Source of the DNA: Bdellovibrionota bacterium
GTDB taxonomy: Bacteria > Bdellovibrionota_G > JALEGL01 > DATDPG01
Assembly: GCA_035292885.1 (NCBI GenBank)
Contig: DATDPG010000019.1
Coordinates: 1-59,569 of the forward strand
DNA length: 59,569 nt
Reading direction: 5' to 3'
Shown here: positions 1-59,569 of the stretch, in pieces
How the letters are laid out: each line of letters starts with the position of its first letter
How positions within the stretch are numbered: position 1 is the stretch's first letter
Notes under the pieces: model-generated
Seen by the model: only the letters and a program-made list of their open reading frames with translations
Databases searched by the model: none
Told to the model about the DNA's origin: nothing
Program-made: the position numbers and the translations under genes

Positions 1-395
1 AACATCTGGAGAAGTGTTACCCGGAGGAAGGGTGCGGTTTTCTTATCGGCCGTGCGGTTGAAGGAGACCGACGGGTAATTCGAGTTCAACCTTCTCAAAA
101 TTATGGAGGCGAAAGCCGCGGGCGGCGCTATTCGATTGACCCGAAAGAATTCATGATGGCTGATCAAGGGGCTCGCGCCGATCATCTGGATATCGTTGGA
201 ATCTACCACTCTCATCCCGATCATCCGGCAGCGCCGAGCGAGTTCGATCGGGTAAACGCGTGGGTAGGTTACTCGTACGTCGTTGTGGGGGTTGAAAAAG
301 GGAAGTCCAAGGGATTTACTTCATGGACGATGAATCGAGAGAATGGGGAATTTTTAAGTGAAGAGATCCGAAGGGAGAACGAATATGTCGATTAA
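1..395 (+). CDS. JAMM/MPN+ metalloprotease (M67 family, Mec-like), 5' partial
   Basis: The reading frame is open from base 3 and runs off the left edge, so the true start is missing. The visible 130 residues carry the JAMM signature: a catalytic glutamate in PEEGCGFL near the left end, then YHSHPDHPAAPSEFD, the H-x-H-x7-S-x2-D zinc site, at about bases 207-251. Bacterial members of this family (Mec+ of Mycobacterium) cleave cysteine or a precursor off the C-terminus of a ubiquitin-like sulfur carrier. The next gene encodes such a carrier and overlaps this one by 11 bp, which supports the same pairing. The substrate (cysteine, methionine or another thiolated product) cannot be read from the sequence; no cysM-like synthase lies downstream, though one could sit upstream of the window. 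Confidence 0.88.
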   Translation, partial: HLEKCYPEEGCGFLIGRAVEGDRRVIRVQPSQNYGGESRGRRYSIDPKEFMMADQGARADHLDIVGIYHSHPDHPAAPSEFDRVNAWVGYSYVVVGVEKGKSKGFTSWTMNRENGEFLSEEIRRENEYVD

Positions 396-660
396 AGTAC
401 TGATCCCCACTCCGCTCCGAGCCTACACGGCAGAAAAGGACAGCCTCGAAATGGCGGGGAACACGGTAGGCGAAGTCCTGCGAAACATGACCGCGCAATA
501 TGCGGATCTCAGGAAACATCTTTTTGATGACAAAGGAGTTCTCCGAAACTTTGTGAACGTTTATCTGAATGACGAAGATGTGCGCTTCTTAAAAAAGGAC
601 GCCACGCCGCTCAAGGATGGCGATACCCTGACGATCGTTCCGTCGATAGCGGGAGGATGA
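385..660 (+). CDS. ThiS/MoaD/CysO-like ubiquitin-fold sulfur carrier
   Basis: A 91-residue protein of beta-grasp carrier size ending in Gly-Gly, the tail that is adenylated and thiocarboxylated by an E1-like enzyme. I place the start at ATG 385 because AAGGGAG lies just upstream; the frame is open further 5' but that part is covered by the protease gene. It overlaps the protease stop by 11 bp and its own TGA overlaps the ATG of the next gene, so all three are likely one translationally coupled operon. The Phe-Val-Asn-Val-Tyr-Leu-Asn segment followed by a Gly-Asp-rich stretch before the final Ile-Ala-Gly-Gly is typical of the family. Whether it serves cysteine, molybdopterin or thiamine synthesis is not decidable from sequence; the protease neighbour favours a CysO-like role. 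Confidence 0.88.
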   Translation: MSIKVLIPTPLRAYTAEKDSLEMAGNTVGEVLRNMTAQYADLRKHLFDDKGVLRNFVNVYLNDEDVRFLKKDATPLKDGDTLTIVPSIAGG

Positions 661-1802
661 GGAAAATGTCGCTGTCGCAAGAAGAGGTCCAAAGGTACAG
701 CCGCCATCTCATCATGCCGGAGGTCGGGACGGAGGGACAGGAGCGCTTGAAACAAGCATCGGTCCTGATGATCGGCGCCGGGGGGCTCGGCGCTCCTCTC
801 GGTCTTTACTTGACCGCGGCGGGCATCGGACGGATCGGCATTCTCGATTTTGATCGCGTGGACGCCTCGAACCTGCACCGTCAAGTCATCTATGGAACGG
901 ACGATGTGGGCCGTTCCAAACTGGGTGCCGCGAAGGATCGACTCGCGAACATGAATCCCAACGTTGTGATCGAAACGCATGAGACAAAGCTCACTTCGGA
1001 AAATGCCATGGAGATCATCGGACGATACGACATCGTTGTGGACGGTACGGACAATTATCCGACGCGGTATCTGGTGAACGACGCCTGCGTGTTGCTGAAG
1101 AAGCCGAACGTGTATGGCTCCATCTTTCGTTTCGAGGGGCAGGCATCGGTGTTTGATGCCACGCGAGGGCCATGCTACCGCTGCCTTTATGCCGTCCCTC
1201 CGCCTCCCGGACTTGTCCCGAGCTGCGCGGAAGGAGGTGTCCTGGGAATTCTTCCTGGGGTCATCGGCACGATTCAGGCGACGGAAACGGTGAAACTGAT
1301 TTTGGGCCGCGGAGAATCGTTGATCGGCCGCCTTCTTCTTTACGATGCGCTTTCGATGAAGTTCCGAGAGCTCAAATTACGAAAGAACCTGGAATGTCCG
1401 ATCTGCTCCGACCGGCCGACGATCACAAAATTGATCGATTACAACGAATTTTGCGGGATTCGACCGGATCCGGTGGTGGAAGAGGCGTTCGAGATTACGC
1501 CTCAAGAGCTGAAAACTCGGATCGATCGAGGGGACAAGTTCGTTCTTCTTGATGTCCGGGAAGCGAACGAGTACTCGATTTGTCATTTGGAGGGGGCGAA
1601 ACTCATTCCGCTGCGTGAGGTGCCGAACCGTCTGAATGAACTGAACCTGGGCGAGGAAATCATTGCGTATTGCAAAATGGGGAAACGCTCGCAAACCGCC
1701 GCCGACCAACTTCGCAAAGCCGGATTTAAAAAAGTCATGAGCCTAAAGGGCGGAATCAACGCCTGGTCGAATGAAATCGATCCGTCCGTTCCAAAATATT
1801 GA
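657..1802 (+). CDS. moeB: MoeB/ThiF-family adenylyltransferase with C-terminal rhodanese domain
   Basis: 381 residues. The N-terminal two thirds is an E1-like adenylation domain: nucleotide-binding GAGGLG near residue 41, DNYPTRY, the CYRC and CPIC pairs that hold zinc, and VPSCAEGGVLG before the second helix. The last ~110 residues are a rhodanese domain with LLDVREANEY and a persulfide-type loop CKMGKRS. MoeBR/MoeZ proteins adenylate the Gly-Gly tail of a sulfur carrier and then transfer sulfur from the rhodanese cysteine to it. The ATG at 657 overlaps the stop of the carrier gene; an internal ATG at 666 is the alternative. In context it activates the carrier encoded just upstream. The next 280 bases hold no gene. 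Confidence 0.9.
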   Translation: MRKMSLSQEEVQRYSRHLIMPEVGTEGQERLKQASVLMIGAGGLGAPLGLYLTAAGIGRIGILDFDRVDASNLHRQVIYGTDDVGRSKLGAAKDRLANMNPNVVIETHETKLTSENAMEIIGRYDIVVDGTDNYPTRYLVNDACVLLKKPNVYGSIFRFEGQASVFDATRGPCYRCLYAVPPPPGLVPSCAEGGVLGILPGVIGTIQATETVKLILGRGESLIGRLLLYDALSMKFRELKLRKNLECPICSDRPTITKLIDYNEFCGIRPDPVVEEAFEITPQELKTRIDRGDKFVLLDVREANEYSICHLEGAKLIPLREVPNRLNELNLGEEIIAYCKMGKRSQTAADQLRKAGFKKVMSLKGGINAWSNEIDPSVPKY

Positions 1803-2082
1803 CCGGTGCCCCCGGGGCGTTCCCATTCCGAGTATGAGGTGAAAGCCGAAAGGGAGGCATGCGTCTTGGCCGGGCGGCCCGTGCAAACGACAAGACTACC
1901 CAAAAATTGGTCGCATTCGTGCTCGACGTGGTCCCGAACGTCACAAGATTTTGTGATCCGCTTTTGAGCCAAACTGCACGCCAATTTTTCTTCGCGCCAT
2001 TTTTGGCTAGACGGCTCCCTTCTAAAGTATTGATAGCCTGATAACATCACAACACGCGCGGCGTATTTAAAGAGGAGGGTTC

Positions 2083-4215
2083 ATGGATTCCGCGGAAACT
2101 TCCGTACCGGCTGTCATGGATGAACAGGACGTCAGAGTTCTCTTCAATATTCTCACCGCGGCTCAGTATTGCAGAAATCTTGACGAGCTCTTGGATCGTT
2201 GCCTCAAAGCGGTTGTTGAACTCCCGGGACTTGAAATCGAATCCAAGGGCGGCATTTTTCTTGTCGATGAGAAGGAGAAGCGGCTCAAGTTAGCAAGGTC
2301 GTACGGTTCCTTTACGGATGAATTTCTCGCCAAGGAAGCCGTCATTCCCATGGGCGCTTGCCTGTGTGGCCGGGTCGCCCAGTCCGGTGAAAGTATCGTA
2401 AGCAATAGCTCTTTTACCGATAAGCGTCACGAACACACCTTCGCCGGAATGACGGAGCATGGGCATTACATCTTGCCCATCAAGTCGAATGGAAAAACCA
2501 TCGCAGTCATGTTCCTTTATACCGATAAAGACCCGCCATTTCAGGCTCGCCGCCTCAAGTTACTGGAGGCGATCGCCGGCTATCTCGGCATGGCCATTGA
2601 AAGATTCCTGGAGTTTCAGGCCCGCACCCAAGCGGAAGCTCTGGCGCGGACAAAGGACTCGTTCTTTGCAAACATGAGCCATGAGATACGAACACCCTTG
2701 AACGGTATCATGGGTATGGCCGGACTGCTTCTCGACACAAAGTTGGATAACGAACAACGTGAATATGTTGAAAGTGTCACCAAGAGCGCGGAATCATTGT
2801 TGCGAATCATTAATGATGTCCTCGATTTTGCGAAGATGGAATCAGGTAAGCTGGAGATTGAGGCCGTGGACTGTTCCTTGCGCACGATTGTCGAGGAGGT
2901 CGTCGAAATGATGGCATTGCAGGCATTCGAAAAGCGCGTCGAGTTGCTCTGCGATCTTGACACTCTTCTTCCCGAAGGAGTTCGAACGGATCCGTTAAGG
3001 CTTCGGCAGATTCTCGTCAACCTTATATCGAATGCCGTGAAATTTACGGAAGAGGGGGAAGTCAGTCTCTCGGTGCGACCCGTGGACCGGCAAGGGGAGT
3101 ATATGACGATCCGATTCACGGTTAAGGATACGGGAATCGGCATCCCGGAAGACAAGCAAGATCGTCTGTTTGAAGAGTTTTTTCAGGCCGATGGCGGGAC
3201 AACAAAAAAATACCAAGGGACGGGACTCGGGTTGGCCATTACGCGCAAACTTGCGCAGCTGCTTGGCGGCGAGATTTCTTTTAAGAGCTCCGCCGGGCAA
3301 GGGAGCGAATTCTGGTTCGACCTCAAGCTGCAGATCATTGCGAAAGATCGACAGGAAATGCTCCATTCCTTCAAGTCATTAAGGGATAGAAAGATACTGA
3401 TCGTGGATGACAATGCCACGAATCGCCAAATTCTGAAGCGACAACTTGAGATGGTCGGCGCTAAAGTCAGCACCGCAAAAGATCCCACCGCCGGGCTGAT
3501 GTTGCTTTACAAATCGGTTAGTGAACACGCTCCTTTTGCCGCGGCGATTTTGGATTTCCAGATGCCGGACATGAACGGCGAGGAGATGGGGAAGGCGATC
3601 AAAAACGACGCCTTGCTGCAAGACACGCCGCTGGTGATGCTAACTTCAGCCGGCGACATCGGGGAAAAGAGCCGATTTAAGAACATTGGTTTTGATGCTT
3701 TTTTGACGAAACCGGTTAAGCGCTACACGCTCTATGAGTGCCTCGAAGCGATCTTCCATCGTGAAGTACCGCCGGCGCCTGAGGAAAGTGAAAGGCCCTT
3801 GCCGCCAACGACCGCCGTCGCGACGAGGCTGAGTATTCTCGTGGCGGAGGATAATGTTATTAACCAGAAAATCATCCTGGCACTTTTGAAAAGGATGGGT
3901 CACGAGGCCGATCTAGCTGAAAACGGCGTCCAAGCCATCTTCGCGGCGGGTCATAAGAAATACGACCTCATTCTTATGGACTGTCAAATGCCCGAAATGG
4001 ACGGTTTCCAGGCGACAAAGCGGATCCGTGAGAGCAACAACCCAAATGCGCATACTAAAATCGTCGCCTTGACAGCCTATGCGATGAAGGGCGACGAACA
4101 GAAGTGTCTCGATTCGGGCATGAATGGCTATATTTCGAAACCGGTCAAACCGGAGAGGCTCTCGGAACTCATCCACCAACACGCGCTCTCGATCGCGAGT
4201 GAAGGGGCAGGGTAA
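2083..4215 (+). CDS. Hybrid sensor histidine kinase (GAF-HisKA-HATPase-REC-REC)
   Basis: 710 residues, no membrane segment, so a cytoplasmic sensor. Order: GAF-like domain (about residues 20-180), HisKA with the phospho-acceptor His in [12 protein letters not shown] (about 205), HATPase_c with DTGIGIP and GTGLGLAI boxes (about 310-430), then two receiver domains. Receiver 1 has LIVDDN, Asp in [11 protein letters not shown] and Lys in FLTKPV; receiver 2 has [17 protein letters not shown] and YISKPV, so both keep the acidic pocket, phospho-Asp and Lys. Start ATG 2083 is preceded by AAAGAGGAGGG. A second hybrid kinase starts 12 bp after the stop. There is no output domain, so signal must leave by phosphorelay to a partner encoded elsewhere. 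The GAF ligand is unknown. Confidence 0.93.
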
Positions 4216-4227
4216 GAGGAAGGCACA

Positions 4228-6054
4228 ATGATAGCGCGACACTATCGAAAGGTCTTTGGAGTTAGGTGGCCGGTCAGCTTTGATCCTCGTGAAGCGGTTT
4301 TTTGGTTCAATTTCGGGTGGGTGGCCCTCATGGTTTTCTTGGTTCTCGGGGGGCTGCACGTATCGGGGGAACGATTTCTCCATAGATTGGGCCCGTATCA
4401 CTGGCTGATCGAGGCTCTTTGCATCGTTTCCGTGCTTCTTCCCACGGCATATTTTTTTCTCATGCAACCGCTCAGGAGAACGCTGGAGCAGCGAAACTCT
4501 CTTACGACAGCCATCGAGAAGAGCGGAAATATTTTCGTTATCGTAGACAAAGCGGGAAACGTCAAATACGCCAATGACCGTTTCATGGATGTGAATGGAT
4601 ATTCTAAAGAAGACCTGCCGAGCTTGAACTGGAGGTCCTTTCTATTTTCGGATGGAACGTCTCAGGCGGAAGCCGACCTTCTCCATGCGATCGAAAAAGG
4701 AGAGTACTGGTCGGGCGAACTTCGCTTTAAAAAGAAAAATGATGAAATAGGCGAGCAATACGGAGTTGTTTCAGGCGTGAGGAACGAAGCGGGAGCGATC
4801 GAGCGGTATCTTATTCTCAGTCAGGATATCACTGAACAACAGCGGGCAAAGGCGGAGAAAGTTCAGCTTGAGGAGGAGCTTCGCCAGGCTCAAAAGATGG
4901 AGTCCTTCGGCCGATTGGCGGGAGGAATCGCGCACGATTACAATAATATTCTCTCGGTTATCTTAAATTACGGAGACTTCGTCTCTCAGCAACTGAACGG
5001 CCAGGACCCGGTCAGGGCGGATGTTGAAGAGATTCGACAAGCCGCCCTGCGGGCTGTAGGCCTGACCCGAAGGCTTCTGATCTTCAGCCGCCGAGATCTC
5101 CCGAAGGTTGAGACCTTGTGCGTAAACGACGTCGTGCGAGAAATGGAAAAAATCCTCCGAAGGACGATTGGCGAGGATATCACTCTTAAGACCGATCTTG
5201 CCGATGATCTGAACGATATAAACATGGACCGCGGGCATTTAGAGCAAATCCTCATGAATTTTTTCACGAACTCGCGTGATGCGATGCCCTCGGGGGGGAA
5301 GATTGTAATTGAGACTTCAAATGTGTCCGTGGATGAGGCCTATGCAAGCCAGCGAAAAGGAGTGACGCCGGGAGAATACGTTCAGTTGAGCGTGAGTGAC
5401 AACGGGATCGGCATGAATGCAGAAACAGCGGCTCGCATTTTCGAGCCGTTTTTCACCACCAAGCCCAGCGACAAAGGGACGGGGTTGGGTTTGTCGGTGG
5501 TCTACGGAATCATCAAACAATCGCTGGGGAATGTTTGGGTCTATTCGGAGCCGGCCAAGGGAACGACGTTTAAGGTGTTGTTGCCGGTTACCAAGACGCA
5601 TATTGCGCGTGTCGCAACGGAAGCGCAGCCCGCTGTTTCCGCGGGCAACGGGGAGCTTGTGTTGCTGGCGGAAGACGATCCGAAAGTGCGTAATATCACT
5701 CGCCGGATCTTAGAAATGGGTGGTTACAGGGTTTTGCCGGCGGAAGATGGGATGGATGCGTTTCACCTCTTTGAAACACAACGAAAAAAGCCTGATTTAG
5801 TCGTGACAGACATTATCATGCCGCAAATTTCAGGACCCCTTTTGGTGAAAAAACTGCGCGCGATTGATCCAAAAGTTAAGGTCCTTTTTATGTCCGGCTA
5901 TTCCGGATCGGTGATCGAACACCATGAGATTCTCGAATCGAAAGAAATGTTTCTTCAAAAACCGTTCACCCGAAAGGAGTTGTTAGAGAAGGTCAATCAA
6001 ATCTTGAGACAAGATATCGCTCGCCGACGCGCCGGTTCTCCCAAGCTCGTTTAA
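4228..6054 (+). CDS. Membrane-anchored PAS hybrid histidine kinase with C-terminal receiver
   Basis: 608 residues. Two hydrophobic helices (about residues 25-48 and 60-80) anchor the protein with a very short loop between them. A PAS domain follows (about 90-210; DKAGNVKYANDRF), then a coiled linker, a dimerisation/phospho-acceptor region of the NtrB-like type with GRLAGGIAHDYNNIL (His near 236), a HATPase_c domain (DNGIGM, GTGLGLSV), and a receiver domain with LLAEDD, VVTDIIMPQISG and the Lys of FLQKPF. It lies 12 bp after another hybrid kinase with the same strand and is likely cotranscribed. No HTH-bearing response regulator is adjacent. The stop is directly followed by AAGGAGGT, which sits too close to the next ATG (6062) to be an obvious start signal. 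Confidence 0.93.
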   Translation: MIARHYRKVFGVRWPVSFDPREAVFWFNFGWVALMVFLVLGGLHVSGERFLHRLGPYHWLIEALCIVSVLLPTAYFFLMQPLRRTLEQRNSLTTAIEKSGNIFVIVDKAGNVKYANDRFMDVNGYSKEDLPSLNWRSFLFSDGTSQAEADLLHAIEKGEYWSGELRFKKKNDEIGEQYGVVSGVRNEAGAIERYLILSQDITEQQRAKAEKVQLEEELRQAQKMESFGRLAGGIAHDYNNILSVILNYGDFVSQQLNGQDPVRADVEEIRQAALRAVGLTRRLLIFSRRDLPKVETLCVNDVVREMEKILRRTIGEDITLKTDLADDLNDINMDRGHLEQILMNFFTNSRDAMPSGGKIVIETSNVSVDEAYASQRKGVTPGEYVQLSVSDNGIGMNAETAARIFEPFFTTKPSDKGTGLGLSVVYGIIKQSLGNVWVYSEPAKGTTFKVLLPVTKTHIARVATEAQPAVSAGNGELVLLAEDDPKVRNITRRILEMGGYRVLPAEDGMDAFHLFETQRKKPDLVVTDIIMPQISGPLLVKKLRAIDPKVKVLFMSGYSGSVIEHHEILESKEMFLQKPFTRKELLEKVNQILRQDIARRRAGSPKLV

Positions 6055-6146
6055 GGAGGTAATGTTTGATCCGGAGATAGACGGCACGCCACTTGGCGCG
6101 GCGTTGTCGCTGGTATCTCTTCTCGCAAAGGCGTAGAAGGGTCGGG

Positions 6147-8420
6147 ATGAACGAGCCGGCGGGCACGTCGAATATCAAGCGGATCGTGGCGATCGGCGAT
6201 TACCTCCCACGCCAATGTGGCATCGCGACGTTCACGACGGATCTCTGCGAGGCCCTTTCAACCCAGTTCCCCAATACCGATGTGTTTGCCGCCCCTGTGA
6301 ATGATACGGACGAGGGGTACGACTATCCTTCCCGCGTCCGTTTTGAGATCGCCCAGGACGATCTTTCCTCCTATCGGCGTGCCGCCGATTTTCTCAACAT
6401 CAACAATGTGGATGTGGTTTGTGTGCAGCACGAATACGGGATCTATGGGGGGAAGGCGGGAAGCCACATCCTGGCGCTCTTGAGTGAACTCCGGATGCCG
6501 GTGGTCACGACTCTCCATACGATTTTGGAGAACCCGGACCCGAATCAGAAAAAAGTGATGGAAGAACTCACGCGGCTCTCGGACCGTCTGGTGGTGCTGA
6601 GCCAGCGGGGCGTGAAGTTTCTCGAAGAGATCTACCATGTCCCGTCGAACCGGATCCAGATGATCCCCCACGGGGCACCCGACGTCCCGTTTGTGGATCC
6701 CAATTTTCACAAGGACCGCTTCGGTGTGGAGGGGAAGACCGTCCTTCTCACGTTCGGGCTGCTCTCGCCCAGCAAGGGGATCGAGTATGTGATCGAGGCC
6801 CTTCCGGCGATTCTGGAGCGATACCCGAACCTGGTCTTCATCGTCGTCGGGGCGACTCATCCGAATGTGCTGAAGGAAGATGGCGAACTGTACCGCCTGC
6901 AACTGGAGCGGCTGGCCGCGGACCTGGGCGTGAATCAAAACGTCGTTTTCCACAATCGTTTTGTGGATATCGAGGAGTTGGTGGAGTTCATCGGGGCCGC
7001 GGATCTCTACGTGACGCCTTATTTGAACCGCGAGCAGATCTGCTCGGGAACGCTCGCTTATACGGTGGCGGCCGGCAAACCCGTGATCTCCACGCCGTAC
7101 TGGTACGCCGAGGAACTCCTCGCCGACGGCCGCGGAATCCTGGTTCCCTTCCGAGACGCGCAGGCCATCGCGGGTCGAGTGATCGAGCTCCTTCAGACGG
7201 AAGCCGACCGGCATGCCATCCGGAAACGGGCGTATCTTTTCGGCCGGGAGATGATCTGGTCGAAAGTGGCCGCCGGATACATGCAGACGTTCGAAGAGGT
7301 GCGTGAGCATCGGAGGCGGCGGCCGAAGCCCTTTTCGGTCCGGACGCTGGATCAAAGGCCCGCCGAATTACCTCCGTTGTCCCTGAATCATCTGAACCGG
7401 CTCACCGATGAAACCGGCCTTTTTCAGCATGCGATTCACACCATCCCCAACTATCGTGAGGGGTACACCACGGATGACAACACGCGGGGCTTGATCCTTA
7501 CGGTACTTCTCGAGGACCTTGGGGAGGAAGAAGAGGTTCAGGAAACGGAAGATCTGCCGGCTCGGTATCTGGCTTTTGTCTCTTACGCGTACAATCCCGA
7601 AAACGGACGTTTCCGGAATTTTCTCGGATTCGACCGGCGCTGGTCGGAGGAAATGGGTTCGGATGACAGCCACGGGCGGGCTCTCTGGGCCTTGGGGAGC
7701 GTGTCGGGCCGATCGCGGGATTCAGAGCGGGCCGCCCTGGCGGGACAACTTTTCAACACGGCTTTAAAGGCGATGAAAGACTGCACGAGCCCGCGTTCGT
7801 GGGCTTTCACGCTTCTCGGGTTGCACGATTACCTCAAGCGCTATGCCGGCGACCGCGACGCCCGCCAAATGCAGGAGATGCTCGCCGAGCGATTGACGGA
7901 AATGTTCGCCCGCAACGCGTCCGCGGACTGGACATGGTTTGAAGACGTTCTGACGTACTCGAACGCCTCACTCGCCCAGGCGCTCCTTGTTTCGGGTTCC
8001 GCTTTGGGGCGCTCCGCATACATCGAAACGGGGCTTCGGGCGCTTTCGTGGCTTGGCTCCATCCAGGGAGCCAACGAGGGTCACTTCGTTCCGATCGGGT
8101 CTTCTGGATTCTATCGTCGGGGAGGCGACCGGGCGCGCTTTGATCAGCAGCCGATCGAGGCGCAAACCATGGTGTCCGCATACCTGGAAGCGTATCGCAT
8201 CACGGCCGACAAGAAGTGGCGGAAGGATGCGCAGCGCACCTTTGAATGGTTCCTGGGCCGCAACGACCTGAGGCTTCCGCTCTACGATCCCTCCACCGGA
8301 GGTTGCAGGGACGGGCTTCATTCCGATCGCGTCAATCAGAATCAGGGAGCCGAATCGACGTTGGCGTTCTTGATGGCGCTCTTGGAACTCAGGCTGGCCG
8401 ATCAAGTGCTGCAAATTTAA
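6147..8420 (+). CDS. GT4-type glycosyltransferase with long C-terminal helical domain
   Basis: 757 residues from ATG 6147 (GAAGGGTCGGG upstream); the frame is open to a TTG at 6093 but that extension is Arg-rich and unlike the family. Residues 1-400 form a GT-B fold: Rossmann start IKRIVAIGDYLPRQCGIATFT, the nucleotide-sugar domain beginning at LLTFGLLSPSKGIEYV, and the acidic loop around NREQICSGTLAYTVAAGKPVI that binds the donor. The last ~340 residues are unlike GT-B and look alpha-helical, with aromatic-rich stretches such as DWTWFEDVLTYSNASLAQALL and an early NYREGYTTDDNTRGL, which resembles (alpha/alpha)6 glycan-binding barrels. It is followed after 20 bp by a GH130 enzyme, so the pair probably makes and remodels a mannose-containing glycan. 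Donor and acceptor are not readable. Confidence 0.85.
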   Translation: MNEPAGTSNIKRIVAIGDYLPRQCGIATFTTDLCEALSTQFPNTDVFAAPVNDTDEGYDYPSRVRFEIAQDDLSSYRRAADFLNINNVDVVCVQHEYGIYGGKAGSHILALLSELRMPVVTTLHTILENPDPNQKKVMEELTRLSDRLVVLSQRGVKFLEEIYHVPSNRIQMIPHGAPDVPFVDPNFHKDRFGVEGKTVLLTFGLLSPSKGIEYVIEALPAILERYPNLVFIVVGATHPNVLKEDGELYRLQLERLAADLGVNQNVVFHNRFVDIEELVEFIGAADLYVTPYLNREQICSGTLAYTVAAGKPVISTPYWYAEELLADGRGILVPFRDAQAIAGRVIELLQTEADRHAIRKRAYLFGREMIWSKVAAGYMQTFEEVREHRRRRPKPFSVRTLDQRPAELPPLSLNHLNRLTDETGLFQHAIHTIPNYREGYTTDDNTRGLILTVLLEDLGEEEEVQETEDLPARYLAFVSYAYNPENGRFRNFLGFDRRWSEEMGSDDSHGRALWALGSVSGRSRDSERAALAGQLFNTALKAMKDCTSPRSWAFTLLGLHDYLKRYAGDRDARQMQEMLAERLTEMFARNASADWTWFEDVLTYSNASLAQALLVSGSALGRSAYIETGLRALSWLGSIQGANEGHFVPIGSSGFYRRGGDRARFDQQPIEAQTMVSAYLEAYRITADKKWRKDAQRTFEWFLGRNDLRLPLYDPSTGGCRDGLHSDRVNQNQGAESTLAFLMALLELRLADQVLQI

Positions 8421-8440
8421 AACAAGAAACGGAGTGGTGC

Positions 8441-9412
8441 ATGAGCCCGGGGAAAAAGGAATACGACGATCTTTTCGTCCGAAGTGAACGAAATCCCATT
8501 CTTTCGGCCACCGATTGGTCGTATGCCGTAAACACGGTCTTCAACGCCGGGGCCACGCGCCTGGCGGATGGAACCACCCTGCTTCTCTGCCGGGTGGAGG
8601 ACCGCACCGGGCATTCGCATCTCTGCGCCGCGCGCTCGAAGAATGGAGTCGACGGTTGGCAGGTGGATTCTCAGCCGACATTCAAACCCGATCCCGAGAA
8701 TCATCCCGAGGAAGTTTGGGGAATCGAGGATGCCCGGATCACGTATCTCGCGGAATTAAAGAAATATGCGGTCGTGTACACGTCTTTTTCTAGGGGCGGG
8801 CCGGGAGTTTCCATTGGGTTGACGGAAGACTTCCGAACGTTCGAGCGCCTGGGCGTCGTAATGCCTCCCGAAGACAAAGATGCCGCGCTTCTTCCCCATC
8901 GCATCGATGGGAGATGGGTCATGATTCACCGGCCCTCCACGCCGCTTGGGTCGCACATCTGGAGTTCGTATTCGCCCGATCTCCGGCATTGGGGGGACCA
9001 CAAGCTTGTGCTTCAAGCCCGGCGGGGCGCGTGGTGGGACGCCAACAAGATCGGTCTCAACACGCCTCTGATTGAAACGCCGCAAGGTTGGCTGATGATT
9101 TACCACGGCGTGCGACACACGGCCGCCGGAGGTCTCTATCGTTTGGGCCTCGCGCTGTTGGATTTAAAACGTGTGGAACATTGTCTTTTGCGGGGAGAAA
9201 CGTGGATCTTCGGACCCGAAGAGACCTACGAGCGGGAAGGGGATGTAGGCAACGTCGTCTTTCCGTGCGGGCTTACCATCGATCCGGATGGGGACACGAT
9301 TCATCTATATTATGGAGCGGCGGACACGTGCATCGCCTTGGCCAACGCGAGCCTTCAAAAATTATTGAGTTGGCTTGACCAAAACGGCCGCCCCGAACGC
9401 TTTCCGGTGTGA
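8441..9412 (+). CDS. GH130 family glycoside phosphorylase/hydrolase (beta-mannoside type)
   Basis: 323 residues from ATG 8441, with GGAG just upstream; the open frame extends further 5' but that part overlaps the glycosyltransferase. The five-bladed beta-propeller pattern of GH130 is visible in repeated strands, and the catalytic acid Asp sits in VWGIEDARITYL near residue 96. Other conserved pieces are FNAGATRL, RHRI-type basic residues in LLPHRIDGRWVMIHRP, and YHGVRHT. GH130 enzymes phosphorolyse or hydrolyse beta-1,4- or beta-1,2-linked mannosides in the cytoplasm. Coupling to the upstream glycosyltransferase suggests a two-gene module for mannan-type oligosaccharide turnover. Which GH130 subfamily, and so whether phosphate is used, cannot be settled without alignment of the phosphate-binding residues. 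Confidence 0.9.
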   Translation: MSPGKKEYDDLFVRSERNPILSATDWSYAVNTVFNAGATRLADGTTLLLCRVEDRTGHSHLCAARSKNGVDGWQVDSQPTFKPDPENHPEEVWGIEDARITYLAELKKYAVVYTSFSRGGPGVSIGLTEDFRTFERLGVVMPPEDKDAALLPHRIDGRWVMIHRPSTPLGSHIWSSYSPDLRHWGDHKLVLQARRGAWWDANKIGLNTPLIETPQGWLMIYHGVRHTAAGGLYRLGLALLDLKRVEHCLLRGETWIFGPEETYEREGDVGNVVFPCGLTIDPDGDTIHLYYGAADTCIALANASLQKLLSWLDQNGRPERFPV

Positions 9413-9442
9413 GCCTGAGCCGCGCAATCGAATCTCCTAGGA

Positions 9443-10162
9443 TTAATTCCGGGAGCCTCCGTCCCCTTCAATAATTCGGATCGCTTCTTTAGCCGAACTT
9501 CGCACGTCTTTGTTGGAATCCTTCAAGGCATGTTTCAGGGCCGGTAGCGCCTGTTTCGCGGCCGGCTCAAATTCCCCGAGGATCTTGGCCGCTTCCGACC
9601 TGCCCCACGCGGAACATGTTTTGAGACATTTCGTCAGGTGAGGCACGACGTAGTCCGGATTGGCTTCAATCCTGCTCAGCGCTTGCGCGGCCCGAAGTCG
9701 CACGCCTTCGTCCTTGTCCCTGGCCAGAATCGACTTCAACTTGGGCGTTGCGGAATTAGCGGGCAGGCCCAACTTCCAAAGGAGTGTGGCCGAAAGTGCC
9801 CGGGCAAGCGGAGAACGGCTCGACAGAGTCTCGATCAATTCCGGGATCGCCTGCTCCCGCATTTCCTCCAATGCATTCGCGGCCGCCGTGTGTTTTTTTG
9901 GATCGGGATCGGCCAAATCCTTCGCCCATTCCCGGGCACTTCTTGTGGGCGTTGGAGAGGGTGTGGGAACCGCGGGGGTTGGCGTGGCAACCGGGAACAC
10001 CGACCGCGTCGGGGAGACAACGGGTGTCGGCGCGGGCGCTGAGACTTGGAAGGCGAAACACGTTCCGGCCCAGCCGAGGACGAAAATTGAAATCCACCCT
10101 GCCACAATAGTCTTCCGACGGAACAGTTTAATTTTTCTTACGGGCGCAAGCCAGAATTTCAT
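9443..10162 (-). CDS. Secreted or anchored HEAT-repeat protein with Pro/Thr linker
   Basis: 239 residues if started at ATG 10162, which has GGCAGGAACGG upstream and gives a normal signal peptide (positively charged start, then WISIFVLGWAGTCFAF). The frame is open to 10285, but that extension would bury the signal. A linker of repeated Pro-Thr (PTPAVPTPSPTPT) joins the signal to about four HEAT/PBS-lyase-type helical repeats with phrases such as IPELIETLSSRSPLARALSATLLWKLG and ALPALKHALKDSNKDVRSSAKEAIRII. The signal peptide implies a periplasmic or surface location; HEAT repeats are protein-binding scaffolds. No partner is evident: the upstream neighbour is a transglycosylase remnant on the other strand. 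Function unknown. Confidence 0.8.
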   Translation of the reverse strand: MKFWLAPVRKIKLFRRKTIVAGWISIFVLGWAGTCFAFQVSAPAPTPVVSPTRSVFPVATPTPAVPTPSPTPTRSAREWAKDLADPDPKKHTAAANALEEMREQAIPELIETLSSRSPLARALSATLLWKLGLPANSATPKLKSILARDKDEGVRLRAAQALSRIEANPDYVVPHLTKCLKTCSAWGRSEAAKILGEFEPAAKQALPALKHALKDSNKDVRSSAKEAIRIIEGDGGSRN

Positions 10163-10270
10163 CCGTTCCTGCCACATGTCCGGGACCTGCGATCCATACC
10201 TACCGACGTATTCCCGATTCGTCCAGGACAAATCGGAGAAATCGTCGGTGCGGCGGGCCGCCCATGTATA

Positions 10271-10669
10271 ATGCCGGCGAATCATCGCTCGGGAGAAAGG
10301 TTTTTATGGACTGGCGAATTATCGGACTCAATATTGGGAAAGATCAACGACCCTACGTGGAATATCGCCGCCGGCATTTTTTACGATCGACAGCTGTGGA
10401 ATTCGTGGCGCGACCACGATTCGATTCCGGATCGCTTAAGCTTCATGTTCGGAAGCTATAATGCGGGCCGGAATACTATCCTCAAAGCGAAAGAAACGGC
10501 GCGGCAAGAGAATCTTGACGATCGCGTCTGGCCCTCCATTGTGGTCGTGGCCCCCAAAGTTCCGCGATGGCGGCACCGCCAAACTCTCGAGTACGTCCGA
10601 AAAATCGAGGGAGGTTACTCGAATCTATGCAGCTCGGAGAAGGGGTTCAGCGATTTTTTGGGCCGGTGA
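10271..10669 (+). pseudogene. Lytic transglycosylase (SLT) C-terminal remnant
   Basis: The frame reads DPTWNIAAGIFYDRQLWNSW, then FMFGSYNAGRNTILKAKE and VPRWRHRQTLEYVRKIEGGY, the second half of a soluble-lytic-transglycosylase domain. The catalytic half (ESxFDPxAxSxxGAxGLMQ), which should lie about 40 residues upstream, is absent in all frames: the preceding bases belong to the divergent HEAT-repeat gene and its leader. A TATAAT at 10266-10271 could still drive transcription, but the product would lack the catalytic glutamate. I read it as a 5'-truncated pseudogene; a non-catalytic peptidoglycan-binding protein is the less likely alternative. The 129 bases after the stop hold nothing recognisable. 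Confidence 0.72.
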
Positions 10670-10798
10670 GATCGTGAGATTCTATTTTCATTGTGGCCTT
10701 CCATCCCTGCGGCGTGGATCAACCGGAATCGGAACCCGCGCTCCGGCGACGCGAGGCCGATACATGAGGTATATTCCCTTAAAGAGCTGGCGGATTGG

Positions 10799-12064
10799 TT
10801 AATGTGTCACTTTCTTCCCTTTCGTTTCGGGGAATAGCCAGATCCACGTACCGGTGAGAATCGCGAAAAAGGAAGCCAGGAAAATTCCGCCGCCGAGACC
10901 GTAGCGATGGGCCACTTTGGCGATGATGACCGGCGTGAAGAACTGCACTCCGCGGGCAAGATTGAAAGCCGCGCCCATCGCGGTGTTGCGAATGGACGTG
11001 GGGAAGAGTTCCGAAAAGAGAGGCCCGTAACCGCCGAACATCCCGGTGCCGAATCCCACCAGGAACATGAATCCTAAAATCACGGGGGGATATACGGCGA
11101 CCCAGTTCCAAAAGATCGTGATCATCGTGAGTCCGAGAGCCATCAGAAAAGAATAGATCGAATAGGCCGGCCTTCTTCCCCATCGGTCGGCGCAAAACCC
11201 GAACGTCCAGTAGCCGAGAAATCCACCGCTCTGCGTGATGAGCATCCAGAGAGTCGACTTGGCCAACGAGAATTGCCTTTGTTGGTGCAGATAGCCGGGG
11301 AGCCAGGAATAGGTGAACCAATAGGCGGACATGTCGAAAACGGCCAGGACCAACGAAAGGAAAAACAGTTTTCGGAAGGGCGCAAAAAAAAGACTCAGAA
11401 ATTTGCTCTCCGAAGGAACCGTTCGTTTGCGGTCCAACCAGACGTCCGACTCCGGCATGCTCTTTCGGATGGCGATCACCAGGAGCGCGGGAAGGATCGA
11501 GATAAAGAAAGTCGCCCTCCAACCGATGAGCGGGGCGATCAGGCCTCCCACCACGGAGGCAAGGGCGATTCCGACCGGCGCTCCGGTCTGAACGTACGCG
11601 CCGTACCGCCCACGCATGCGGGGAGGGAAGGTTTCGCCGACATAGGTCTGGCCCGTCGCCCATTCCCCGCCCACGCCGAGACCGGTGATGATTCGAAAAA
11701 CGACGAGCGTTGAAATATTCGCCGACAAGCCGCAGAGAAAAGTTCCGAGACTGTACGTGAGGATCGTCCACTGAAGGACGTTCCGCCGGCCGTAACGATC
11801 GGAGAGGACTCCGAATATCACTCCGCCGATCGCCGTGGCCGTAAGCGACGCGCCGAGAACGTAAGCGAGTTGTTCGTTGGACAGATTGAACTCGGCGCCG
11901 ATCGGAAAGGCGAGGAAGGTATAAAGAATCAGATCGTAGAAATCGAATACCCAGCCGGCCCAGCTCAACCAGAGAATCCGATAATGCGTACGGGTGGGAC
12001 GCTCGTACTCATTGAGAAGTTTCTTTGGGGTGTCTTTCACGGGCTTCAAAATTCTATCAGACAA
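10799..12064 (-). CDS. MFS transporter, metabolite:H+ symporter type
   Basis: 421 residues with 12 hydrophobic helices. The loop 2-3 signature GVLSDRYGRR and the helix-5 region GLGVGGEWATGQTYVGE are typical of the sugar/organic-acid:proton symporters (sialic acid, shikimate, aromatic acid carriers). A second half-signature FGFCADRWGRRP lies in loop 8-9. The only long start is TTG 12064 without a good ribosome site; GTG codon 8 (12043) is the alternative. It sits alone between a transglycosylase remnant and a divergently oriented PEBP gene, so the cargo cannot be inferred from neighbours. The start region lies close to the PEBP gene's, leaving about 90 bp for divergent promoters. Confidence 0.9.
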   Translation of the reverse strand: MSDRILKPVKDTPKKLLNEYERPTRTHYRILWLSWAGWVFDFYDLILYTFLAFPIGAEFNLSNEQLAYVLGASLTATAIGGVIFGVLSDRYGRRNVLQWTILTYSLGTFLCGLSANISTLVVFRIITGLGVGGEWATGQTYVGETFPPRMRGRYGAYVQTGAPVGIALASVVGGLIAPLIGWRATFFISILPALLVIAIRKSMPESDVWLDRKRTVPSESKFLSLFFAPFRKLFFLSLVLAVFDMSAYWFTYSWLPGYLHQQRQFSLAKSTLWMLITQSGGFLGYWTFGFCADRWGRRPAYSIYSFLMALGLTMITIFWNWVAVYPPVILGFMFLVGFGTGMFGGYGPLFSELFPTSIRNTAMGAAFNLARGVQFFTPVIIAKVAHRYGLGGGIFLASFFAILTGTWIWLFPETKGKKVTH

Positions 12065-12156
12065 TTCTTTTGTCTAAGATTGTTCTCACATCTAGCGGAA
12101 ATAGTTCGAGCCTCTATTGCGAACGTTCGGTATTTGGACTATCCAGGGAACCGATC

Positions 12157-12729
12157 ATGCGTATTTTGGAGGCAGCCAATCTATTCATCCTTGGGTTTTG
12201 CTCACTTTGCCTTTCAACCGGCTTAGCCCAAGACAATGGAGGTGCGAACATGGAATTCAAAATTCAGTCCAAGAACTTCGATCACAAGGGAAAAATCCCT
12301 TCCCTATACACCTGTGAAGGGAAGGATATCTCGCCGCAACTTTCATGGGCGGGAGCCCCCACGGGAACCAAGAGCTTTGCGTTGATATGCGATGACCCCG
12401 ATGCTCCCGATCCCAAAGCTCCCAAAATGACCTGGGTGCATTGGGTTCTCTATAATATACCGGCGTCGACAGCGGAGTTGAAGGAAGCGGTTCGTGCGAC
12501 GGATCTCCCGAAAGGCACCAAAGAAGGCTTGAACGACTGGAAACGGACCGGCTACGGAGGACCCTGTCCGCCCATCGGAGAACATCGCTATTTCTTCAAG
12601 CTCTATGCCCTCTCCAAGGATCTTCCCGATTTGGGAACTCCGACCAAACAGGGGCTTGAAAAAGCGATGAAAGACAGCATCCTTGGCAAATCGGATCTCT
12701 TGGGCACCTACGAGAAGCAAAAAAGGTAG
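12157..12729 (+). CDS. Periplasmic PEBP-family protein (YbhB/YbcL type)
   Basis: 190 residues from ATG 12157, with AGGGAA upstream; this gives a signal peptide (NLFILGFCSLCLSTGLAQ). The mature part has both phosphatidylethanolamine-binding-protein motifs: CDDPDAPDPKAP followed by WVHWVLYNIP, and GYGGPCPPIGEHRYFFKLYAL, which build the anion pocket. E. coli homologues YbhB/YbcL are of uncertain role; some inhibit host signalling, others may bind small phosphorylated ligands. The predicted export to the periplasm is seen in several homologues. It is transcribed away from the MFS carrier and is followed by a gene-free stretch. Confidence 0.92.
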   Translation: MRILEAANLFILGFCSLCLSTGLAQDNGGANMEFKIQSKNFDHKGKIPSLYTCEGKDISPQLSWAGAPTGTKSFALICDDPDAPDPKAPKMTWVHWVLYNIPASTAELKEAVRATDLPKGTKEGLNDWKRTGYGGPCPPIGEHRYFFKLYALSKDLPDLGTPTKQGLEKAMKDSILGKSDLLGTYEKQKR

Positions 12730-13078
12730 GTAAAAGATGAGTCCGGGATCGGGGCTCACCCATGAACGAAGGAGCCGAGGTGGCATCTCTGCCGTCCATT
12801 ATGAACTGAGCTTCCCTCCGTCCCTGGAGTTCCAAGCGTATTTCGAGGCGGGTGACCTGCGTGACCGGTCCACGAAAAACGTTGTGCTGAGAACGGAACT
12901 TTGGCCGCCCGACGAGTGCTTCCACGCGCCGGGGGAAAACAAGATCGTTCCGTTGCAAGAGATGGCACTTCCGGCTCCTTTATCCCATTGATGATCCACC
13001 CGTCTGAAACCAACGCCGGACCGGAACGATGGACCAGCTCGCCGATTACCTGGCGAGGGTCCGGGAGTGGAAGGTTGT
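12730..13078 (+). other. Gene-free stretch, 349 bp
   Basis: Open frames of 60-110 codons exist on both strands, but none has a family motif, signal peptide or convincing ribosome site, and they mask one another. No tRNA-like fold, terminator with T-tract or long repeat was seen. It may be a decayed gene or a regulatory leader for the AsmA-like gene that follows. Confidence 0.5.
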
Positions 13079-13771
13079 ATGCCACGGATTAAGACATGGT
13101 TCCTTGGAATAGCAGTCCTGCTCCTGCTTCTCCTGATTACTCCTTATTTTTTTCTTGGGTCAATCATCAAAGCAGGAATCAAAAGTGTCGGCCCCAAAGT
13201 GACCAAGACGGCAGTCGACGTGAGTCTGGTAACGCTCTCGCCATTCACGGGGAGTGGGCGGATCCGTGGCCTCGTGATCGGCAACCCGGCCGGTTTTAAA
13301 TCGGAGTCGGCGGTTAAACTGAAGAATTTCCGCATCTCGCTTAACCCGACTTCGCTTGCGAGCGACGTCATTCACGTCCGCTCCGTTCTCATTGAAGCAC
13401 CGGAGATTACGAAAGAGGGGGCCAATCTGGAAACGATTCAAAGGAACGTCCAAAGTTTCGTGCCTGCCGAATCGGGGCGGAAAGGAGAAAAGAGTTCGTC
13501 GACGAAAGTGGTTATCGATGATCTCTGGCTCAAAGAGGCCAAGGTTCATCTTGAACTGTTGGGCCAAATGAACACGATTTCGATTCCGGACATACATCTA
13601 ACGGACATCGGTAAAAAGTCCGGGGGAGTCACGCCCGCTCATGTGGTCGACCTGCTCCTCGGACGTGTTCTACTTGGTGTCGCCACGGGAGCGACGGATC
13701 TGGGTAGATCGGTCTCGGGCAGCGCCCAAAGGATCGGATCCAGGCTCAAAACACTCTTTCGAAAGAAATAG
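13079..13771 (+). CDS. AsmA-like/DUF748-type inner-membrane anchored periplasmic protein
   Basis: 230 residues. One N-terminal transmembrane helix (WFLGIAVLLLLLLITPYFFLG) is followed by a periplasmic beta-rich region. The phrases VSLVTLSPFTGSGRIRGLVIGNPAGF and VKLKNFRISLNPTSLASDVIHVRSVLIEAPEI are the layered strand-turn pattern of AsmA/DUF748/TamB-related lipid-transfer proteins: each layer begins with an acidic or basic turn then a hydrophobic strand. It is much shorter than full AsmA (about 600 residues) and ends in a basic tail (RLKTLFRKK). ATG 13079 is preferred to GTG 13067 because AAGG lies at the right distance. The role is probably in envelope lipid handling, by family analogy only. 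The 252 bases downstream show no gene. Confidence 0.72.
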   Translation: MPRIKTWFLGIAVLLLLLLITPYFFLGSIIKAGIKSVGPKVTKTAVDVSLVTLSPFTGSGRIRGLVIGNPAGFKSESAVKLKNFRISLNPTSLASDVIHVRSVLIEAPEITKEGANLETIQRNVQSFVPAESGRKGEKSSSTKVVIDDLWLKEAKVHLELLGQMNTISIPDIHLTDIGKKSGGVTPAHVVDLLLGRVLLGVATGATDLGRSVSGSAQRIGSRLKTLFRKK

Positions 13772-14023
13772 GCGCGGTGGGAAGTGCTTTGATGGTCAAT
13801 CCCGATTTCGGCGGCACGAAGCCGACGACCTGGAAACGGCACTATCATCTTTGATAATCGCGGAGAGTCGTCGAAAAGGCGGCTGGCGGAGATCCTCATC
13901 CGCAATATAGAGGGATTTCATTCGTAATGCATTATTGCGGGATGTGAGCTGCATCCGCCGCCGTAAATTAAGATTTCCCCTCACAAGGTTGGCGGGGGCC
14001 CTGTTCTCCTTTATAGAGATGGC

Positions 14024-15844
14024 GTGAACGATTCGGAGTCCAGAAGCCAATGGAAAACGCTGGGAACCTTGGTCACCTATCTCTGGCCGCCCGACCGGCG
14101 GGATCTCCGGATGCGAGTCGTGGCGGCGATGGGATTCCTCCTTCTCGGCAAAGCCGTCAACGTCTGCGTCCCCTATCTTTTTAAACTCGGCGTTGATGCT
14201 CTGGCGCCGCAGCCGTCGGTTCTTACGCTGCCGCTTTTCTTGATCGTGGCGTATGGCTTGGCCCGGGTGCTCGCCCAATTATTCGGGGAATTGCGCGACC
14301 TCGTCTTCATTGAAGTTTCGCAGAACGCCCAGAGAGTCATCGGCCTGAAGACTTTTCAGCACCTCCACGCGCTACCGCTCAGTTTTCATCTGGAACGGCA
14401 GACCGGAGGCCTCTCCCGCGTGATTGATCGCGGAACCAAGGGGATTCAATTCGTATTGACGTTCATGCTGTTCAACATCCTGCCGACGTTGGTCGAAATT
14501 TTCCTGGTCACGGCGATTCTCTTCCAGCGATTCAACGCCGGCTTTGCTGCCGTGGTCCTCCTCACGATTGTGTTGTACGTCGGCTATTCGTTCGGCATTA
14601 CGAACTGGAGGTTGCGGTACCGCCGCGAGATGAACCAAACCGACACCGAAGCCAATACGAAAGCGGTCGACAGCCTGTTGAATTTCGAAACCGTCAAATA
14701 TTTCGGCAACGAGACTCATGAACACCGAAGATTCGATCGGTCCCTGGCCGCGTACGAAACGGCGTCGGTGAAGAGCCAACTGGGCCTTTCTTTGTTGAAT
14801 ATCGGGCAGGGCACGATCATCGGCACCGGCCTGATTTTCTTGATGGTTATGGCGGGCCGCGGCGTCGTCGAGGGAAAGATGAGCGTCGGCGATTTCGTGA
14901 TGGTGAACACCTATTTGATCCAGCTTTACCTGCCGCTGAACTTTCTCGGGTTCGTCTACCGGGAGATCAAGCAGGGACTGATCGACATGGAAAAGATGTT
15001 CGGACTTTTGGCGGTATATCCCACGATCCAAGATGCTCCGAACGCGAGCAAACTCGTCGTGAATGGGGGCGAGATTGAATTCGACAAGGTCGGCTTTTAT
15101 TATGCTTCCGACCGCACGATTTTGAAAGATGTCAGTTTCCGCGTTCAGCCGGGAAAATCGGTGGCGATTGTGGGACCGAGCGGCGCCGGAAAATCGACGA
15201 TTTCCCGCCTTCTGTTTCGGTTTTACGACGTGACATCCGGGGCGATTCGGATTGACGGCCAGGATATTCGGCAAGTAACGCAGGAGAGCCTGCGATCCGC
15301 CATAGGGATCGTACCCCAAGATACGGTGTTGTTTAACGACACGATCGGTTACAACATCCGGTATGGGCGTGTCGGGGCGACGGAAGAGGAAGTGCTCGAG
15401 GCTGCGCGTTTGGCTCACATTGACGATTTCGTTCAGAACCTGTCGGCGAAATATGAGACTGTCGTGGGGGAGCGGGGGCTTAAGTTGTCCGGCGGAGAGA
15501 AACAGCGGGTGTCGATCGCCCGCACAATTTTGAAGAGCCCGCAGATCCTTCTGTTCGATGAGGCCACCTCCTCACTCGATTCGCACACCGAAAAGGACAT
15601 CCAAGCCTCTTTGTATGACGTATCGAAAAACCGGACGTCGTTGATGATTGCCCATCGCCTTTCCACCGTCGTGGATGCGGATGAAATTCTTGTCTTGAAG
15701 GAGGGTAGAATCGTGGAGCGGGGGACGCACGGACGGCTGCTCGTTAAGGGGGGCGAATACGCATCGATGTGGGCGCGCCAACAAGAGGCGGAGCGGTATG
15801 AGGAGGAATTTGGCGAGGAAATTCGAAAAAGAGCGGCCGGGTAA
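14024..15844 (+). CDS. ABC exporter, Atm1/HMT1 half-transporter type
   Basis: 606 residues starting with GTG 14024 (no in-frame upstream ATG). Residues 1-330 are a six-helix exporter membrane domain with the Atm1-type phrases RGTKGIQFVLTFMLFNILPTLVEI and NTKAVDSLLNFETVKYFGNE. The C-terminal ATPase has Walker A GPSGAGKST, Q-loop, signature LSGGEKQRVSIARTIL, Walker B ILLFDEATSSLD and the switch His in MIAHRLST, so it should be active. Atm1-class exporters move glutathione-related or persulfide species and heavy-metal conjugates; as a half-transporter it would homodimerise. The kinase gene starts 24 bp downstream and may be cotranscribed. Substrate unknown here. Confidence 0.93.
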   Translation: MNDSESRSQWKTLGTLVTYLWPPDRRDLRMRVVAAMGFLLLGKAVNVCVPYLFKLGVDALAPQPSVLTLPLFLIVAYGLARVLAQLFGELRDLVFIEVSQNAQRVIGLKTFQHLHALPLSFHLERQTGGLSRVIDRGTKGIQFVLTFMLFNILPTLVEIFLVTAILFQRFNAGFAAVVLLTIVLYVGYSFGITNWRLRYRREMNQTDTEANTKAVDSLLNFETVKYFGNETHEHRRFDRSLAAYETASVKSQLGLSLLNIGQGTIIGTGLIFLMVMAGRGVVEGKMSVGDFVMVNTYLIQLYLPLNFLGFVYREIKQGLIDMEKMFGLLAVYPTIQDAPNASKLVVNGGEIEFDKVGFYYASDRTILKDVSFRVQPGKSVAIVGPSGAGKSTISRLLFRFYDVTSGAIRIDGQDIRQVTQESLRSAIGIVPQDTVLFNDTIGYNIRYGRVGATEEEVLEAARLAHIDDFVQNLSAKYETVVGERGLKLSGGEKQRVSIARTILKSPQILLFDEATSSLDSHTEKDIQASLYDVSKNRTSLMIAHRLSTVVDADEILVLKEGRIVERGTHGRLLVKGGEYASMWARQQEAERYEEEFGEEIRKRAAG

Positions 15845-15868
15845 AACGATGCTCGTGTTGGTCGCGTG

Positions 15869-17020
15869 ATGTCGGCGGACGGTCAAAGAGTTCTAGAACG
15901 GGACCTCCCCGACTACACGGTCGATTCGATCCTGGGGCGCGGAGCCACGTCGACGGTCTATCGAGCCGTTCAAAAGACTCTGGGTCGCTATGTGGCCATC
16001 AAACGATTCGCTCCCGAAACCCGATTGTCGGAAGGAGTCTCGAAGCGCTTTGAGCGCGAAGCGGCGATGTGGGCGCACTTCAAACATGAGAATCTGATTC
16101 ACTTGTACGATTACCGGATGAGCGGGAGCACGCGCTACATCATCTTGGAATATTGCGATGGGTTCGAGCTTCGAGAACTGTTGTCTAAAACGGTCACGCT
16201 TCCGGCCCGCGTCGCGACGGCGATCGGCATTCAGGCTTTGACGGCGCTCGAATATCTGCATCGTTACGGGGTCGTGCATCGCGACGTGAAGCCGGGAAAT
16301 CTCTTTGTCACATCGGAAGGGATCGTCAAGCTGATGGACTTCGGCATCTCTCTCTGTCCGGAGCTGGAGCCGATGACTCAACCGGGGCAGATCCTGGGCA
16401 CCCCAGCGTACATGTCTCCGGAACAATCGCTCGGCCAGGAGATTAATTTCTCAAGCGATTTATTCTCTTTCGGCGTTGTGCTTTTCGAAATGCTGGAGGG
16501 ATGCACGCCGTTTCGAGCGTCGACCTTGCAAGAAGCCATTGAGGAAGTTCGAAAAGGAAAGTACGCAAAGCCTTCCCGCAAGCATCCGGGACCTTTGCGG
16601 GATTTAATCGGGAAATGTCTGCACAAAAAGGTAACTAAAAGGATTTCAAGCGCGACGGAAGCTCGACGCAAACTGGAGCGATACCTCTCCCAGGTGACTC
16701 CGCAAGGGGAACGGGTGACGATCCGGAAGTACCTCCTCGAGGAAGGGATGGTCTCTCCGGAGTTTCATCTTTTCCCGAAGGGCGTGACGGAGACCACGGT
16801 GGACGGCCCACTGGCTACCGCGTTTTCCGCCATCAAAGAGACCGAAATCGAACCACGGGTTTCTCGATTAAGGCCGTATCTGCTGCTCTTGCTAGCGCTT
16901 GCCCTGTTGGGAGAGGTGTACTTTGGACATCCTTCGTTACGCCCGGACTGGATCACGCTTTGGGAAGTCTTGGCTTCGGCAGGCCGGTTTGCCGCTTCTT
17001 GGGTGTCAAAATGGATGTAA
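15869..17020 (+). CDS. Ser/Thr protein kinase with C-terminal membrane anchor
   Basis: 383 residues from ATG 15869 (a GTG is adjacent at 15866). Complete Hanks-type kinase domain over residues 10-280: glycine loop LGRGATSTVYRA, Lys in VAIKRF, catalytic loop HRDVKPGNLF, Mg-binding MDFGIS, and activation segment GTPAYMSPEQ. A linker of about 70 residues leads to a single hydrophobic helix (YLLLLLALALLGEVYF) near the C-terminus with only ~30 residues beyond it, so the kinase faces the cytoplasm and no large sensor domain is exported. It follows the ABC exporter by 24 bp on the same strand. Targets are unknown; bacterial kinases of this type commonly regulate envelope or development. Confidence 0.93.
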   Translation: MSADGQRVLERDLPDYTVDSILGRGATSTVYRAVQKTLGRYVAIKRFAPETRLSEGVSKRFEREAAMWAHFKHENLIHLYDYRMSGSTRYIILEYCDGFELRELLSKTVTLPARVATAIGIQALTALEYLHRYGVVHRDVKPGNLFVTSEGIVKLMDFGISLCPELEPMTQPGQILGTPAYMSPEQSLGQEINFSSDLFSFGVVLFEMLEGCTPFRASTLQEAIEEVRKGKYAKPSRKHPGPLRDLIGKCLHKKVTKRISSATEARRKLERYLSQVTPQGERVTIRKYLLEEGMVSPEFHLFPKGVTETTVDGPLATAFSAIKETEIEPRVSRLRPYLLLLLALALLGEVYFGHPSLRPDWITLWEVLASAGRFAASWVSKWM

Positions 17021-17075
17021 GACGCGTTCAAAATCAGAATTGCTGAAATGAACCGGCGGTGGTTAAATCCACGAA

Positions 17076-18122
17076 ATGCTGAAAAGAAGTTTGGCTTTTT
17101 ATCTGGCATCGCTGGCTTTCGGGTGTTCGGGAGATTCGGCCACTACGGCAAGTCTCGATCCTCCGCCGGAGGGCGAGGGCTTTCAATACGAGACCCAAGA
17201 TATCTCCGTCCCGTTCGGCACCGAAGAGCAGGATTGTTATTTCTTCAAAATCCCGGGCGAAGGGACCGATCCGGTGTACATCAACAAGTTTGAAGTCGCC
17301 CAAAACGAGGGTTCACACCATATGAATATTTTTCGTGTGAAGACGATTCTCGAGTTGGATCCCGCGAACGGGGATATTCAAACCGCCTCCGACGGCGTGG
17401 GCCCTTGCGCCGATTCCGTGAATTGGGCCGATTGGCCGCTTATCGTCAATTCCCAAGAATCGGGTTACTTGGATTGGAAGCTTCCCGAAGGCGTTGCGGA
17501 GAGCTTCGTGCCGGGGGAGGTCATCATGCTTCAAAGTCACTACGTGAACGCCGTTACGCAGCAAACGCCGACCGTGGGTCACGTGAAAGTGAATTTTTGG
17601 ACGATGCCCGCCGCGGAAGTTAGATCGGAGGTGGGGACTCTATTCGCTACCAAGCAGTCGATCCGCGTTTGCGAATCAAATCCGGAACCGGCGTTCGACG
17701 GCTCCTGTCATTTCAGTAATACGGAGCCGATCCATATCATCGGGGCGAACAGCCACTTCCATAGCCGCGGGAAGCAATTCGATCTCTATACCTGGGACGG
17801 CGTATCCCTCACGCGGCCGCCGGATTCCGATCACTTTTATCAATCTCTGGAATGGGACGAACCGCCGATGGCCCGTTCGCCGGAACTCGACGCGGTCGTT
17901 CCGGTCAACGGCGGGATTTGGTACACCTGTGAATATGAATGGAAGAACCCTCCGGGGGACCTCACGTGCAGCGACGTGAACGCTTTCGATGCCACGTACT
18001 TCAATACACCGAGCGATCTTCAGGACTGTTGCTACACGTTTGGAAACAGCACGCAGCTGGCCGAGCATTGCAACGTGTTCGTTTACTATTATCCGAAGGT
18101 CGATAACATCAATTGCTTTTGA
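17076..18122 (+). CDS. PHM-like copper type II monooxygenase-fold lipoprotein
   Basis: 348 residues with a lipoprotein signal (FYLASLAFGC, Cys 17). The protein has the two-domain layout of peptidylglycine alpha-hydroxylating/dopamine beta-monooxygenases: domain 1 carries the paired histidines SHHMNIF and QSHYVN, domain 2 the HFHSRG motif that would form the CuM/CuH sites, plus many cysteines for disulfides. Eukaryotic members hydroxylate peptides or catechols with ascorbate; bacterial members are mostly uncharacterised and some are only binding proteins. A conserved CuM methionine near the C-terminus is not obvious by eye. Another small lipoprotein starts 8 bp downstream, so the two likely act together at the envelope. 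Enzyme activity is an inference from fold. Confidence 0.75.
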   Translation: MLKRSLAFYLASLAFGCSGDSATTASLDPPPEGEGFQYETQDISVPFGTEEQDCYFFKIPGEGTDPVYINKFEVAQNEGSHHMNIFRVKTILELDPANGDIQTASDGVGPCADSVNWADWPLIVNSQESGYLDWKLPEGVAESFVPGEVIMLQSHYVNAVTQQTPTVGHVKVNFWTMPAAEVRSEVGTLFATKQSIRVCESNPEPAFDGSCHFSNTEPIHIIGANSHFHSRGKQFDLYTWDGVSLTRPPDSDHFYQSLEWDEPPMARSPELDAVVPVNGGIWYTCEYEWKNPPGDLTCSDVNAFDATYFNTPSDLQDCCYTFGNSTQLAEHCNVFVYYYPKVDNINCF

Positions 18123-18130
18123 CGGTCCCC

Positions 18131-18769
18131 ATGCAAAATCCAACGACGTGGAGCGCAATTTGTTTGTTGATTCTCCTCTCTAGTTGCAGCGGCGACGACG
18201 CCGGCCAAAACTCCAATACCGTGACCACGACGACGTGTGACACGGATTCCGGCGAACGGACGACGGCGATGTTCGGGGATGCAGCTTCGGACCCTCAGAT
18301 AACCGTACTTGCGCGCCAAGAAAATGGATCGACGACCGATGTCGGTGAAGGGGTGACGATTTCCTTGATGGAACCGCCACAGGGTGGGCGCGTGATGTTT
18401 ATCGGTGTGAAAGCGATGAACTTCGGCGCATGCGGCGTCCGTTTAGAGGCGTCGTTGCAAGACGAAGCGACGCAGCAGGTTCAGTTTGATAACCGAAGCT
18501 TCAATTTGGTTCCTGTCGAAGATGGATGGGGAAGCAGCGCTCTGGCCGATCTTTCGACCTTCTCCAACATCCCTCTCTGTCCGAACAACTGGTCCGATTC
18601 GAATATTTATGACAACACGTTTCTTCTAACCGTGACGCTGACCGATCTTCAAGACCGGCAGGTCACCTTCACGGCGCACGTGACGCCGACCTGTATGCCG
18701 GGTGCGGAACAGGCGCAGTGCCAATGTTTTTGCAAGACTGGTTACGTCCTGGGTCAATCGTGCAGTTAG
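18131..18769 (+). CDS. Small lipoprotein of unknown function, partner of PHM-like lipoprotein
   Basis: 212 residues from ATG 18131; a TTG six codons earlier is possible. Lipobox LILLSSC anchors it. The mature part starts with a Thr-rich linker, then a beta-rich domain of about 130 residues, and ends with a cysteine cluster (CMPGAEQAQCQCFCKTGY) reminiscent of small disulfide modules. I do not recognise a family. It begins 8 bp after the copper-monooxygenase-like lipoprotein on the same strand, so cotranscription is likely; a substrate-binding or assembly partner is possible but unproven. Confidence 0.7.
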   Translation: MQNPTTWSAICLLILLSSCSGDDAGQNSNTVTTTTCDTDSGERTTAMFGDAASDPQITVLARQENGSTTDVGEGVTISLMEPPQGGRVMFIGVKAMNFGACGVRLEASLQDEATQQVQFDNRSFNLVPVEDGWGSSALADLSTFSNIPLCPNNWSDSNIYDNTFLLTVTLTDLQDRQVTFTAHVTPTCMPGAEQAQCQCFCKTGYVLGQSCS

Positions 18770-18829
18770 CGTCCTGTCGCCGAAATAGACTTAGCAATTT
18801 AGAAGTTTTGGGATTTTGGAGTTCGGGTC

Positions 18830-19005
18830 ACTCCAAGGCTTCGTCTCCTCGGTTCACTACGGTCGCTACGACGGGGGCCCCTCCGCGCTTCCGCGATGCG
18901 CCACTTCGTGGTGTGACGCGGAAGGCGAGGGACCCTCGCCGAAGCAACCGAGGCGTGGACGAGGATTCGGAGCCCTGGAGCAAGGCGACCGAGGTCTTCT
19001 CCGGC
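18830..19005. repeat. Dense nested inverted-repeat patch
   Basis: A non-coding 260-bp gap between convergent genes holds a strong hairpin at 18889-18923: 7-bp TTCCGCG/CGCGGAA arms, one A/A mismatch, then 8 further pairs counting G-U, and a TTC loop. It is flanked by CCTCGGTT (18847) and AACCGAGG (18946), and the right flank contains GGCGAGGG-A-CCCTCGCC (18924-18940), itself a palindrome. No T-tract follows, so a simple terminator is unlikely. It could be a folded RNA, a mobile repeat remnant, or a convergent-transcription barrier. Confidence 0.6.
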
Positions 19006-19031
19006 GTCCAAGAAATTTAGCAGAACAAAAT

Positions 19032-19847
19032 TTAGGCCAATAGCTTGTTGAATGTGGAGACGAGTTCTTGGAGCGCGGCGGGTCGAAGGGGATTCGACCA
19101 TAGGCCCCCTTCTTTGAGCGAAGAGCCGACGATCATGGCGTCGGCGTGCGGAAGATATTCGGACAAATTCCGACTTGTGATTCCGGATCCGATCCATACG
19201 GGAATATTCACGGCTTCGGAAACCCGTTTCACTTTTTCCGGGTCCGCGGGGGAGGCCGTTTCCTTGCCGCTCACAATGACGCCGTCCGCGAGAAAACGCT
19301 CGGCCGCCGTCGCTTCTTGCACGATGTCGACATCCTGCGTGATCGCGTGAGCGGCGTGTTTTTTCTTAATATCGGCGATAATTTTCACGTCCTCGGCGCC
19401 GATGGATCGGCGGTAGCGAACAAGGTCCGCCGCGCAAGCGTCGATAAATCCGCTATGCGCGATATGGGCGTAGACAAACGCCTCGGCGCGCATGAACGAA
19501 GCACCCACGGCGTGTGCTACAGCGAGGGCCTCGCGGTTGGCGCCGGTCAAAATTTGAATGCCGAGAGGGATGCGCACCGATTTGCGCACCTCCTGTCCGA
19601 TCACCGTCATGGCGGCGGTTGTCGCGGGATCCGCCGTTCGAGCTGGATACGGCCGGTCATGCATGTTTTCAATCATGACGGCGTGGAAGCCGGCCTTTTC
19701 ATAAGCCTTCGCTTCCGACACCGCAGTTTCGACGATCGACTTCATCGCCAACTCCGAACGCGGGCTTCCGGGCAACGCACGAACATGGACCATTCCGATA
19801 AGGGCCTTCGGAGCGCCAAAGAGAGCCTTTGTCTCTGTCGGTCTCAC
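19032..19847 (-). CDS. BtpA/SgcQ-family TIM-barrel protein
   Basis: 271 residues starting at GTG 19847 (no ATG nearby, no clear ribosome site). A phosphate-binding TIM-barrel layout is seen: ALIGMVHVRALPGSP at the N-terminus, GFHAVMIENMHDRPYP, IPLGIQIL, FMRAEAFVYAHIAHSGFIDACA, ADGVIVSGKETASP, and the C-terminal glycine loop VWIGSGITSRNLSEYLPHADAMIVGSSLKEGG. Named after BtpA, needed for photosystem I stability in cyanobacteria, but the family is widespread in non-phototrophs where its role is unknown; nothing else here suggests photosynthesis. It stands alone, convergent to the lipoprotein pair and divergent from the ferritin-like gene. Confidence 0.9.
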   Translation of the reverse strand: MRPTETKALFGAPKALIGMVHVRALPGSPRSELAMKSIVETAVSEAKAYEKAGFHAVMIENMHDRPYPARTADPATTAAMTVIGQEVRKSVRIPLGIQILTGANREALAVAHAVGASFMRAEAFVYAHIAHSGFIDACAADLVRYRRSIGAEDVKIIADIKKKHAAHAITQDVDIVQEATAAERFLADGVIVSGKETASPADPEKVKRVSEAVNIPVWIGSGITSRNLSEYLPHADAMIVGSSLKEGGLWSNPLRPAALQELVSTFNKLLA

Positions 19848-19940
19848 GCGGGCAGATTAAGCGGGAACAAGATCGAGAGCAACTCCTGTACACCGACGGG
19901 CTCTTGGAATAGCCTCGCTCCCGAAAGGAGAAAAGCCGCC

Positions 19941-20438
19941 ATGGGAAGCAAAGGTCGTGAAATCGTTGGAATGGATGTCGAAGAATTAATTGGTCTGTTA
20001 AATCGGGCATTCGCCGATGAGTGGTTGGCGTATTATCAGTATTGGCTGGGCGCCAAGGTCGCCAAAGGACCCATGAAAGAAGCGGTGATCGCGGAACTAA
20101 TGCAACACGCGACGGACGAACTGCGCCATGCCGATATGGTCTCCAATCGAATTGTCCAACTCGGAGGCACACCGGTCACGACGCCGGAAAAGTGGAACAA
20201 ATTAACCAACTGTGGATACGACGCGCCGGAAAACCCGGATGTGGTCGAGCTTTTAAAACAGAACGTCAAAGGGGAGCAGTGCGCGATCGGGGTCTACAAG
20301 AAAATGATGGAACTGACGAAAGACAAGGACCCCGTTACGTACAACATGGTGCTCCAAATTCTGCAGGACGAGGTGCAGCACGAAGAAGATTTGCAGGCCC
20401 TTCAGGAAGATATCGGAATGATGCTCAAACCCCGCTGA
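19941..20438 (+). CDS. Ferritin-like di-iron protein (Dps/bacterioferritin-like)
   Basis: 165 residues from ATG 19941, with GAAAGGAG eleven bases upstream; the frame is open far upstream but only as antisense of btpA. Four-helix bundle signs: a first-helix Glu in AFADEWLAYYQYW, ExxH in ATDELRHAD, Glu in VKGEQCAIGVYKK, and ExxH in LQDEVQHEEDLQ, i.e. a full ferroxidase set. It is soluble and cytoplasmic. The family stores iron or removes peroxide with iron. The neighbour OsmC-type gene also belongs to peroxide defence. A sigma-70-like promoter begins 2 bp after its stop, so the next gene is independent. Confidence 0.9.
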   Translation: MGSKGREIVGMDVEELIGLLNRAFADEWLAYYQYWLGAKVAKGPMKEAVIAELMQHATDELRHADMVSNRIVQLGGTPVTTPEKWNKLTNCGYDAPENPDVVELLKQNVKGEQCAIGVYKKMMELTKDKDPVTYNMVLQILQDEVQHEEDLQALQEDIGMMLKPR

Positions 20439-20439
20439 C

Positions 20440-20468
20440 TTGACAAGCCGCTCGGATTGCGGGATAAA
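20440..20468 (+). promoter_or_regulatory. Predicted sigma-70 promoter of the first RRM gene
   Basis: TTGACA (20440-20445), a 17-bp spacer, then GATAAA (20463-20468), a perfect -35 and a 4/6 -10. It would leave an untranslated leader of roughly 105 nt before ATG 20582. Long leaders are usual for cold-inducible RNA-binding protein genes, though no cold-shock box is claimed here. Confidence 0.5.
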
Positions 20469-20581
20469 CGCCGCTGACAACAGTTTTGTAGGCCCGCCTA
20501 TCGATAGTTTTTCCGGTTAGATCGTTAATCGCGCTCCAAAACATAAACTTAAAATCAAGATAATCGGATAAGGAAAAGTTA

Positions 20582-20917
20582 ATGACTAAGAAGTTATTTA
20601 TTGGAAATTGCAGTTATACCCTCGACGAGACGGCCCTTCAGGCCTTTATCGAGTCGAACGGACTTCAGGTTTCGTCCGTACAAATTATTCGCGATCGTGA
20701 AACCGGTCGGTCCCGTGGATTCGGCTTTGCCGAACTCTCGGGCTCCGAAAGCGTTGAGAACGCGATTCAAGCTCTAAACGGCAAAGAGATCGACGGACGC
20801 CCTCTTACGGTGAATGAAGCCCGGGAGCGGCAGCCGAAGTTTTCAGCCGCTAATTACGGCGATTCAACGGGATCGCGCGATTATCGCGGCAACGGCAAAC
20901 GTTCCGCCCGCTGGTAA
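20582..20917 (+). CDS. RRM-domain RNA-binding protein (glycine-rich RBP type)
   Basis: 111 residues. One RNA recognition motif spans residues 3-82 with RNP2 LFIGNCSY and RNP1 RGFGFAEL in place, preceded by RDRETGRS, the usual basic loop. The short tail is rich in Gly, Ser, Arg and Asn (DYRGNGKRSARW), suited to single-stranded RNA. Bacterial RRM proteins of this size (cyanobacterial Rbp, other phyla) bind RNA and are often cold-induced. AAGGAAAAG provides the ribosome site. It has its own promoter and a strong terminator just after the stop. A paralogue with a longer Gly-rich tail lies on the other strand 2.2 kb away. Confidence 0.95.
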   Translation: MTKKLFIGNCSYTLDETALQAFIESNGLQVSSVQIIRDRETGRSRGFGFAELSGSESVENAIQALNGKEIDGRPLTVNEARERQPKFSAANYGDSTGSRDYRGNGKRSARW

Positions 20918-20930
20918 ACGCTGAATTTTA

Positions 20931-20964
20931 AACGGAAGCCTCTTCGGAGGCTTCCGTTATTTTT
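20931..20964 (+). terminator. Rho-independent terminator after the first RRM gene
   Basis: Perfect 12-bp stem AACGGAAGCCTC/GAGGCTTCCGTT closed by TTCG, then ATTTTT. It begins 13 bp after the RRM stop and overlaps the end of the convergent OsmC-type gene, whose stop lies inside the right arm; on that strand the stem is followed only by TTTAAAATT, so it may work weakly in both directions. Confidence 0.92.
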
Positions 20965-21382
20965 CGAGCTTGGCCGTAAGCGTAATGTTCGCTTTCAGCA
21001 CTTGCGAAACCGGACAATTCGCCTTTGCGTCGGCCACCAATTCATCGAACTTGGTTTGATTCGCGTTGGGAACTTTGGCGGTGAGATCCAAGTGCACCGT
21101 CGTGATCGTCCAATTTCCGCTGACCTGCTCCAGCGTCAATGTCGCTTGCGTTGAAAGTTTTTCAGGCGGGAAGCCCGCTTTGCTTAAGCGCGCCGATAAT
21201 GCCATCGTAAAACAGCCCGCGTGAGCCGCGGCGATCAGCTCTTCCGGATTGGTTCCCTTCCCGTTTTCAAAACGGCTTGTGAAGGAATACGGGGTATTGC
21301 TTAAAACTCCGCTGGCGGTGCTAAGCGTTCCCTTTCCTTTTTGCAGGTCGCCGGTCCAGACGGCTGAGGCGGTTCGTTTCAT
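20957..21382 (-). CDS. OsmC-family organic hydroperoxide reductase
   Basis: 141 residues starting at ATG 21382 with AAAGGAG eight bases upstream. The two redox cysteines are visible in AAHAGCFTMAL (about residue 57) and KANCPVSQVL (about 122), and the N-terminal ASAVWTGDLQKGKGTLST strand pair matches the OsmC (rather than Ohr) branch. Such proteins reduce organic peroxides as homodimers in the cytoplasm using dihydrolipoyl or thiol donors. The stop lies in the terminator arm shared with the convergent RRM gene. Together with the ferritin-like protein it suggests a small oxidative-stress neighbourhood, without evidence of coregulation. Confidence 0.93.
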   Translation of the reverse strand: MKRTASAVWTGDLQKGKGTLSTASGVLSNTPYSFTSRFENGKGTNPEELIAAAHAGCFTMALSARLSKAGFPPEKLSTQATLTLEQVSGNWTITTVHLDLTAKVPNANQTKFDELVADAKANCPVSQVLKANITLTAKLEK

Positions 21383-21454
21383 CGGTTCTCCTTTCGGGTT
21401 TTCCGCTTATACCATTTTCCTCAGTACGGCTCATGGGAAAGGAGCTTTGTCCCG

Positions 21455-21817
21455 ATGGATTTACTCCGTTTCGATTATGGCGTAAGAAAATCGACCGCGG
21501 ATCCTATGTGCCGAAAGGCTACCGGAATCTTCACGCGGCTCCTCTTGACCGAAGCCAAGCTTGTGTATGCCGCCGAGCCGAATCCCGAAATGCGGGCCAT
21601 TGCGGAAAGAGACCTATCAAGTTTCCCGAATTACCGCAGTGTGATCGCCACGGCGGAGCATACGAGGGATTCGTTAACGTTCGCGGAATCGATTACGCGA
21701 TACGGTGCGATGATCTCCGCACTTGAAGCTTTGTTCGAAGCTTATAAGGTGGGAGAAGGGGCTACGATGGAGCTTGAAACCAAGTTATTTCTGGGTGGGT
21801 ACGAGAGTGGGAAATAA
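21455..21817 (+). pseudogene. Collapsed SAM-dependent methyltransferase
   Basis: The 120-codon frame joins two ends of a class I methyltransferase. The start reads ATGIFTRLLLTEAKLVYAAEPNPEMRAIAE then FPNYRSVIATAEHT, the motif I to II region of UbiE-like enzymes, but the glycine-rich DxGxGTG is degraded to a sequence with Arg-Lys-Ala before Thr-Gly. After AEHTRDSLTF it jumps to ALEALFEAYKVGEGATMELETKLFLGGY, which matches the C-terminal end of the same family; about 130 central residues (motifs IV-VI) are missing. A catalytically competent product is unlikely. It ends 3 bp before the ROK kinase and may just be a relic in its leader. Confidence 0.65.
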
Positions 21818-21820
21818 ATC

Positions 21821-22756
21821 GTGAAGCGTAGAAACGAGAATCGACGGAGACCATCGGAACGGCAGGTTGCTTTGGCGATTGATATCGGCGGGACGAATCT
21901 GCGCGTTGCGATGGTGTCCCGCAATGGAACGATTCTGGGTCAACGAAGCGAGCCGACTCCGCGTGGGCGCGCGGAGAAGGCAATTTTGGCCCAAATCATC
22001 CGATTAACGCGCAATCTTTTTTCAATCGGCCGGAAAATCAAAGGCATCGGCGTGTCCGTCCCCGGTTTCTTGGATCGGTCTGGAAGCACGGTCTCCTACT
22101 CACCCAATTTCCCGAACTGGAGAAATGTTCAACTGGCGAAGTCCTTCCGGCGAGAACTTCAAATCCCCTGTTATCTCGAAAACGACGGTAACTGCGCCGC
22201 TTTGGGCGAACATTGGAAGGGAGCCGCTCGCGGGTTATCGGACGTCGTTTTTCTCACGTTAGGGACCGGTGTCGGTGGTGGAATCCTGATGAACGGTCAT
22301 TTGGTTCGAGGCGCGAGAGGGGGAGGGGCCGAACTAGGGCACATCATCGTGGACCCACGGGGTCACCTCTGTGGCTGCGGAAACCGTGGATGCTTGGAAG
22401 CCATGGCCTCCGGAACTGCCATGAAGAGGAGAACCGGGCGCTCAGCGGAGGAACTTTTCCGCCGGTCGCGCGGCGGCGACCGGAGGGCTCTGCGCACATT
22501 TGAGGAAATGGGAAGAGCGCTGGCCTCGGGAATCGCTTCACTCGCTTTCTGTCTGGATCCGGATCTGGTCGTTGTCGGAGGAAATCTCTCTCACGCGTTT
22601 TCGGCTTTTGCCCCGGCGATGAAACGGGAGCTTCGGCGTCGTTTGCGAAATCACCCGGCCCGAAATCTGGAGGTTGTTCGGGGCCGTTATCCCAACGACG
22701 CGAGTCTTTTGGGCGCCGCTTATCTGGTGTTTGCCGGGGGAAATCGCCGAGCCTGA
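21821..22756 (+). CDS. ROK-family sugar kinase (glucokinase-like)
   Basis: 311 residues from GTG 21821. ATP-binding DIGGTNLRVAMV near residue 20, sugar-contact loop LENDGNCAALGEHWKGAA with the catalytic Asp, GTGVGGGILMNG, and the ROK zinc site GHIIVDPRGHLCGCGNRGCLEAMASG (His and three Cys) are all intact. No N-terminal HTH is present, so it is a kinase, not a ROK repressor. Cytoplasmic phosphorylation of glucose, mannose or an N-acetylhexosamine is expected. GIY-YIG gene starts 12 bp downstream on the same strand. A link with the GH130 module 13 kb away is possible only at the level of sugar metabolism. Confidence 0.92.
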   Translation: MKRRNENRRRPSERQVALAIDIGGTNLRVAMVSRNGTILGQRSEPTPRGRAEKAILAQIIRLTRNLFSIGRKIKGIGVSVPGFLDRSGSTVSYSPNFPNWRNVQLAKSFRRELQIPCYLENDGNCAALGEHWKGAARGLSDVVFLTLGTGVGGGILMNGHLVRGARGGGAELGHIIVDPRGHLCGCGNRGCLEAMASGTAMKRRTGRSAEELFRRSRGGDRRALRTFEEMGRALASGIASLAFCLDPDLVVVGGNLSHAFSAFAPAMKRELRRRLRNHPARNLEVVRGRYPNDASLLGAAYLVFAGGNRRA

Positions 22757-22768
22757 TCCTTCCACCGT

Positions 22769-23047
22769 ATGGTCAAACGCAAATTCAATTCGTACGCGGA
22801 GGAATGGTGCGTTTACATCCTTCAAACGAAAGATGGAAAATTCTATACAGGCGTTACGAAGGATATCGATCGAAGGATGGACGAACACAAACGAACCGGA
22901 AAAGGCGCGAAGTTCTTCCGATTCTCGAAGCCTCGGAAGGTGGTTTTTAAGGAAAAGGTTTTGGGAAGATCTCCGGCTCTCAAAAGAGAGGCGGCCATCA
23001 AGAAGCTCTCGCGCCGCGCGAAGCTTGAACTCTTAAAGCTCAAATAA
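22769..23047 (+). CDS. GIY-YIG nuclease-fold protein (UPF0213/YhbQ type)
   Basis: 92 residues, a stand-alone GIY-YIG domain: CVYILQTKDGKFYTGVTKDIDRRMDEH gives the (G/V)IY-(Y/F)xG pair and the basic Arg, followed by FFRFSKPRKVVFKEKVLGRSPALKREAAIKKL with the conserved Glu of the YhbQ group. These small proteins have weak or repair-linked nuclease activity; most are of unknown role. It lies 12 bp after the ROK kinase and converges on the second RRM gene, with a terminator hairpin between them. Confidence 0.92.
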   Translation: MVKRKFNSYAEEWCVYILQTKDGKFYTGVTKDIDRRMDEHKRTGKGAKFFRFSKPRKVVFKEKVLGRSPALKREAAIKKLSRRAKLELLKLK

Positions 23048-23088
23048 AAACCGCCCCTCTCCAGCCGTTACCGGCCAAAGAGGGGCGG
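23046..23088 (-). terminator. Rho-independent terminator for the second RRM gene
   Basis: CCGCCCCTCT (23051) pairs with AGAGGGGCGG (23079-23088) around an 18-nt loop; read on the minus strand the stem is followed by TTTTTATTTG. On the plus strand it is followed by GGAAAAAGG, so it serves the minus-strand gene ending at 23108. Confidence 0.85.
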
Positions 23089-23107
23089 GGAAAAAGGATT
23101 TTCTAAA

Positions 23108-23452
23108 TTACCAGCGCTTGCCGCGGCCACCGCGATCCCGGTTGCCGCCACCGCCGCCGCCGCCGCCGAAACCACCACTGCGGTTTCCGCCGCCGCTCCG
23201 CGGCTCCATCGGACGGGCTTCGTTCACCGTAAGCGCACGACCTTCGTGCTCGGTGCCGTTCAGCTTTGCAATCGCTTCTTTCGCCTCGGCGTCCGTGGAC
23301 ATCTCGACGAAACCAAAACCCTTGCTCCGACCCGTGTCCCGGTCGGTAATGATCTTTGCGGATTCGACGGTGCCGAAAGCCGAGAACATTTCCGTGAGGG
23401 AAGTGTCGTTAATAGAAAAGGGTAAATTACCTACGTACAGTTTCTTGTTCAT
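23108..23452 (-). CDS. RRM-domain RNA-binding protein with Gly/Arg-rich tail
   Basis: 114 residues from ATG 23452, with AAGGAAAAC upstream; the frame extends to 23578 but without family features. One RRM (residues 2-80): RNP2 LYVGNLPF, RNP1 KGFGFVEM, and the usual DRDTGRS loop. The tail is nearly pure Gly with Arg and Asn (RSGGGNRSGGFGGGGG, then GNRDRGGRGKRW), a closer match to the typical bacterial/plant glycine-rich RNA-binding proteins than its neighbour. It likely binds RNA with low specificity, perhaps in the cold. It has a strong terminator. The upstream leader (to about 23600) is gene-free, allowing long-UTR control. Confidence 0.96.
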   Translation of the reverse strand: MNKKLYVGNLPFSINDTSLTEMFSAFGTVESAKIITDRDTGRSKGFGFVEMSTDAEAKEAIAKLNGTEHEGRALTVNEARPMEPRSGGGNRSGGFGGGGGGGGNRDRGGRGKRW

Positions 23453-23682
23453 TTGTTTTCCTTCTTTCGAGGATTGTTGCCACGAAAGAGGATCAAAGCA
23501 CCATGCCGAACACTCCCTGAGGCGACGGCGAATGCTTTTGCCACAATTCGCGGTACGTGTCAATCGGCGCAACGTCACGAGAAGAGTCTGTCTGGTGGTC
23601 GTTCAAACTTCAGTCAATCGAATAAATATGCATAGTTTCAAAGACTTCCGGCATACGGAGAATTTAACGCCAGGCAGCATAA

Positions 23683-26600
23683 ATGATCTGGATCATGGTC
23701 CCTTCAACCGTTTACCCGGACAGTGGAACAGTGAAGAAAAACAGCTCGGTCATGTTGGACGCCAACGAAGCCGTCGGTTCGATTGCGTACCGCACGAATG
23801 AAGTCATCGCCATCTATCCCATCACCCCGTCATCGCCGATGGGGGAATGGGCGGATGAGTGGGCCGCCAAAGGGATGAAAAACATCTTCGGCGATGTTCC
23901 GGAGGTCGTGGAGATGCAATCCGAGGGCGGCGTGGCGGGAGCGGTGCACGGCGCTTTGCAGACCGGCGCTCTCACAACAACATTCACGGCTTCACAAGGG
24001 TTGTTGCTGATGATCCCCAATCTTTACAAGATTGCGGGAGAGCTGACGCCATTTACGTTGCATGTGGCGGCGCGAACCGTGGCCACGCACGCTCTTTCGA
24101 TTTTCGGCGATCACTCGGATGTCATGGCTTGCCGGCCAACCGGCTTCGCCTTTCTCTGCTCCAATTCCGTTCAAGAAGCCCAAGATCTGGCGCTGATCGC
24201 ACAGATGGCTTCGCTCGAATCTCGCATTCCCTTCCTCCACTTCTTTGACGGATTTCGAACGTCCCACGAGATCGCAAAGATCGAGCCGCTTTCCGACGAC
24301 GATCTGAAAGCGTTGACCGATCCCAAAAGGATTTCCGAGTTCCGAAACCGTTCGCTCACTCCCGATCGGCCGGTGATCCGCGGGACGGCGCAAAATCCCG
24401 ACGCGTTCTTTCAAGCCAGAGAGGCCTGCAATCCCTGGTACTCCAACTGCGCTTCCGTCGTTCAGCAGATGATGGATCGATTCGGCGAACGGAGTGGGCG
24501 GCGATACCGGCTTTTCGATTACGTCGGCCACCCCCAGGCCGAACGTGTCATCGTCATGATGGGATCGGGGGCGGAGACGGCGCTGGAAGTCGTGGAGGAA
24601 AGGGCGGGTCGAGGCGAGAAAGTCGGCCTCGTATGCGTACGCCTTTATCGACCCTTCGACGTTGGGGCGCTATGCCGAGCGCTCCCCGCGAGCGTGAAAT
24701 CGATCGCCGTACTCGACCGGACGAAGGAACCGGGCGGCCCGGGCGAGCCGCTCTATTTGGATGTCGTGTGCGCCCTGCACGAAACGCGTGCCGACGGATC
24801 CTCGGAAAAAGCGTTCCCCCGAATCGTGGCCGGGCGGTACGGGCTTTCCTCGAAAGAGTTCACGCCGGCCATGGTGAAGGCGGTGTTCTCGAATCTGAAG
24901 CAGGCCGTGCCGAAGAACCGTTTCACCGTCGGAATCAACGACGATGTGTCTCGTACGTCGCTTCCATTCGAGTCGGCGCCCGAACCGCGGCGTGAGGGAG
25001 TGACCGAAGCGCTATTTTTCGGCCTCGGATCGGACGGAACCGTGGGGGCCAATAAGAACTCGATCAAGATCATTGGTGAAGGGACCGATCTTTACGCCCA
25101 AGGATATTTTGTCTACGACTCGAAAAAGGCGGGGGCGATGACCGCGTCGCACCTCCGCTTCGGAAAGAAACCGATTCACTCGACGTATCAAATCCAAGAG
25201 GCCGATTTCGTTGCGTGCCATCAGTTCAATTTTCTCGAAAAGCTGGAGATCCTGGAATTTGCCAGGGCGGGCGCCACGGTCCTTCTCAATGCGCCGTATC
25301 CGATCGATCGGGTGTGGGAGCATCTTCCGAAAGAGGCGCAGGAAGCGATCGTTCAGAAAAAACTCCGCGTCTATTCAATTGAGGCGGACAAAATCGCCTT
25401 AGAAGCCGGGATAAAGGGGCGGGTCAACACGATCATGCAGGTTTGCTTCTTTGCGCTTTCCTCGGTGCTCTCGAAGGATGAAGCTATCGCCGCGATCAAA
25501 GGCGCGATTCAAAAAACGTACGCCAAGCGCGGTCCCGACGTGGTCCGGCAGAACATCGAGGCCGTGGACCAGACTCTGGCGCATTTGCATGAACTGCCCG
25601 TGCCGGCGTCGCCGAAATGGTCCGCTCCGCGCCTGCCGATGGTCGCCGGCGAGGCGCCCGATCTGGTGCAGCGTGTGACGGCGCTCATGATGGCAAACAA
25701 AGGGGACCTGCTTCCCGTCAGCGCATTCCCGCCCGACGGCACGTGGCCGACGGGGACGAGCCGCTGGGAAAAACGAAATCTCGCGTCGGAAATCCCGGCG
25801 TGGGATCCGAGCATCTGTATCCAGTGCAACAAATGCGCGCTGATCTGCCCGCACGCGGCGATCCGTGCCAAAGTTTATTCACCCGGAGATCTCGCTCAAG
25901 CGCCTCCAACGTTCAAATCGAACGAATTTAAGAGCCACGATCTTCCGGGAATGAAATACACCATCCAGGTCGCGCCGGAAGATTGCACGGGATGCACGCT
26001 CTGCGTGATGGTTTGCCCCGCGAAGGACAAGTCGAATCCGAAACACAAGGCGATCGACATGGTTCCTCAGAGACCGATCCGGGAAACGGAAATCGCCAAC
26101 TATGCGTTCTTTCTGCAAGTTCGGGAGGCGGATCGGACGAAGATCAAAGCCGACGTCAAAGGTTCGCAGTTTCTCCAACCGCTTTTCGAGTATTCGGGAG
26201 CGTGCGCCGGTTGCGGAGAGACGCCTTACCTGAAACTCTTGACCCAGCTGTTTGGAGATCGCCTGATGATCGCCAACGCCACCGGCTGTTCGTCGATTTA
26301 CGGCGGCAACCTTCCGACGACGCCGTACTCGAAAAATCGAGAAGGGCGGGGGCCGGTCTGGTCGAATTCGTTGTTTGAAGACAATGCCGAATTTGGTTTC
26401 GGCTACCGCTTGGGGCAGGACGCCAAAGTCCGCATGGTGCGGCGTCTGGTGGAGACGCTTCAACCCGACTTGGGAGATGAATTTGTACGGCAACTTCTCG
26501 ATTCGCCGCAGACGACCGAGGAAGAAATCTCCGCGCAGCGGAAACGGGTGGAGGATCTTAAGGGCCGCCTGCGAAAAAATTCGCGGCCCGAGGCTCCCCA

Positions 26601-27324
26601 ACTTCTCGAATTGGCCGACGAGCTGGTGCGCAAGAGCATTTGGATCGTCGGAGGGGACGGGTGGGCTTACGATATCGGCTTCGGAGGCTTGGACCACGTG
26701 CTTGCCATGGGGAAGAACGTCAATCTTTTGGTATTGGACACCGAGGTCTATTCGAATACGGGAGGGCAGCAGTCCAAATCCACACCCATGGGCGCCGCGG
26801 CAAAATTCGCCATGGCCGGACGCGAACTTCCCAAGAAGGATCTTGGGATGATGGCGATGACGTATGGGCATATCTATGTCGCTCGCGTGGCACTGGGAGC
26901 CAAAGATGCTCAAACGGTGCGGGCATTCATGGAAGCCGAATCGTACGACGGCCCGTCGATGATCATCGCTTACAGCCACTGCATTGCACACGGGTACAAC
27001 ATGGCTTACGGGCCTGCGCAACAGAAGCTGGCCGTCGATTCGGGAATCTGGCCGCTCTACCGATTTGATCCGCGCCGTGTGGCCGAAAACCAGCCGCCGC
27101 TGCAACTCGATTCGCCTCCTCCCAAGAGCCGGCCGATTGACTACATGCAAGGAGAGACCCGTTTTCGTATGGCCGAGAAAATCGATCCGAAACGATTTCA
27201 ACGCCTGATGCAGAAGGCGGTTCGGCAGGCGGCCGACCGTTGGTCGATTTACGAGCAGCTCGCCGGCTTGCGGATCCCCAGAGACGACGGTAAGGACGGC
27301 ACGGGGAATGGAAGCCGTGGCTGA
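23683..27324 (+). CDS. nifJ: Pyruvate:ferredoxin (flavodoxin) oxidoreductase, single-chain
   Basis: 1213 residues, the usual length of homodimeric PFOR. It oxidises pyruvate with CoA to acetyl-CoA and CO2, reducing ferredoxin. Order: domain I with IAIYPITPSSPMGEWADEW and the CoA-site GDHSDVMA (residues 25-260), domain II, gamma domain (GLGSDGTVGANKNSIKIIGE), two 4Fe-4S motifs CIQCNKCALICP and CTGCTLCVMVCP, then the TPP domain with CAGCGETPY, NATGCSSIYGG, GGDGWAYDIGFGGLDHVLA and LDTEVYSNTGGQQSKSTP. The start is uncertain: ATG 23683, GTG 23731 or ATG 23752 are possible and family comparison favours the two later ones. The next gene overlaps the 3' end by 17 bp. Oxygen sensitivity suggests anaerobic metabolism. 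Confidence 0.96.
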   Translation: MIWIMVPSTVYPDSGTVKKNSSVMLDANEAVGSIAYRTNEVIAIYPITPSSPMGEWADEWAAKGMKNIFGDVPEVVEMQSEGGVAGAVHGALQTGALTTTFTASQGLLLMIPNLYKIAGELTPFTLHVAARTVATHALSIFGDHSDVMACRPTGFAFLCSNSVQEAQDLALIAQMASLESRIPFLHFFDGFRTSHEIAKIEPLSDDDLKALTDPKRISEFRNRSLTPDRPVIRGTAQNPDAFFQAREACNPWYSNCASVVQQMMDRFGERSGRRYRLFDYVGHPQAERVIVMMGSGAETALEVVEERAGRGEKVGLVCVRLYRPFDVGALCRALPASVKSIAVLDRTKEPGGPGEPLYLDVVCALHETRADGSSEKAFPRIVAGRYGLSSKEFTPAMVKAVFSNLKQAVPKNRFTVGINDDVSRTSLPFESAPEPRREGVTEALFFGLGSDGTVGANKNSIKIIGEGTDLYAQGYFVYDSKKAGAMTASHLRFGKKPIHSTYQIQEADFVACHQFNFLEKLEILEFARAGATVLLNAPYPIDRVWEHLPKEAQEAIVQKKLRVYSIEADKIALEAGIKGRVNTIMQVCFFALSSVLSKDEAIAAIKGAIQKTYAKRGPDVVRQNIEAVDQTLAHLHELPVPASPKWSAPRLPMVAGEAPDLVQRVTALMMANKGDLLPVSAFPPDGTWPTGTSRWEKRNLASEIPAWDPSICIQCNKCALICPHAAIRAKVYSPGDLAQAPPTFKSNEFKSHDLPGMKYTIQVAPEDCTGCTLCVMVCPAKDKSNPKHKAIDMVPQRPIRETEIANYAFFLQVREADRTKIKADVKGSQFLQPLFEYSGACAGCGETPYLKLLTQLFGDRLMIANATGCSSIYGGNLPTTPYSKNREGRGPVWSNSLFEDNAEFGFGYRLGQDAKVRMVRRLVETLQPDLGDEFVRQLLDSPQTTEEEISAQRKRVEDLKGRLRKNSRPEAPQLLELADELVRKSIWIVGGDGWAYDIGFGGLDHVLAMGKNVNLLVLDTEVYSNTGGQQSKSTPMGAAAKFAMAGRELPKKDLGMMAMTYGHIYVARVALGAKDAQTVRAFMEAESYDGPSMIIAYSHCIAHGYNMAYGPAQQKLAVDSGIWPLYRFDPRRVAENQPPLQLDSPPPKSRPIDYMQGETRFRMAEKIDPKRFQRLMQKAVRQAADRWSIYEQLAGLRIPRDDGKDGTGNGSRG

Positions 27325-28312
27325 CCTCACGACGAACTATCTCGGCCTCAAGCTCCCTCACCCGCTGATTCCGGGAGCATCGCCCATGGTTGACGACCTC
27401 GACCTGGTGAAAATACTGGAAGATTCGGGGGCGGCGGCCATCGTCATGCACTCGCTGTTCGAGGAACAGATCGTCGGCGAGACGCTCGGAGCGCAGGCGC
27501 ACGTCGACAGCTACACGGACTCGTTTGGTGAAGCGCTGAGCTATCTCCCAACTCCGGCGGAATATCAACTCGGGCCGGACGACTACCTCGAACAGATTCG
27601 AGAGATCAAATTGTCGGTAGGTGTCCCGGTGATCGGATCGCTCAATGGAACGACCGAAGGCGGCTGGCTCCAATACGCCCGCCTCATCGAAGAAGCGGGA
27701 GCCGATGCTCTCGAATTGAATGTCTATTCCGTTCCCACTGATTTAAGCGACGATGCCGCCGCCGTGGAACGGCGGGTGGAATCGATCCTACGGAACGTTC
27801 GAAAAACGGTGAAAATCCCGATCGCCGTGAAGCTTTCTCCCTTTTTTTCTTCGCTTCCGCACTTTGCAAAAAAACTTGAAGAGGCCGGTGCCGACGGCCT
27901 CGTCCTGTTCAATCGGTTTTACCAACCGGACATCGACCCGGAGGAGCTGGAGGTGCGTCAGACACTCCGGCTTTCGGATCCGAGCGAATTGACCCTCCGT
28001 TTGACGTGGCTTGCCGTTCTATCGGGACGGGTGAAGCCATCTCTCGCCGTCAGCGGCGGCGTGCACTCGGGCATTGATGCCGTGAAGGCGACCATGGCGG
28101 GCGCGCACGCGGTTCAGTTGGTCTCGGTCCTTCTCCGAAAAGGTCCAAAGTATTTGGCGCAGATTCGACATGAAATGTCGGATTGGCTCGAAAAGAACGA
28201 GTACGATTCGCTGGAGAAAATGCGGGGTAACATGAATCTCCTCCACTGCCCCGATCCGAAGGCGTACGCACGCGGAAACTACATCAAGCTGCTTCAGAGC
28301 TTCCGCTGGTAG
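27308..28312 (+). CDS. Dihydroorotate-dehydrogenase-like flavoprotein linked to PFOR
   Basis: 334 residues, class-1 DHOD-like (beta/alpha)8 flavoprotein. Seen: LKLPHPLIPGASPM at the N-terminus, GSLNGTTEGGWLQYARLIEEAGADALELNVYS, IPIAVKLSPFFSSL, LAVSGGVHSGIDAVKATMAGAHAVQLVSVLL, which form the FMN phosphate loops. The start overlaps the PFOR 3' end by 17 bp, and such DHOD-like proteins are found next to single-chain PFORs in many genomes. The substrate is unlikely to be dihydroorotate: the active-site loop after LNVYSVPTDL lacks the cysteine or serine base expected in pyrimidine enzymes. I infer an electron-transfer or reductase role with PFOR-derived electrons. Unproven. Confidence 0.85.
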   Translation: MEAVADLTTNYLGLKLPHPLIPGASPMVDDLDLVKILEDSGAAAIVMHSLFEEQIVGETLGAQAHVDSYTDSFGEALSYLPTPAEYQLGPDDYLEQIREIKLSVGVPVIGSLNGTTEGGWLQYARLIEEAGADALELNVYSVPTDLSDDAAAVERRVESILRNVRKTVKIPIAVKLSPFFSSLPHFAKKLEEAGADGLVLFNRFYQPDIDPEELEVRQTLRLSDPSELTLRLTWLAVLSGRVKPSLAVSGGVHSGIDAVKATMAGAHAVQLVSVLLRKGPKYLAQIRHEMSDWLEKNEYDSLEKMRGNMNLLHCPDPKAYARGNYIKLLQSFRW

Positions 28313-28369
28313 AACGGCATTCCCCGGAAAATCCCTAACCGTCGAGTCCCAGAGGGACGAAGACGGAAA

Positions 28370-28870
28370 TTATGGCGTCGGAGTCGGCGTGGGGGTCGGC
28401 GAGATCACCACCGACACGTTGTTCGGCGGTCCCGCGGTCCGGTCCACGCACTGCTCGAAAATACCGCGCTCGGATTCGTCGTTCTCGATCTCGAAGACGC
28501 GGACGCAGAGCTGGTCACCCGGTTGGCCCCGGATCTCGACCTCGATCGTATTTTCCTCAAAGAGATTCACTTCGATCGTCTTTTCAAACGAATCGTTGTG
28601 GAAATCGCTCGGATCCATGATGTCGCTGTCATTCAACTTTACGAATCCGCTGGAGACTCCGTCGGAAACCACCGTAAGGCGGAACTCCCCGGAAACTTCG
28701 TCGCCGGTTCCCGTTCCTTGAGCGCGGCTGTCTTTTTTGAATATGCTGTTCGTCACGAGGTCGTCGGCACGGAACGTTTCCGAAAACCCCATGGTGTCGT
28801 TGCTGCAGCGGGACGTTGCTAGAGCCAAAATGCAAACGGTTGAAATTACAAAGAAATTATTTTCGCGCAT
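28370..28870 (-). CDS. Small lipoprotein ending in Pro-Thr repeats
   Basis: 166 residues from ATG 28870, preceded by AAAGGAGTG; the frame is open much further upstream but only inside the permease gene. Signal ISTVCILALATSRC ends in a likely lipobox Cys 22. The middle is an acidic, beta-rich region (FEKTIEVNLFEENTIEVEIRGQPGDQLCVRVFEIEN) and the C-terminus is a PTPTPTPTP tail that stops abruptly, the same kind of linker that other exported proteins here carry internally; this may mean a truncated gene. Function unknown. It lies 68 bp after the amino-acid permease on the same strand. Confidence 0.75.
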   Translation of the reverse strand: MRENNFFVISTVCILALATSRCSNDTMGFSETFRADDLVTNSIFKKDSRAQGTGTGDEVSGEFRLTVVSDGVSSGFVKLNDSDIMDPSDFHNDSFEKTIEVNLFEENTIEVEIRGQPGDQLCVRVFEIENDESERGIFEQCVDRTAGPPNNVSVVISPTPTPTPTP

Positions 28871-28938
28871 ATTCACTCCTTTCGCGGCCGTGTTCTGTAT
28901 CAGACTGACGCGTTTATTGCCAACGGAGATACCGAAAA

Positions 28939-30270
28939 CTACTTCAGAGCTTCCGCCGGGAGCATCGCACCCGAACGGCCGGATCTTCTTCCAGCCAGCA
29001 CGTACAAGACCGAAAAAACAGCGATCGTACAGACCAGAACCGCCCATTCTTTGATGGAGATGCTGGTGAGCAGCCAGAGCATCGTTCCGATGGACACGGC
29101 GGCGCAGGCGTGAACGACGATCGTTTTGGATGAAGACCGAGACGATAATCGCGTGCGCTGATCCACGATCCATGCGGCGGCGATACATAAAATGTAAAGA
29201 AGCACGGCCGACAAGTTGGCCAAAACCGCGAGCGCCTCGAATGAACTCGACACCGTCAGGACCAAAACCAAAGCACTTTGTGTCGCGATGGCTATGTTGG
29301 GCGTCCGATGATTCGGATTTAAGCGGCAAAAAAAGTTCGGTAGAACTCCGCGTTCGGAAAAAGCGTAGAGCACGCGTGGAAGAGACAACGTCATGCTGAA
29401 GAGAAACCCGAACATGGACATCGCCGCGCCGGCGACCAAAAACCACCGCCCCGGTTCCCCAAACAGTTCTCCCGCGACGGCTACAAGAGGAGCCTGGACA
29501 TTTTTGCTGAGTCCGTCCCCGAGGACGGCCTGGCTGACCATTTGAAGGCTCACATACAGGACCACAACGCTGGCCAGAGCGATCGCGAGAGAGATCGGGA
29601 CGGTTTTTCGAGGATCGCGGATTTCTCCGCTGGGAACCAGGGCGCTTTCGATTCCCATGTACGCGAAGATGAGCAGCATCGCCGTGCGAGCGAAACTTTT
29701 CGGCTCGAACGGAGCGTGAATTAAAATGGCCCCACCTCGCAATTCGGGCAGACCGAACGCAAGCAAGGCGAGAAGCGGCAACAACTTGAGCGCGGTAACG
29801 ATCAATAGAAGCGTGGAACTCTTCTGAACGGTTCGGAAGTTCGCTAAGGTAAGGCCGGCGAAAAGAACCAAAAGACTCCCCGAGCGTACGGTGAGCGTGC
29901 CGAAAGCCGGAAAAAGAGCAGCAAAGGAGTCCATGAGTGCGTTGGCCACCGATGCCATTGCGAACGTCCCCAGAAGCCAGACCAAGACTCCAGCGACAAA
30001 TCCCGGGTACGGTCCAAAGGCTTGCATCACATACGCGTACGGACCCCCTGTTTTCAGCGTCTGTCGGCCCACGAGGGCGAAGCAAAATCCTACGCACAAT
30101 ATAAGCGCGCCGCACACCAAGTAGACGTGGGGCGTCCATGCTCCCGCCTGCAGATAAACAATCCCGGGCAGGCGGAAAATGCCGCCTCCCACCGTGCAGT
30201 TGAAAATCGCGGCCGAAAGGCCGGAAATAGCGAGTCCTCGAATGAGGGACCTATTCTCCGTTGTGTTCAT
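28939..30270 (-). CDS. APC-family amino-acid permease
   Basis: 443 residues from ATG 30270 (AAAGAGGTTGG upstream). Twelve hydrophobic helices. Helix 1 has the unwound substrate motif GLAISGLSAAIFNCTVGGGIFRLPG, helix 6 FAYMGIESALVPSGEIRDPRKTVP, and the loop between helices 2 and 3 GRQTLKTGGPYAYVMQAFGP, all typical of the APC superfamily. It takes up or exchanges amino acids or amines by proton coupling; specificity is not readable. The small lipoprotein follows 68 bp downstream. The gene-free region upstream (30271-30488) carries palindromes that could be regulatory. Confidence 0.93.
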   Translation of the reverse strand: MNTTENRSLIRGLAISGLSAAIFNCTVGGGIFRLPGIVYLQAGAWTPHVYLVCGALILCVGFCFALVGRQTLKTGGPYAYVMQAFGPYPGFVAGVLVWLLGTFAMASVANALMDSFAALFPAFGTLTVRSGSLLVLFAGLTLANFRTVQKSSTLLLIVTALKLLPLLALLAFGLPELRGGAILIHAPFEPKSFARTAMLLIFAYMGIESALVPSGEIRDPRKTVPISLAIALASVVVLYVSLQMVSQAVLGDGLSKNVQAPLVAVAGELFGEPGRWFLVAGAAMSMFGFLFSMTLSLPRVLYAFSERGVLPNFFCRLNPNHRTPNIAIATQSALVLVLTVSSSFEALAVLANLSAVLLYILCIAAAWIVDQRTRLSSRSSSKTIVVHACAAVSIGTMLWLLTSISIKEWAVLVCTIAVFSVLYVLAGRRSGRSGAMLPAEALK

Positions 30271-30387
30271 GGTACCAACCTCTTTATTCTGCGGTCCACA
30301 CGAGAAAGTCCTCGCGTGAAAGGGTCCGTTTGTAATCAGGAGGTGAAAATGTGAATGAAATGCGCCGCCTGGGCGCGGCGTTACTTG

Positions 30388-30401
30388 TGGCCCGCGGGCC
30401 A
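30388..30401. repeat. Perfect 14-bp palindrome in the permease upstream region
   Basis: TGGCCCGCGGGCCA is self-complementary; 17 bp to its left is CGCCGC/GCGGCG (about 30364-30381) with a 6-nt loop. The 218-bp region lies between two genes on the minus strand, upstream of the permease start. Candidate operator or a small repeat; no T-tract follows either stem. Confidence 0.4.
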
Positions 30402-30488
30402 ATAGGATCGATACCAAGAAGTCCTGCTGATTACGCTCAACACGGGTAGGAAGCGATCTATCCCAATGGGAGGTAACGAGTCAAGCCG

Positions 30489-31022
30489 CTATTTCTTCGC
30501 TTCAAACGTCTTCGCAAACTGCTCGAACCCGGAACGCCATCGATCGATCGTTGCTTGAGGGCCGGTCGCCTTGAAGAACCAGGGGCCGGAAGGACTCTCG
30601 GCGATGGCCGCCAGCATGGCGTATCCCGGTTTCTTTTCGACGGGGCCTCCCGTCATCATCGGCGATTGCGATTCCAGATAGGTCCCCGTGACGTAAATAA
30701 TCGTTACCGGAAGATCGTTCGCCTTGATCTCTTTTTTCGTTTCCGGTCCCGTTACGGGAGAGCCGTCTTTCTTTTGAAACTGCCCGTACCAGCGCTGCAA
30801 ATTCGAATCGACCGAGCCGCCGGTCCCGGGAAAATAAAACACGCTCAACGTAGCGTCTTCCGCTCCCTTCGATCCGGGAAGGCGATACTGGTCCCGCCGC
30901 ATGCTCGAGGAGGGAGATTCTTTGATCCAATCCTTGAGAGCCGTATAGGTGACTTCACTCGCCGATGAAGTGGTCAAAGCGAAAAGAAGCGTTCCGAAAA
31001 AGGTCCAAAGGGTTTTGTTCAT
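30489..31022 (-). CDS. Exported protein of unknown function
   Basis: 177 residues from ATG 31022, which gives a clean signal peptide (WTFFGTLLFALTTSSASE). The mature part has an evenly spaced set of strands: AEDATLSVFYFPGTGGSVDSNLQRWYGQF, LPVTIIYVTGTYLES, KPGYAMLAAIAESPSGPWFFKATGP and TIDRWRSGFEQFAKTF. The last three resemble widespread uncharacterised periplasmic proteins in which Gly-Pro-W-F-F-K is the most conserved part. No catalytic motif is visible. It starts 29 bp after a small cysteine-rich exported protein on the same strand, so the two are probably cotranscribed. Confidence 0.8.
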   Translation of the reverse strand: MNKTLWTFFGTLLFALTTSSASEVTYTALKDWIKESPSSSMRRDQYRLPGSKGAEDATLSVFYFPGTGGSVDSNLQRWYGQFQKKDGSPVTGPETKKEIKANDLPVTIIYVTGTYLESQSPMMTGGPVEKKPGYAMLAAIAESPSGPWFFKATGPQATIDRWRSGFEQFAKTFEAKK

Positions 31023-31051
31023 GCGGGAAGGTTTATCACTTTTTTCGCAGA

Positions 31052-31429
31052 TTACCACTTCCCGCCCGGCTTCGGCGTCGGTTCGAAATCGCAGCGGCAA
31101 CTTTCGGTCTTGCAGATAGCCCTCGGTTTCGGTCGAACGGACACCGCCCCGCCGCCGCAGCCGTAATCCTTCTCCATTTTACGATTGAGTGTATCGAGTT
31201 CCGCCGTTGCCCGCCGGTTCACGCAATCCCAGGCGCCGCACACTCCCTGAACGACCCGACAATCCGCATCCGACTTGCATTCAAGCCAGAATTTCGGAAA
31301 GGGGGAGTCCCCGGTCTTTTCCGCAGCCGCCTGCCTCCCCCAGAAAGCGAGAAAAATTCCCAAGGCGATCATTGCAAGGGAGAAAATAAGCAGTCCTCGT
31401 TTTATCTTTTCTCGACAAGTTGACATCAT
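31052..31429 (-). CDS. Small cysteine-rich exported or anchored protein
   Basis: 125 residues starting at ATG 31429 (a second ATG follows directly). The N-terminal helix GLLIFSLAMIALGIFLAFWG is either a membrane anchor or uncleaved signal. The mature part has seven cysteines in pairs: CKSDADCRVVQGVCGAWDC, DYGCGG, ICKTESCRC; C-x-S-D-x-D-C is reminiscent of secreted disulfide-stabilised domains. The start region overlaps the region upstream of the divergent di-iron gene by a few bases. Function unknown. Confidence 0.72.
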   Translation of the reverse strand: MMSTCREKIKRGLLIFSLAMIALGIFLAFWGRQAAAEKTGDSPFPKFWLECKSDADCRVVQGVCGAWDCVNRRATAELDTLNRKMEKDYGCGGGAVSVRPKPRAICKTESCRCDFEPTPKPGGKW

Positions 31430-31446
31430 TCGGTAGGCTCCCGCCT

Positions 31447-32343
31447 ATGCCGTCGCCTAAGTATAAGTCTATCTTTGCTCCCTCGAAAAAGGATGATCGA
31501 AATCAGAACTTCCTGGACTATTGGGAGTTTTCCAGGCGCCACTCCGGCGAGATCTTCGAAGATGAGAAGGATTTGTCGAAGAAGAGGGAAAAACTCGCGT
31601 ATTTTCAGGCGAATCCCGTTCGTTCGCGAAAACCGCTGGTTGACCCCGAATCGTTTTATCGGAATTACGTGAAACTCGTGGACGATCCCAAGACGCTGGA
31701 CCGAAAGACGCTCTTACTCACGTGCGTTTATAAATTCGCAAGGCACGAGTGGGTCGGAATCTCCGGCGCGTGGGATGCGATCCCTTCGATGGCTCGAACG
31801 AAATCGGTCACGGACCGGATCAGCCGATACCATTTAGCGGAAGAGTTTTGCCACGTGCGATTTTTTCATGAAATGTTTCGGACCTTTCATCTCGACCGGG
31901 TGGAATGGGTGCCTTTGGGGCCGCTGATGGGGCGTGTATACCGGCTTTTCCCTTACGTCCCGGAAGCGCTGATGGCTCCCCCCGCGTTTATCACCGAGTT
32001 AATGGGGATCACGTTCTATCGGCACGTGGATGGCGCCTTGGACGACATTTTTGCCGATGAAGTCGAAGCCTGTGCGCGCGTGCGTGAGTTGCTTTACGAG
32101 ATCATGGTGGACGAGATCGCGCACATCGGTCAGCGCCGGAATTTCATCGGAAACGTCGGGATTCGGGCCGCGCATCGAATGGTCGGCCCCCTCTATCGAA
32201 TGTTTTACCGGGACATTCCGGAAAGCCGCTTGTTGTTCAACATCGATCAAATGGTGAAGGACGGCGAGGATTTCGAATACGGCTCGATATCGCCACAACT
32301 CTTGGAACGTTCCTGGATTCCGTCGTACTGCAAAGCGATGTAG
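31447..32343 (+). CDS. Ferritin-like/AurF-type di-iron protein of unknown substrate
   Basis: 298 residues from ATG 31447. Helical throughout with no signal or membrane span. Putative iron ligands: Glu in KFARHEWVGI, Glu and ExxH in YHLAEEFCHVRFFHEMF, Glu in FITELMG, Glu in DEVEACARV and ExxH in MVDEIAHIGQRRNFIG, the spacing of a carboxylate-bridged di-iron centre. Such proteins include hydroxylases, N-oxygenases (AurF) and rubrerythrin relatives. I cannot say which. It is divergent from a small exported cysteine-rich protein and ends close to a convergent gene, so it is monocistronic. Confidence 0.7.
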   Translation: MPSPKYKSIFAPSKKDDRNQNFLDYWEFSRRHSGEIFEDEKDLSKKREKLAYFQANPVRSRKPLVDPESFYRNYVKLVDDPKTLDRKTLLLTCVYKFARHEWVGISGAWDAIPSMARTKSVTDRISRYHLAEEFCHVRFFHEMFRTFHLDRVEWVPLGPLMGRVYRLFPYVPEALMAPPAFITELMGITFYRHVDGALDDIFADEVEACARVRELLYEIMVDEIAHIGQRRNFIGNVGIRAAHRMVGPLYRMFYRDIPESRLLFNIDQMVKDGEDFEYGSISPQLLERSWIPSYCKAM

Positions 32344-32371
32344 CTGGCTGGCGCGGAAGTCCGGGCCGGCT

Positions 32372-33205
32372 TTACCAGTCGATCGGCTGTACGGCGCTGT
32401 CGCCCACAAACTTCGTAATCACGCGAAGGATCGGATTGTGATCGTTCTTTTTGAACTCCTCCGGTGAGACGTAGGCGGTGACTTTTCCGAGCTTCGTGCC
32501 CTTGTAAAATTCAACCGACCGGAGACTGATATACTCCACGTCGACGTCAAACAAACCCCGGCTTCCGAAATCGCCGAAGAGATCCACGCCTGAAAAATTC
32601 TGGGCCACAAGATTCCCGTTCTTCCGTAACCGGAGCGTGAACGAGAACGACGGTCTGAAGATCAGCGCCTTGGTTTGCTGGCAGCGGCCGCTCTCCCAGC
32701 CGAAAAAGCCTGCCCCATGGTTGAGTGCAACGGTAGTTTTGTCTGTTTTGAACCTGACCTCGTACTTCGGTTGCTCCGGATCCCGTCGGTCGACATCGAC
32801 GCCGGAGATCTGCGCCGGGGTTTTAGCGTCGGAGAAGACACCGGAAGCGATCAACATCTTCCGAACGTCCAAAGAATCCAGGGGGGTTCGTTTCCCGGCC
32901 GATTTCGAAATTCCCGCCTGAATCACGTGGAGCAATCGATAGAATTGTTCCATCTTGGTCTTGACCAAAGCGAGATTGAACGTATCTCGGACTCCCTGCG
33001 CGATAGCGGGAGAGACTTCGAGCGCCTTTTGACCGTTGGCCGTCTTAAGTGCGCCAACGGTCCCCAGTAGCTTGTCGACATCCACCGGCGCCGGGTCGGT
33101 GATCGACTCGATCGGCCCCGGGCATGGGTTTGTCGCAGGCGGAGCCGCGGCAACACTCCGCGCCGCGACGAGGAACGTCGCTAAAATGAAACAGATGCGC
33201 TTCAT
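32372..33205 (-). CDS. Exported protein of unknown function
   Basis: 277 residues from ATG 33205 (ATG 33211 is two codons earlier). Signal peptide RICFILATFLVAARSVAAAP. The mature part is mixed: a helical N-terminal half including VRDTFNLALVKTKMEQFYRLLHVIQAG, then a beta-rich C-terminal half with strands such as FSFTLRLRKNGNLVAQNFSGVDLFGDF and VEYISLRSVEFYKGTKLGKVTAYVSPEEF. Two cysteines only. No family recognised. It lies 23 bp after the six-haem cytochrome on the same strand and may be cotranscribed with it, which would place it in periplasmic electron transfer, but no motif supports that. Confidence 0.75.
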   Translation of the reverse strand: MKRICFILATFLVAARSVAAAPPATNPCPGPIESITDPAPVDVDKLLGTVGALKTANGQKALEVSPAIAQGVRDTFNLALVKTKMEQFYRLLHVIQAGISKSAGKRTPLDSLDVRKMLIASGVFSDAKTPAQISGVDVDRRDPEQPKYEVRFKTDKTTVALNHGAGFFGWESGRCQQTKALIFRPSFSFTLRLRKNGNLVAQNFSGVDLFGDFGSRGLFDVDVEYISLRSVEFYKGTKLGKVTAYVSPEEFKKNDHNPILRVITKFVGDSAVQPIDW

Positions 33206-33228
33206 ATGCATTTGTGGAACACGGTACG

Positions 33229-34638
33229 CTAAGGTTGTAATTCGGCCAAAATCTTCGGATTTTCCTCCTCTTGAGCCAGCAAACTGTGGCACGTGTCGCA
33301 ATCGTCGGAAATGGCCGCGCCGCCGGCGGTTTTATGGTCGCCGTCGTGGCAGCGTTGGCAGCCGGGGGAATTCTCGTGACCGATACGGTTCGTGTAGGTT
33401 CCCCACTTCACTTTCATGGCGGGAAAAACGTTGTACGAGTAAAGATTTCCGAGTTCGTCGGCCGCGCGTCCGACGAATTCCTTCTTTTCCGCAGCGACGG
33501 CGGGATACTGCTGCGCGTAAAACGCCGTTAATCCCTCTCGGATCTTCTTCCGAGCATCGTCGTGCGAGGAATAATCCACCTTTAACAATCGTAGGCCTTC
33601 TCGTCGGATAAAGGGGAGGGACCGGTCGATTTTCCCCTCTTGGATCGATCGGTCCAGATCGTCCGACGGCATGCGATAGATGTGCGTGGGGCGATTATGA
33701 CAATCGACGCAATCCATATTTCTCCACTGCAATCGAGCGTCCTTCGGCCTTTCAGCCTGCGTGGCATATTTCACGACACTGCCGTCCGGTTTGATCAGCT
33801 CGACGTCATAAATGTTGTCGCGTTTCTCGTCGCCGAGGTATCGGACATTCACGTTTCGATCCACGTGCCAGTGAATGCCGTGGGATTCGCGCCCCTCGAT
33901 GCCTCCGATTCGTAGCAGGAGAACTGTTTTTAGCTCGGTGTTTTTTTCGTCCTCCTTATAACGCGTGATTACTTTCAGCCGGTCCCCGACGAATTTCTCC
34001 GGCCAATGGCACTGCTCGCAAGTCTCGCGCGCGGGCCGGAGGTTATGAATGGGATAGGGGATGGGCCGCGGGTAGAGGTTGAACGCGGTTGCGACCACCT
34101 GCCACGAGCCGGAGAGTTTGGATTTAACGAACCAGTTCGCGCCGGCTCCGATGTGACAGTCCACGCAGTTGACCCTTGCGTGCGGAGAGCGGAGATGGGC
34201 GGTATGTTCGGGTTGCATCACCGTATGGCAGGTCGTTCCGCAAAACGCGTTGGATTCCATGACGTGCAAGCCCTTATAACTGGCGATTCCGAGGATTCCG
34301 AGATTGACGATCGTCAACGCAGCAAAGGCCAGAACGACCTTCCTTGTCCGCTCATTATTCAGATCGATCACGGGCAGGATGCGGGGAAGCGCGCCCTGGG
34401 CCAATCTTCTTCGGTACACCCAAATCCCGACCGGAATCAGAACCAAACCGGCGACGAACACCGCCGGAACAATCATGAAGGTTAAAATTCCGAAGTAGGG
34501 ACCCTTCGAATAACCGAGGGACTCAAACGCGAACAGCGCCAGGAACGTAAATGCACTGGCCGTCGTGATCGTCGAACCCGCCAGGCTTAGCGGCGATTGC
34601 GTAACCGTGAGGAAAAAATAATTAAACCACTTCCGCAT
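33229..34638 (-). CDS. Membrane-anchored six-haem cytochrome c (NapC/NirT-like)
   Basis: 469 residues from ATG 34638 (GGCAGGAC upstream; the frame is open to GTG 34656). Three hydrophobic helices occupy the first ~130 residues, then a periplasmic domain with six CxxCH haem sites: CGTTCH, CVDCH, CEQCH, CVDCH, CQRCH and CDTCH (about residues 140 to 450). The first pair, with MESNAFCGTTCHTVMQPEHTAHLRSPHARVNCVDCHIG, is the NapC/NirT type that takes electrons from quinol and passes them to periplasmic reductases. Two extra helices and two extra haems exceed classic NapC (four haems, one helix). The electron acceptor is unknown; the molybdenum enzyme at 50-57 kb is a candidate partner in the same genome. 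Confidence 0.9.
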   Translation of the reverse strand: MRKWFNYFFLTVTQSPLSLAGSTITTASAFTFLALFAFESLGYSKGPYFGILTFMIVPAVFVAGLVLIPVGIWVYRRRLAQGALPRILPVIDLNNERTRKVVLAFAALTIVNLGILGIASYKGLHVMESNAFCGTTCHTVMQPEHTAHLRSPHARVNCVDCHIGAGANWFVKSKLSGSWQVVATAFNLYPRPIPYPIHNLRPARETCEQCHWPEKFVGDRLKVITRYKEDEKNTELKTVLLLRIGGIEGRESHGIHWHVDRNVNVRYLGDEKRDNIYDVELIKPDGSVVKYATQAERPKDARLQWRNMDCVDCHNRPTHIYRMPSDDLDRSIQEGKIDRSLPFIRREGLRLLKVDYSSHDDARKKIREGLTAFYAQQYPAVAAEKKEFVGRAADELGNLYSYNVFPAMKVKWGTYTNRIGHENSPGCQRCHDGDHKTAGGAAISDDCDTCHSLLAQEEENPKILAELQP

Positions 34639-34782
34639 GCGTCCTGCCTTTGCCACGGGAATCCCCGTGTGAAATCATCGTACGCAGAGCCGTCCCGTAG
34701 GACATGATTCGGATCAGGACGGACTCCCTCAAGCATTGGTTTCGCCGATTCTAAGATTGAAGTAAAAGAAAAAGAGGGCGCT

Positions 34783-36519
34783 ATGAACGAAGATCTTCGA
34801 CGCTTGAAGGCGCGAATGGACGAGCTTTCGAAACGGGTTCGAGAGCTTGAGGAGAAAGTCGGCGTTTCTTCTTCGTTTTTCGACAGCTCGAGTCCTTCCG
34901 CCGGCGGGACTCCAAAGACGGCTTCCCCCTTGGATCGAATTTCCAGCGTCGGATCGATCGTTGCGTTGATCGGCCGGACGCTGATCATCTTGGGCGGCGC
35001 ATTTTTCCTGCGGGCCATGACCTCATCCGGGGCGCTGCCCCCCATGGTGGGCGCCGTCATGGGGCTGTCATATGCGGCCGTCTGGATCGTTTTCTCGAAT
35101 CGCGCGGCAAAATCCGGCCGAATGGACAGCTCGCTGTTTTACGGGATCTCATCCGCCGTGATCGCTTTTCCTTTGCTTTGGGAATCGACGATCAAATTCG
35201 GTTTCTTTTCGCCCGCCGCCAGTGCCGGCGCAGTATTCGTTTTCGCATCCATGTCGCTCGCTTTCGCCTGGATTCGAAAATCCCAGACCCTGGCCTGGAC
35301 GTTCGCGATACCCGCGGGCCCTCTTCTTTTGGGCCTTGCCTTTGGAACGGCCCGGCCGGTGCCATTCCTGATTCTACTTCTGTTGTTGGGATTGGGTACG
35401 CTTTGGATGGCGTACACCCGGGATTGGCCGACCCTCTCGGCTTACACGGCGGGCGTGGCCAATTTAGGCATGCTCGTCTTCGGGTTTGCTTTTGTGGCCC
35501 GCCCCGATTCGGAAGCGGTGGCGGGAGTCGGCCTTCTCACATTTTCCGTCATGGAGACGGCTTTTTTGGCCGCGTATCTCGGAAGCTTCTCCATCCGTCT
35601 CTTTAACCAGAATCGGGCCGTGCACATATTGGAAATTCTCCAGTCCTTGGCGGCGTTGACGATCGGACTGGGGGGGATGTTGGCCGCCATTCGTTTCAGA
35701 GAGTTACCCGGAGCTTGGCTGGGAGTCTCGTGTCTATTATTCGCGGGAGCGAGTTACGCGGCGTCGTTCGCCTTCTTGGAACGGAAGGCGGAGACTCGGC
35801 GAAATTTCTTTTCCTACACGACGTTGGCTCTGACGCTCGTGATCGTTTCCATTGTGGTGCTGTCGCGTGGCGCCGATCTTGTTTTAGCTCTGAGCTTTGT
35901 GGCCCTTTTTGCCGCCGGTCTGGGGAATTGGAAGGGACGCGGGACGCTTTGCGTCCATGGCGCCGTCTATCTCGCCGCGGCATTGCTCGACTCCGGTTGG
36001 GTGGCGACGCTGGTGGACGCAGCGATGCGCCGAGAGGTCACGCTGGAGGCTTGGCTGAATCGGCCCATGCTGACGGCGATCCTGGCGTCGATTCTCATGT
36101 TGGTGATCGCCAAACCTCCTCGAAAGCGGGAAGGGTTGCTTGCGAACCGGCTCCCGGGAATGGCGGCGCTTTTCGCCGTCGTTTTCACCATCAATGGCTT
36201 GATCACGTCGCTTGCGACGGATGTTCTCTCGGCGCGATCGGAGGGGTCGCTGCATGTCTCGGCCCTGGCTTCCGTTCGCACGATGACGCTTGCGATCTCC
36301 GCATTGATCGTTGCGTTGGTCGGTCGTTGGAAACGGAATCTTCAGGCGGATTGGCTGGCGTACACGCTTCTATTCCTGGGCGGCGTAAAACTGGTCTGGG
36401 AAGATTTTCGGGTCGGTTTTTCGACGACGCTGTTCGCTTCTTTCGCCATTTACGGCGCGGCGCTTATTTTGGCGCCGAGGATTTTGCGGCGGACGTCGAG
36501 AACACCCGGCGAATCGTAA
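34783..36519 (+). CDS. DUF2339-type polytopic membrane protein
   Basis: 578 residues. N-terminal ~30 residues form a coiled coil (LRRLKARMDELSKRVRELEEKVG), followed by a Ser/Pro linker and then about 15 hydrophobic helices to the C-terminus, with short loops and many Gly-Leu-Ala-rich segments. The layout of a cytoplasmic coiled coil plus a run of helices matches DUF2339 membrane proteins, whose role is unknown. AGAGGGCG precedes ATG 34783. It diverges from the six-haem cytochrome gene, giving a 144-bp shared upstream region. No conserved charged residue cluster that would indicate a transporter is obvious. Confidence 0.8.
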   Translation: MNEDLRRLKARMDELSKRVRELEEKVGVSSSFFDSSSPSAGGTPKTASPLDRISSVGSIVALIGRTLIILGGAFFLRAMTSSGALPPMVGAVMGLSYAAVWIVFSNRAAKSGRMDSSLFYGISSAVIAFPLLWESTIKFGFFSPAASAGAVFVFASMSLAFAWIRKSQTLAWTFAIPAGPLLLGLAFGTARPVPFLILLLLLGLGTLWMAYTRDWPTLSAYTAGVANLGMLVFGFAFVARPDSEAVAGVGLLTFSVMETAFLAAYLGSFSIRLFNQNRAVHILEILQSLAALTIGLGGMLAAIRFRELPGAWLGVSCLLFAGASYAASFAFLERKAETRRNFFSYTTLALTLVIVSIVVLSRGADLVLALSFVALFAAGLGNWKGRGTLCVHGAVYLAAALLDSGWVATLVDAAMRREVTLEAWLNRPMLTAILASILMLVIAKPPRKREGLLANRLPGMAALFAVVFTINGLITSLATDVLSARSEGSLHVSALASVRTMTLAISALIVALVGRWKRNLQADWLAYTLLFLGGVKLVWEDFRVGFSTTLFASFAIYGAALILAPRILRRTSRTPGES

Positions 36520-36549
36520 TTTTCAAAGACCCCGATACACTAGTGAACC

Positions 36550-37098
36550 ATGAATCATAGGCGAAGCCTCCTTTTGTTCCTGATGTGCGCGACCGGATTG
36601 ATCAACTTCCGAGTTGCGATGGCCGTCGAACAAACCGTCGTCCCGAAAGTGACGTTCTATACAGGGGATTTTCTCCGGACGCTGACAGCGGGCGGATTGA
36701 CGTACATGGTGGAAACCGAGTCTCATTGGGGTGCAACGGCTGAAATGATCCTTGGCGGTACGGCGACGGATCAGGGAGCACGACCGTTTGTTTCGGACGG
36801 CGAACTATTCCTCATCACCGATCTCGGCGTTCTTTACGGAATGCCGGTTCGTCTCGGCCTGTCGGAGAGTGCGTGGACCGGAAGTCTTTATTCGACCGCC
36901 GGCCCGATGCGTATCCAACTCGGAGATGTGACGGGCTGGGGAGGTTTTCTCGGCGGTGGCCTGGACATTCACACGCCGATCCGCTGGCTCGGGATCAATT
37001 TCGATGTAAAAAACTTCTTCTATTCGGTGCCGAACCCGAACGGCGGAAATTTCAACGTGGACATCGACCTGACGGTTGGCCCGTCGTTCAGATTTTAG
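36550..37098 (+). CDS. Small outer-membrane beta-barrel protein
   Basis: 182 residues with a signal peptide (LLLFLMCATGLINFRVAMA). The mature protein alternates hydrophobic and polar residues in about eight strands (LTYMVETESHWGATAEMILGG, LFLITDLGVLYGMPVRLGL, GGFLGGGLDIHTPIRWLGINF), and ends in Phe (VGPSFRF), the C-terminal signature recognised by the BAM complex. It resembles OmpA/OmpW-size barrels without the periplasmic domain. It starts 30 bp after the DUF2339 gene on the same strand. Function unknown: pore or structural. Confidence 0.78.
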   Translation: MNHRRSLLLFLMCATGLINFRVAMAVEQTVVPKVTFYTGDFLRTLTAGGLTYMVETESHWGATAEMILGGTATDQGARPFVSDGELFLITDLGVLYGMPVRLGLSESAWTGSLYSTAGPMRIQLGDVTGWGGFLGGGLDIHTPIRWLGINFDVKNFFYSVPNPNGGNFNVDIDLTVGPSFRF

Positions 37099-37139
37099 TT
37101 GGTCGCTGAACAAGCGTCATCGATGGGAGAATTTACCCG

Positions 37140-37709
37140 ATGCAATTCGAAACAAAAGAAGTCAAACCGAAAATGTGGCCGGAGATCGAACGATTATTCG
37201 GACTCCGGGGCGCCTGCGGTGGCTGTTGGTGCATGTTTTGGCGGGCGGAAAAAGGGGAAAAATGGGATGACATGAAGGGTGAGATGAACAAAGAACGGTT
37301 TCGGAAATTGATCCGATCCGGCCAGGCACATGGGATTTTGGCGTTTGCCGATGGAGAACCGATCGGTTGGTGTTCTTTCGATCGCCGGACGGACTATGCA
37401 CGATTGGACCGGTCCCCGAGTCTGGCATGTGCGGATGCCGATCGTGTCTGGTCGATCCCCTGTTTCTTTATTCAACGCGGGTATCGAAGGCAGGGTGTAG
37501 CCGGACTTCTCCTCAAGCGTGCAATCGCCGCCCTCAAGAAGCGGAGAGCGAAAATAGTGGAAGGGTATCCGGTGCGCCCCTCTCCCGACGGGAAGCCGAC
37601 CGCAGCCGCCTTTACGTATACGGGCACTCGACCGATGTTTCTAGAGGCGGGTTTTAAAGTCGTCGGGAACCGAGACGGAGGGAAGCAGCGTGTGCGTAAA
37701 GCGCTGTAA
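37140..37709 (+). CDS. GNAT-family N-acetyltransferase
   Basis: 189 residues. Acetyl-CoA pyrophosphate-binding segment FIQRGYRRQGVAGLLLKRAIAALKKR (residues about 116-140) is the GNAT motif A (R/Q-x-x-G-x-G/A). The N-terminal half has an unusual conserved FGLRGACGGCWCMFWR cluster seen in a subgroup of uncharacterised GNATs. The C-terminal strand GTRPMFLEAGFKVVGNR closes the fold. Acceptor unknown. It ends 3 bp before the convergent adenine deaminase. Confidence 0.9.
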   Translation: MQFETKEVKPKMWPEIERLFGLRGACGGCWCMFWRAEKGEKWDDMKGEMNKERFRKLIRSGQAHGILAFADGEPIGWCSFDRRTDYARLDRSPSLACADADRVWSIPCFFIQRGYRRQGVAGLLLKRAIAALKKRRAKIVEGYPVRPSPDGKPTAAAFTYTGTRPMFLEAGFKVVGNRDGGKQRVRKAL

Positions 37710-37712
37710 GAA

Positions 37713-39621
<1,909 letters not shown>

Positions 39622-39625
<4 letters not shown>

Positions 39626-39951
39626 CGTTTGGGCCTGGATTCCCGAATCGTTTCGCGAGCCCAGGAAAACGCCGCTACCGTGGACGGAAGACCGATGGTC
39701 GACGCTGCGAGAGCGATCACCTGCTCGATTTCCTCTCGTGTAGCGCCCGCGGCAAGCGCCCGCCGTGTGTCCGCGTGAACGGCGCCTTCCAACCGGCCTC
39801 CGATGCTGATCGCGAGTTTGAGGAGACGGACGGTCTTGGCGTCCAGCGGTCCGGCCTCTTTCCCCGCTCGGCCCAGGATCTCCCAAGCCTCACCAATTTC
39901 GGGGTACCTTTTGATGAAGTCGAAGTAGGTTTTCGGCGGTTTCGGTTGCAT
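39622..39951 (-). CDS. Carboxymuconolactone decarboxylase/AhpD-like protein
   Basis: 109 residues, a single CMD helical domain: FIKRYPEIGEAWEILGRAGKEAGPLDAKTVRLLKLAISIGGRLEGAVHADTRRALAAGATREEIEQVIALAASTIGLP... is the usual layout. The CxxC peroxidase motif of AhpD is replaced by Glu-Gly-Ala-Val-His-Ala-Asp, so thiol peroxidase activity is not expected; the His remains. Its stop overlaps the start of menA, so they are probably translationally coupled; a role near quinone metabolism is an inference from that. Confidence 0.88.
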
Positions 39952-40006
39952 GCGTCACCTCTCGGGAAACATTGTTCTTTTACCGAGGTGCTCGCAGGCG
40001 TCAACT

Positions 40007-40047
40007 TCCACTCGCTGACGCTTTTCTTCCCGTTGCGGTCTTTATCC
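40007..40047. repeat. 41-bp near-identical copy of the 3' end of the haem-b subunit gene
   Basis: Matches 50020-50060 at 40 of 41 positions in the same orientation. At 50 kb these bases encode KDRNGKKSVSEW, the conserved C-terminal motif of the ethylbenzene-dehydrogenase-type haem domain. Here the same bases span the end of acr3 and the acr3-AhpD intergenic region, where a minus-strand frame again reads DKDRNGKKSVSEW. The flanks do not match. Confidence 0.85.
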
Positions 40048-41118
40048 GGCGCGATGAAGAGGATTCTCTTGCGCGAACCAGTGCTGCGTCGACAGACAGA
40101 CTCGGCAGACGGAAAGCATCACCGGCACCTCGACCAACACTCCGACAACGGTCGCCAGAGCAGCGCCGGATTCGGGGCCGTAGAGGGCAATGGCCGTAGC
40201 CACGGCCAACTCGAAGAAATTCGACGCTCCGATGAGGGCGCCCGGCGCGGCTACAGCGTATTCCACGCCCAAGCGCTTCATCAGAAAGTACACAAGCCCC
40301 GAGTTGAAATAAACTTGCAGAAGGATCGGAATCGAAAGAAGGACGACGTGAAACCATCGCTGGGCCAAATTATCGGCCTGGAAGGCGAAAATCATAACCA
40401 GCGTCACCAGGAGCGCCGCGACAGAAAAAGGCTGGAACCTCGCGACAAAATGGTGTTCGAACCACTCGATCCCCTTTTTCGCAACGAGAAGCCGACGACT
40501 CACTGCTCCGGCCGCGAGCGGCACGACAACAAAGATCAAGACAGACAATAGCAGAACACGGAACGGGACTTCCAACCCCGACGTACCCGACACCAGGAAC
40601 TTCACAATCGGCGCGAACGCCACCAGCATAATAAGATCGTTTACGGAAACCTGCACCAGCGTATAGCCCGGATCCCCTTTCGAAAGGTAAGACCAAACAA
40701 AGACCATGGCCGTGCACGGGGCCGCGGCCAAGATGATCAACCCCGCAATATATTGGTCGGCAAGCTCGGGGGGAATGAACGCCGCGTAGAGAATCCGGAA
40801 AAAGAGCCACGCGAGCAAGGCCATGGAAAAGGGTTTCACGAGCCAATTGACCACCAACGTGATCACGAGTCCGCGCGGCTTTCGCCCCGCCCGGACGATC
40901 GAGGCGAAATCAACCTTAAGCATCATCGGGTAGATCATGAGCCAGATGAGAAGCGCGATCGGAATATTGATCTGGCTACCGTCGGCGAACTCGAGTCCTC
41001 GCAGACGGTCCGTCAAGCCGGGCAAGAATCTTCCCAGCACGACACCCGCCACCATGCAAACCAGAACCCAGAGGCTCAAGAAACGTCCGAAGATTCCCAT
41101 CAATCGGGGTTTTAGCAT
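40042..41118 (-). CDS. acr3: ACR3-type arsenite efflux permease
   Basis: 358 residues from ATG 41118; GTG 41124 is possible and neither has a good ribosome site. Ten hydrophobic helices. The conserved helix-4 cysteine needed for arsenite transport is in LAAAPCTAMVFVWSYLS, and the helix 9 region IGASNFFELAVATAIALYG with the Asn-Phe-Phe-Glu signature is intact. Inner-membrane extrusion of As(III) driven by the proton gradient. No arsR or arsC is adjacent. The last codons lie in the 41-bp repeat shared with 50 kb, so the C-terminus may have been altered by recombination. Confidence 0.93.
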   Translation of the reverse strand: MLKPRLMGIFGRFLSLWVLVCMVAGVVLGRFLPGLTDRLRGLEFADGSQINIPIALLIWLMIYPMMLKVDFASIVRAGRKPRGLVITLVVNWLVKPFSMALLAWLFFRILYAAFIPPELADQYIAGLIILAAAPCTAMVFVWSYLSKGDPGYTLVQVSVNDLIMLVAFAPIVKFLVSGTSGLEVPFRVLLLSVLIFVVVPLAAGAVSRRLLVAKKGIEWFEHHFVARFQPFSVAALLVTLVMIFAFQADNLAQRWFHVVLLSIPILLQVYFNSGLVYFLMKRLGVEYAVAAPGALIGASNFFELAVATAIALYGPESGAALATVVGVLVEVPVMLSVCRVCLSTQHWFAQENPLHRAG

Positions 41119-41551
41119 AACCACGAATCAAGAGAAGGTGACCGGCGGCGCCGGTTTTCGTCACGATCGATAGAGAAGATTCCGCCCCGTCATTTGGCTC
41201 GGTTGATCGAACTCGGCGTTGGATTCGATCTGTTCCTGGTTGAAGTCGACCGATTCGTACGGTGTGGGTTCCTCCGGGGCGAGGAGGGAGGGAGTCTTTC
41301 CGTGCCGATTGAAGAAGGACTCCACCGGTTTGTGCGGGGGGGCGCGAGAAACTTGAGGAACGAGAGCGCAGATTCCATCAGGGCCCGGAGGGAGATTCTC
41401 TCCAACCAGAGGCCGGATACATGAACGTGAAACAGCCAAAATCCTGCGCACGGCATCCGATCAAGATATGCGTTCTTTCGAAGCTCGCGCTTTGACTGGC
41501 GGGGACTTGCGAAACTGGTTGGTTGGAGGTGCGGGGTGAGATTCCTCGAGT
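41119..41551. other. Gene-free stretch, about 430 bp
   Basis: Upstream of acr3 and downstream of the broken protease copy. The minus-strand frame of the pseudogene stays open to 41190, but similarity to the intact protease fades near 41552. Other frames show no family motif. It probably contains the acr3 promoter, not pinned down. Confidence 0.5.
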
Positions 41552-42047
41552 AGGTCGTCGCCAGCGTGGCCGCCGAATTGACAAAATTCACCCGCAAAAT
41601 GAGTGCTCGCCACGCGTTGCTCGATGTTGCCTCGGGAGGGATTGGAGCTTCGAGAACCTCAATCCCCTAACGATCTTTCAAGAGAGGCGTGGCCGCTGGC
41701 AAGGGAACGGAGTCCAGATAAATCTCGCTGCCTTCAACCTTACCTTGAACCGAGATCGTTGATCCCGTAGAGAGACCAGCGGGGGGTTCTCCGGGAAAAT
41801 GAAGTTGAAAGATCTTGTGTGAAACCGAGTCTTCGAGAAGGTACATCTTCTCGTCAACGGGATTTTCAAAATTATCGACTTGAAGGATTTCAAGTCGGCC
41901 TGTGATGCGGGAAGGATTTTTATTTTGCGCGAATGCAATGGAGGTCTCCCTATATGTGAACGGAAGCAAGAAAAGCAAAAGGAAGAGAAAAGACAGCGCA
42001 ACAAAACGCACGAGGTGCTCATGGCTCCCTTGATCTTTAGAGATCAT
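41552..42047 (-). pseudogene. Truncated copy of the adjacent metalloprotease N-terminus
   Basis: It begins with a different signal-like stretch (LVRFVALSFLFLLLFLLPF), then matches the 45-kb gene almost residue for residue: RITGRLEILQVDN, MYLLEDSVSHK and LHFPGEPPAGLSTGS. At the point where the intact gene reads KEAMGIEVLE this copy reads KDR, a TAG stop (41667-41669), and then GIEVLE in the same frame, followed by weaker similarity (RALILRVNFVNS against RAVILLVDFIDS). The metalloprotease domain and Ig repeats are absent. Its stop is 18 bp downstream of the intact gene's 3' end on the same strand. It could be expressed as a 126-residue exported propeptide-like protein, but I favour a decayed duplication. 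Confidence 0.85.
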
Positions 42048-42064
42048 CTCCCCTCCACTTCTTG

Positions 42065-45000
42065 TTATTGGATTCTACAACTACCGCACCCCCCGCCGCC
42101 ACCCCCTGGGGAGGTGACCGTCACGATCGCACTGTCCGAGGCAGTGAGCCCCTGGTTATCCGTGACCTTCAACGTCAATGTGAAGGTGCCAGCGACCGTG
42201 CATTTGATGTTGGTCTGAGAAGCATCAGGCGTCGAGAGTGCGCAGGAGGTTGAACTGATCGTCCACCAATACGAGGCGATGGTACCGTCCGGATCACTGC
42301 CGGATCCGTAGACCGTTTTTACCGTATCTTTCACGATGGAAAAGTCAGGGCCGGCGTTGGCTGTCGGAGGTTGCGATGTGATGTTTGAAACGGTGACATT
42401 GACCGCGCTGGAGGTGGCGGTATTCCCCTTTGCGTCCCGCGCCACGGCCGAAAGCGAGTGCGAGCCGTTGGCGACAGAGGTTGTATTCCACGAAATAGAG
42501 TAAGGAGAGGTCGTGTCTTCCACGCCCAGGTTCACGCCATCGAGTTTGAATTGAACGCCCGCAACACCGTTGTTGTCGGAAGCTGCAGCGGATACGCTGG
42601 TGGTTCCCGACACTGTCGCACCGCTTGCAGGAGACGTCATCGAAACGGTCGGTGGGATCGTATCGAGATTTGAAACCGTGACATTGACCGCCGCGGTTGT
42701 GGCGGTATTTCCCGCCGCGTCCCGAGCCACAGCCGAAAGCGAGTGCGAGCCGTTGGCTGCAGACGTGGTATTCCAATAAAAATAGTAAGGAGAAGTCGTG
42801 ACTTCCGCGCCCAGATTCACGCCGTCGAGCTTGAATTGAACGCCCGCAACGCCGATGTTGTCGGAAGCCGTCGCGTACACACTGATGGTCCCTGACACTA
42901 TCGCACCGAACGTCGGAGATATCATTGAAATCGTCGGCGGGGTTGTGTCAGAGGAGAGATTGGAAACCGTGACATTGACCGCGCTGGAGGTGGCGGTATT
43001 CCCCGCCGCGTCCCGCGCCACGGCCGAAAGCGAGTGCGAGCCGTTGGCCGTAGAGGTTGTATTCCACGAAATAGAGTAAGGAGAGGTCGTGTCTTCCGCG
43101 CCGAGATTCGCACCGTCGAGCTTGAATTGAACGCCCGCAACGCCGATGTTGTCGGAAGCGGTCGCCGACACACTGAGGGTCCCCGACACGGTCGCGCCGC
43201 TGGCCGGAGACGTCATCGAAACGGCCGGGGGGCTCGTGTCCAGGGACGAGTTGGAAACCGTCACATTGACCGCACTCGCGGTGGCGGTATTCCCCGCCGC
43301 GTCCCGCGCCACGGCCGAAAGCGAGTGCGAGCCGTTGGTGACAGAGGTTGTATTCCACGAAATTGAATAGAAAGTACCGGTCGTAATTTCCGCACCCAGG
43401 TTCCCACCGTCGAGTTTAAATTGAACGCCCGCGACGCCGTTGATGTCGGAAGCGGTCGCCGACACACTGAGGGTTCCTGACACCGTCGCACCGCTGGCAG
43501 GATATGTTATCCAAACAAACGGCGGGGTGGTGTCGAGATTAGAAACCGTTACAACGACCGCGCTGGAGGTGGTGGTATGCCCCGCCGCGTCCCGAGCCAC
43601 GGCCGTAAGCGAGTGCGTGCCATTCCGTTCCCTGGTTGTATCCCAAGAAAAAGCGTAAGGAAATGTCGTATCTTCCACCCAATCGTACCCGTTTTTCTTG
43701 AATTGGACGCCCACAACTCCGAAGCTGTCGGAAGCCTTAGCCCACACACTGACGACCCCTGAAACCGTCTCGCCGTCGGCCGGAAACTGCATCGAAACAG
43801 CCGGAGGTATATTGTCAACGGGCTGGCTGTTGGAAACGGTTACAACGATTGCACGGGTGGCGGTTGTATTTCCGGCTGCGTCCCGCGCGACGGCAGCAAG
43901 CGAGTGCGCGCCATTCGGTACAGAGGTTGTATCCCAGGAAACGGAGTAAGGAGAAGTCGTATCTTCCGCACCCAGATTAACTCCATCGAGTTTGAATTGT
44001 ACGCTCACAACGCCGAGGCTTTCCGAAGCTGTCGCCGACACAGGAATGGTCCCTGTCACTGTCGCGCCGCTGGCCGGAAACGTCATCGAAAGGATCGCAT
44101 CATTGATCACGGGCACATCAACCCGAACCGTAACGCCGTTCGTGTCATGGGAGAGTTGTGTCATCGTAATCCAGCTGTTCGAATCTTGGAACACTCCGCT
44201 GTCGACAAGCGTGTCCACAAAGAACGTATTCGAGGATAGCGACTTATTGTAATGAATGCTGGCCTTGTCGGTATATCTTGAACCAAGTGCTGTGTCGTAT
44301 CCAATTTTTCTCCTATAGGAGACATAGTAATATTCACCCGTGCCTGCTTTAGGAATTTTGACAAGCTGTGGATAGAGTGCCAAGGCCGGTTCGGTCTCCA
44401 AGGGCGCCACGGTCACGGTCCATGTCCCTGCGCTGCCGATTTCCATAATCTGCGAGGGAGGAAGCCATCCCATCTGCTCCTTGTGACGCCCGTTGACCTG
44501 CCGAAAGATATTATTCGACATCCCCATGAAATCGGTGATGTCTCCATACTCACTATCGTTAACCCCGTCGTTGTTCCAATCCGCGGAAGCGTGTGCCATC
44601 CCCAGATTGTGACCGAGTTCATGGGCAAAAATATCCGCGACACAGTATTTTACCCAAGCGCGGCACACACCAGCGCATCCGACGTTGCCCAACCCAGCCC
44701 ATGTACAAGTGCTGTCCGAGGGAAGAACGTAAACTTTGTGTTGGTATAAGTTCAGATCGATCCCTATATTTACCGCCGCTTCATCAGCTCGCGTTGCCCA
44801 CGTGATTGGATCGCAAGACTCCGTTTTGGAGCCGGAGATCAATACCCGATACACATCCGATTGCCCGTTGCCGTTGGTGTCTCCGGGGAAAGATACGACG
44901 CCGAACGAGGTCTCCCGATACAGGCCGTCCACAGATTGTACCCCTGTGAACATGATGTTGGCGGCTTGGCTCTCCGTGGTGCAGGAGGACGGTGAATCGA

Positions 45001-45511
45001 TGAAATCCACCAGCAGAATGACCGCCCGCCGTACGTTGCTTAAAGCCGCTTCGGAAACCATCGGAGTTTCGAGAACCTCAATCCCCATCGCCTCTTTCGA
45101 GAGAGCACCGATCGGCGAATAGGAAACGGCCTCCAGATGAATCGTCTGGTCTTCAACCGCGCCTTGAACCGAGATCATTGAACCCGTGGATAAACCGGCG
45201 GGCGGCTCTCCGGGAAAATGAAGTTCAAAGGTCTTGTGCGAAACCGAATCTTCGAGAAGGTACATCCGCTCTTCAACGGGGTTGTCAAAATTATCGACTT
45301 GAAGGATTTCAAGTCGGCCGGTTATGCGGGAAAAATCTTCGCCATTGAGAGTTTCAGAATAGGAAGTTTGAAAAGAGGAAGTTTGAACCTTTTCTTCTGG
45401 AACCAAATCGGATTTCGTGGCGCTCGAGCCGCAGCCAACCACAGGTACAGCGAACAGGAACGAAAGAGCCAAGAGGAAACCGAGTAGCGCGGAAGTGTCG
45501 GACTCCTTCAT
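42065..45511 (-). CDS. Lipoprotein metalloprotease (M11-like) with six Ig repeats and PKD domain
   Basis: 1148 residues. Signal LLALSFLFAVPVVGC gives a lipobox Cys near 27. Residues ~60-150 are a propeptide-like beta domain; ~170-480 hold a zinc protease with HELGHNLGMAHASADWN (HExxHxxGxxH) followed by a Met-turn in DFMGMSNN, the gametolysin/M11-type pattern. Then come six Ig-like repeats of about 96 residues (DTTPPxVSMTSPASGATVSGTxSVSATASDN...), a PKD domain (ANAGPDFSIVKDTVKTVYGSGSDPDG) and a GGGGGGCGSCRIQ tail. It would be displayed on or released from the cell surface, with the Ig array as a stalk or adhesin. M66 or another metzincin is the alternative. No secretion partner gene is adjacent. 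Confidence 0.88.
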   Translation of the reverse strand: MKESDTSALLGFLLALSFLFAVPVVGCGSSATKSDLVPEEKVQTSSFQTSYSETLNGEDFSRITGRLEILQVDNFDNPVEERMYLLEDSVSHKTFELHFPGEPPAGLSTGSMISVQGAVEDQTIHLEAVSYSPIGALSKEAMGIEVLETPMVSEAALSNVRRAVILLVDFIDSPSSCTTESQAANIMFTGVQSVDGLYRETSFGVVSFPGDTNGNGQSDVYRVLISGSKTESCDPITWATRADEAAVNIGIDLNLYQHKVYVLPSDSTCTWAGLGNVGCAGVCRAWVKYCVADIFAHELGHNLGMAHASADWNNDGVNDSEYGDITDFMGMSNNIFRQVNGRHKEQMGWLPPSQIMEIGSAGTWTVTVAPLETEPALALYPQLVKIPKAGTGEYYYVSYRRKIGYDTALGSRYTDKASIHYNKSLSSNTFFVDTLVDSGVFQDSNSWITMTQLSHDTNGVTVRVDVPVINDAILSMTFPASGATVTGTIPVSATASESLGVVSVQFKLDGVNLGAEDTTSPYSVSWDTTSVPNGAHSLAAVARDAAGNTTATRAIVVTVSNSQPVDNIPPAVSMQFPADGETVSGVVSVWAKASDSFGVVGVQFKKNGYDWVEDTTFPYAFSWDTTRERNGTHSLTAVARDAAGHTTTSSAVVVTVSNLDTTPPFVWITYPASGATVSGTLSVSATASDINGVAGVQFKLDGGNLGAEITTGTFYSISWNTTSVTNGSHSLSAVARDAAGNTATASAVNVTVSNSSLDTSPPAVSMTSPASGATVSGTLSVSATASDNIGVAGVQFKLDGANLGAEDTTSPYSISWNTTSTANGSHSLSAVARDAAGNTATSSAVNVTVSNLSSDTTPPTISMISPTFGAIVSGTISVYATASDNIGVAGVQFKLDGVNLGAEVTTSPYYFYWNTTSAANGSHSLSAVARDAAGNTATTAAVNVTVSNLDTIPPTVSMTSPASGATVSGTTSVSAAASDNNGVAGVQFKLDGVNLGVEDTTSPYSISWNTTSVANGSHSLSAVARDAKGNTATSSAVNVTVSNITSQPPTANAGPDFSIVKDTVKTVYGSGSDPDGTIASYWWTISSTSCALSTPDASQTNIKCTVAGTFTLTLKVTDNQGLTASDSAIVTVTSPGGGGGGCGSCRIQ
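42375..44115 (-). repeat. Six tandem Ig-like repeats within the protease gene
   Basis: Repeat unit about 290 bp, aligned at roughly 44115, 43822, 43540, 43245, 42960 and 42668 (minus strand). Repeats 3-6 are very alike at the DNA level, including long identical runs such as the bases encoding GSHSLSAVARDAAGNTA, while the first two are more diverged. This pattern is expected from recent internal duplication or gene conversion at the C-terminal end of the array and predicts copy-number variation between strains. Confidence 0.88.
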
Positions 45512-45934
45512 TAATACACCCCGGGAGAATGGAGCAATCTTTAAGCCAAGCGGAAGACCGCGAAAAAAGCGTTGCAGGAAGAGGAGATGCGCCGTTTATG
45601 GCAACGAAAGTTCACATTGGGTTTCGCAAAAAGTACAAACATCTGTTACTTTTTTTCATACCGTAAGCTCAAGGAATGGAACGAAAACGGAACGAGCCAC
45701 TCAGTCGAGAGCATCGCGATGATCCTGCCTTTTGTATTTGGGGAAGAACCTAAACATTTGAACCGGCCCCCTGATTCAATTGGTGGCGACGCAGGGAAAG
45801 GATTGCGCGAAGCAGGCGCGAAGGGATGTCCTCTTAGTAATTTTGAAAACTCCGGCGGTGGTATGGAGTGTGGGATGGGCGTGGCCAAAGCGAGGGAAGG
45901 GGGACTTTGAGGGAACGGAGGGTCTGCTGGAACC
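45512..45934. other. Gene-free stretch, about 420 bp
   Basis: Upstream of the metalloprotease. Short frames on both strands (for example 45572-45910 plus) have no recognisable family and odd composition. It should contain the protease promoter. A 14-base sequence GTCCTCTTAGTAAT at 45829 recurs at 49775, too short to interpret. Confidence 0.5.
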
Positions 45935-46138
45935 CTAAACAAGACGAAATCCAGCCAAATCCAGGGAAGAATCCGAGTGAGGGACGTGAAAGCCGCTGTT
46001 CGGCCAGCTCATCAGGTTCGTCGCGACGTCATCCGAGAGAACTCCCGCTTCGTGCAGGCGGGAAATCAAGGTGAAGCGAAAGATCTCCGCTCGGCTCTGT
46101 CGGCCCACGGGGAGGGTCTCGGCTTTGCGCCTCTGCAC
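45935..46138 (-). pseudogene. IS91-like transposase remnant, C-terminal part
   Basis: Minus-strand frame reads RAEIFRFTLISRLHEAGVLSDDVATNLMSWPNSGFHV, the region of IS91-type (Y2/HUH) transposases where a short helical segment precedes the L-L-S-W-R-H-S-G-F box. Bases 45964-46036 match 48184-48256 with about six differences. The catalytic HUH and tyrosine region is missing. Together with the N-terminal remnant at 46661-47030 this is one broken element. Confidence 0.72.
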
Positions 46139-46660
46139 GCAGCGGTTCCATTAAAGGTCCGTTGGGATAGTTGGATTCCGGACCTTTTGCGCGACGGGTT
46201 TCAGTGGAAGAACATCAAACTGATGCTGGGAGCCGTAGCGCTGTTCATGGTCTGGACGATTGTCGGCCAGGAAATGTTTCGGTCGGTGTTTTACAAGAGA
46301 GAAAAAACATGGCGTTTCCTTATTCCCGTAGAAAAAACTGCTGCGGACTCTTGCGGGTCTTGGCTTCGTCGGTGGTTTCCTCGGGCTCTGTACTTTTCTG
46401 ACCAGAAAAATGATTTCGGATGGAGCCTGAATGTCGGGGGAGAGTGGAACATGAAACCCTGGATGAAGGTCGATAACTTCCGGCTCCTTGGCGAAATCAG
46501 TCAACACCGCTTTTTTAGCAACCGCTTGTCGTGTATTAGATTAAAGCCGAAAAGCCGATGATGAATCTGCTTTACAACGTTCTCTTGATTTCAGTGCTGC
46601 TCTTCGATCTATGCTTTATCGCTTACCTTTTTTGGGACTTATTCAAAAGATTATGAAGCC
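46139..46660. other. Unassigned 520-bp segment inside the broken IS91-like element
   Basis: It separates the two transposase parts and is unlike them. The plus strand has a frame (to 46561) with a hydrophobic stretch LMLGAVALFMVWTIVG and a beta-like end FGWSLNVGGEWNMKPWMKVDNF that resembles an outer-membrane barrel fragment, with a likely frameshift near 46400. At 46558-46656 a 32-codon frame (MMNLLYNVLLISVLLFDLCF, then AYLFWDLF) would be a single membrane helix but lacks a ribosome site. Probably debris. Confidence 0.4.
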
Positions 46661-47030
46661 AATAGGGCCGCAAGCGTTTGGGGATCGAAAAGGTCCAAAA
46701 GCGCTGCGACACGTCCGCCAGGGGGTGTTCGATCAGGTCTTCCGCCCAGAGGAGAATTCGCTTTTGGTGGCACGAGGGACAGAACAGTCGGGTCTTTCAG
46801 GAAAAGGGAACGATTCTTTTCTGCTCACAGGAATCACACGAATAGACGGCCACCCCCTCCCGGGGATCGCCACAGATCAGGAACCGATCGCCCGTGTGGT
46901 CGACGCATGAACGAAAGAGGCCGAGCAAAACCTGAAATCGGGTAGGGTAGACCTTCTGGAAGTGGGAATAATGATCGTACAGGACGCGATACACCCCGCG
47001 GAGGAGGGGATGGAGATCGCCGTCCTCCCC
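46661..47030 (-). pseudogene. IS91-like transposase remnant, N-terminal zinc-binding part
   Basis: Reads LYDHYSHFQKVYPTRFQ, then CDSCEQKRIVPFS-stop-KTRLFCPSCHQKRILL and ADVSQRFWTFSIPKRLRP. This is the N-terminal zinc-ribbon of IS91/ISCR transposases (RCDDCG...FSCKGRGFCPSC) up to the W-x-L-S-x-P-x-R-L-R box. A TGA replaces one zinc cysteine codon. No HUH region follows, so it is inactive. Confidence 0.8.
46665..46741. repeat. Direct repeat copy 1 (77 bp) of IS91-like remnants
   Basis: Identical to 48284-48360 except one base. Both encode (minus strand) DLIEHPLADVS(Q/H)RFWTFSIPKRLRP of the transposase. The two copies bracket the cysteine-repeat gene and the queD fragment. Confidence 0.9.
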
Positions 47031-47066
47031 GAGGGAATTTCAAAACCAAAATCTTAACGTCGATGG

Positions 47067-47834
47067 TTAGCGCGATGATTTACAGACGTTCTGAAGAGTT
47101 GGATTGGTTACCTGCGAACAGAGCGAAAGGTTTTGTAGCCCTTTTGCAACGGCCACAATGCAAATGTCCTTTTTTTGATCGTTCTGTTCGATTTTTCGAC
47201 AGTACAAAACATCATTCAATTTTTGGCCCACCTTAAAGAAACAGTCGTTTTTCGATTCGAGTGTCCCAAGAGACGGACAAATAGACGAATCTCCATGTTC
47301 CTGAGCAATCAGGACTTTGCATTCATCACTCCACCCCGATTGTTCACAGAGAGAATAGGTCTTTGTCGCCTTGGCCAAGGACAGATAACATTGTTGCTTA
47401 CGGGAAAGATCTGCGATTCTTTCACAAGAAGATGGTTCCTTATTTTCGATTGCGCGATCTGTTACCTTCTGAAGAGTCGAGTTCTGCATACATTCATCGA
47501 CGAGGCGCTGATCTTGAATCTTAGGGCATATGGTCGAATCTTTAAGTCGTCCTGCTGCGTAGACAAAACAAAGGTCCTGAAGATGTCCGTCGTGGAGTCT
47601 ATTGCAGACGGTTGGCTCATGTGTCCCTACCGCTATTCCAGAAAAGCACCCCAGCTTACTCTCATTGTTTTGAATCTTTTCGCAGGTAGTAGAGTCTTTG
47701 GAATCGATCCCTACTTTGCTCCAGCATCGATCTCGCTCAAATGAGGACGTTTTCTGGGAGCAATCCTGACTGTAGGAAGTCGACACGAACAATAATAGAG
47801 CAACTACAAACGCAGATATATTTTCACGACCCAT
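47067..47834 (-). CDS. Exported cysteine-repeat protein, foreign-looking
   Basis: 255 residues from ATG 47834 with a signal peptide (SAFVVALLLFVSTSYSQ). The mature protein is eight copies of a ~27-residue unit built around Cys-x(8-12)-Cys: for example DSTICPKIQDQRLVDEC, EPSSCERIADLSRKQQC, DSSICPSLGTLESKNDC, NLSLCSQVTNPTLQNVC. Between units lie short helices (AVAKGL, AAGRL, SLAKAT). Each cysteine pair could close a helical hairpin, giving a disulfide-clamped solenoid. Similar D-x-S-x-C-x-x-I repeats occur in uncharacterised proteins of archaea and candidate bacteria. Its base composition is visibly more AT-rich than the flanks and it sits between two transposase remnants, so recent transfer is likely. 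Function unknown. Confidence 0.8.
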   Translation of the reverse strand: MGRENISAFVVALLLFVSTSYSQDCSQKTSSFERDRCWSKVGIDSKDSTTCEKIQNNESKLGCFSGIAVGTHEPTVCNRLHDGHLQDLCFVYAAGRLKDSTICPKIQDQRLVDECMQNSTLQKVTDRAIENKEPSSCERIADLSRKQQCYLSLAKATKTYSLCEQSGWSDECKVLIAQEHGDSSICPSLGTLESKNDCFFKVGQKLNDVLYCRKIEQNDQKKDICIVAVAKGLQNLSLCSQVTNPTLQNVCKSSR

Positions 47835-47891
47835 TTAGACAGGCTACACGGCGGTGTAGGAATTTCTAATGAAATTAGTCGATTATGGCAA

Positions 47892-48105
47892 TCAACGGCT
47901 TTCGCGATAAACCGCGTACTGCATGGGCGTTTCCCAAAGGCGAACCTCAACAACGGGAAGTTCTTTGGCGCGCGCAGTTTCAAATATGAGTTTCGCGATG
48001 TTTTCCGCCGTCGGATTTTCGTTCATCAAAGAACAGGGCTCTTCCATTTTTTTAAGGATTGGAACCAACGGATCCGAGTCCGCAGGGAAACCGAGTTTTG
48101 GGTGT
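47892..48105 (-). pseudogene. queD: queD (6-carboxytetrahydropterin synthase) C-terminal fragment
   Basis: Minus-strand frame ends NENPTAENIAKLIFETARAKELPVVEVRLWETPMQYAVYRESR-stop. N-P-T-x-E-N and the V-x-x-W-E-T-P box are the C-terminal signature of QueD/PTPS enzymes, which make 7-carboxydeazaguanine precursors for queuosine. The N-terminal zinc-binding half is replaced by IS91-like sequence at about 48105, so this is a 3' fragment only. Confidence 0.78.
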
Positions 48106-48362
48106 AGGTCAGTTGGGATAACGAGACGGGGGTTCGAAAGGCATAGGCCAAGCGGCGGGTGAGCTGTTGCCGGTCGGAGGCGGGGAAGGAATCCGAGTGG
48201 TGCACGTGAAAGCCGCTGTGGGGCCAGCTCATCAGGTTCGTCGCGACGTCATCCGATGCAAAGGGCGAGGGAAAACGTGCGATGGGCCGCAAGCGTTTGG
48301 GGATCGAAAAGGTCCAAAAGCGATGCGACACGTCCGCCAGGGGGTGTTCGATCAGGTCTTGA
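48106..48362 (-). pseudogene. IS91-like transposase remnant with internal deletion
   Basis: Minus-strand frame reads DLIEHPLADVSHRFWTFSIPKRLRP, then jumps within about 10 residues to SDDVATNLMSWPHSGFHVHHSDSFPASDRQQLTRRLAYAFRTPVSLSQLTY. In full-length IS91-like enzymes these boxes are about 200 residues apart with the HUH motif between them, so the catalytic region has been deleted. It abuts the queD fragment on one side and the argH fragment on the other. Confidence 0.78.
48284..48360. repeat. Direct repeat copy 2 (77 bp) of IS91-like remnants
   Basis: One mismatch to 46665-46741. A second shared block (48184-48256 and 45964-46036) lies 27 bp away here but 628 bp away in the first element, which shows the internal deletion. 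Confidence 0.9.
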
Positions 48363-48540
48363 AAGGGTCGAGCCGAACGAAAATCGAGCGCGGCTTTCGA
48401 TGACGCCGGAGCTGTACGCCGCGGAGCGAGCGCTCAAAATGGCGGTGAAGGGCACTCCGTTTCGAGAAGCGTATCTTGCCGTAGCGAAAAACCCGGCGGC
48501 GAATCGGTCGAAACTTTTCCGTACTCTTGCTGCCCTGTAG
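48363..48540 (+). pseudogene. argH: argH (argininosuccinate lyase) C-terminal fragment
   Basis: Plus-strand frame reads ARLSMTPELYAAERALKMAVKGTPFREAYLAVAKNP and stops at 48540. T-P-E-L-Y-A-x-(D/E)-x-A-L and K-G-x-P-F-R-E-A-Y are the C-terminal signature of argininosuccinate lyase. The remaining ~400 residues are absent; the sequence is cut exactly where the IS91-like repeat begins. No product is expected, and a functional argH must exist elsewhere if arginine is made. Confidence 0.78.
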
Positions 48541-48594
48541 AATCTCTCTTTGCATTGAAGTCATGGTGATCGAACTTAAGAAGGGTAAACGATC

Positions 48595-49077
48595 ATGGCG
48601 AAAGTAAAGCGACTATTGCAAGTGCGTTCCTATCCAGCCTTTGCGTCGACCGCTATTCTTCTGATGCGCCTGATTGCAGGAACCGGGTTTGTTCTTCACG
48701 GGTGGGGAAAGATACAAAATCCATTTGCCTGGATGGGCCCGGCCCCTGTTCCCGGTTTCTTCCAATTCTTGGCGGCACTTTCGGAGTTCGGCGGGGGCAT
48801 CGCTTGGGTTATCGGGCTTTTGACGCCGCTCGCATCTCTGGGAATCGGCTTTACAATGCTGGTTGCCGTCAATTTGCATTTGATCGTGCTGAAGGATCCG
48901 TTCGTGAATCCCACGGGGGGGTCTTCCTACGAGCCGGCGCTGGTCTATTTAGGTGTCGCTGTTTTGTTCCTGGCGTTGGGACCCGGGAAGTTCTCTTCGG
49001 ACGCGAAAGTATTCGGTGACAAAAAAGATCAAAACCATTTCACGCTCAAACAACAATACCATGGTATGAACAACTAG
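48595..49077 (+). CDS. DoxX-family membrane protein
   Basis: 160 residues from ATG 48595 (GAAGGG upstream). Four hydrophobic helices with the family start LLMRLIAGTGFVLHGWGKI, then FFQFLAALSEFGGGIAWVIGLLTPLASLGIGFTMLVAVNLH and LVYLGVAVLFLALGPGKFSSD. DoxX proteins are small quinone-linked or thiosulfate-related membrane proteins; most bacterial ones are of unknown role. The lipoprotein gene follows by 13 bp and is probably cotranscribed. Confidence 0.92.
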   Translation: MAKVKRLLQVRSYPAFASTAILLMRLIAGTGFVLHGWGKIQNPFAWMGPAPVPGFFQFLAALSEFGGGIAWVIGLLTPLASLGIGFTMLVAVNLHLIVLKDPFVNPTGGSSYEPALVYLGVAVLFLALGPGKFSSDAKVFGDKKDQNHFTLKQQYHGMNN

Positions 49078-49090
49078 AAGGAGGGCAGGA

Positions 49091-49774
49091 ATGTCCAAAA
49101 GAAAATTATTCAGCTTCAGTCTTGTAATCCTGTGTGCGGTTTTGACGGCCTGCGGAGGTGACGACACGTCGGGCGCGGCGGGAACGTATCAGGGCGCGAT
49201 CGCGTTTGACTCCGGCCAGGACGGATCGATTCAGATCAATGTTCCGGCCGATGCCGGCCGCCTGAACGTCCGTGCGCAGGGGTCGGGAGGCACGAATATC
49301 ACCGGAGAATGTATTTATCCGGGAGGAACGGTCCCTTTAGAGGGAACGCTTACCTCGTCGAACGGTGCGTTTACGCTTTCGGGCGGCGGTTTCACGTTCA
49401 CGGGAACACTGAACCTGGACGATGGTACGTTCACAGGTTCGTTGACTCAGGACGGTGTCGATGCCGGGACCTTTTCAGGCGTTGATTCGTCGGTGGACGA
49501 CGTCCTTGTCTTTTGCGGGACGTTTCAAAGTGAGGATTCGGGTGTCTTCCTAGTGGTGGTCTCCGGCAATTCGGTGACGGGGAGTTATCAAGGGGACTTC
49601 GAAGGCGGTAACCTCACAGGGACACGGGATGGAGACACATTTACCGTTCAATCGACCGAGGGGGGTTCAGCCTCCGGAACCATCTCGGGCAATTCGATCA
49701 CCGGCACCATTTTCGATGAGAACGGTATTGAGAACGGCTCCATTCAAGGGAGCACGGACGGTTGCTCGACTTGA
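49091..49774 (+). CDS. Beta-rich lipoprotein of unknown function
   Basis: 227 residues. Lipobox VILCAVLTAC (Cys 21). The rest is built of short Gly-Thr-Ser-rich strands with a repeating pattern: GTLTSSNGAFTLSGGGFTFTGTLNLDDGTFTGSL, GSYQGDFEGGNLTGTRDGDTFTV, GTISGNSITGTIFDENGIENGSIQG. This looks like a small beta-sandwich or solenoid of the kind found in many surface lipoproteins. Two cysteine pairs may form disulfides. GAAGGAGGGCAGG precedes the start. Function unknown; it follows the DoxX gene closely. The 225 bases downstream hold only a short palindrome (49818-49832). Confidence 0.8.
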   Translation: MSKRKLFSFSLVILCAVLTACGGDDTSGAAGTYQGAIAFDSGQDGSIQINVPADAGRLNVRAQGSGGTNITGECIYPGGTVPLEGTLTSSNGAFTLSGGGFTFTGTLNLDDGTFTGSLTQDGVDAGTFSGVDSSVDDVLVFCGTFQSEDSGVFLVVVSGNSVTGSYQGDFEGGNLTGTRDGDTFTVQSTEGGSASGTISGNSITGTIFDENGIENGSIQGSTDGCST

Positions 49775-49999
49775 GTCCTCTTAGTAATAAGGAGCGTGCC
49801 CTCGGGTGACTCCTGCTAACGCCCTGGGCGTTGATCGATAGAATCCAAAAACGAGGATCGGGCGGTTCCGAAAATCGGTCCGGCCGCCCGGTCTGACGAG
49901 ATCTCGGGTTAGCGCAACGTGCGCCTAAAGATGGAATTTTCCAACGGGCGACCCGCTCTTCCAGCGGACCCCGCTGAAGATGATCGCCGCGTCATACGG

Positions 50000-51457
50000 T
50001 CATTCAAGCCGGTATTCAATCCACTCGCTGACGCTTTTCTTCCCGTTGCGGTCTTTTTCCTGTCCGTCCCATACGGCGATGGCGAGCTCGCCGCTCTTGT
50101 CGAACTTCGCGTCCGCGCTATCTTTGCTCGCGAGGGAGCGGCGGAAGACCACATGCCATTTCCCATCCGAAAATGTACCCAACCCCTCGATATTTTGCGC
50201 CTCGACCGGCTGAGTGGTGAGCGTGCTGAAGCCGGTGGCGTTCAAGTCTTCGACCGGATATCTGCGGGTCGGCCACGAAAAACGGTTCCCGGCGGCGACC
50301 GCCGTGAGATAAGGCGTTGTCGACTCTAACCCCATAAAGGCCATATCGGTCGCCATGTACGGATAGACATCCGCGAGCTTCCTCTGCACGCCGAGTTCCC
50401 TCTGCCAGGCCGCTTTCCAGTGCCAGATATTCACCGGGAGATTTCGCTCGCCCATCGTGTAGATGGGTTCGCCCTTCGTCGGTTCCAAGGGGAACTGGAT
50501 CGCGCTTCCGTCTGAAAACGCGTCGACGCTCATGAAGTTGTCGTCTTTTCGCGCGCTCGCCCATTCCAAGAGGAAAGCGATTCCTCTTCCGTTCGCAATG
50601 GCCCGAACGGCGGCATTGTCGGCGAAATGTCCGGACGCCCAAAGAGGTTTGAGCGGGACTCGGGTGACGGGAGCTTTATCCCAAATGGGATCCGGATAGG
50701 CCATCGCGACGCGATCGACCCGGGTCACCTTGACCTGTCGCTCGGCAATCGGTGTGATCGGCACCGGCTTGGAGAGGGAAAGAATGAAAGCGGAGAGCGC
50801 CCAATTTTCTTTCGGCTTGAGCACGTCCGTGAAAGAGGGCATTGGCGTGCCGTTGATGCCGGTAATAATCGTGCGATAAACATCTTCCAGGCGCTGGCCC
50901 CCCTTCAAATGGCCGCGCGTAAAGTCCGCGGCGCGGATGGGCAGGCCGAAATCGTCCTTTAGGTTTTGAGATTGCGTCCCGAGGCCTTTGCCGTCTGCGC
51001 CGTGGCAGACCCGACACTGCATTCGCTCATATACCGCCCGACCTTGAGAGATCAGTTGTTTCGTCACCGCCGGAGCCGTTCCGAGGTTCATCACTTCCGG
51101 CGCCGCCTGATTTTTGAACTCGGGTGAGAATCCTTTGATGTACGTGATGATGGCCTGTTTCTCTTCAGGGGTCAGCCGGGGCCAAGCCGGCATGGATGAG
51201 CCCGGAAGGCCGTTCGTGACTGTCCGATCCAGGTCCTGATCCGTCGGAAGGGATCCGCTCGACGTCGAGCGGAATTTATAGACGCCTCGCGTGAAATCGC
51301 GCGGTTTTGGGAAAAGCAGATACGCGGCGTCCCCAAGGCCGTCGCCTTTTGCACCGTGGCACACGCCGCATTTCACCTCGTAAAGCGTCTTTCCGTCCGC
51401 GGCGGAAGCGAGGGCAGGGACGAACAGCAACAGCGAGATAAGCAAAGTCGCTTTCAT
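50000..51457 (-). CDS. Di-haem cytochrome c fused to EB_dh-type haem-b domain (gamma subunit)
   Basis: 485 residues. Signal LLISLLLFVPALASA, then two cytochrome c domains with CGVCHGAKGDG (about residue 30) and CRVCHGADGKG (about 148), each followed by a distal Met region (SSMPAWPRL; TPMPSF). Residues ~245-485 are the haem-b domain of ethylbenzene-dehydrogenase type gamma subunits, with GIAFLLEWAS, DAFSDGSAIQFP and the conserved C-terminal KDRNGKKSVSEW. In complex-II-type DMSO-reductase family enzymes this subunit carries electrons between the Fe-S beta subunit and periplasmic partners; fusion to cytochrome c gives it its own exit path. AAAGGAG precedes ATG 51457, which overlaps the chaperone stop. 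It is last in the operon. Confidence 0.92.
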   Translation of the reverse strand: MKATLLISLLLFVPALASAADGKTLYEVKCGVCHGAKGDGLGDAAYLLFPKPRDFTRGVYKFRSTSSGSLPTDQDLDRTVTNGLPGSSMPAWPRLTPEEKQAIITYIKGFSPEFKNQAAPEVMNLGTAPAVTKQLISQGRAVYERMQCRVCHGADGKGLGTQSQNLKDDFGLPIRAADFTRGHLKGGQRLEDVYRTIITGINGTPMPSFTDVLKPKENWALSAFILSLSKPVPITPIAERQVKVTRVDRVAMAYPDPIWDKAPVTRVPLKPLWASGHFADNAAVRAIANGRGIAFLLEWASARKDDNFMSVDAFSDGSAIQFPLEPTKGEPIYTMGERNLPVNIWHWKAAWQRELGVQRKLADVYPYMATDMAFMGLESTTPYLTAVAAGNRFSWPTRRYPVEDLNATGFSTLTTQPVEAQNIEGLGTFSDGKWHVVFRRSLASKDSADAKFDKSGELAIAVWDGQEKDRNGKKSVSEWIEYRLE

Positions 51458-52116
51458 GATGGATCTCCTTTAAGGCCAAAAAAGCGCAGTTCGTTTTCAA
51501 CCAGGGCGCGAGTGAACGCCGCGAGCGGAGGCATCAACTTGTTGGGTTCCCGGCGATCCGTGGCATCGAGGTAGGCGAACAGAAATGGAACGACATGCTC
51601 CTGGAGAAATCGGCTCCGGGCCTCACGCGAGACGGATGCTCGCTCCGGGTCGTGCTGTTGGAGCGCGACGGCCTCTTTGAACGCAAGGAAGGAAAGAAAT
51701 TCGAGTTCCAGGCCGATGTGATCCACCCGTTCCTTTTCGTTCGGCTCGACGGCGAACGCCCGGTAAAAGCCGGCCACATCCGCCATGATCTGTTCTTCGC
51801 CGAAGAGCTGGCGGTTTCCGTAGCGGGCGCTGTACGGCGGGAAGGTATCGGCCATCACGTATTTCGAAAGATGCTCGAAAAGTTCTTCGAACGCCGACTC
51901 TTTGTCCGTCTGTTGCGCTACTTCTTGCCCCCACTGTTTCGCGGACTGCATCAATTCCGGGTCTGCCAATTGCTCCGCCAGCCCAGTTAAATCAGCGTCG
52001 GCATCTTTCGTCGCGAGATAGCGAAAGAAATCAGCATCGACCTTTGTGGAAAAAAAGGCCGCCGGAAGCTGATAAAGCCTCGCGAGGGCGAACGCGCGGT
52101 CAGATGGAGTTGGCAT
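51454..52116 (-). CDS. TorD/DmsD-family chaperone for the molybdoenzyme
   Basis: 220 residues from ATG 52116, which overlaps the beta-subunit 3' end by 17 bp; its own stop overlaps the gamma subunit start. All-helical with the family landmarks: LARLYQLPAAFFSTKV, ADTFPPYSARYGNRQLFGEEQIMADVAGFYRAFAV, ERVDHIGLELEFLSFLAFKEAVA and FLQEHVVPFLFAYLDAT. E-P-N-x-x-x-R-x-D-H is the TorD signature region. Such proteins bind the Tat signal of the catalytic subunit and hold it until cofactor insertion. The client is clearly the alpha subunit of this operon. No enzyme activity is expected. Confidence 0.92.
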   Translation of the reverse strand: MPTPSDRAFALARLYQLPAAFFSTKVDADFFRYLATKDADADLTGLAEQLADPELMQSAKQWGQEVAQQTDKESAFEELFEHLSKYVMADTFPPYSARYGNRQLFGEEQIMADVAGFYRAFAVEPNEKERVDHIGLELEFLSFLAFKEAVALQQHDPERASVSREARSRFLQEHVVPFLFAYLDATDRREPNKLMPPLAAFTRALVENELRFFGLKGDPS

Positions 52117-53341
52117 GTTTCGCCGGCCTTTCATAGACTTCTTCTTCGACACGGACGTCCACCACGTCGCGACCCTTTTTGTCGTATCCGATGATCCGGT
52201 CGTTATAGACCTCGAGTTTTTTCCCTCGGATCGTCGTTTCGAACACCTTTTTCCCCTGTTCGATCTTGTATTTGAAAATAATCGGCTGGGCGGCGCGGAA
52301 AAGCTGCATGACCGCCAGCGTTTCGCGGGACGGCCATGTGTATTCGTCGATGGCGTGATCGACGCCCGGCCCGAACATCTGAGTGAGATACGGCCGGGGA
52401 ACCCATCGCGGGGGGATGTAATAGCCGTTGGGTTCGGTCCCGAACTGCGGATAAAGCGGAAGGGCGATCTTCGCGACCTTCACCATGTAATAGAGCGGGT
52501 TGTTTCGATCTTCTTTCCACTCGCCGTTCTTGGGATCGATCTTAACGAGCCCTTGCAGACGAATTTTTCCCACGCACGCGCACATGCAGCGGGTCTCGAT
52601 CGGTGTGCCCGGGAACATCGGTTCGTGACCGGAAATCCGCGGATAGCAGCCGATGCATTTTTCGGATGTGCGCGTGGCTGGCCGATACATCGATTTTTTG
52701 TAAGGACACGCTTCCACGCACTTTCGGTATCCGCGGCATCTCTCCTGGTCGATGAGGACAATTCCATCTTCCTTTCTTTTATAAAGCGCCTTTCGAGGGC
52801 AGGCGGCCAGGCAAGCCGGATAGCTGCAATGATTGCAGATGCGCTGAAGGTAAAAGAACCAGGTCTTATGGACCGGCAGCTCGGTTCCTTCGGTATGCGC
52901 GATGGTTTTCATCAAGCGCGCCCCGCGGGGACTGTCTTCGTGAAGATTGGGGTTCGCCCATTCATCGTCGTCCGGGAGATAGCCGAGCACTCTCTGTTGA
53001 CCGAACTCCGGCACCAGCCCCGCGGCCTCGAAAACCGTCTTCCCTTCAAAGGTCCCGCCGTTCCAGACTTGCCCTTCCGGATTGGCCTTTTCCATCATGG
53101 AAAGAATCTTGACGTCCCAGTGGCGGGGATATCCGCCGTACGGTTTGGTTTCGACGTTGTTCCACCACATGTATTCCTGTCCTTTGGAGAACGTCCAGGT
53201 CGATTTGCAGGACATCGTGCAGGTTTGGCACCCGATGCACCGGTTGATGTTGAACACGAACGCGAACTGTTCATCGGGATAAGCCGCGTCGTAGGGGTAC
53301 TCCATTTCCCGTTTGATCTGCCAGTTGAAGACTTTCGGCAT
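52100..53341 (-). CDS. nxrB: Iron-sulfur beta subunit, nitrite oxidoreductase/NarH-like
   Basis: 413 residues. Four ferredoxin-type clusters: CIGCQTCTMSCKSTW (Cys 35, 38, 41, 45), CNHCSYPACLAACPRKA, CRGYRKCVEACPYKK (Tyr at one position, the form binding a 3Fe-4S cluster as in NarH), and CIGCYPRISG with ETRCMCACVGKIR. Phrases such as FNINRCIGCQTCTMSCKSTWTFSKGQEYMWWNNVETKPYGG and YPQFGTEPNGYYIPPRW are, from memory, very close to NxrB of Nitrospira. The protein has no signal; it should be exported with the Tat-tagged alpha subunit. It wires the molybdenum site to the haem-b subunit. ATG 53341 has AAGGAGGAG seven bases upstream. Perchlorate/selenate reductase beta subunits are the alternative family members. 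Confidence 0.93.
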   Translation of the reverse strand: MPKVFNWQIKREMEYPYDAAYPDEQFAFVFNINRCIGCQTCTMSCKSTWTFSKGQEYMWWNNVETKPYGGYPRHWDVKILSMMEKANPEGQVWNGGTFEGKTVFEAAGLVPEFGQQRVLGYLPDDDEWANPNLHEDSPRGARLMKTIAHTEGTELPVHKTWFFYLQRICNHCSYPACLAACPRKALYKRKEDGIVLIDQERCRGYRKCVEACPYKKSMYRPATRTSEKCIGCYPRISGHEPMFPGTPIETRCMCACVGKIRLQGLVKIDPKNGEWKEDRNNPLYYMVKVAKIALPLYPQFGTEPNGYYIPPRWVPRPYLTQMFGPGVDHAIDEYTWPSRETLAVMQLFRAAQPIIFKYKIEQGKKVFETTIRGKKLEVYNDRIIGYDKKGRDVVDVRVEEEVYERPAKHANSI

Positions 53342-53350
53342 ATCTCCTCC

Positions 53351-53602
53351 TTATTCCCGCTTCGGCGTGCTCTCGTGGATCCAACGCAGGATCGTTTCGC
53401 GGCCGTGCGCTTTGTAGAGTTGATGGGTGATGAGATAGAACGGCGACTCGAACAGTTTTAGAATTTCTTCTTTCGGGTGCCCGAAGCGGGCGTACTCCTC
53501 AATGATCGTCCGGGCCATCTCCTCGTTGGCCGCCGGATCGTCCGGCATGGGCATTCCGACCAGTACGTTCGGATCGTCGAACTCGAATTCATCCTTGGGC
53601 AT
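53351..53602 (-). CDS. Small acidic protein of unknown function between alpha and beta subunits
   Basis: 83 residues from ATG 53602, with AAGGGGGG upstream; it starts 2 bp after the alpha-subunit stop and ends 9 bp before the beta-subunit start, so it is part of the operon. It opens with PKDEFEFDDPNVLVGMPMPDDPAANEEMARTIIEEYARFGHPKEEILKLFESPFY, an acidic segment then helices with conserved-looking Pro, Gly and aromatic residues, and ends in a basic helix. No cysteines, no signal, no membrane span. Codon use and ribosome site look like a real gene. It is not a subunit known in NarGHI or NxrABC. Possible roles: small subunit, assembly or maturation factor. Confidence 0.8.
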   Translation of the reverse strand: MPKDEFEFDDPNVLVGMPMPDDPAANEEMARTIIEEYARFGHPKEEILKLFESPFYLITHQLYKAHGRETILRWIHESTPKRE

Positions 53603-53604
53603 GA

Positions 53605-56600
53605 TCAACCCCCCTTCGTCAGATCGCCGGTGAGGTACGCCTGCATGAGTTCGTTCTCCTCGCCCGGATTCATTCCTTCACTCCCCGGTTTCCAGGCGCC
53701 CATTCCGCCCAGGCCTCCCGGTTCCGCCTTCGTGATCTTCACCAGCGTTTCTTTCGGGACCGTATTGACGGCGTGGTTGTCCGCCTCGAAGCCGAAGACG
53801 AACTTCATTTTCGCCTTCGACTTATGGAACAGAGAATCGAGCTGGTGCATCGGAGGGAGCCAGCCGCGCGTGATCGACTGGTGCGAGCCGTATCTAAAGC
53901 TCGCCTGATAGCCGGTGTTGCCCGAGAGCGCCCTTCCGTCCGGCCGAGTCTCGTGCGCCTTAACCGTTTTTTCTGTGGCGATGAAGGCGCCGTGCTTCAT
54001 CATAATGATGTGGTAGGGGTAGGCCGGATTGAATTTCACCCGCAGCATGAGGCGAGCCACGCGATAACGGGGATCGTTCGGCTTCCATCCGGTGTACGGC
54101 CGGTCGGCGGGATTCGCGTCGACGTAAACATAATCGCCCTCGTTCAGTTTGAGATCCTTGGCCGCCTTTGGATTCATGTTGATTTCGTATTCCCCGACGC
54201 CGGGGGTTCGTTTGTCCATTCGATAGGGATCCCCGAACTGATTGCTCCAGATCGCGTGCCAATCGGTGACCGCCCAGCTGGAATGTGTCGTGTGCCGTGA
54301 TTTCGGTGTGAGAGCGAAGAACCGATACCCCTTTTCCCAGAGGGGGTTCTTCGTCGCCTTCGCTTCCTTCCATGAAAGTTTTACGTTCCGGACTTGCCGT
54401 TCATCCGGGCCCATGGCCGTGCGGGGGATGCCATAGTCGTCCGGCCGGATCCAGGGGTTGGTGGAGACGATGACGTTGGGAAGATACGGCGTCGCTTCCG
54501 GTCCCTCGCGGTGGACGATGAAGTTCTCGCCGTACTCCATGACCTCCGGTTCGTCGTTGTAAGCCTGTAACCGTCCGGTCGGCGTGAAAAACGGAAGGCT
54601 GTCGTGGATCTGCTCGTAAAACGGGATTCGAGGATACGTTCGGAAGAGCATGAGCGCGGCCCCCGGTTCGCCGTATTTGCCCTTCATAATATCTGTGAGC
54701 TGATAACCCTGTGTGGTAGTCGAGCTGTCGAGGAGCCGCTGGATATAAACATCCGAGCTTCCCTCGAGAATGAATTTCCAATACTCGGCGCAGCGGGGGT
54801 CGTGAATCAGCTCGCCCAGCTTCTTCGCAACATCGGCCAGGATTCGCGCGTCGTCGTGCGTGTTGTAAACCGGCTTAATTCCGCCTTTCCAGATCTGGAG
54901 GAACGGGTTTGAACAGGACGCCGTGATTTCGCGGACGTCCGTTTCGATCCAGGAGTTCGCGGCCAGCGCGATGTCCGAATACTCGACGGAGGCCGTCATT
55001 TCGATCTCGTTCGCAACGATCATCTCGACGTTCGGATCCACGTTGAAGATCATTTCGTAGACCCATTTCGCGTTGTTGATGAGGTTCACGTTCGTAAACC
55101 ACATGACTTTGGTGGGCGTCGGCATATGCGACTTGCCCGTAAAGTTGCGCGGCCCCTTCTTCGTTTTGGCGATCAGCGGCTTGTCGCCGTAATTCCAGTA
55201 CGCCGGTTCCTCTCCGCGGGAAATTTCGCGGACATGGATCTCCTTCGGTTTGGCGTTCGGATCGACGTTGCAGTGGAACGGATCCTCCGCGACCCACGAT
55301 CCGAAACCGTATCCCACGCCTTCCGCTCCCTGAAAGAGAGCGGCTTTGTAATTCCCGGCCCAGGTGTAGCTTCCGGCGCCCGGCTTTCCGATGTTTCCCG
55401 TCAGAATGAGGGGCAAATACGCCGCGCGGTTTACCTCCGTCGCGTGGAACCAATGGTTGATCCCCTCGCCGACATGGATCGCCGCCGGTGAGATCGTGGC
55501 GAAGTCGTCGGCCAGCTTAACAATCAAATCCTTCGGGGCATGCGTGATCTCCTGCACCGTATCGAGGTCGTAATCCTGTAAGTGACGGTGGTACATCGAA
55601 AGAAGCGTCATCACTTTCACACTTTTGCCGCCGGTCAGTTTTACCGTCCATTCGCCTTCGAGAGCGGGATCGATCCCTTTCGACGCCAGGGTTTTGCCGA
55701 CGTCGTCCCGGGTAACGGCTTTGAACGACTTCGAGGCTTCGTCGTAGACAACGTAGTCGGGGAGTTTCGTCCGATTTTCGTCGGTGAGCCCATGGATCTT
55801 ATACGACGGGCCGTTCTTTAGGTCCGCCGGTTTATATCCGGGGAACAGTTCTGCGGCCGAAAGCCGCCGCGAAGTATCGGTTCGGACCAGAAGCGGAAAA
55901 TCGGTGAACTGTTTGACGAAGGCAGCATTGTATTGCTTCCGATCGATCATCAGTTTCGTCACGCCGAGCAATAGGGCTGCGTCGGTCTGCGGACGGACCG
56001 GAATCCAATAGTCCGCTTTCGTTGCGGGAGGGCTGTATTCCGGCGCGATGCAGACGATCTTGGCGCCTCTTTCCATCGTTTCGATGAAGAAATGGGAGTC
56101 GGGCCTTTTATTTTCGACCAGATTCTTGCCCAACTGGACGTGTAATTTGGTGTGCCGGAGATCGTTGAAATCGCAATCGGCCGCCTGAAGACCGTGAACG
56201 AACGGATGGCCGGGAGCCTGGTCGCCGTGCCATGTATAATTCGACCATGCTCGCGCGCCTTTGGCTTTGTCCGGTTCGACGCCGCGGACATGGGCGTCGA
56301 GAAGTCCCAGCATGTTGGCAAAGCGGTACATTCCATACTTGCCGATGACGCCGAGAAGTCCCATTCCACCGCGTAACTTGAATGTCCTTGTTCCGGCTCC
56401 CTCCAGATACGACATCATGTCGGGGTGATACCCCTGATCCAAGAGCCGTTTTTTCCCCTCTTCGCCGCTGTAACGTTTTGCGATCGCGATCATTCCCTTC
56501 GCGATATACGTGTTGGCTTCGTCCCATCCGATCGGGTCGAACGTGTCGCTGCCCCGGGAATCGAAATGATATTTCTTTTTGAGTTCCGGAGTCAGGTCGG

Positions 56601-57042
56601 GAAATCCGTCGTCCGCCCATTGTTTCCATCCCTTGCGGATGATCGGATGCCGCAGGCGATGCGGTCCGTATACACGCCGCTGGAACGTGAAGCCGTTCAA
56701 GCAGCCGCGCGGATTCCACGCATACGTCGCCTTGTTTCCGTAAAGGTCTTTGACTTTGTGATTGTCGTAATTCTGCTCGCTCCGCAGAAAAATTCCGTTT
56801 CGGACGAAGCCGCGCAGCCGGCATTCATGCGTGCAATTCGGTGAGCAGACCCAGGTGAACGAATCGTCGTATCGGTATTGGTCGAGGTAGACCTTTTCCC
56901 AACCGCGGTTCGGGTATCCGGCCAGCGGGTTGCCGACCTCGGTGGTCAACGGTTTCAGTGAGCCGAACGCGAATGCTCGGGGAGCGGAAAGAGCCACGCC
57001 TGCGGCGGAGCTGACCTTAATAAAGTTGCGTCGGTTCATCAT
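53605..57042 (-). CDS. nxrA: Molybdopterin alpha subunit, nitrite oxidoreductase/nitrate reductase-like (DMSO reductase family type II)
   Basis: 1145 residues, matching the length of Nitrospira NxrA. The N-terminus is a Tat signal (NRRNFIKVSSAAGVALSAP), so the enzyme is periplasmic. The 4Fe-4S motif is C66-x3-C70-x3-C74 with C114; the first ligand is Cys rather than the His of NarG. By alignment with NarG Asp222 the molybdenum ligand is probably Asp274 in YTWHGDQAPGHP. Later MGD-binding boxes include KLHVQLGKNLVENKRPDSHF and NIGKPGAGSYTWAGNYK. Type II enzymes of this kind oxidise nitrite or reduce nitrate, selenate or (per)chlorate; the direction cannot be read here. ATG 57042 overlaps the ferredoxin stop. 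Confidence 0.92.
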   Translation of the reverse strand: MMNRRNFIKVSSAAGVALSAPRAFAFGSLKPLTTEVGNPLAGYPNRGWEKVYLDQYRYDDSFTWVCSPNCTHECRLRGFVRNGIFLRSEQNYDNHKVKDLYGNKATYAWNPRGCLNGFTFQRRVYGPHRLRHPIIRKGWKQWADDGFPDLTPELKKKYHFDSRGSDTFDPIGWDEANTYIAKGMIAIAKRYSGEEGKKRLLDQGYHPDMMSYLEGAGTRTFKLRGGMGLLGVIGKYGMYRFANMLGLLDAHVRGVEPDKAKGARAWSNYTWHGDQAPGHPFVHGLQAADCDFNDLRHTKLHVQLGKNLVENKRPDSHFFIETMERGAKIVCIAPEYSPPATKADYWIPVRPQTDAALLLGVTKLMIDRKQYNAAFVKQFTDFPLLVRTDTSRRLSAAELFPGYKPADLKNGPSYKIHGLTDENRTKLPDYVVYDEASKSFKAVTRDDVGKTLASKGIDPALEGEWTVKLTGGKSVKVMTLLSMYHRHLQDYDLDTVQEITHAPKDLIVKLADDFATISPAAIHVGEGINHWFHATEVNRAAYLPLILTGNIGKPGAGSYTWAGNYKAALFQGAEGVGYGFGSWVAEDPFHCNVDPNAKPKEIHVREISRGEEPAYWNYGDKPLIAKTKKGPRNFTGKSHMPTPTKVMWFTNVNLINNAKWVYEMIFNVDPNVEMIVANEIEMTASVEYSDIALAANSWIETDVREITASCSNPFLQIWKGGIKPVYNTHDDARILADVAKKLGELIHDPRCAEYWKFILEGSSDVYIQRLLDSSTTTQGYQLTDIMKGKYGEPGAALMLFRTYPRIPFYEQIHDSLPFFTPTGRLQAYNDEPEVMEYGENFIVHREGPEATPYLPNVIVSTNPWIRPDDYGIPRTAMGPDERQVRNVKLSWKEAKATKNPLWEKGYRFFALTPKSRHTTHSSWAVTDWHAIWSNQFGDPYRMDKRTPGVGEYEINMNPKAAKDLKLNEGDYVYVDANPADRPYTGWKPNDPRYRVARLMLRVKFNPAYPYHIIMMKHGAFIATEKTVKAHETRPDGRALSGNTGYQASFRYGSHQSITRGWLPPMHQLDSLFHKSKAKMKFVFGFEADNHAVNTVPKETLVKITKAEPGGLGGMGAWKPGSEGMNPGEENELMQAYLTGDLTKGG

Positions 57043-57572
57043 GTCTCTCTCCTTGGTTCAATGGAAATCGCTGCCGGTTTGGAAACGGTTGAACAGGCCG
57101 GAATACAAAAACCGCATCCGTCGCACGACTCGTTGATGTGCGGCCGCCCGTCGATCAGGTCGATTGCCTTCTGCGGGCAGGCCGATGCACACATTCGGCA
57201 TTCGGATCCCGTCTCGGACGCGCAGTACGAGGAATGAAAAACGGCCGTGCCGATCGGAAGTTTTACCGTTGGAAGCGTGAGAGCGTTTCGATCGCATGCG
57301 GCCGCACAAGGATAACCTTCACAAAAGAGACAGCCCGATCGGTCGAAGCGGAGAACGGGAAGGGGCGGATCTCCCTCCAGATGAATGAGATGTTTCGGAC
57401 AGCCCTCGACGCATCCGCCGCAGGCATCGCAAGACGAGAAGAGCCGTTCAAAGTTTTCGGTGCCCGGGGGAAAGATGGAACCGCGAGCTTTGTGAACGAC
57501 CTTAGCCCGGACCGAAGAAGCAAAACGTCCGGTGAGGAAACGCCGGCGTTCGAGAGAAAAAGGGGACGCCAT
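57039..57572 (-). CDS. NapF-like polyferredoxin with twin-arginine start
   Basis: 177 residues from ATG 57572; the frame is open upstream but that part covers the preceding gene, and ATG 57572 overlaps its stop (ATGA). The N-terminus is SPFSLERRRFLTGRF, a twin-Arg motif without a strong hydrophobic core, as in NapF. Four cysteine clusters follow: CDACGGCVEGCP, CLFCEGYPCAAACD, CRMCASACP and CDGCGFCIPACS. NapF in E. coli helps mature the molybdenum enzyme in the cytoplasm. Its stop overlaps the alpha-subunit start by 4 bp, tight translational coupling that supports the same maturation role here. Confidence 0.92.
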   Translation of the reverse strand: MASPFSLERRRFLTGRFASSVRAKVVHKARGSIFPPGTENFERLFSSCDACGGCVEGCPKHLIHLEGDPPLPVLRFDRSGCLFCEGYPCAAACDRNALTLPTVKLPIGTAVFHSSYCASETGSECRMCASACPQKAIDLIDGRPHINESCDGCGFCIPACSTVSKPAAISIEPRRET

Positions 57573-58465
57573 CAATGAATCTCTTGGGCCAAATATCCTT
57601 CCACGCAGCGCTCGCACGCCCCGTTCTCCCGCCTCCATTCGGGCGAATCGGTTCGGACTCGCGCGGCCACACGATCCAGGTCGGCCGGATCCGCCCAGGC
57701 CGACGTGGGAAATCCGCAAAGAGGGCAATGGGGCGTGCCGGCTTCATCTTCCGCGAAAGAGAGGAGCCACTCTTGTGTGGGATGAGCCTCGCGCCGAATC
57801 GTTTCGGCCAGAGTGCTCAATGTCTCCGCCGTTCGTCGCGGATAACAATAGGAAAGCCGGTGTTCAAACTCTTGCCGAGCCGATCCGGTGTCGATCCCGA
57901 GATTCCGAAGGCGGGCTTCGACGGACATGGACCAAAGAAGTGAAAACCGCTCTTGAGCCGCTTTTTGTCCCGCGGGTGTTGCGGAGCGCCACGCTCGGGA
58001 CGGTTGATAGGCGAATGCCGGATCGAGCATGTCTGCGATGTGCATCCATTCCGCGTTTAGGAAGTAATCGAAATAAGGTTGAAGAAAGCGCTGGGGTCGG
58101 ACGGAAAGCCGGACAAAGAGCTGATCGGGATTCCCCTGGGGCACGATTAAATCCGCTCCCTCGTTCTTGGGAGCGTGAGTCACCGCCAGTTCGATTCGCT
58201 TCAGCTTCGCAAGAAGGGGATAGTGAAGCAGACTTTTTTCGAGCTGCTCTTGGAAACCGAGCGTTCGAAAGTAACGGAGTTCCAACTCCTCAAAGGAAGC
58301 GGCTCGTTGGGAATGGGGGAGTTCGTAAATGGGGTGCGATTCTTTGGCGTATTGCCGGACGATCTCCATATCGTCCTTGCGCTCGCGACGGTTGACTTCG
58401 AGCTGCACGGTTTGCCGCAACAGTTCGGGATCGAGATGAAAGAGAGAGCGCGCCGAGGAAGACAT
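57572..58465 (-). CDS. Unknown protein with C-terminal zinc ribbon, coupled to the molybdoenzyme operon
   Basis: 297 residues from ATG 58465, 2 bp after the stop of the cyclic-nucleotide-domain gene; its stop overlaps the NapF-like start. No signal or membrane span. The first ~200 residues are helical and charged (HLDPELLRQTVQLEVNRRERKDDMEIVRQYAKES; SVRPQRFLQPYFDYFLNAEWMHIADMLDP). The end carries a zinc-ribbon-like HCPLCGFPTSAW and then CERCVEGYLAQEI. FdhE, the maturation protein of formate dehydrogenases, also pairs a helical body with C-terminal Cys-x-x-Cys ribbons, so an FdhE-like role (checking or inserting the cofactor) is my best guess, not established. Confidence 0.78.
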   Translation of the reverse strand: MSSSARSLFHLDPELLRQTVQLEVNRRERKDDMEIVRQYAKESHPIYELPHSQRAASFEELELRYFRTLGFQEQLEKSLLHYPLLAKLKRIELAVTHAPKNEGADLIVPQGNPDQLFVRLSVRPQRFLQPYFDYFLNAEWMHIADMLDPAFAYQPSRAWRSATPAGQKAAQERFSLLWSMSVEARLRNLGIDTGSARQEFEHRLSYCYPRRTAETLSTLAETIRREAHPTQEWLLSFAEDEAGTPHCPLCGFPTSAWADPADLDRVAARVRTDSPEWRRENGACERCVEGYLAQEIH

Positions 58466-58467
58466 AG

Positions 58468-58917
58468 CTAAACGGATTTGCGGGCGCTCTTCCTCTTGAT
58501 TTCGTTTCCCCCTTTTAGGAACTTCAGTTCGTGCACTAAAAGAGGATCGGAGTGTTGAATCCAATGGAGAAGCGTCGACTTTTCAGTAAAGGAAACCAGA
58601 ACGTCATTCACGACGAGGGCCGTAAGCGGGTAGGGCTGATTCGCCACCAACGAAGCGAGGCCCAACATGGCGCCAGGTCCGGCTTTCAGCGGCGCGTGTA
58701 GGTCCTTCTCCGTGATTCGGAGTTCGACGGCGCCCTCGTGAATCACAAAGAGGCCGTACGGAAGGTGCCCTCGGTAAAAAAGAACTTGTCCCGCTTTATA
58801 CCGAGAGGGGGGAATTCGCCTTTTCCAGTCGGTCAGAGATTTCGGACCGATGGTCAGAGCCAAGGGGATGGAAGCCACGAAGTCTCCGTTGGGCGATACA
58901 GCCAGCATCATCCCCAT
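58468..58917 (-). CDS. Stand-alone cyclic-nucleotide-binding domain protein
   Basis: 149 residues. One cNMP-binding beta-roll: YKAGQVLFYRGHLPYGLFVIHEGAVELRI, then PGAMLGLASLVANQPYPLTALVVNDVLVSF. This is the Crp/PKA fold, but there is no C-terminal helix-turn-helix, only a basic tail (LKGGNEIKRKSARKS), so it is not a classic Crp regulator. The Arg and Glu that bind cAMP phosphate are not evident. Start uncertain: TTG 58938, ATG 58917 or 58911; no strong ribosome site. It sits 2 bp upstream of the zinc-ribbon gene in the operon. It may sense a ligand and act through protein contacts. Confidence 0.82.
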   Translation of the reverse strand: MGMMLAVSPNGDFVASIPLALTIGPKSLTDWKRRIPPSRYKAGQVLFYRGHLPYGLFVIHEGAVELRITEKDLHAPLKAGPGAMLGLASLVANQPYPLTALVVNDVLVSFTEKSTLLHWIQHSDPLLVHELKFLKGGNEIKRKSARKSV

Positions 58918-58953
58918 TGTTAAGATCCCACGGTTCAAAAAACATGAGCTGAA

Positions 58954-59569
58954 TCAGGCTATGGAAGATTTTTTAACGGATTCCGACCGGCTCTCGGGGA
59001 ACGTGCACCACGGTTCACCTCCGAGATAGTTCCCGTTGACGGCGTAAGCCCGTGAACGAGAGCCGCCGCAAATCGAGCGATAGACGCAGCCGCCGCAATT
59101 TCCAATCAGGAGTTTTGGATTTCGAAGATCGAAAAAGAGGCGGGAGTTTCGGTAGACGTCCGCCAGGCGATCGGTTCGGATATTGCCCGCGCGAATCGGC
59201 AGAAAGCCGCTCGGGAAAAGCTCGCCTTCATGGGAGACGAACATGAACCCGTTCCCGGAGTTCACGGTCTTCGGAGCCAGGCCGATGCTCCCCCCGGGAC
59301 CGATGGCCCGGCGAAGTTGCGCCGGCATCGTGCGTGTCGACGTGATTCCGCCTTCTCGTTCGCACACGTAACGGCGGTAATGCGGAGCCTCCGTCACCTT
59401 TAAAACGAAATCGTGTGCCCGATTCAGTTCGTACAGCGTTTCAAACGCCCGCTCGCACATTTCCGAATTCAAGTGTTGAAGAGCGTTGCCCCTGCCGGTC
59501 GGCACCAAGAAGAAGACCTCCCAAAAGACGGTTCCCAAGCGGATCGCCAGCTCGCCCATCTCTTTCAGA
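58954..59569 (-). CDS. Radical SAM/SPASM protein, NirJ/AhbD-like C-terminal part (5' partial)
   Basis: The frame runs off the right edge (codons for LKE precede Met 59559). Visible is the second half of a radical SAM protein: FWEVFFLVPTGRGNALQHL, TEAPHYRRYVC, NSGNGFMFVSHEGELFPSGFLPIRAGNIR, and a SPASM domain NCGGCVYRSICGGSRSRAYAVNGNYLGGEPWC with Cys ligands for auxiliary clusters. The closest family by eye is the haem d1/AhbD/NirJ-related group often near respiratory genes. The catalytic CxxxCxxC lies outside the window. It ends 37 bp before the cyclic-nucleotide gene on the same strand and may start the operon. Confidence 0.85.
   Translation of the reverse strand, partial: LKEMGELAIRLGTVFWEVFFLVPTGRGNALQHLNSEMCERAFETLYELNRAHDFVLKVTEAPHYRRYVCEREGGITSTRTMPAQLRRAIGPGGSIGLAPKTVNSGNGFMFVSHEGELFPSGFLPIRAGNIRTDRLADVYRNSRLFFDLRNPKLLIGNCGGCVYRSICGGSRSRAYAVNGNYLGGEPWCTFPESRSESVKKSSIA

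Follow-up and report, generated by a model that had tools for sequence, protein, structure and literature searches.

An operon of 11 tightly spaced minus-strand genes was found at the end of the window (the whole 59,569-nucleotide stretch of DNA analyzed here) and beyond it, running on contig C19 from 61828 down to 50000 in the order CBS–porin–radical SAM–cNMP–zinc ribbon–NapF–alpha–83 aa–beta–TorD–gamma. Neighboring genes overlap or are separated by gaps of no more than about 20 nt, with 4-nt overlaps at NapF/alpha and TorD/gamma, and clear Shine-Dalgarno sequences are seen at several of the gene starts. All genes named in the initial annotation are present, on the minus strand and tightly overlapping as it had described. 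The genes for a CBS protein and an Alginate_exp-type porin lie past the window edge, upstream of the radical SAM gene, of which the window holds the C-terminal part (58954..59569; the entire gene, 372 aa, spans contig C19 58954-60072). Its product, a radical SAM/SPASM protein, scores above the TIGR04053 cut-off (422.7 bits) when read past the window edge. There follow a cNMP-binding-domain protein (58468..58938, a 156-aa frame; PF00027, 44.6 bits), which has no homolog among the loci compared, a Zn-ribbon protein (57572..58465 from a probable ATG start at 58465, in a 330-aa frame) whose family is conserved in nitrite oxidoreductase (NXR) loci, and a NapF-like ferredoxin (57039..57572, probable ATG start at 57572) with Fer4 domains, whose TIGR00402 score of 67.8 bits does not reach the cut-off of 102.2. 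The molybdenum subunit alpha (53605..57042, 1145 aa), a conserved small protein of 83 aa (53351..53602, ATG at 53602), the Fe-S subunit beta (52100..53341), a TorD-like chaperone (51454..52152; PF02613, 47.6 bits; TIGR03482, 49.2 bits, under its cut-off) and gamma (50000..51457) complete the operon.

The source genome is a 3.1-Mb assembly, 96.7% complete, with one alpha of NXR type, from a rarely sampled phylum with five genomes in the collection searched. A second genome of this phylum (locus L102, G004:C61) carries an alpha 42% identical, together with beta, gamma and TorD and without the 83-aa protein; this locus adjoins molybdopterin-synthesis genes. Upstream of the window operon and divergent from it lies an NnrS gene (contig C19 61926-63122, which is 11927-13123 of locus L001), after which come Hsp20, CBS and UspA genes, a neighborhood that hints at a connection with nitric oxide or stress. 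Elsewhere in the window, 42065-45511 encodes an M11-type peptidase that carries a PKD domain along with six Big_7 Ig-like domains, and 47067-47834 a cysteine-rich, repeat-like protein of 255 aa without a Pfam match.

The alpha subunit matches Kuenenia NxrA over its entire length with 1757 bits, against 183 bits for perchlorate reductase PcrA, 155 for ethylbenzene dehydrogenase and about 118-123 for NarG among the other solved relatives. Over the first ~955 residues, which were those compared (alignment A1), its identity to Kuenenia NxrA is 63%. Alpha carries a Tat motif (NRRNFIK), the molybdenum ligand Asp274 and the substrate residue Asn69. Beta is of NxrB type (558 bits to Kuenenia NxrB). 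Gamma has a Sec signal, two CXXCH motifs (residues 30 and 148) and a heme-b domain of the ethylbenzene dehydrogenase type (NxrC/EB_dh), in which Met335 and Lys473 or 474 occupy the heme-b ligand positions (compared with PMC8387239). It reads as a diheme cytochrome c like that of Kuenenia (6h5l_B) joined to an NxrC domain, a predicted soluble subunit with heme b and two hemes c, and the fusion to two cytochrome c domains claimed earlier is borne out by the two motifs and the heme-b domain.

Other identities were examined and rejected. NarGHI lacks support in three respects, namely the N-terminus (PF14710, the NarG N-terminal family, is absent from the genome), the NarI subunit (no NarI-like membrane protein is encoded in the operon) and the His ligand of the FS0 cluster. 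A type II enzyme of the perchlorate or ethylbenzene kind (Pcr, Ebd) was dismissed on its bit scores, and alpha also falls far below the EbdA and DMSO_red_II family cut-offs. Oxyanions other than nitrate and nitrite were set aside by bit scores and ligand residues, SerA and ClrA standing outside the comparison. We consider the operon product likely to be a periplasmic NXR-type nitrite/nitrate oxidoreductase with its assembly factors, a reading drawn from homology, ligand positions, signal peptides, operon structure, phylogeny and conservation; by homology, its substrate pair would be nitrite and nitrate. It is a known kind of enzyme with known chemistry, and no new oxyanion module. The suggestion of an undescribed module for selenate, (per)chlorate or another oxyanion is not supported: alpha groups in the periplasmic NXR clade, in a tree without Nitrospira and Nitrospina, and three of its companions had already been described, as Kuenenia, Nitrospira and Nitrospina all keep a TorD, a zinc-finger protein and a gamma with cytochrome c alongside NXR (PMC3578206). 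The initial annotation had held that its proposal would fall if alpha proved to be nested in a characterized clade with the same accessory genes and a known substrate. This is partly what was found, because alpha groups with the NXR clade and these three companions are known ones; the enzyme clade and the substrate pair agree with a characterized system, but the all-cysteine FS0 and the 83-aa protein look new.

Relatives were taken as the best 80 of 331 confirmed in one scan of genome contigs. In these best 80, the alphas are 61-70% identical, and the record titles name 18 phyla, with five records bearing no phylum; the core of the operon is thus common to relatives in no fewer than 18 phyla. 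To our knowledge, enzyme work on an NXR-type protein is lacking for most of the non-anammox lineages in the set. Many of the loci have alpha, 83 aa, beta and TorD in this order, preceded or followed by gamma, and the Zn-ribbon gene is present in 38 of them. Within the 80 loci compared, which include no Nitrospira, the nearest kin of the window alpha come from uncultivated phyla, followed by those of anammox bacteria. The earlier description of alpha and beta as NXR-like rather than NarGHI holds, and its likening of alpha to a Nitrospira type is corrected to this placement. An alpha tree of 86 rows (85 different) was built with the FS0 ligand column removed and with Nitrospira and Nitrospina NxrA outside it. 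The window alpha falls in a clade of 15 rows with Cys in that column (support 100/100), and the grouping of this clade as sister to Brocadiaceae has moderate support (82 in one tree, 85/99 in a 40-row analysis). The Anammoxibacter alpha (L075) lies outside the Brocadiaceae group, and the Anammoxibacter genome is without the 83-aa protein too; a Bacteroidetes-titled alpha is identical to a Neomarinimicrobiota-titled one (L055 and L056), a probable misbinning; and one genome (G005) holds a Cys-type and an Asp-type NXR copy (L085, L005), each accompanied by the 83-aa gene, and one of the two copies may be a binning error.

The FS0 ligands predicted by alignment for the window alpha are four cysteines (C66, C70, C74 and C114). 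In Kuenenia, the ligands are C67, D71, C75 and C115, and three cysteines with one aspartate or one histidine are expected for FS0 across NXR and NAR (PMC8387239). At the position of Kuenenia Asp71, which is Cys70 in the window, 24 of 82 alphas have Cys and 58 have Asp. The best tree places two changes to the Cys state, no bootstrap tree contains a single Cys group, and one Cys clade is rejected (P = 0.0002, AU test, 40 rows); the second Cys clade is mainly Chloroflexota. The all-cysteine motif, as predicted from these alignments, evolved twice, in separate clades. No description of an all-cysteine FS0 in NXR was found in the open-access literature. From general Fe-S chemistry, the potential of such a cluster should be lower than that of the Asp-ligated cluster in other NXR.

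Across the entire alignment, a sole other column has such a pattern with respect to the Cys clades. His1054 is common to both and rare elsewhere, the Asp-type rows having mostly Gln, with exceptions in two Cys rows (Gln) and three Asp rows (His). The residue aligns with NarG His1184 (hhalign), the mutation of which to Ala shifted the Mo potential by -36 mV (PMC10673323). The Gln-to-His change was rejected as proof of coupling to the Cys change, since a single shared column is frequent in clade pairs; for this reason and because of the exceptions, His1054 is a lead only.

Electrons would pass along the Mo site, FS0, the beta Fe-S clusters, the gamma heme b, the two c-type hemes of gamma and a soluble periplasmic cytochrome c. 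In nitrite oxidation, cytochrome c would deliver them to an aa3-type oxidase, and in nitrate reduction it would receive them from a putative quinol:cytochrome c oxidoreductase. We infer this route, as we do the potential shift and the role proposed below for the 83-aa protein. The physiological direction is not readable from sequence, and nitrate reduction and nitrite oxidation are about equally likely. That the enzyme mainly reduces nitrate in the periplasm with electrons from cytochrome c, nitrite oxidation not being its role, has slightly less than an even chance. The lower potential expected of an all-cysteine FS0 would suit this role, as would, as a lead, the His at the NarG His1184 position, but gamma retains the Met/Lys heme-b ligands that are tied to high potential (PMC8387239). 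Many of the relatives come from phyla in which nitrite oxidation is not known, and Kop et al. prefer nitrate reduction for non-Nitrospinia NXR/NAR-like enzymes (PMC10839748); against this, the Cys clade contains ODZ_NOB7a, a described nitrite oxidizer (PMC11373643), and the Kuenenia enzyme runs in both directions (PMC8387239). The genomic context is similarly divided, with an NnrS gene adjoining the operon and no RuBisCO found on one side, and an absent NarI-type quinol subunit and the presence of an aa3-type oxidase on the other.

We give a comparable probability, again somewhat below even, to an enzyme that works mainly in nitrite oxidation, with the aa3-type oxidase as its partner. The genome contains coxB, coxA and coxC of this cytochrome c oxidase (coxC was assigned from its position and reading rather than from a family match), gamma is predicted to be soluble and cytochrome-c-bearing with its heme-b ligands kept, and a near relative, ODZ_NOB7a, has been placed among nitrite oxidizers (PMC11373643), but the FS0 ligand is unlike that of verified nitrite-oxidizing enzymes. 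NirK, NirS and RuBisCO had no match in the genome, with working controls; the first two results favor nitrite oxidation, whereas the third provides no marker of autotrophy, and neither does ATP-citrate lyase, for which no match was found but the control was silent as well. Autotrophic nitrite oxidation is unsupported by these searches, because RuBisCO has no match and the ATP-citrate lyase search had no working control.

Searches of Pfam, NCBIfam and PDB gave no match to the 83-aa protein, and a fold search with its model (four predicted helices, all-helical, pLDDT 88) returned nothing, in agreement with the earlier remark that it has no known place in such operons; nor was any description of the gene found in the open-access literature. 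An iterated profile search detected the family in 65 loci. These are 65 of the 67 non-anammox loci among the 80 named (65 of 66 informative), the two misses being L079, where the locus stops just past alpha, and L044, from which the gene is absent. Neither the 13 anammox loci nor nine anammox genomes that were searched in full contain the family. In 63 of the 65 loci the gene sits between those of alpha and beta, and pN/pS values of 0.04-0.29 in close pairs indicate purifying selection. In Nitrospira moscoviensis, the locus tags of nxrB and nxrA are consecutive (PMC6606698), which suggests that no annotated gene lies between them.

From its size, its place and the missing signal (neither a signal peptide nor a membrane helix is predicted), the 83-aa protein most likely assists the assembly of alpha and/or beta in the cytoplasm, ahead of their export, although the operon already contains a TorD-like chaperone. 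The chaperone would fold alpha, the 83-aa protein would help alpha and/or beta assemble in the cytoplasm, and alpha would join beta for export of the pair by the Tat system. It is possible, though less likely, that the protein is instead exported with the complex as its fourth structural subunit. Its gene sits between those of alpha and beta, and the NXR crystal structure (7b04) is from an anammox bacterium, a group without the protein; the missing signal peptide speaks against such a subunit, yet beta is also without one and is thought to travel with alpha, and no fold match gives a hint of it. A NapD-type small chaperone was rejected: NapD is alike in size and in its missing signal, but the fold predicted here is all-helical and not ferredoxin-like, and no homology was detected. 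In the Zn-ribbon family, C-terminal CxxC pairs are conserved and many members have an HExxHxxD motif (alignment A3), at which the window protein reads AEWMHIAD, the first His missing. Its model (pLDDT 92) gave weak fold matches, the best being a putative zinc metallopeptidase (E = 0.13), a lead toward a possible zincin-like fold.

The all-cysteine FS0 motif of two origins and the conserved 83-aa family absent from anammox bacteria look new. We regard as unlikely the broader proposition that the all-cysteine alphas form two independent lower-potential classes, mainly cytochrome-c-linked nitrate reductases, and that the 83-aa protein is also a general NXR assembly factor dispensed with in anammox bacteria. 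The genes nxrA and nxrB serve genome surveys to count nitrite oxidizers, yet their sequence does not give direction. The twice-switched FS0 ligand, and the 83-aa protein dividing anammox from nearly all other sampled loci, are concrete positions that could be tested for whether they mark the direction, or the route of assembly, of an enzyme central to the nitrogen cycle.

Among known systems, E. coli NarGHI is likewise a type II Mo enzyme with Asp on Mo, an Fe-S cluster beta and a dedicated chaperone, but it differs in the low NarG score (about 118-123 bits), its cytoplasmic location, the membrane NarI and the His at the first FS0 ligand position. The Nitrospina and Nitrospira NXR clusters are described with a TorD-like chaperone, a zinc-finger protein and a cytochrome-c-bearing alternative NxrC (PMC3578206, PMC6606698), as in the window, whereas the gamma genes of Nitrospira are described as lying apart from nxrAB. 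NXR-ABC of Kuenenia stuttgartiensis (7b04) agrees with the window enzyme in the alpha and beta matches, the NxrC-type Met/Lys heme b, the Mo Asp, the substrate Asn and Tat export. Three FS0 cysteines are common to both, and the two differ at Asp71/Cys70, in the fusion of the window gamma to two cytochrome c domains with no NXR-T partner identified in the window, and in the 83-aa protein, which anammox loci lack and the window has. ODZ_NOB7a and the other UBA8248 genomes (L005, L006, L097-L099; PMC11373643) belong to another phylum and their operon is without NapF, but they have the same order of Zn ribbon–alpha–83 aa–beta–TorD–gamma, and their alphas, 68-71% identical to that of the window, have the Cys FS0 too.

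Follow-up and report, generated by a model that had tools for sequence, protein, structure and literature searches.

Virtually all biological nitrate comes from nitrite oxidoreductase (NXR; PMC8387239), and genes lodged between those of its A and B subunits have been described in two organisms. In Nitrobacter, the gene found between nxrA and nxrB is nxrX (nwi_0775), whose product has been described as a prolyl isomerase assisting NXR folding (PMC4786786). In Kuenenia, the slot between nxrA (1700) and nxrB (1703) holds two uncharacterised genes, kustd1701 and kustd1702, which are transcribed with the cluster but whose products were undetected in a proteome rich in A, B, C and T (PMC6423088). 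In NXR preparations and structures from Kuenenia, the only components are A, B and C, joined in tubules by the tubule subunit T (PMC8387239). Unnamed conserved proteins of unknown function have been mentioned for the nxr regions of Nitrospina (PMC3578206).

The window examined here (i.e. the whole analysed stretch of 59,569 nucleotides from a Bdellovibrionota bacterium) contains an nxr operon in which a single small gene, termed S, occupies this position. The genes, in operon order, are as follows.

57039-57572, minus strand: NapF-like multi-4Fe-4S protein, whose reading frame overlaps the nxrA start by 4 nt
53605-57042, minus strand: nxrA, catalytic molybdopterin subunit with a Tat signal (MMNRRNFIKVSSA)
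53351-53602, minus strand: S, small protein of 83 amino acids (ATG at 53602, TAA at 53351-53353), comprising a flexible, conserved segment (residues 1-21, DP..VG...P) and a predicted four-helix core (residues 22-78)
52100-53341, minus strand: nxrB, iron-sulfur subunit of the type II DMSO reductase family
51454-52152, minus strand: chaperone of the TorD/NarJ kind (Pfam Nitrate_red_del; NCBIfam TIGR03482 below cut-off)
50000-51457, minus strand: nxrC, with two cytochrome c domains, an ethylbenzene-dehydrogenase-type haem b domain and a Sec-like signal

Among solved structures, NxrA was closest to Kuenenia NXR-A (7b04_B, 1757 bits, residues 2-1143), on which basis the enzyme is classed as an NXR-type type II DMSO reductase and not a classical NarG. 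By sequence, the operon product is a Tat-exported NXR of the anammox/Nitrospina type, a class assignment that does not fix whether the host runs the enzyme as nitrite oxidation or nitrate reduction. No signal peptide was seen at the N-terminus of NxrB.

Several features of the enzyme and its surroundings were recorded alongside. The FS0 cluster of Kuenenia NXR has three Cys ligands and one Asp (PMC8387239). The N-terminal FS0 motif of the window NxrA, CSPNCTHEC, has a Cys at the position of the Kuenenia ligand Asp71. This Cys is common to the window NxrA, L001, L048, L049 and L050, which form one supported clade, and every other NxrA with an identified FS0 motif has Asp at the position. The FS0 of the window NxrA would accordingly be all-cysteine, possibly with a shift in redox potential. 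Upstream, a 330-aa protein (window 57572-58564, minus strand) matched no Pfam or NCBIfam family above cut-off and gave a structure model of poor quality; a CPLC...C..C motif lies at its end, the L001 relative carries HELTH, and relatives adjoin nxr in 13 clade-1 loci, S-less loci included. Just upstream of the nxr operon were also seen a radical SAM/SPASM protein and a cyclic-nucleotide-binding-type regulator (L108:2955-4073, minus strand; window 58468-58938, minus strand). The radical SAM/SPASM protein belongs to TIGR04053 (over cut-off) and is AhbD-like (haem b synthase).

The gene for S proved to be laid out exactly as the original prediction had described, with 2 nt separating it from the end of nxrA (53605) and 9 nt from the start of nxrB (53341). 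The ribosome site proposed for it is present as a purine-rich, ribosome-binding-like run, acgaaggggggttgatcATG, within the last nxrA codons 5' of S, and nxrB is preceded by a similar sequence, GGAGGAG. A Tectomicrobia protein (L001) encoded in the same gene slot exhibited 49% identity to the window S. Substitutions between four pairs of homologues fell mostly at third codon positions, with dN/dS values of ~0.04 (L054/L055), 0.17 (L001/L049), 0.13 (L057/L105) and 0.16 (L106/L107), indicating that S is under purifying selection. An alignment of 15 members contained eight invariant columns. On the strength of the 49%-identical homologue in the same slot, the low dN/dS and these invariant columns, S is read as a true gene and not a chance ORF; the suggestion that the protein was conserved was thus borne out. 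Stoichiometric expression with the enzyme had also been proposed from the spacing, but closely spaced genes are no proof that their products are incorporated stoichiometrically.

The same alignment revealed a core motif, EE(F/Y)...G....(I/L)L..F..P.Y.........G, and a conserved N-terminal segment, DP..(V)G...P. The predicted lack of cofactor ligands held, in that there is no cysteine in the window S and neither a conserved cysteine nor any other conserved cofactor ligand was found in the family. Net charge is acidic in 14 of the 15 members. No signal peptide or hydrophobic N-terminus was found in S, nor a haem-binding motif with an export signal of the NXR-C or NXR-T kind. AlphaFold2 with two sequences predicted a four-helix core at residues 22-78 (block pLDDT mostly 86-94), with residues 1-21 at low confidence. 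Searches with S returned no significant structural match in PDB or BFVD, no credible match or existing model in Pfam or NCBIfam, no PpiC-type rotamase domain and no match to plasmid sequences. MraZ matches to two family members (best E 0.001) were set aside, being weak and absent in other members. Comparison by hhalign with 13 chaperones encoded in these operons gave a probability of 0.3%, which ruled out a degenerate TorD/NarJ domain. The idea of S as a RiPP precursor for the nearby radical SAM gene was judged unlikely, since that gene in the window is of the TIGR04053 family, other nxr loci have radical SAM genes of mixed kinds in their vicinity, and the core of S is globular and conserved. 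S was rated as an accessory protein specific to a molybdoenzyme and belonging to a new family; no description of such a family was found in a literature search that drew largely on papers outside subscription.

The distribution of S was examined using a profile built from the 15 aligned sequences and run genome-wide over 385 genomes. NxrA relatives were present in 35 genomes and fell into two groups: clade-1 NxrA, 57-71% identical to that of the window, was carried by 22 genomes, and 13 had only sister-clade NxrA (36-44%). S was detected in 18 of the 22 clade-1 genomes, whilst the profile matched none of the 13 sister-clade-only genomes and none of the 350 genomes lacking NXR (0/363 together). 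The co-occurrence (Fisher P about 2e-27) is a guide only, since the genomes lack independence and the profile included sequences from 14 of the 18 S genomes; the finds new to the profile were G315 and three genomes of family f10. The window S scored E 4.5e-32 genome-wide and was itself among the 15 profile-building sequences. Before alignment, a single-sequence search of 96 genomes had found G051, G033 and, weakly, G009, all of them NXR genomes. In a further group of 68 genomes, S was found in five, four of them new, and all four had nxrA directly upstream and nxrB downstream. Homologues therefore exist and track the molybdoenzyme operon, as had been anticipated, and are not scattered apart from molybdoenzyme genes.

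Four clade-1 genomes (G190, G090, G180 and G060) lacked S. The NxrA sequences of G190 and G090 are sisters in the tree, so a single loss would explain both; in G180 and G060 the contig carrying nxr breaks off inside the operon or close to it. The presence of S in the deep-branching lineage L039 and in the rest of clade 1 suggests that it is probably ancestral to clade-1 NXR. As a separate observation, five genomes possess both clade-1 and clade-2 NXR, i.e. G154 (L036/L050), G315 (L013/L041), G090 (L045/L063), G060 (L038/L064) and G366 (L039/L043), and parts of the two adjoin on one contig in L045.

Gene position was conserved in most but not all cases. The order nxrA-S-nxrB was observed in 18 of 23 S-bearing genomes from many families, whereas two genomes of one family (L047 and L103) have S after the chaperone gene (i.e. 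A-B-chaperone-S), and in three genomes of family f10, where nxrA and nxrB adjoin, the S domain is fused to a parvulin encoded elsewhere. The original expectation that homologues would always lie between the alpha and beta genes was consequently too strict. In G177 (L056:5660-6927), S and nxrB lie ~1.3 kb apart, with no long plus-strand ORF between them; spacing is tight elsewhere.

The fusion proteins (G009, G157 and G296) are PpiC-type parvulin prolyl isomerases of ~190-210 residues with an N-terminal domain matching Pfam Rotamase (E 3e-23) and an S-like domain at the C-terminus. Their last 60 residues align to S residues 23-82 with genome-wide profile E values of 1e-11 to 3e-13 and an hhalign probability of 97.6% over 60 columns, making homology to S solid at the sequence level. 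They differ from S in possessing the rotamase domain and in lacking both the DP..VG segment and linkage to nxr, and no signal peptide was found in them. The occurrence of this fusion in one family suggests that the fused S domain is the substrate-recognition part of a folding catalyst. The parvulin-S gene (L100, L101 and L102) adjoins a run of paralogous ORFs that share the motif DNGDGT..D......W...D.......W..A..Y.......F.G...WR.P.

Comparison with the described systems showed likenesses of several kinds. The claim that S had no known Nxr counterpart was too strong, as both Nitrobacter nxrX (PMC4786786) and the two Kuenenia genes (PMC6423088) sit in its slot. NxrX, compared by description only, differs in being described as a peptidyl-prolyl isomerase whereas S lacks an isomerase domain, and the parallel would be one of position and possibly of function, not one of shown homology. 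The Kuenenia slot, likened by position only, contains two genes instead of one. NXR-T (kustd1705) is likewise an accessory protein from an nxr cluster, but it is a monohaem cytochrome c with a predicted signal sequence and a tubule-driving four-helix bundle (PMC8387239), whereas S has neither haem motif nor signal. The TorD/NarJ chaperones (Nitrate_red_del) resemble S in being small, cytoplasmic and encoded in the same operon; they have no detectable homology to S, which is about one-third of their length. S may work alongside a chaperone of this type.

Tat substrates acquire their fold and their cofactors in the cytoplasm and are exported afterwards. The Tat signal of NxrA implies that NxrA, together with the signal-less NxrB, would be expected to be folded and cofactor-loaded in that compartment. 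We infer that S serves the periplasmic NXR of the anammox/Nitrospina type as a dedicated maturation (assembly) factor in the cytoplasm and assign this reading a probability of about 0.62; S would most likely be a helper for building NXR and not a working part of it. The reading fits best because S is small, lacks a signal and cofactors and is encoded between both subunits, because its TorD-like and NapF-like neighbours are maturation-like, and because in one lineage it is fused to a folding catalyst. Also in its favour are the occurrence of S in 18/22 clade-1 genomes and 0/363 others, the predominant A-S-B gene order, the acidic character of S, the parallel with nxrX, which fills the equivalent slot and whose product is described as a prolyl isomerase (PMC4786786), and, by analogy, the restriction of Kuenenia NXR to A, B, C and T (PMC8387239). 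In the cytoplasm, S may bind NxrA, NxrB or both while they are still nascent or incompletely folded. It would work alongside the TorD-like chaperone, and perhaps also a parvulin prolyl isomerase, as the subunits fold, receive clusters and cofactors or dock with each other, and would be released before or at Tat export. Against this, the parvulin fusion is confined to a single family in which it is unlinked to nxr, no fold match informs the mechanism, and S, though lacking a signal, could pass through Tat by hitch-hiking on NxrA-NxrB in the manner of NxrB. The sister lineages G190 and G090 have clade-1 NXR without S, indicating that S is not indispensable everywhere.

Hitch-hiking through Tat would be the export route if the mature NXR contained S as a small structural subunit, e.g. 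as a brace between A and B or an aid to higher-order assembly like Kuenenia NXR-T. The location of the gene between A and B, its tight and sometimes overlapping coupling to nxrB and the strong co-inheritance of S with clade-1 NXR would all suit a subunit. Such a role is nevertheless rather unlikely, given that some lineages have the same NXR without S and that the f10 domain sits on a parvulin without a signal peptide. The lack of an export signal in S argues weakly against a periplasmic subunit. Small proteins are easily missed by proteomics. The Kuenenia crystals of NXR-ABC and the tubules hold only A, B, C and T (PMC8387239), and the absence of kustd1701/1702 from both the proteome (PMC6423088) and the solved NXR would make a strong case against a structural subunit if either gene is a homologue of S, the proteome result bearing on S only in that event. 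The original prediction had offered a structural subunit or an assembly factor; the assembly factor fared better of the two and the subunit was weakly disfavoured.

The parvulin-S fusion in three genomes and the prolyl isomerase identity ascribed to the product of nxrX, whose gene holds the equivalent slot (PMC4786786), also accord with a narrower role, in which S is an adaptor that brings substrates to a separate parvulin and NXR depends on prolyl isomerisation to fold; the f10 fusion would then be the joined form and nxrX a parallel solution. This role is unlikely, as no neighbour of S was noted as a parvulin gene in the clade-1 loci examined and the fusion is confined to one family. A regulator or signalling protein for NXR expression and not for the complex (e.g. 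nitrite- or redox-responsive) is very improbable: some weak Foldseek matches to helix-turn-helix proteins, none significant, lean that way, but there was no weighty match to a DNA-binding family, S is predominantly acidic and its domain is fused to a folding enzyme.

Returning to S as a maturation factor, a bolder and only speculative extension is that S is an unrecognised, ancestral, clade-specific NXR component that couples folding to prolyl isomerisation, existing mostly as a stand-alone client-binding domain, joined once to a parvulin, with nxrX as an independent solution. If this were true, production of active anammox/Nitrospina-type NXR in a heterologous host would need S. The S family is a testable candidate for a missing NXR maturation factor and a possible genomic marker that separates clade-1 NXR from the sister clade, in which S was not found.
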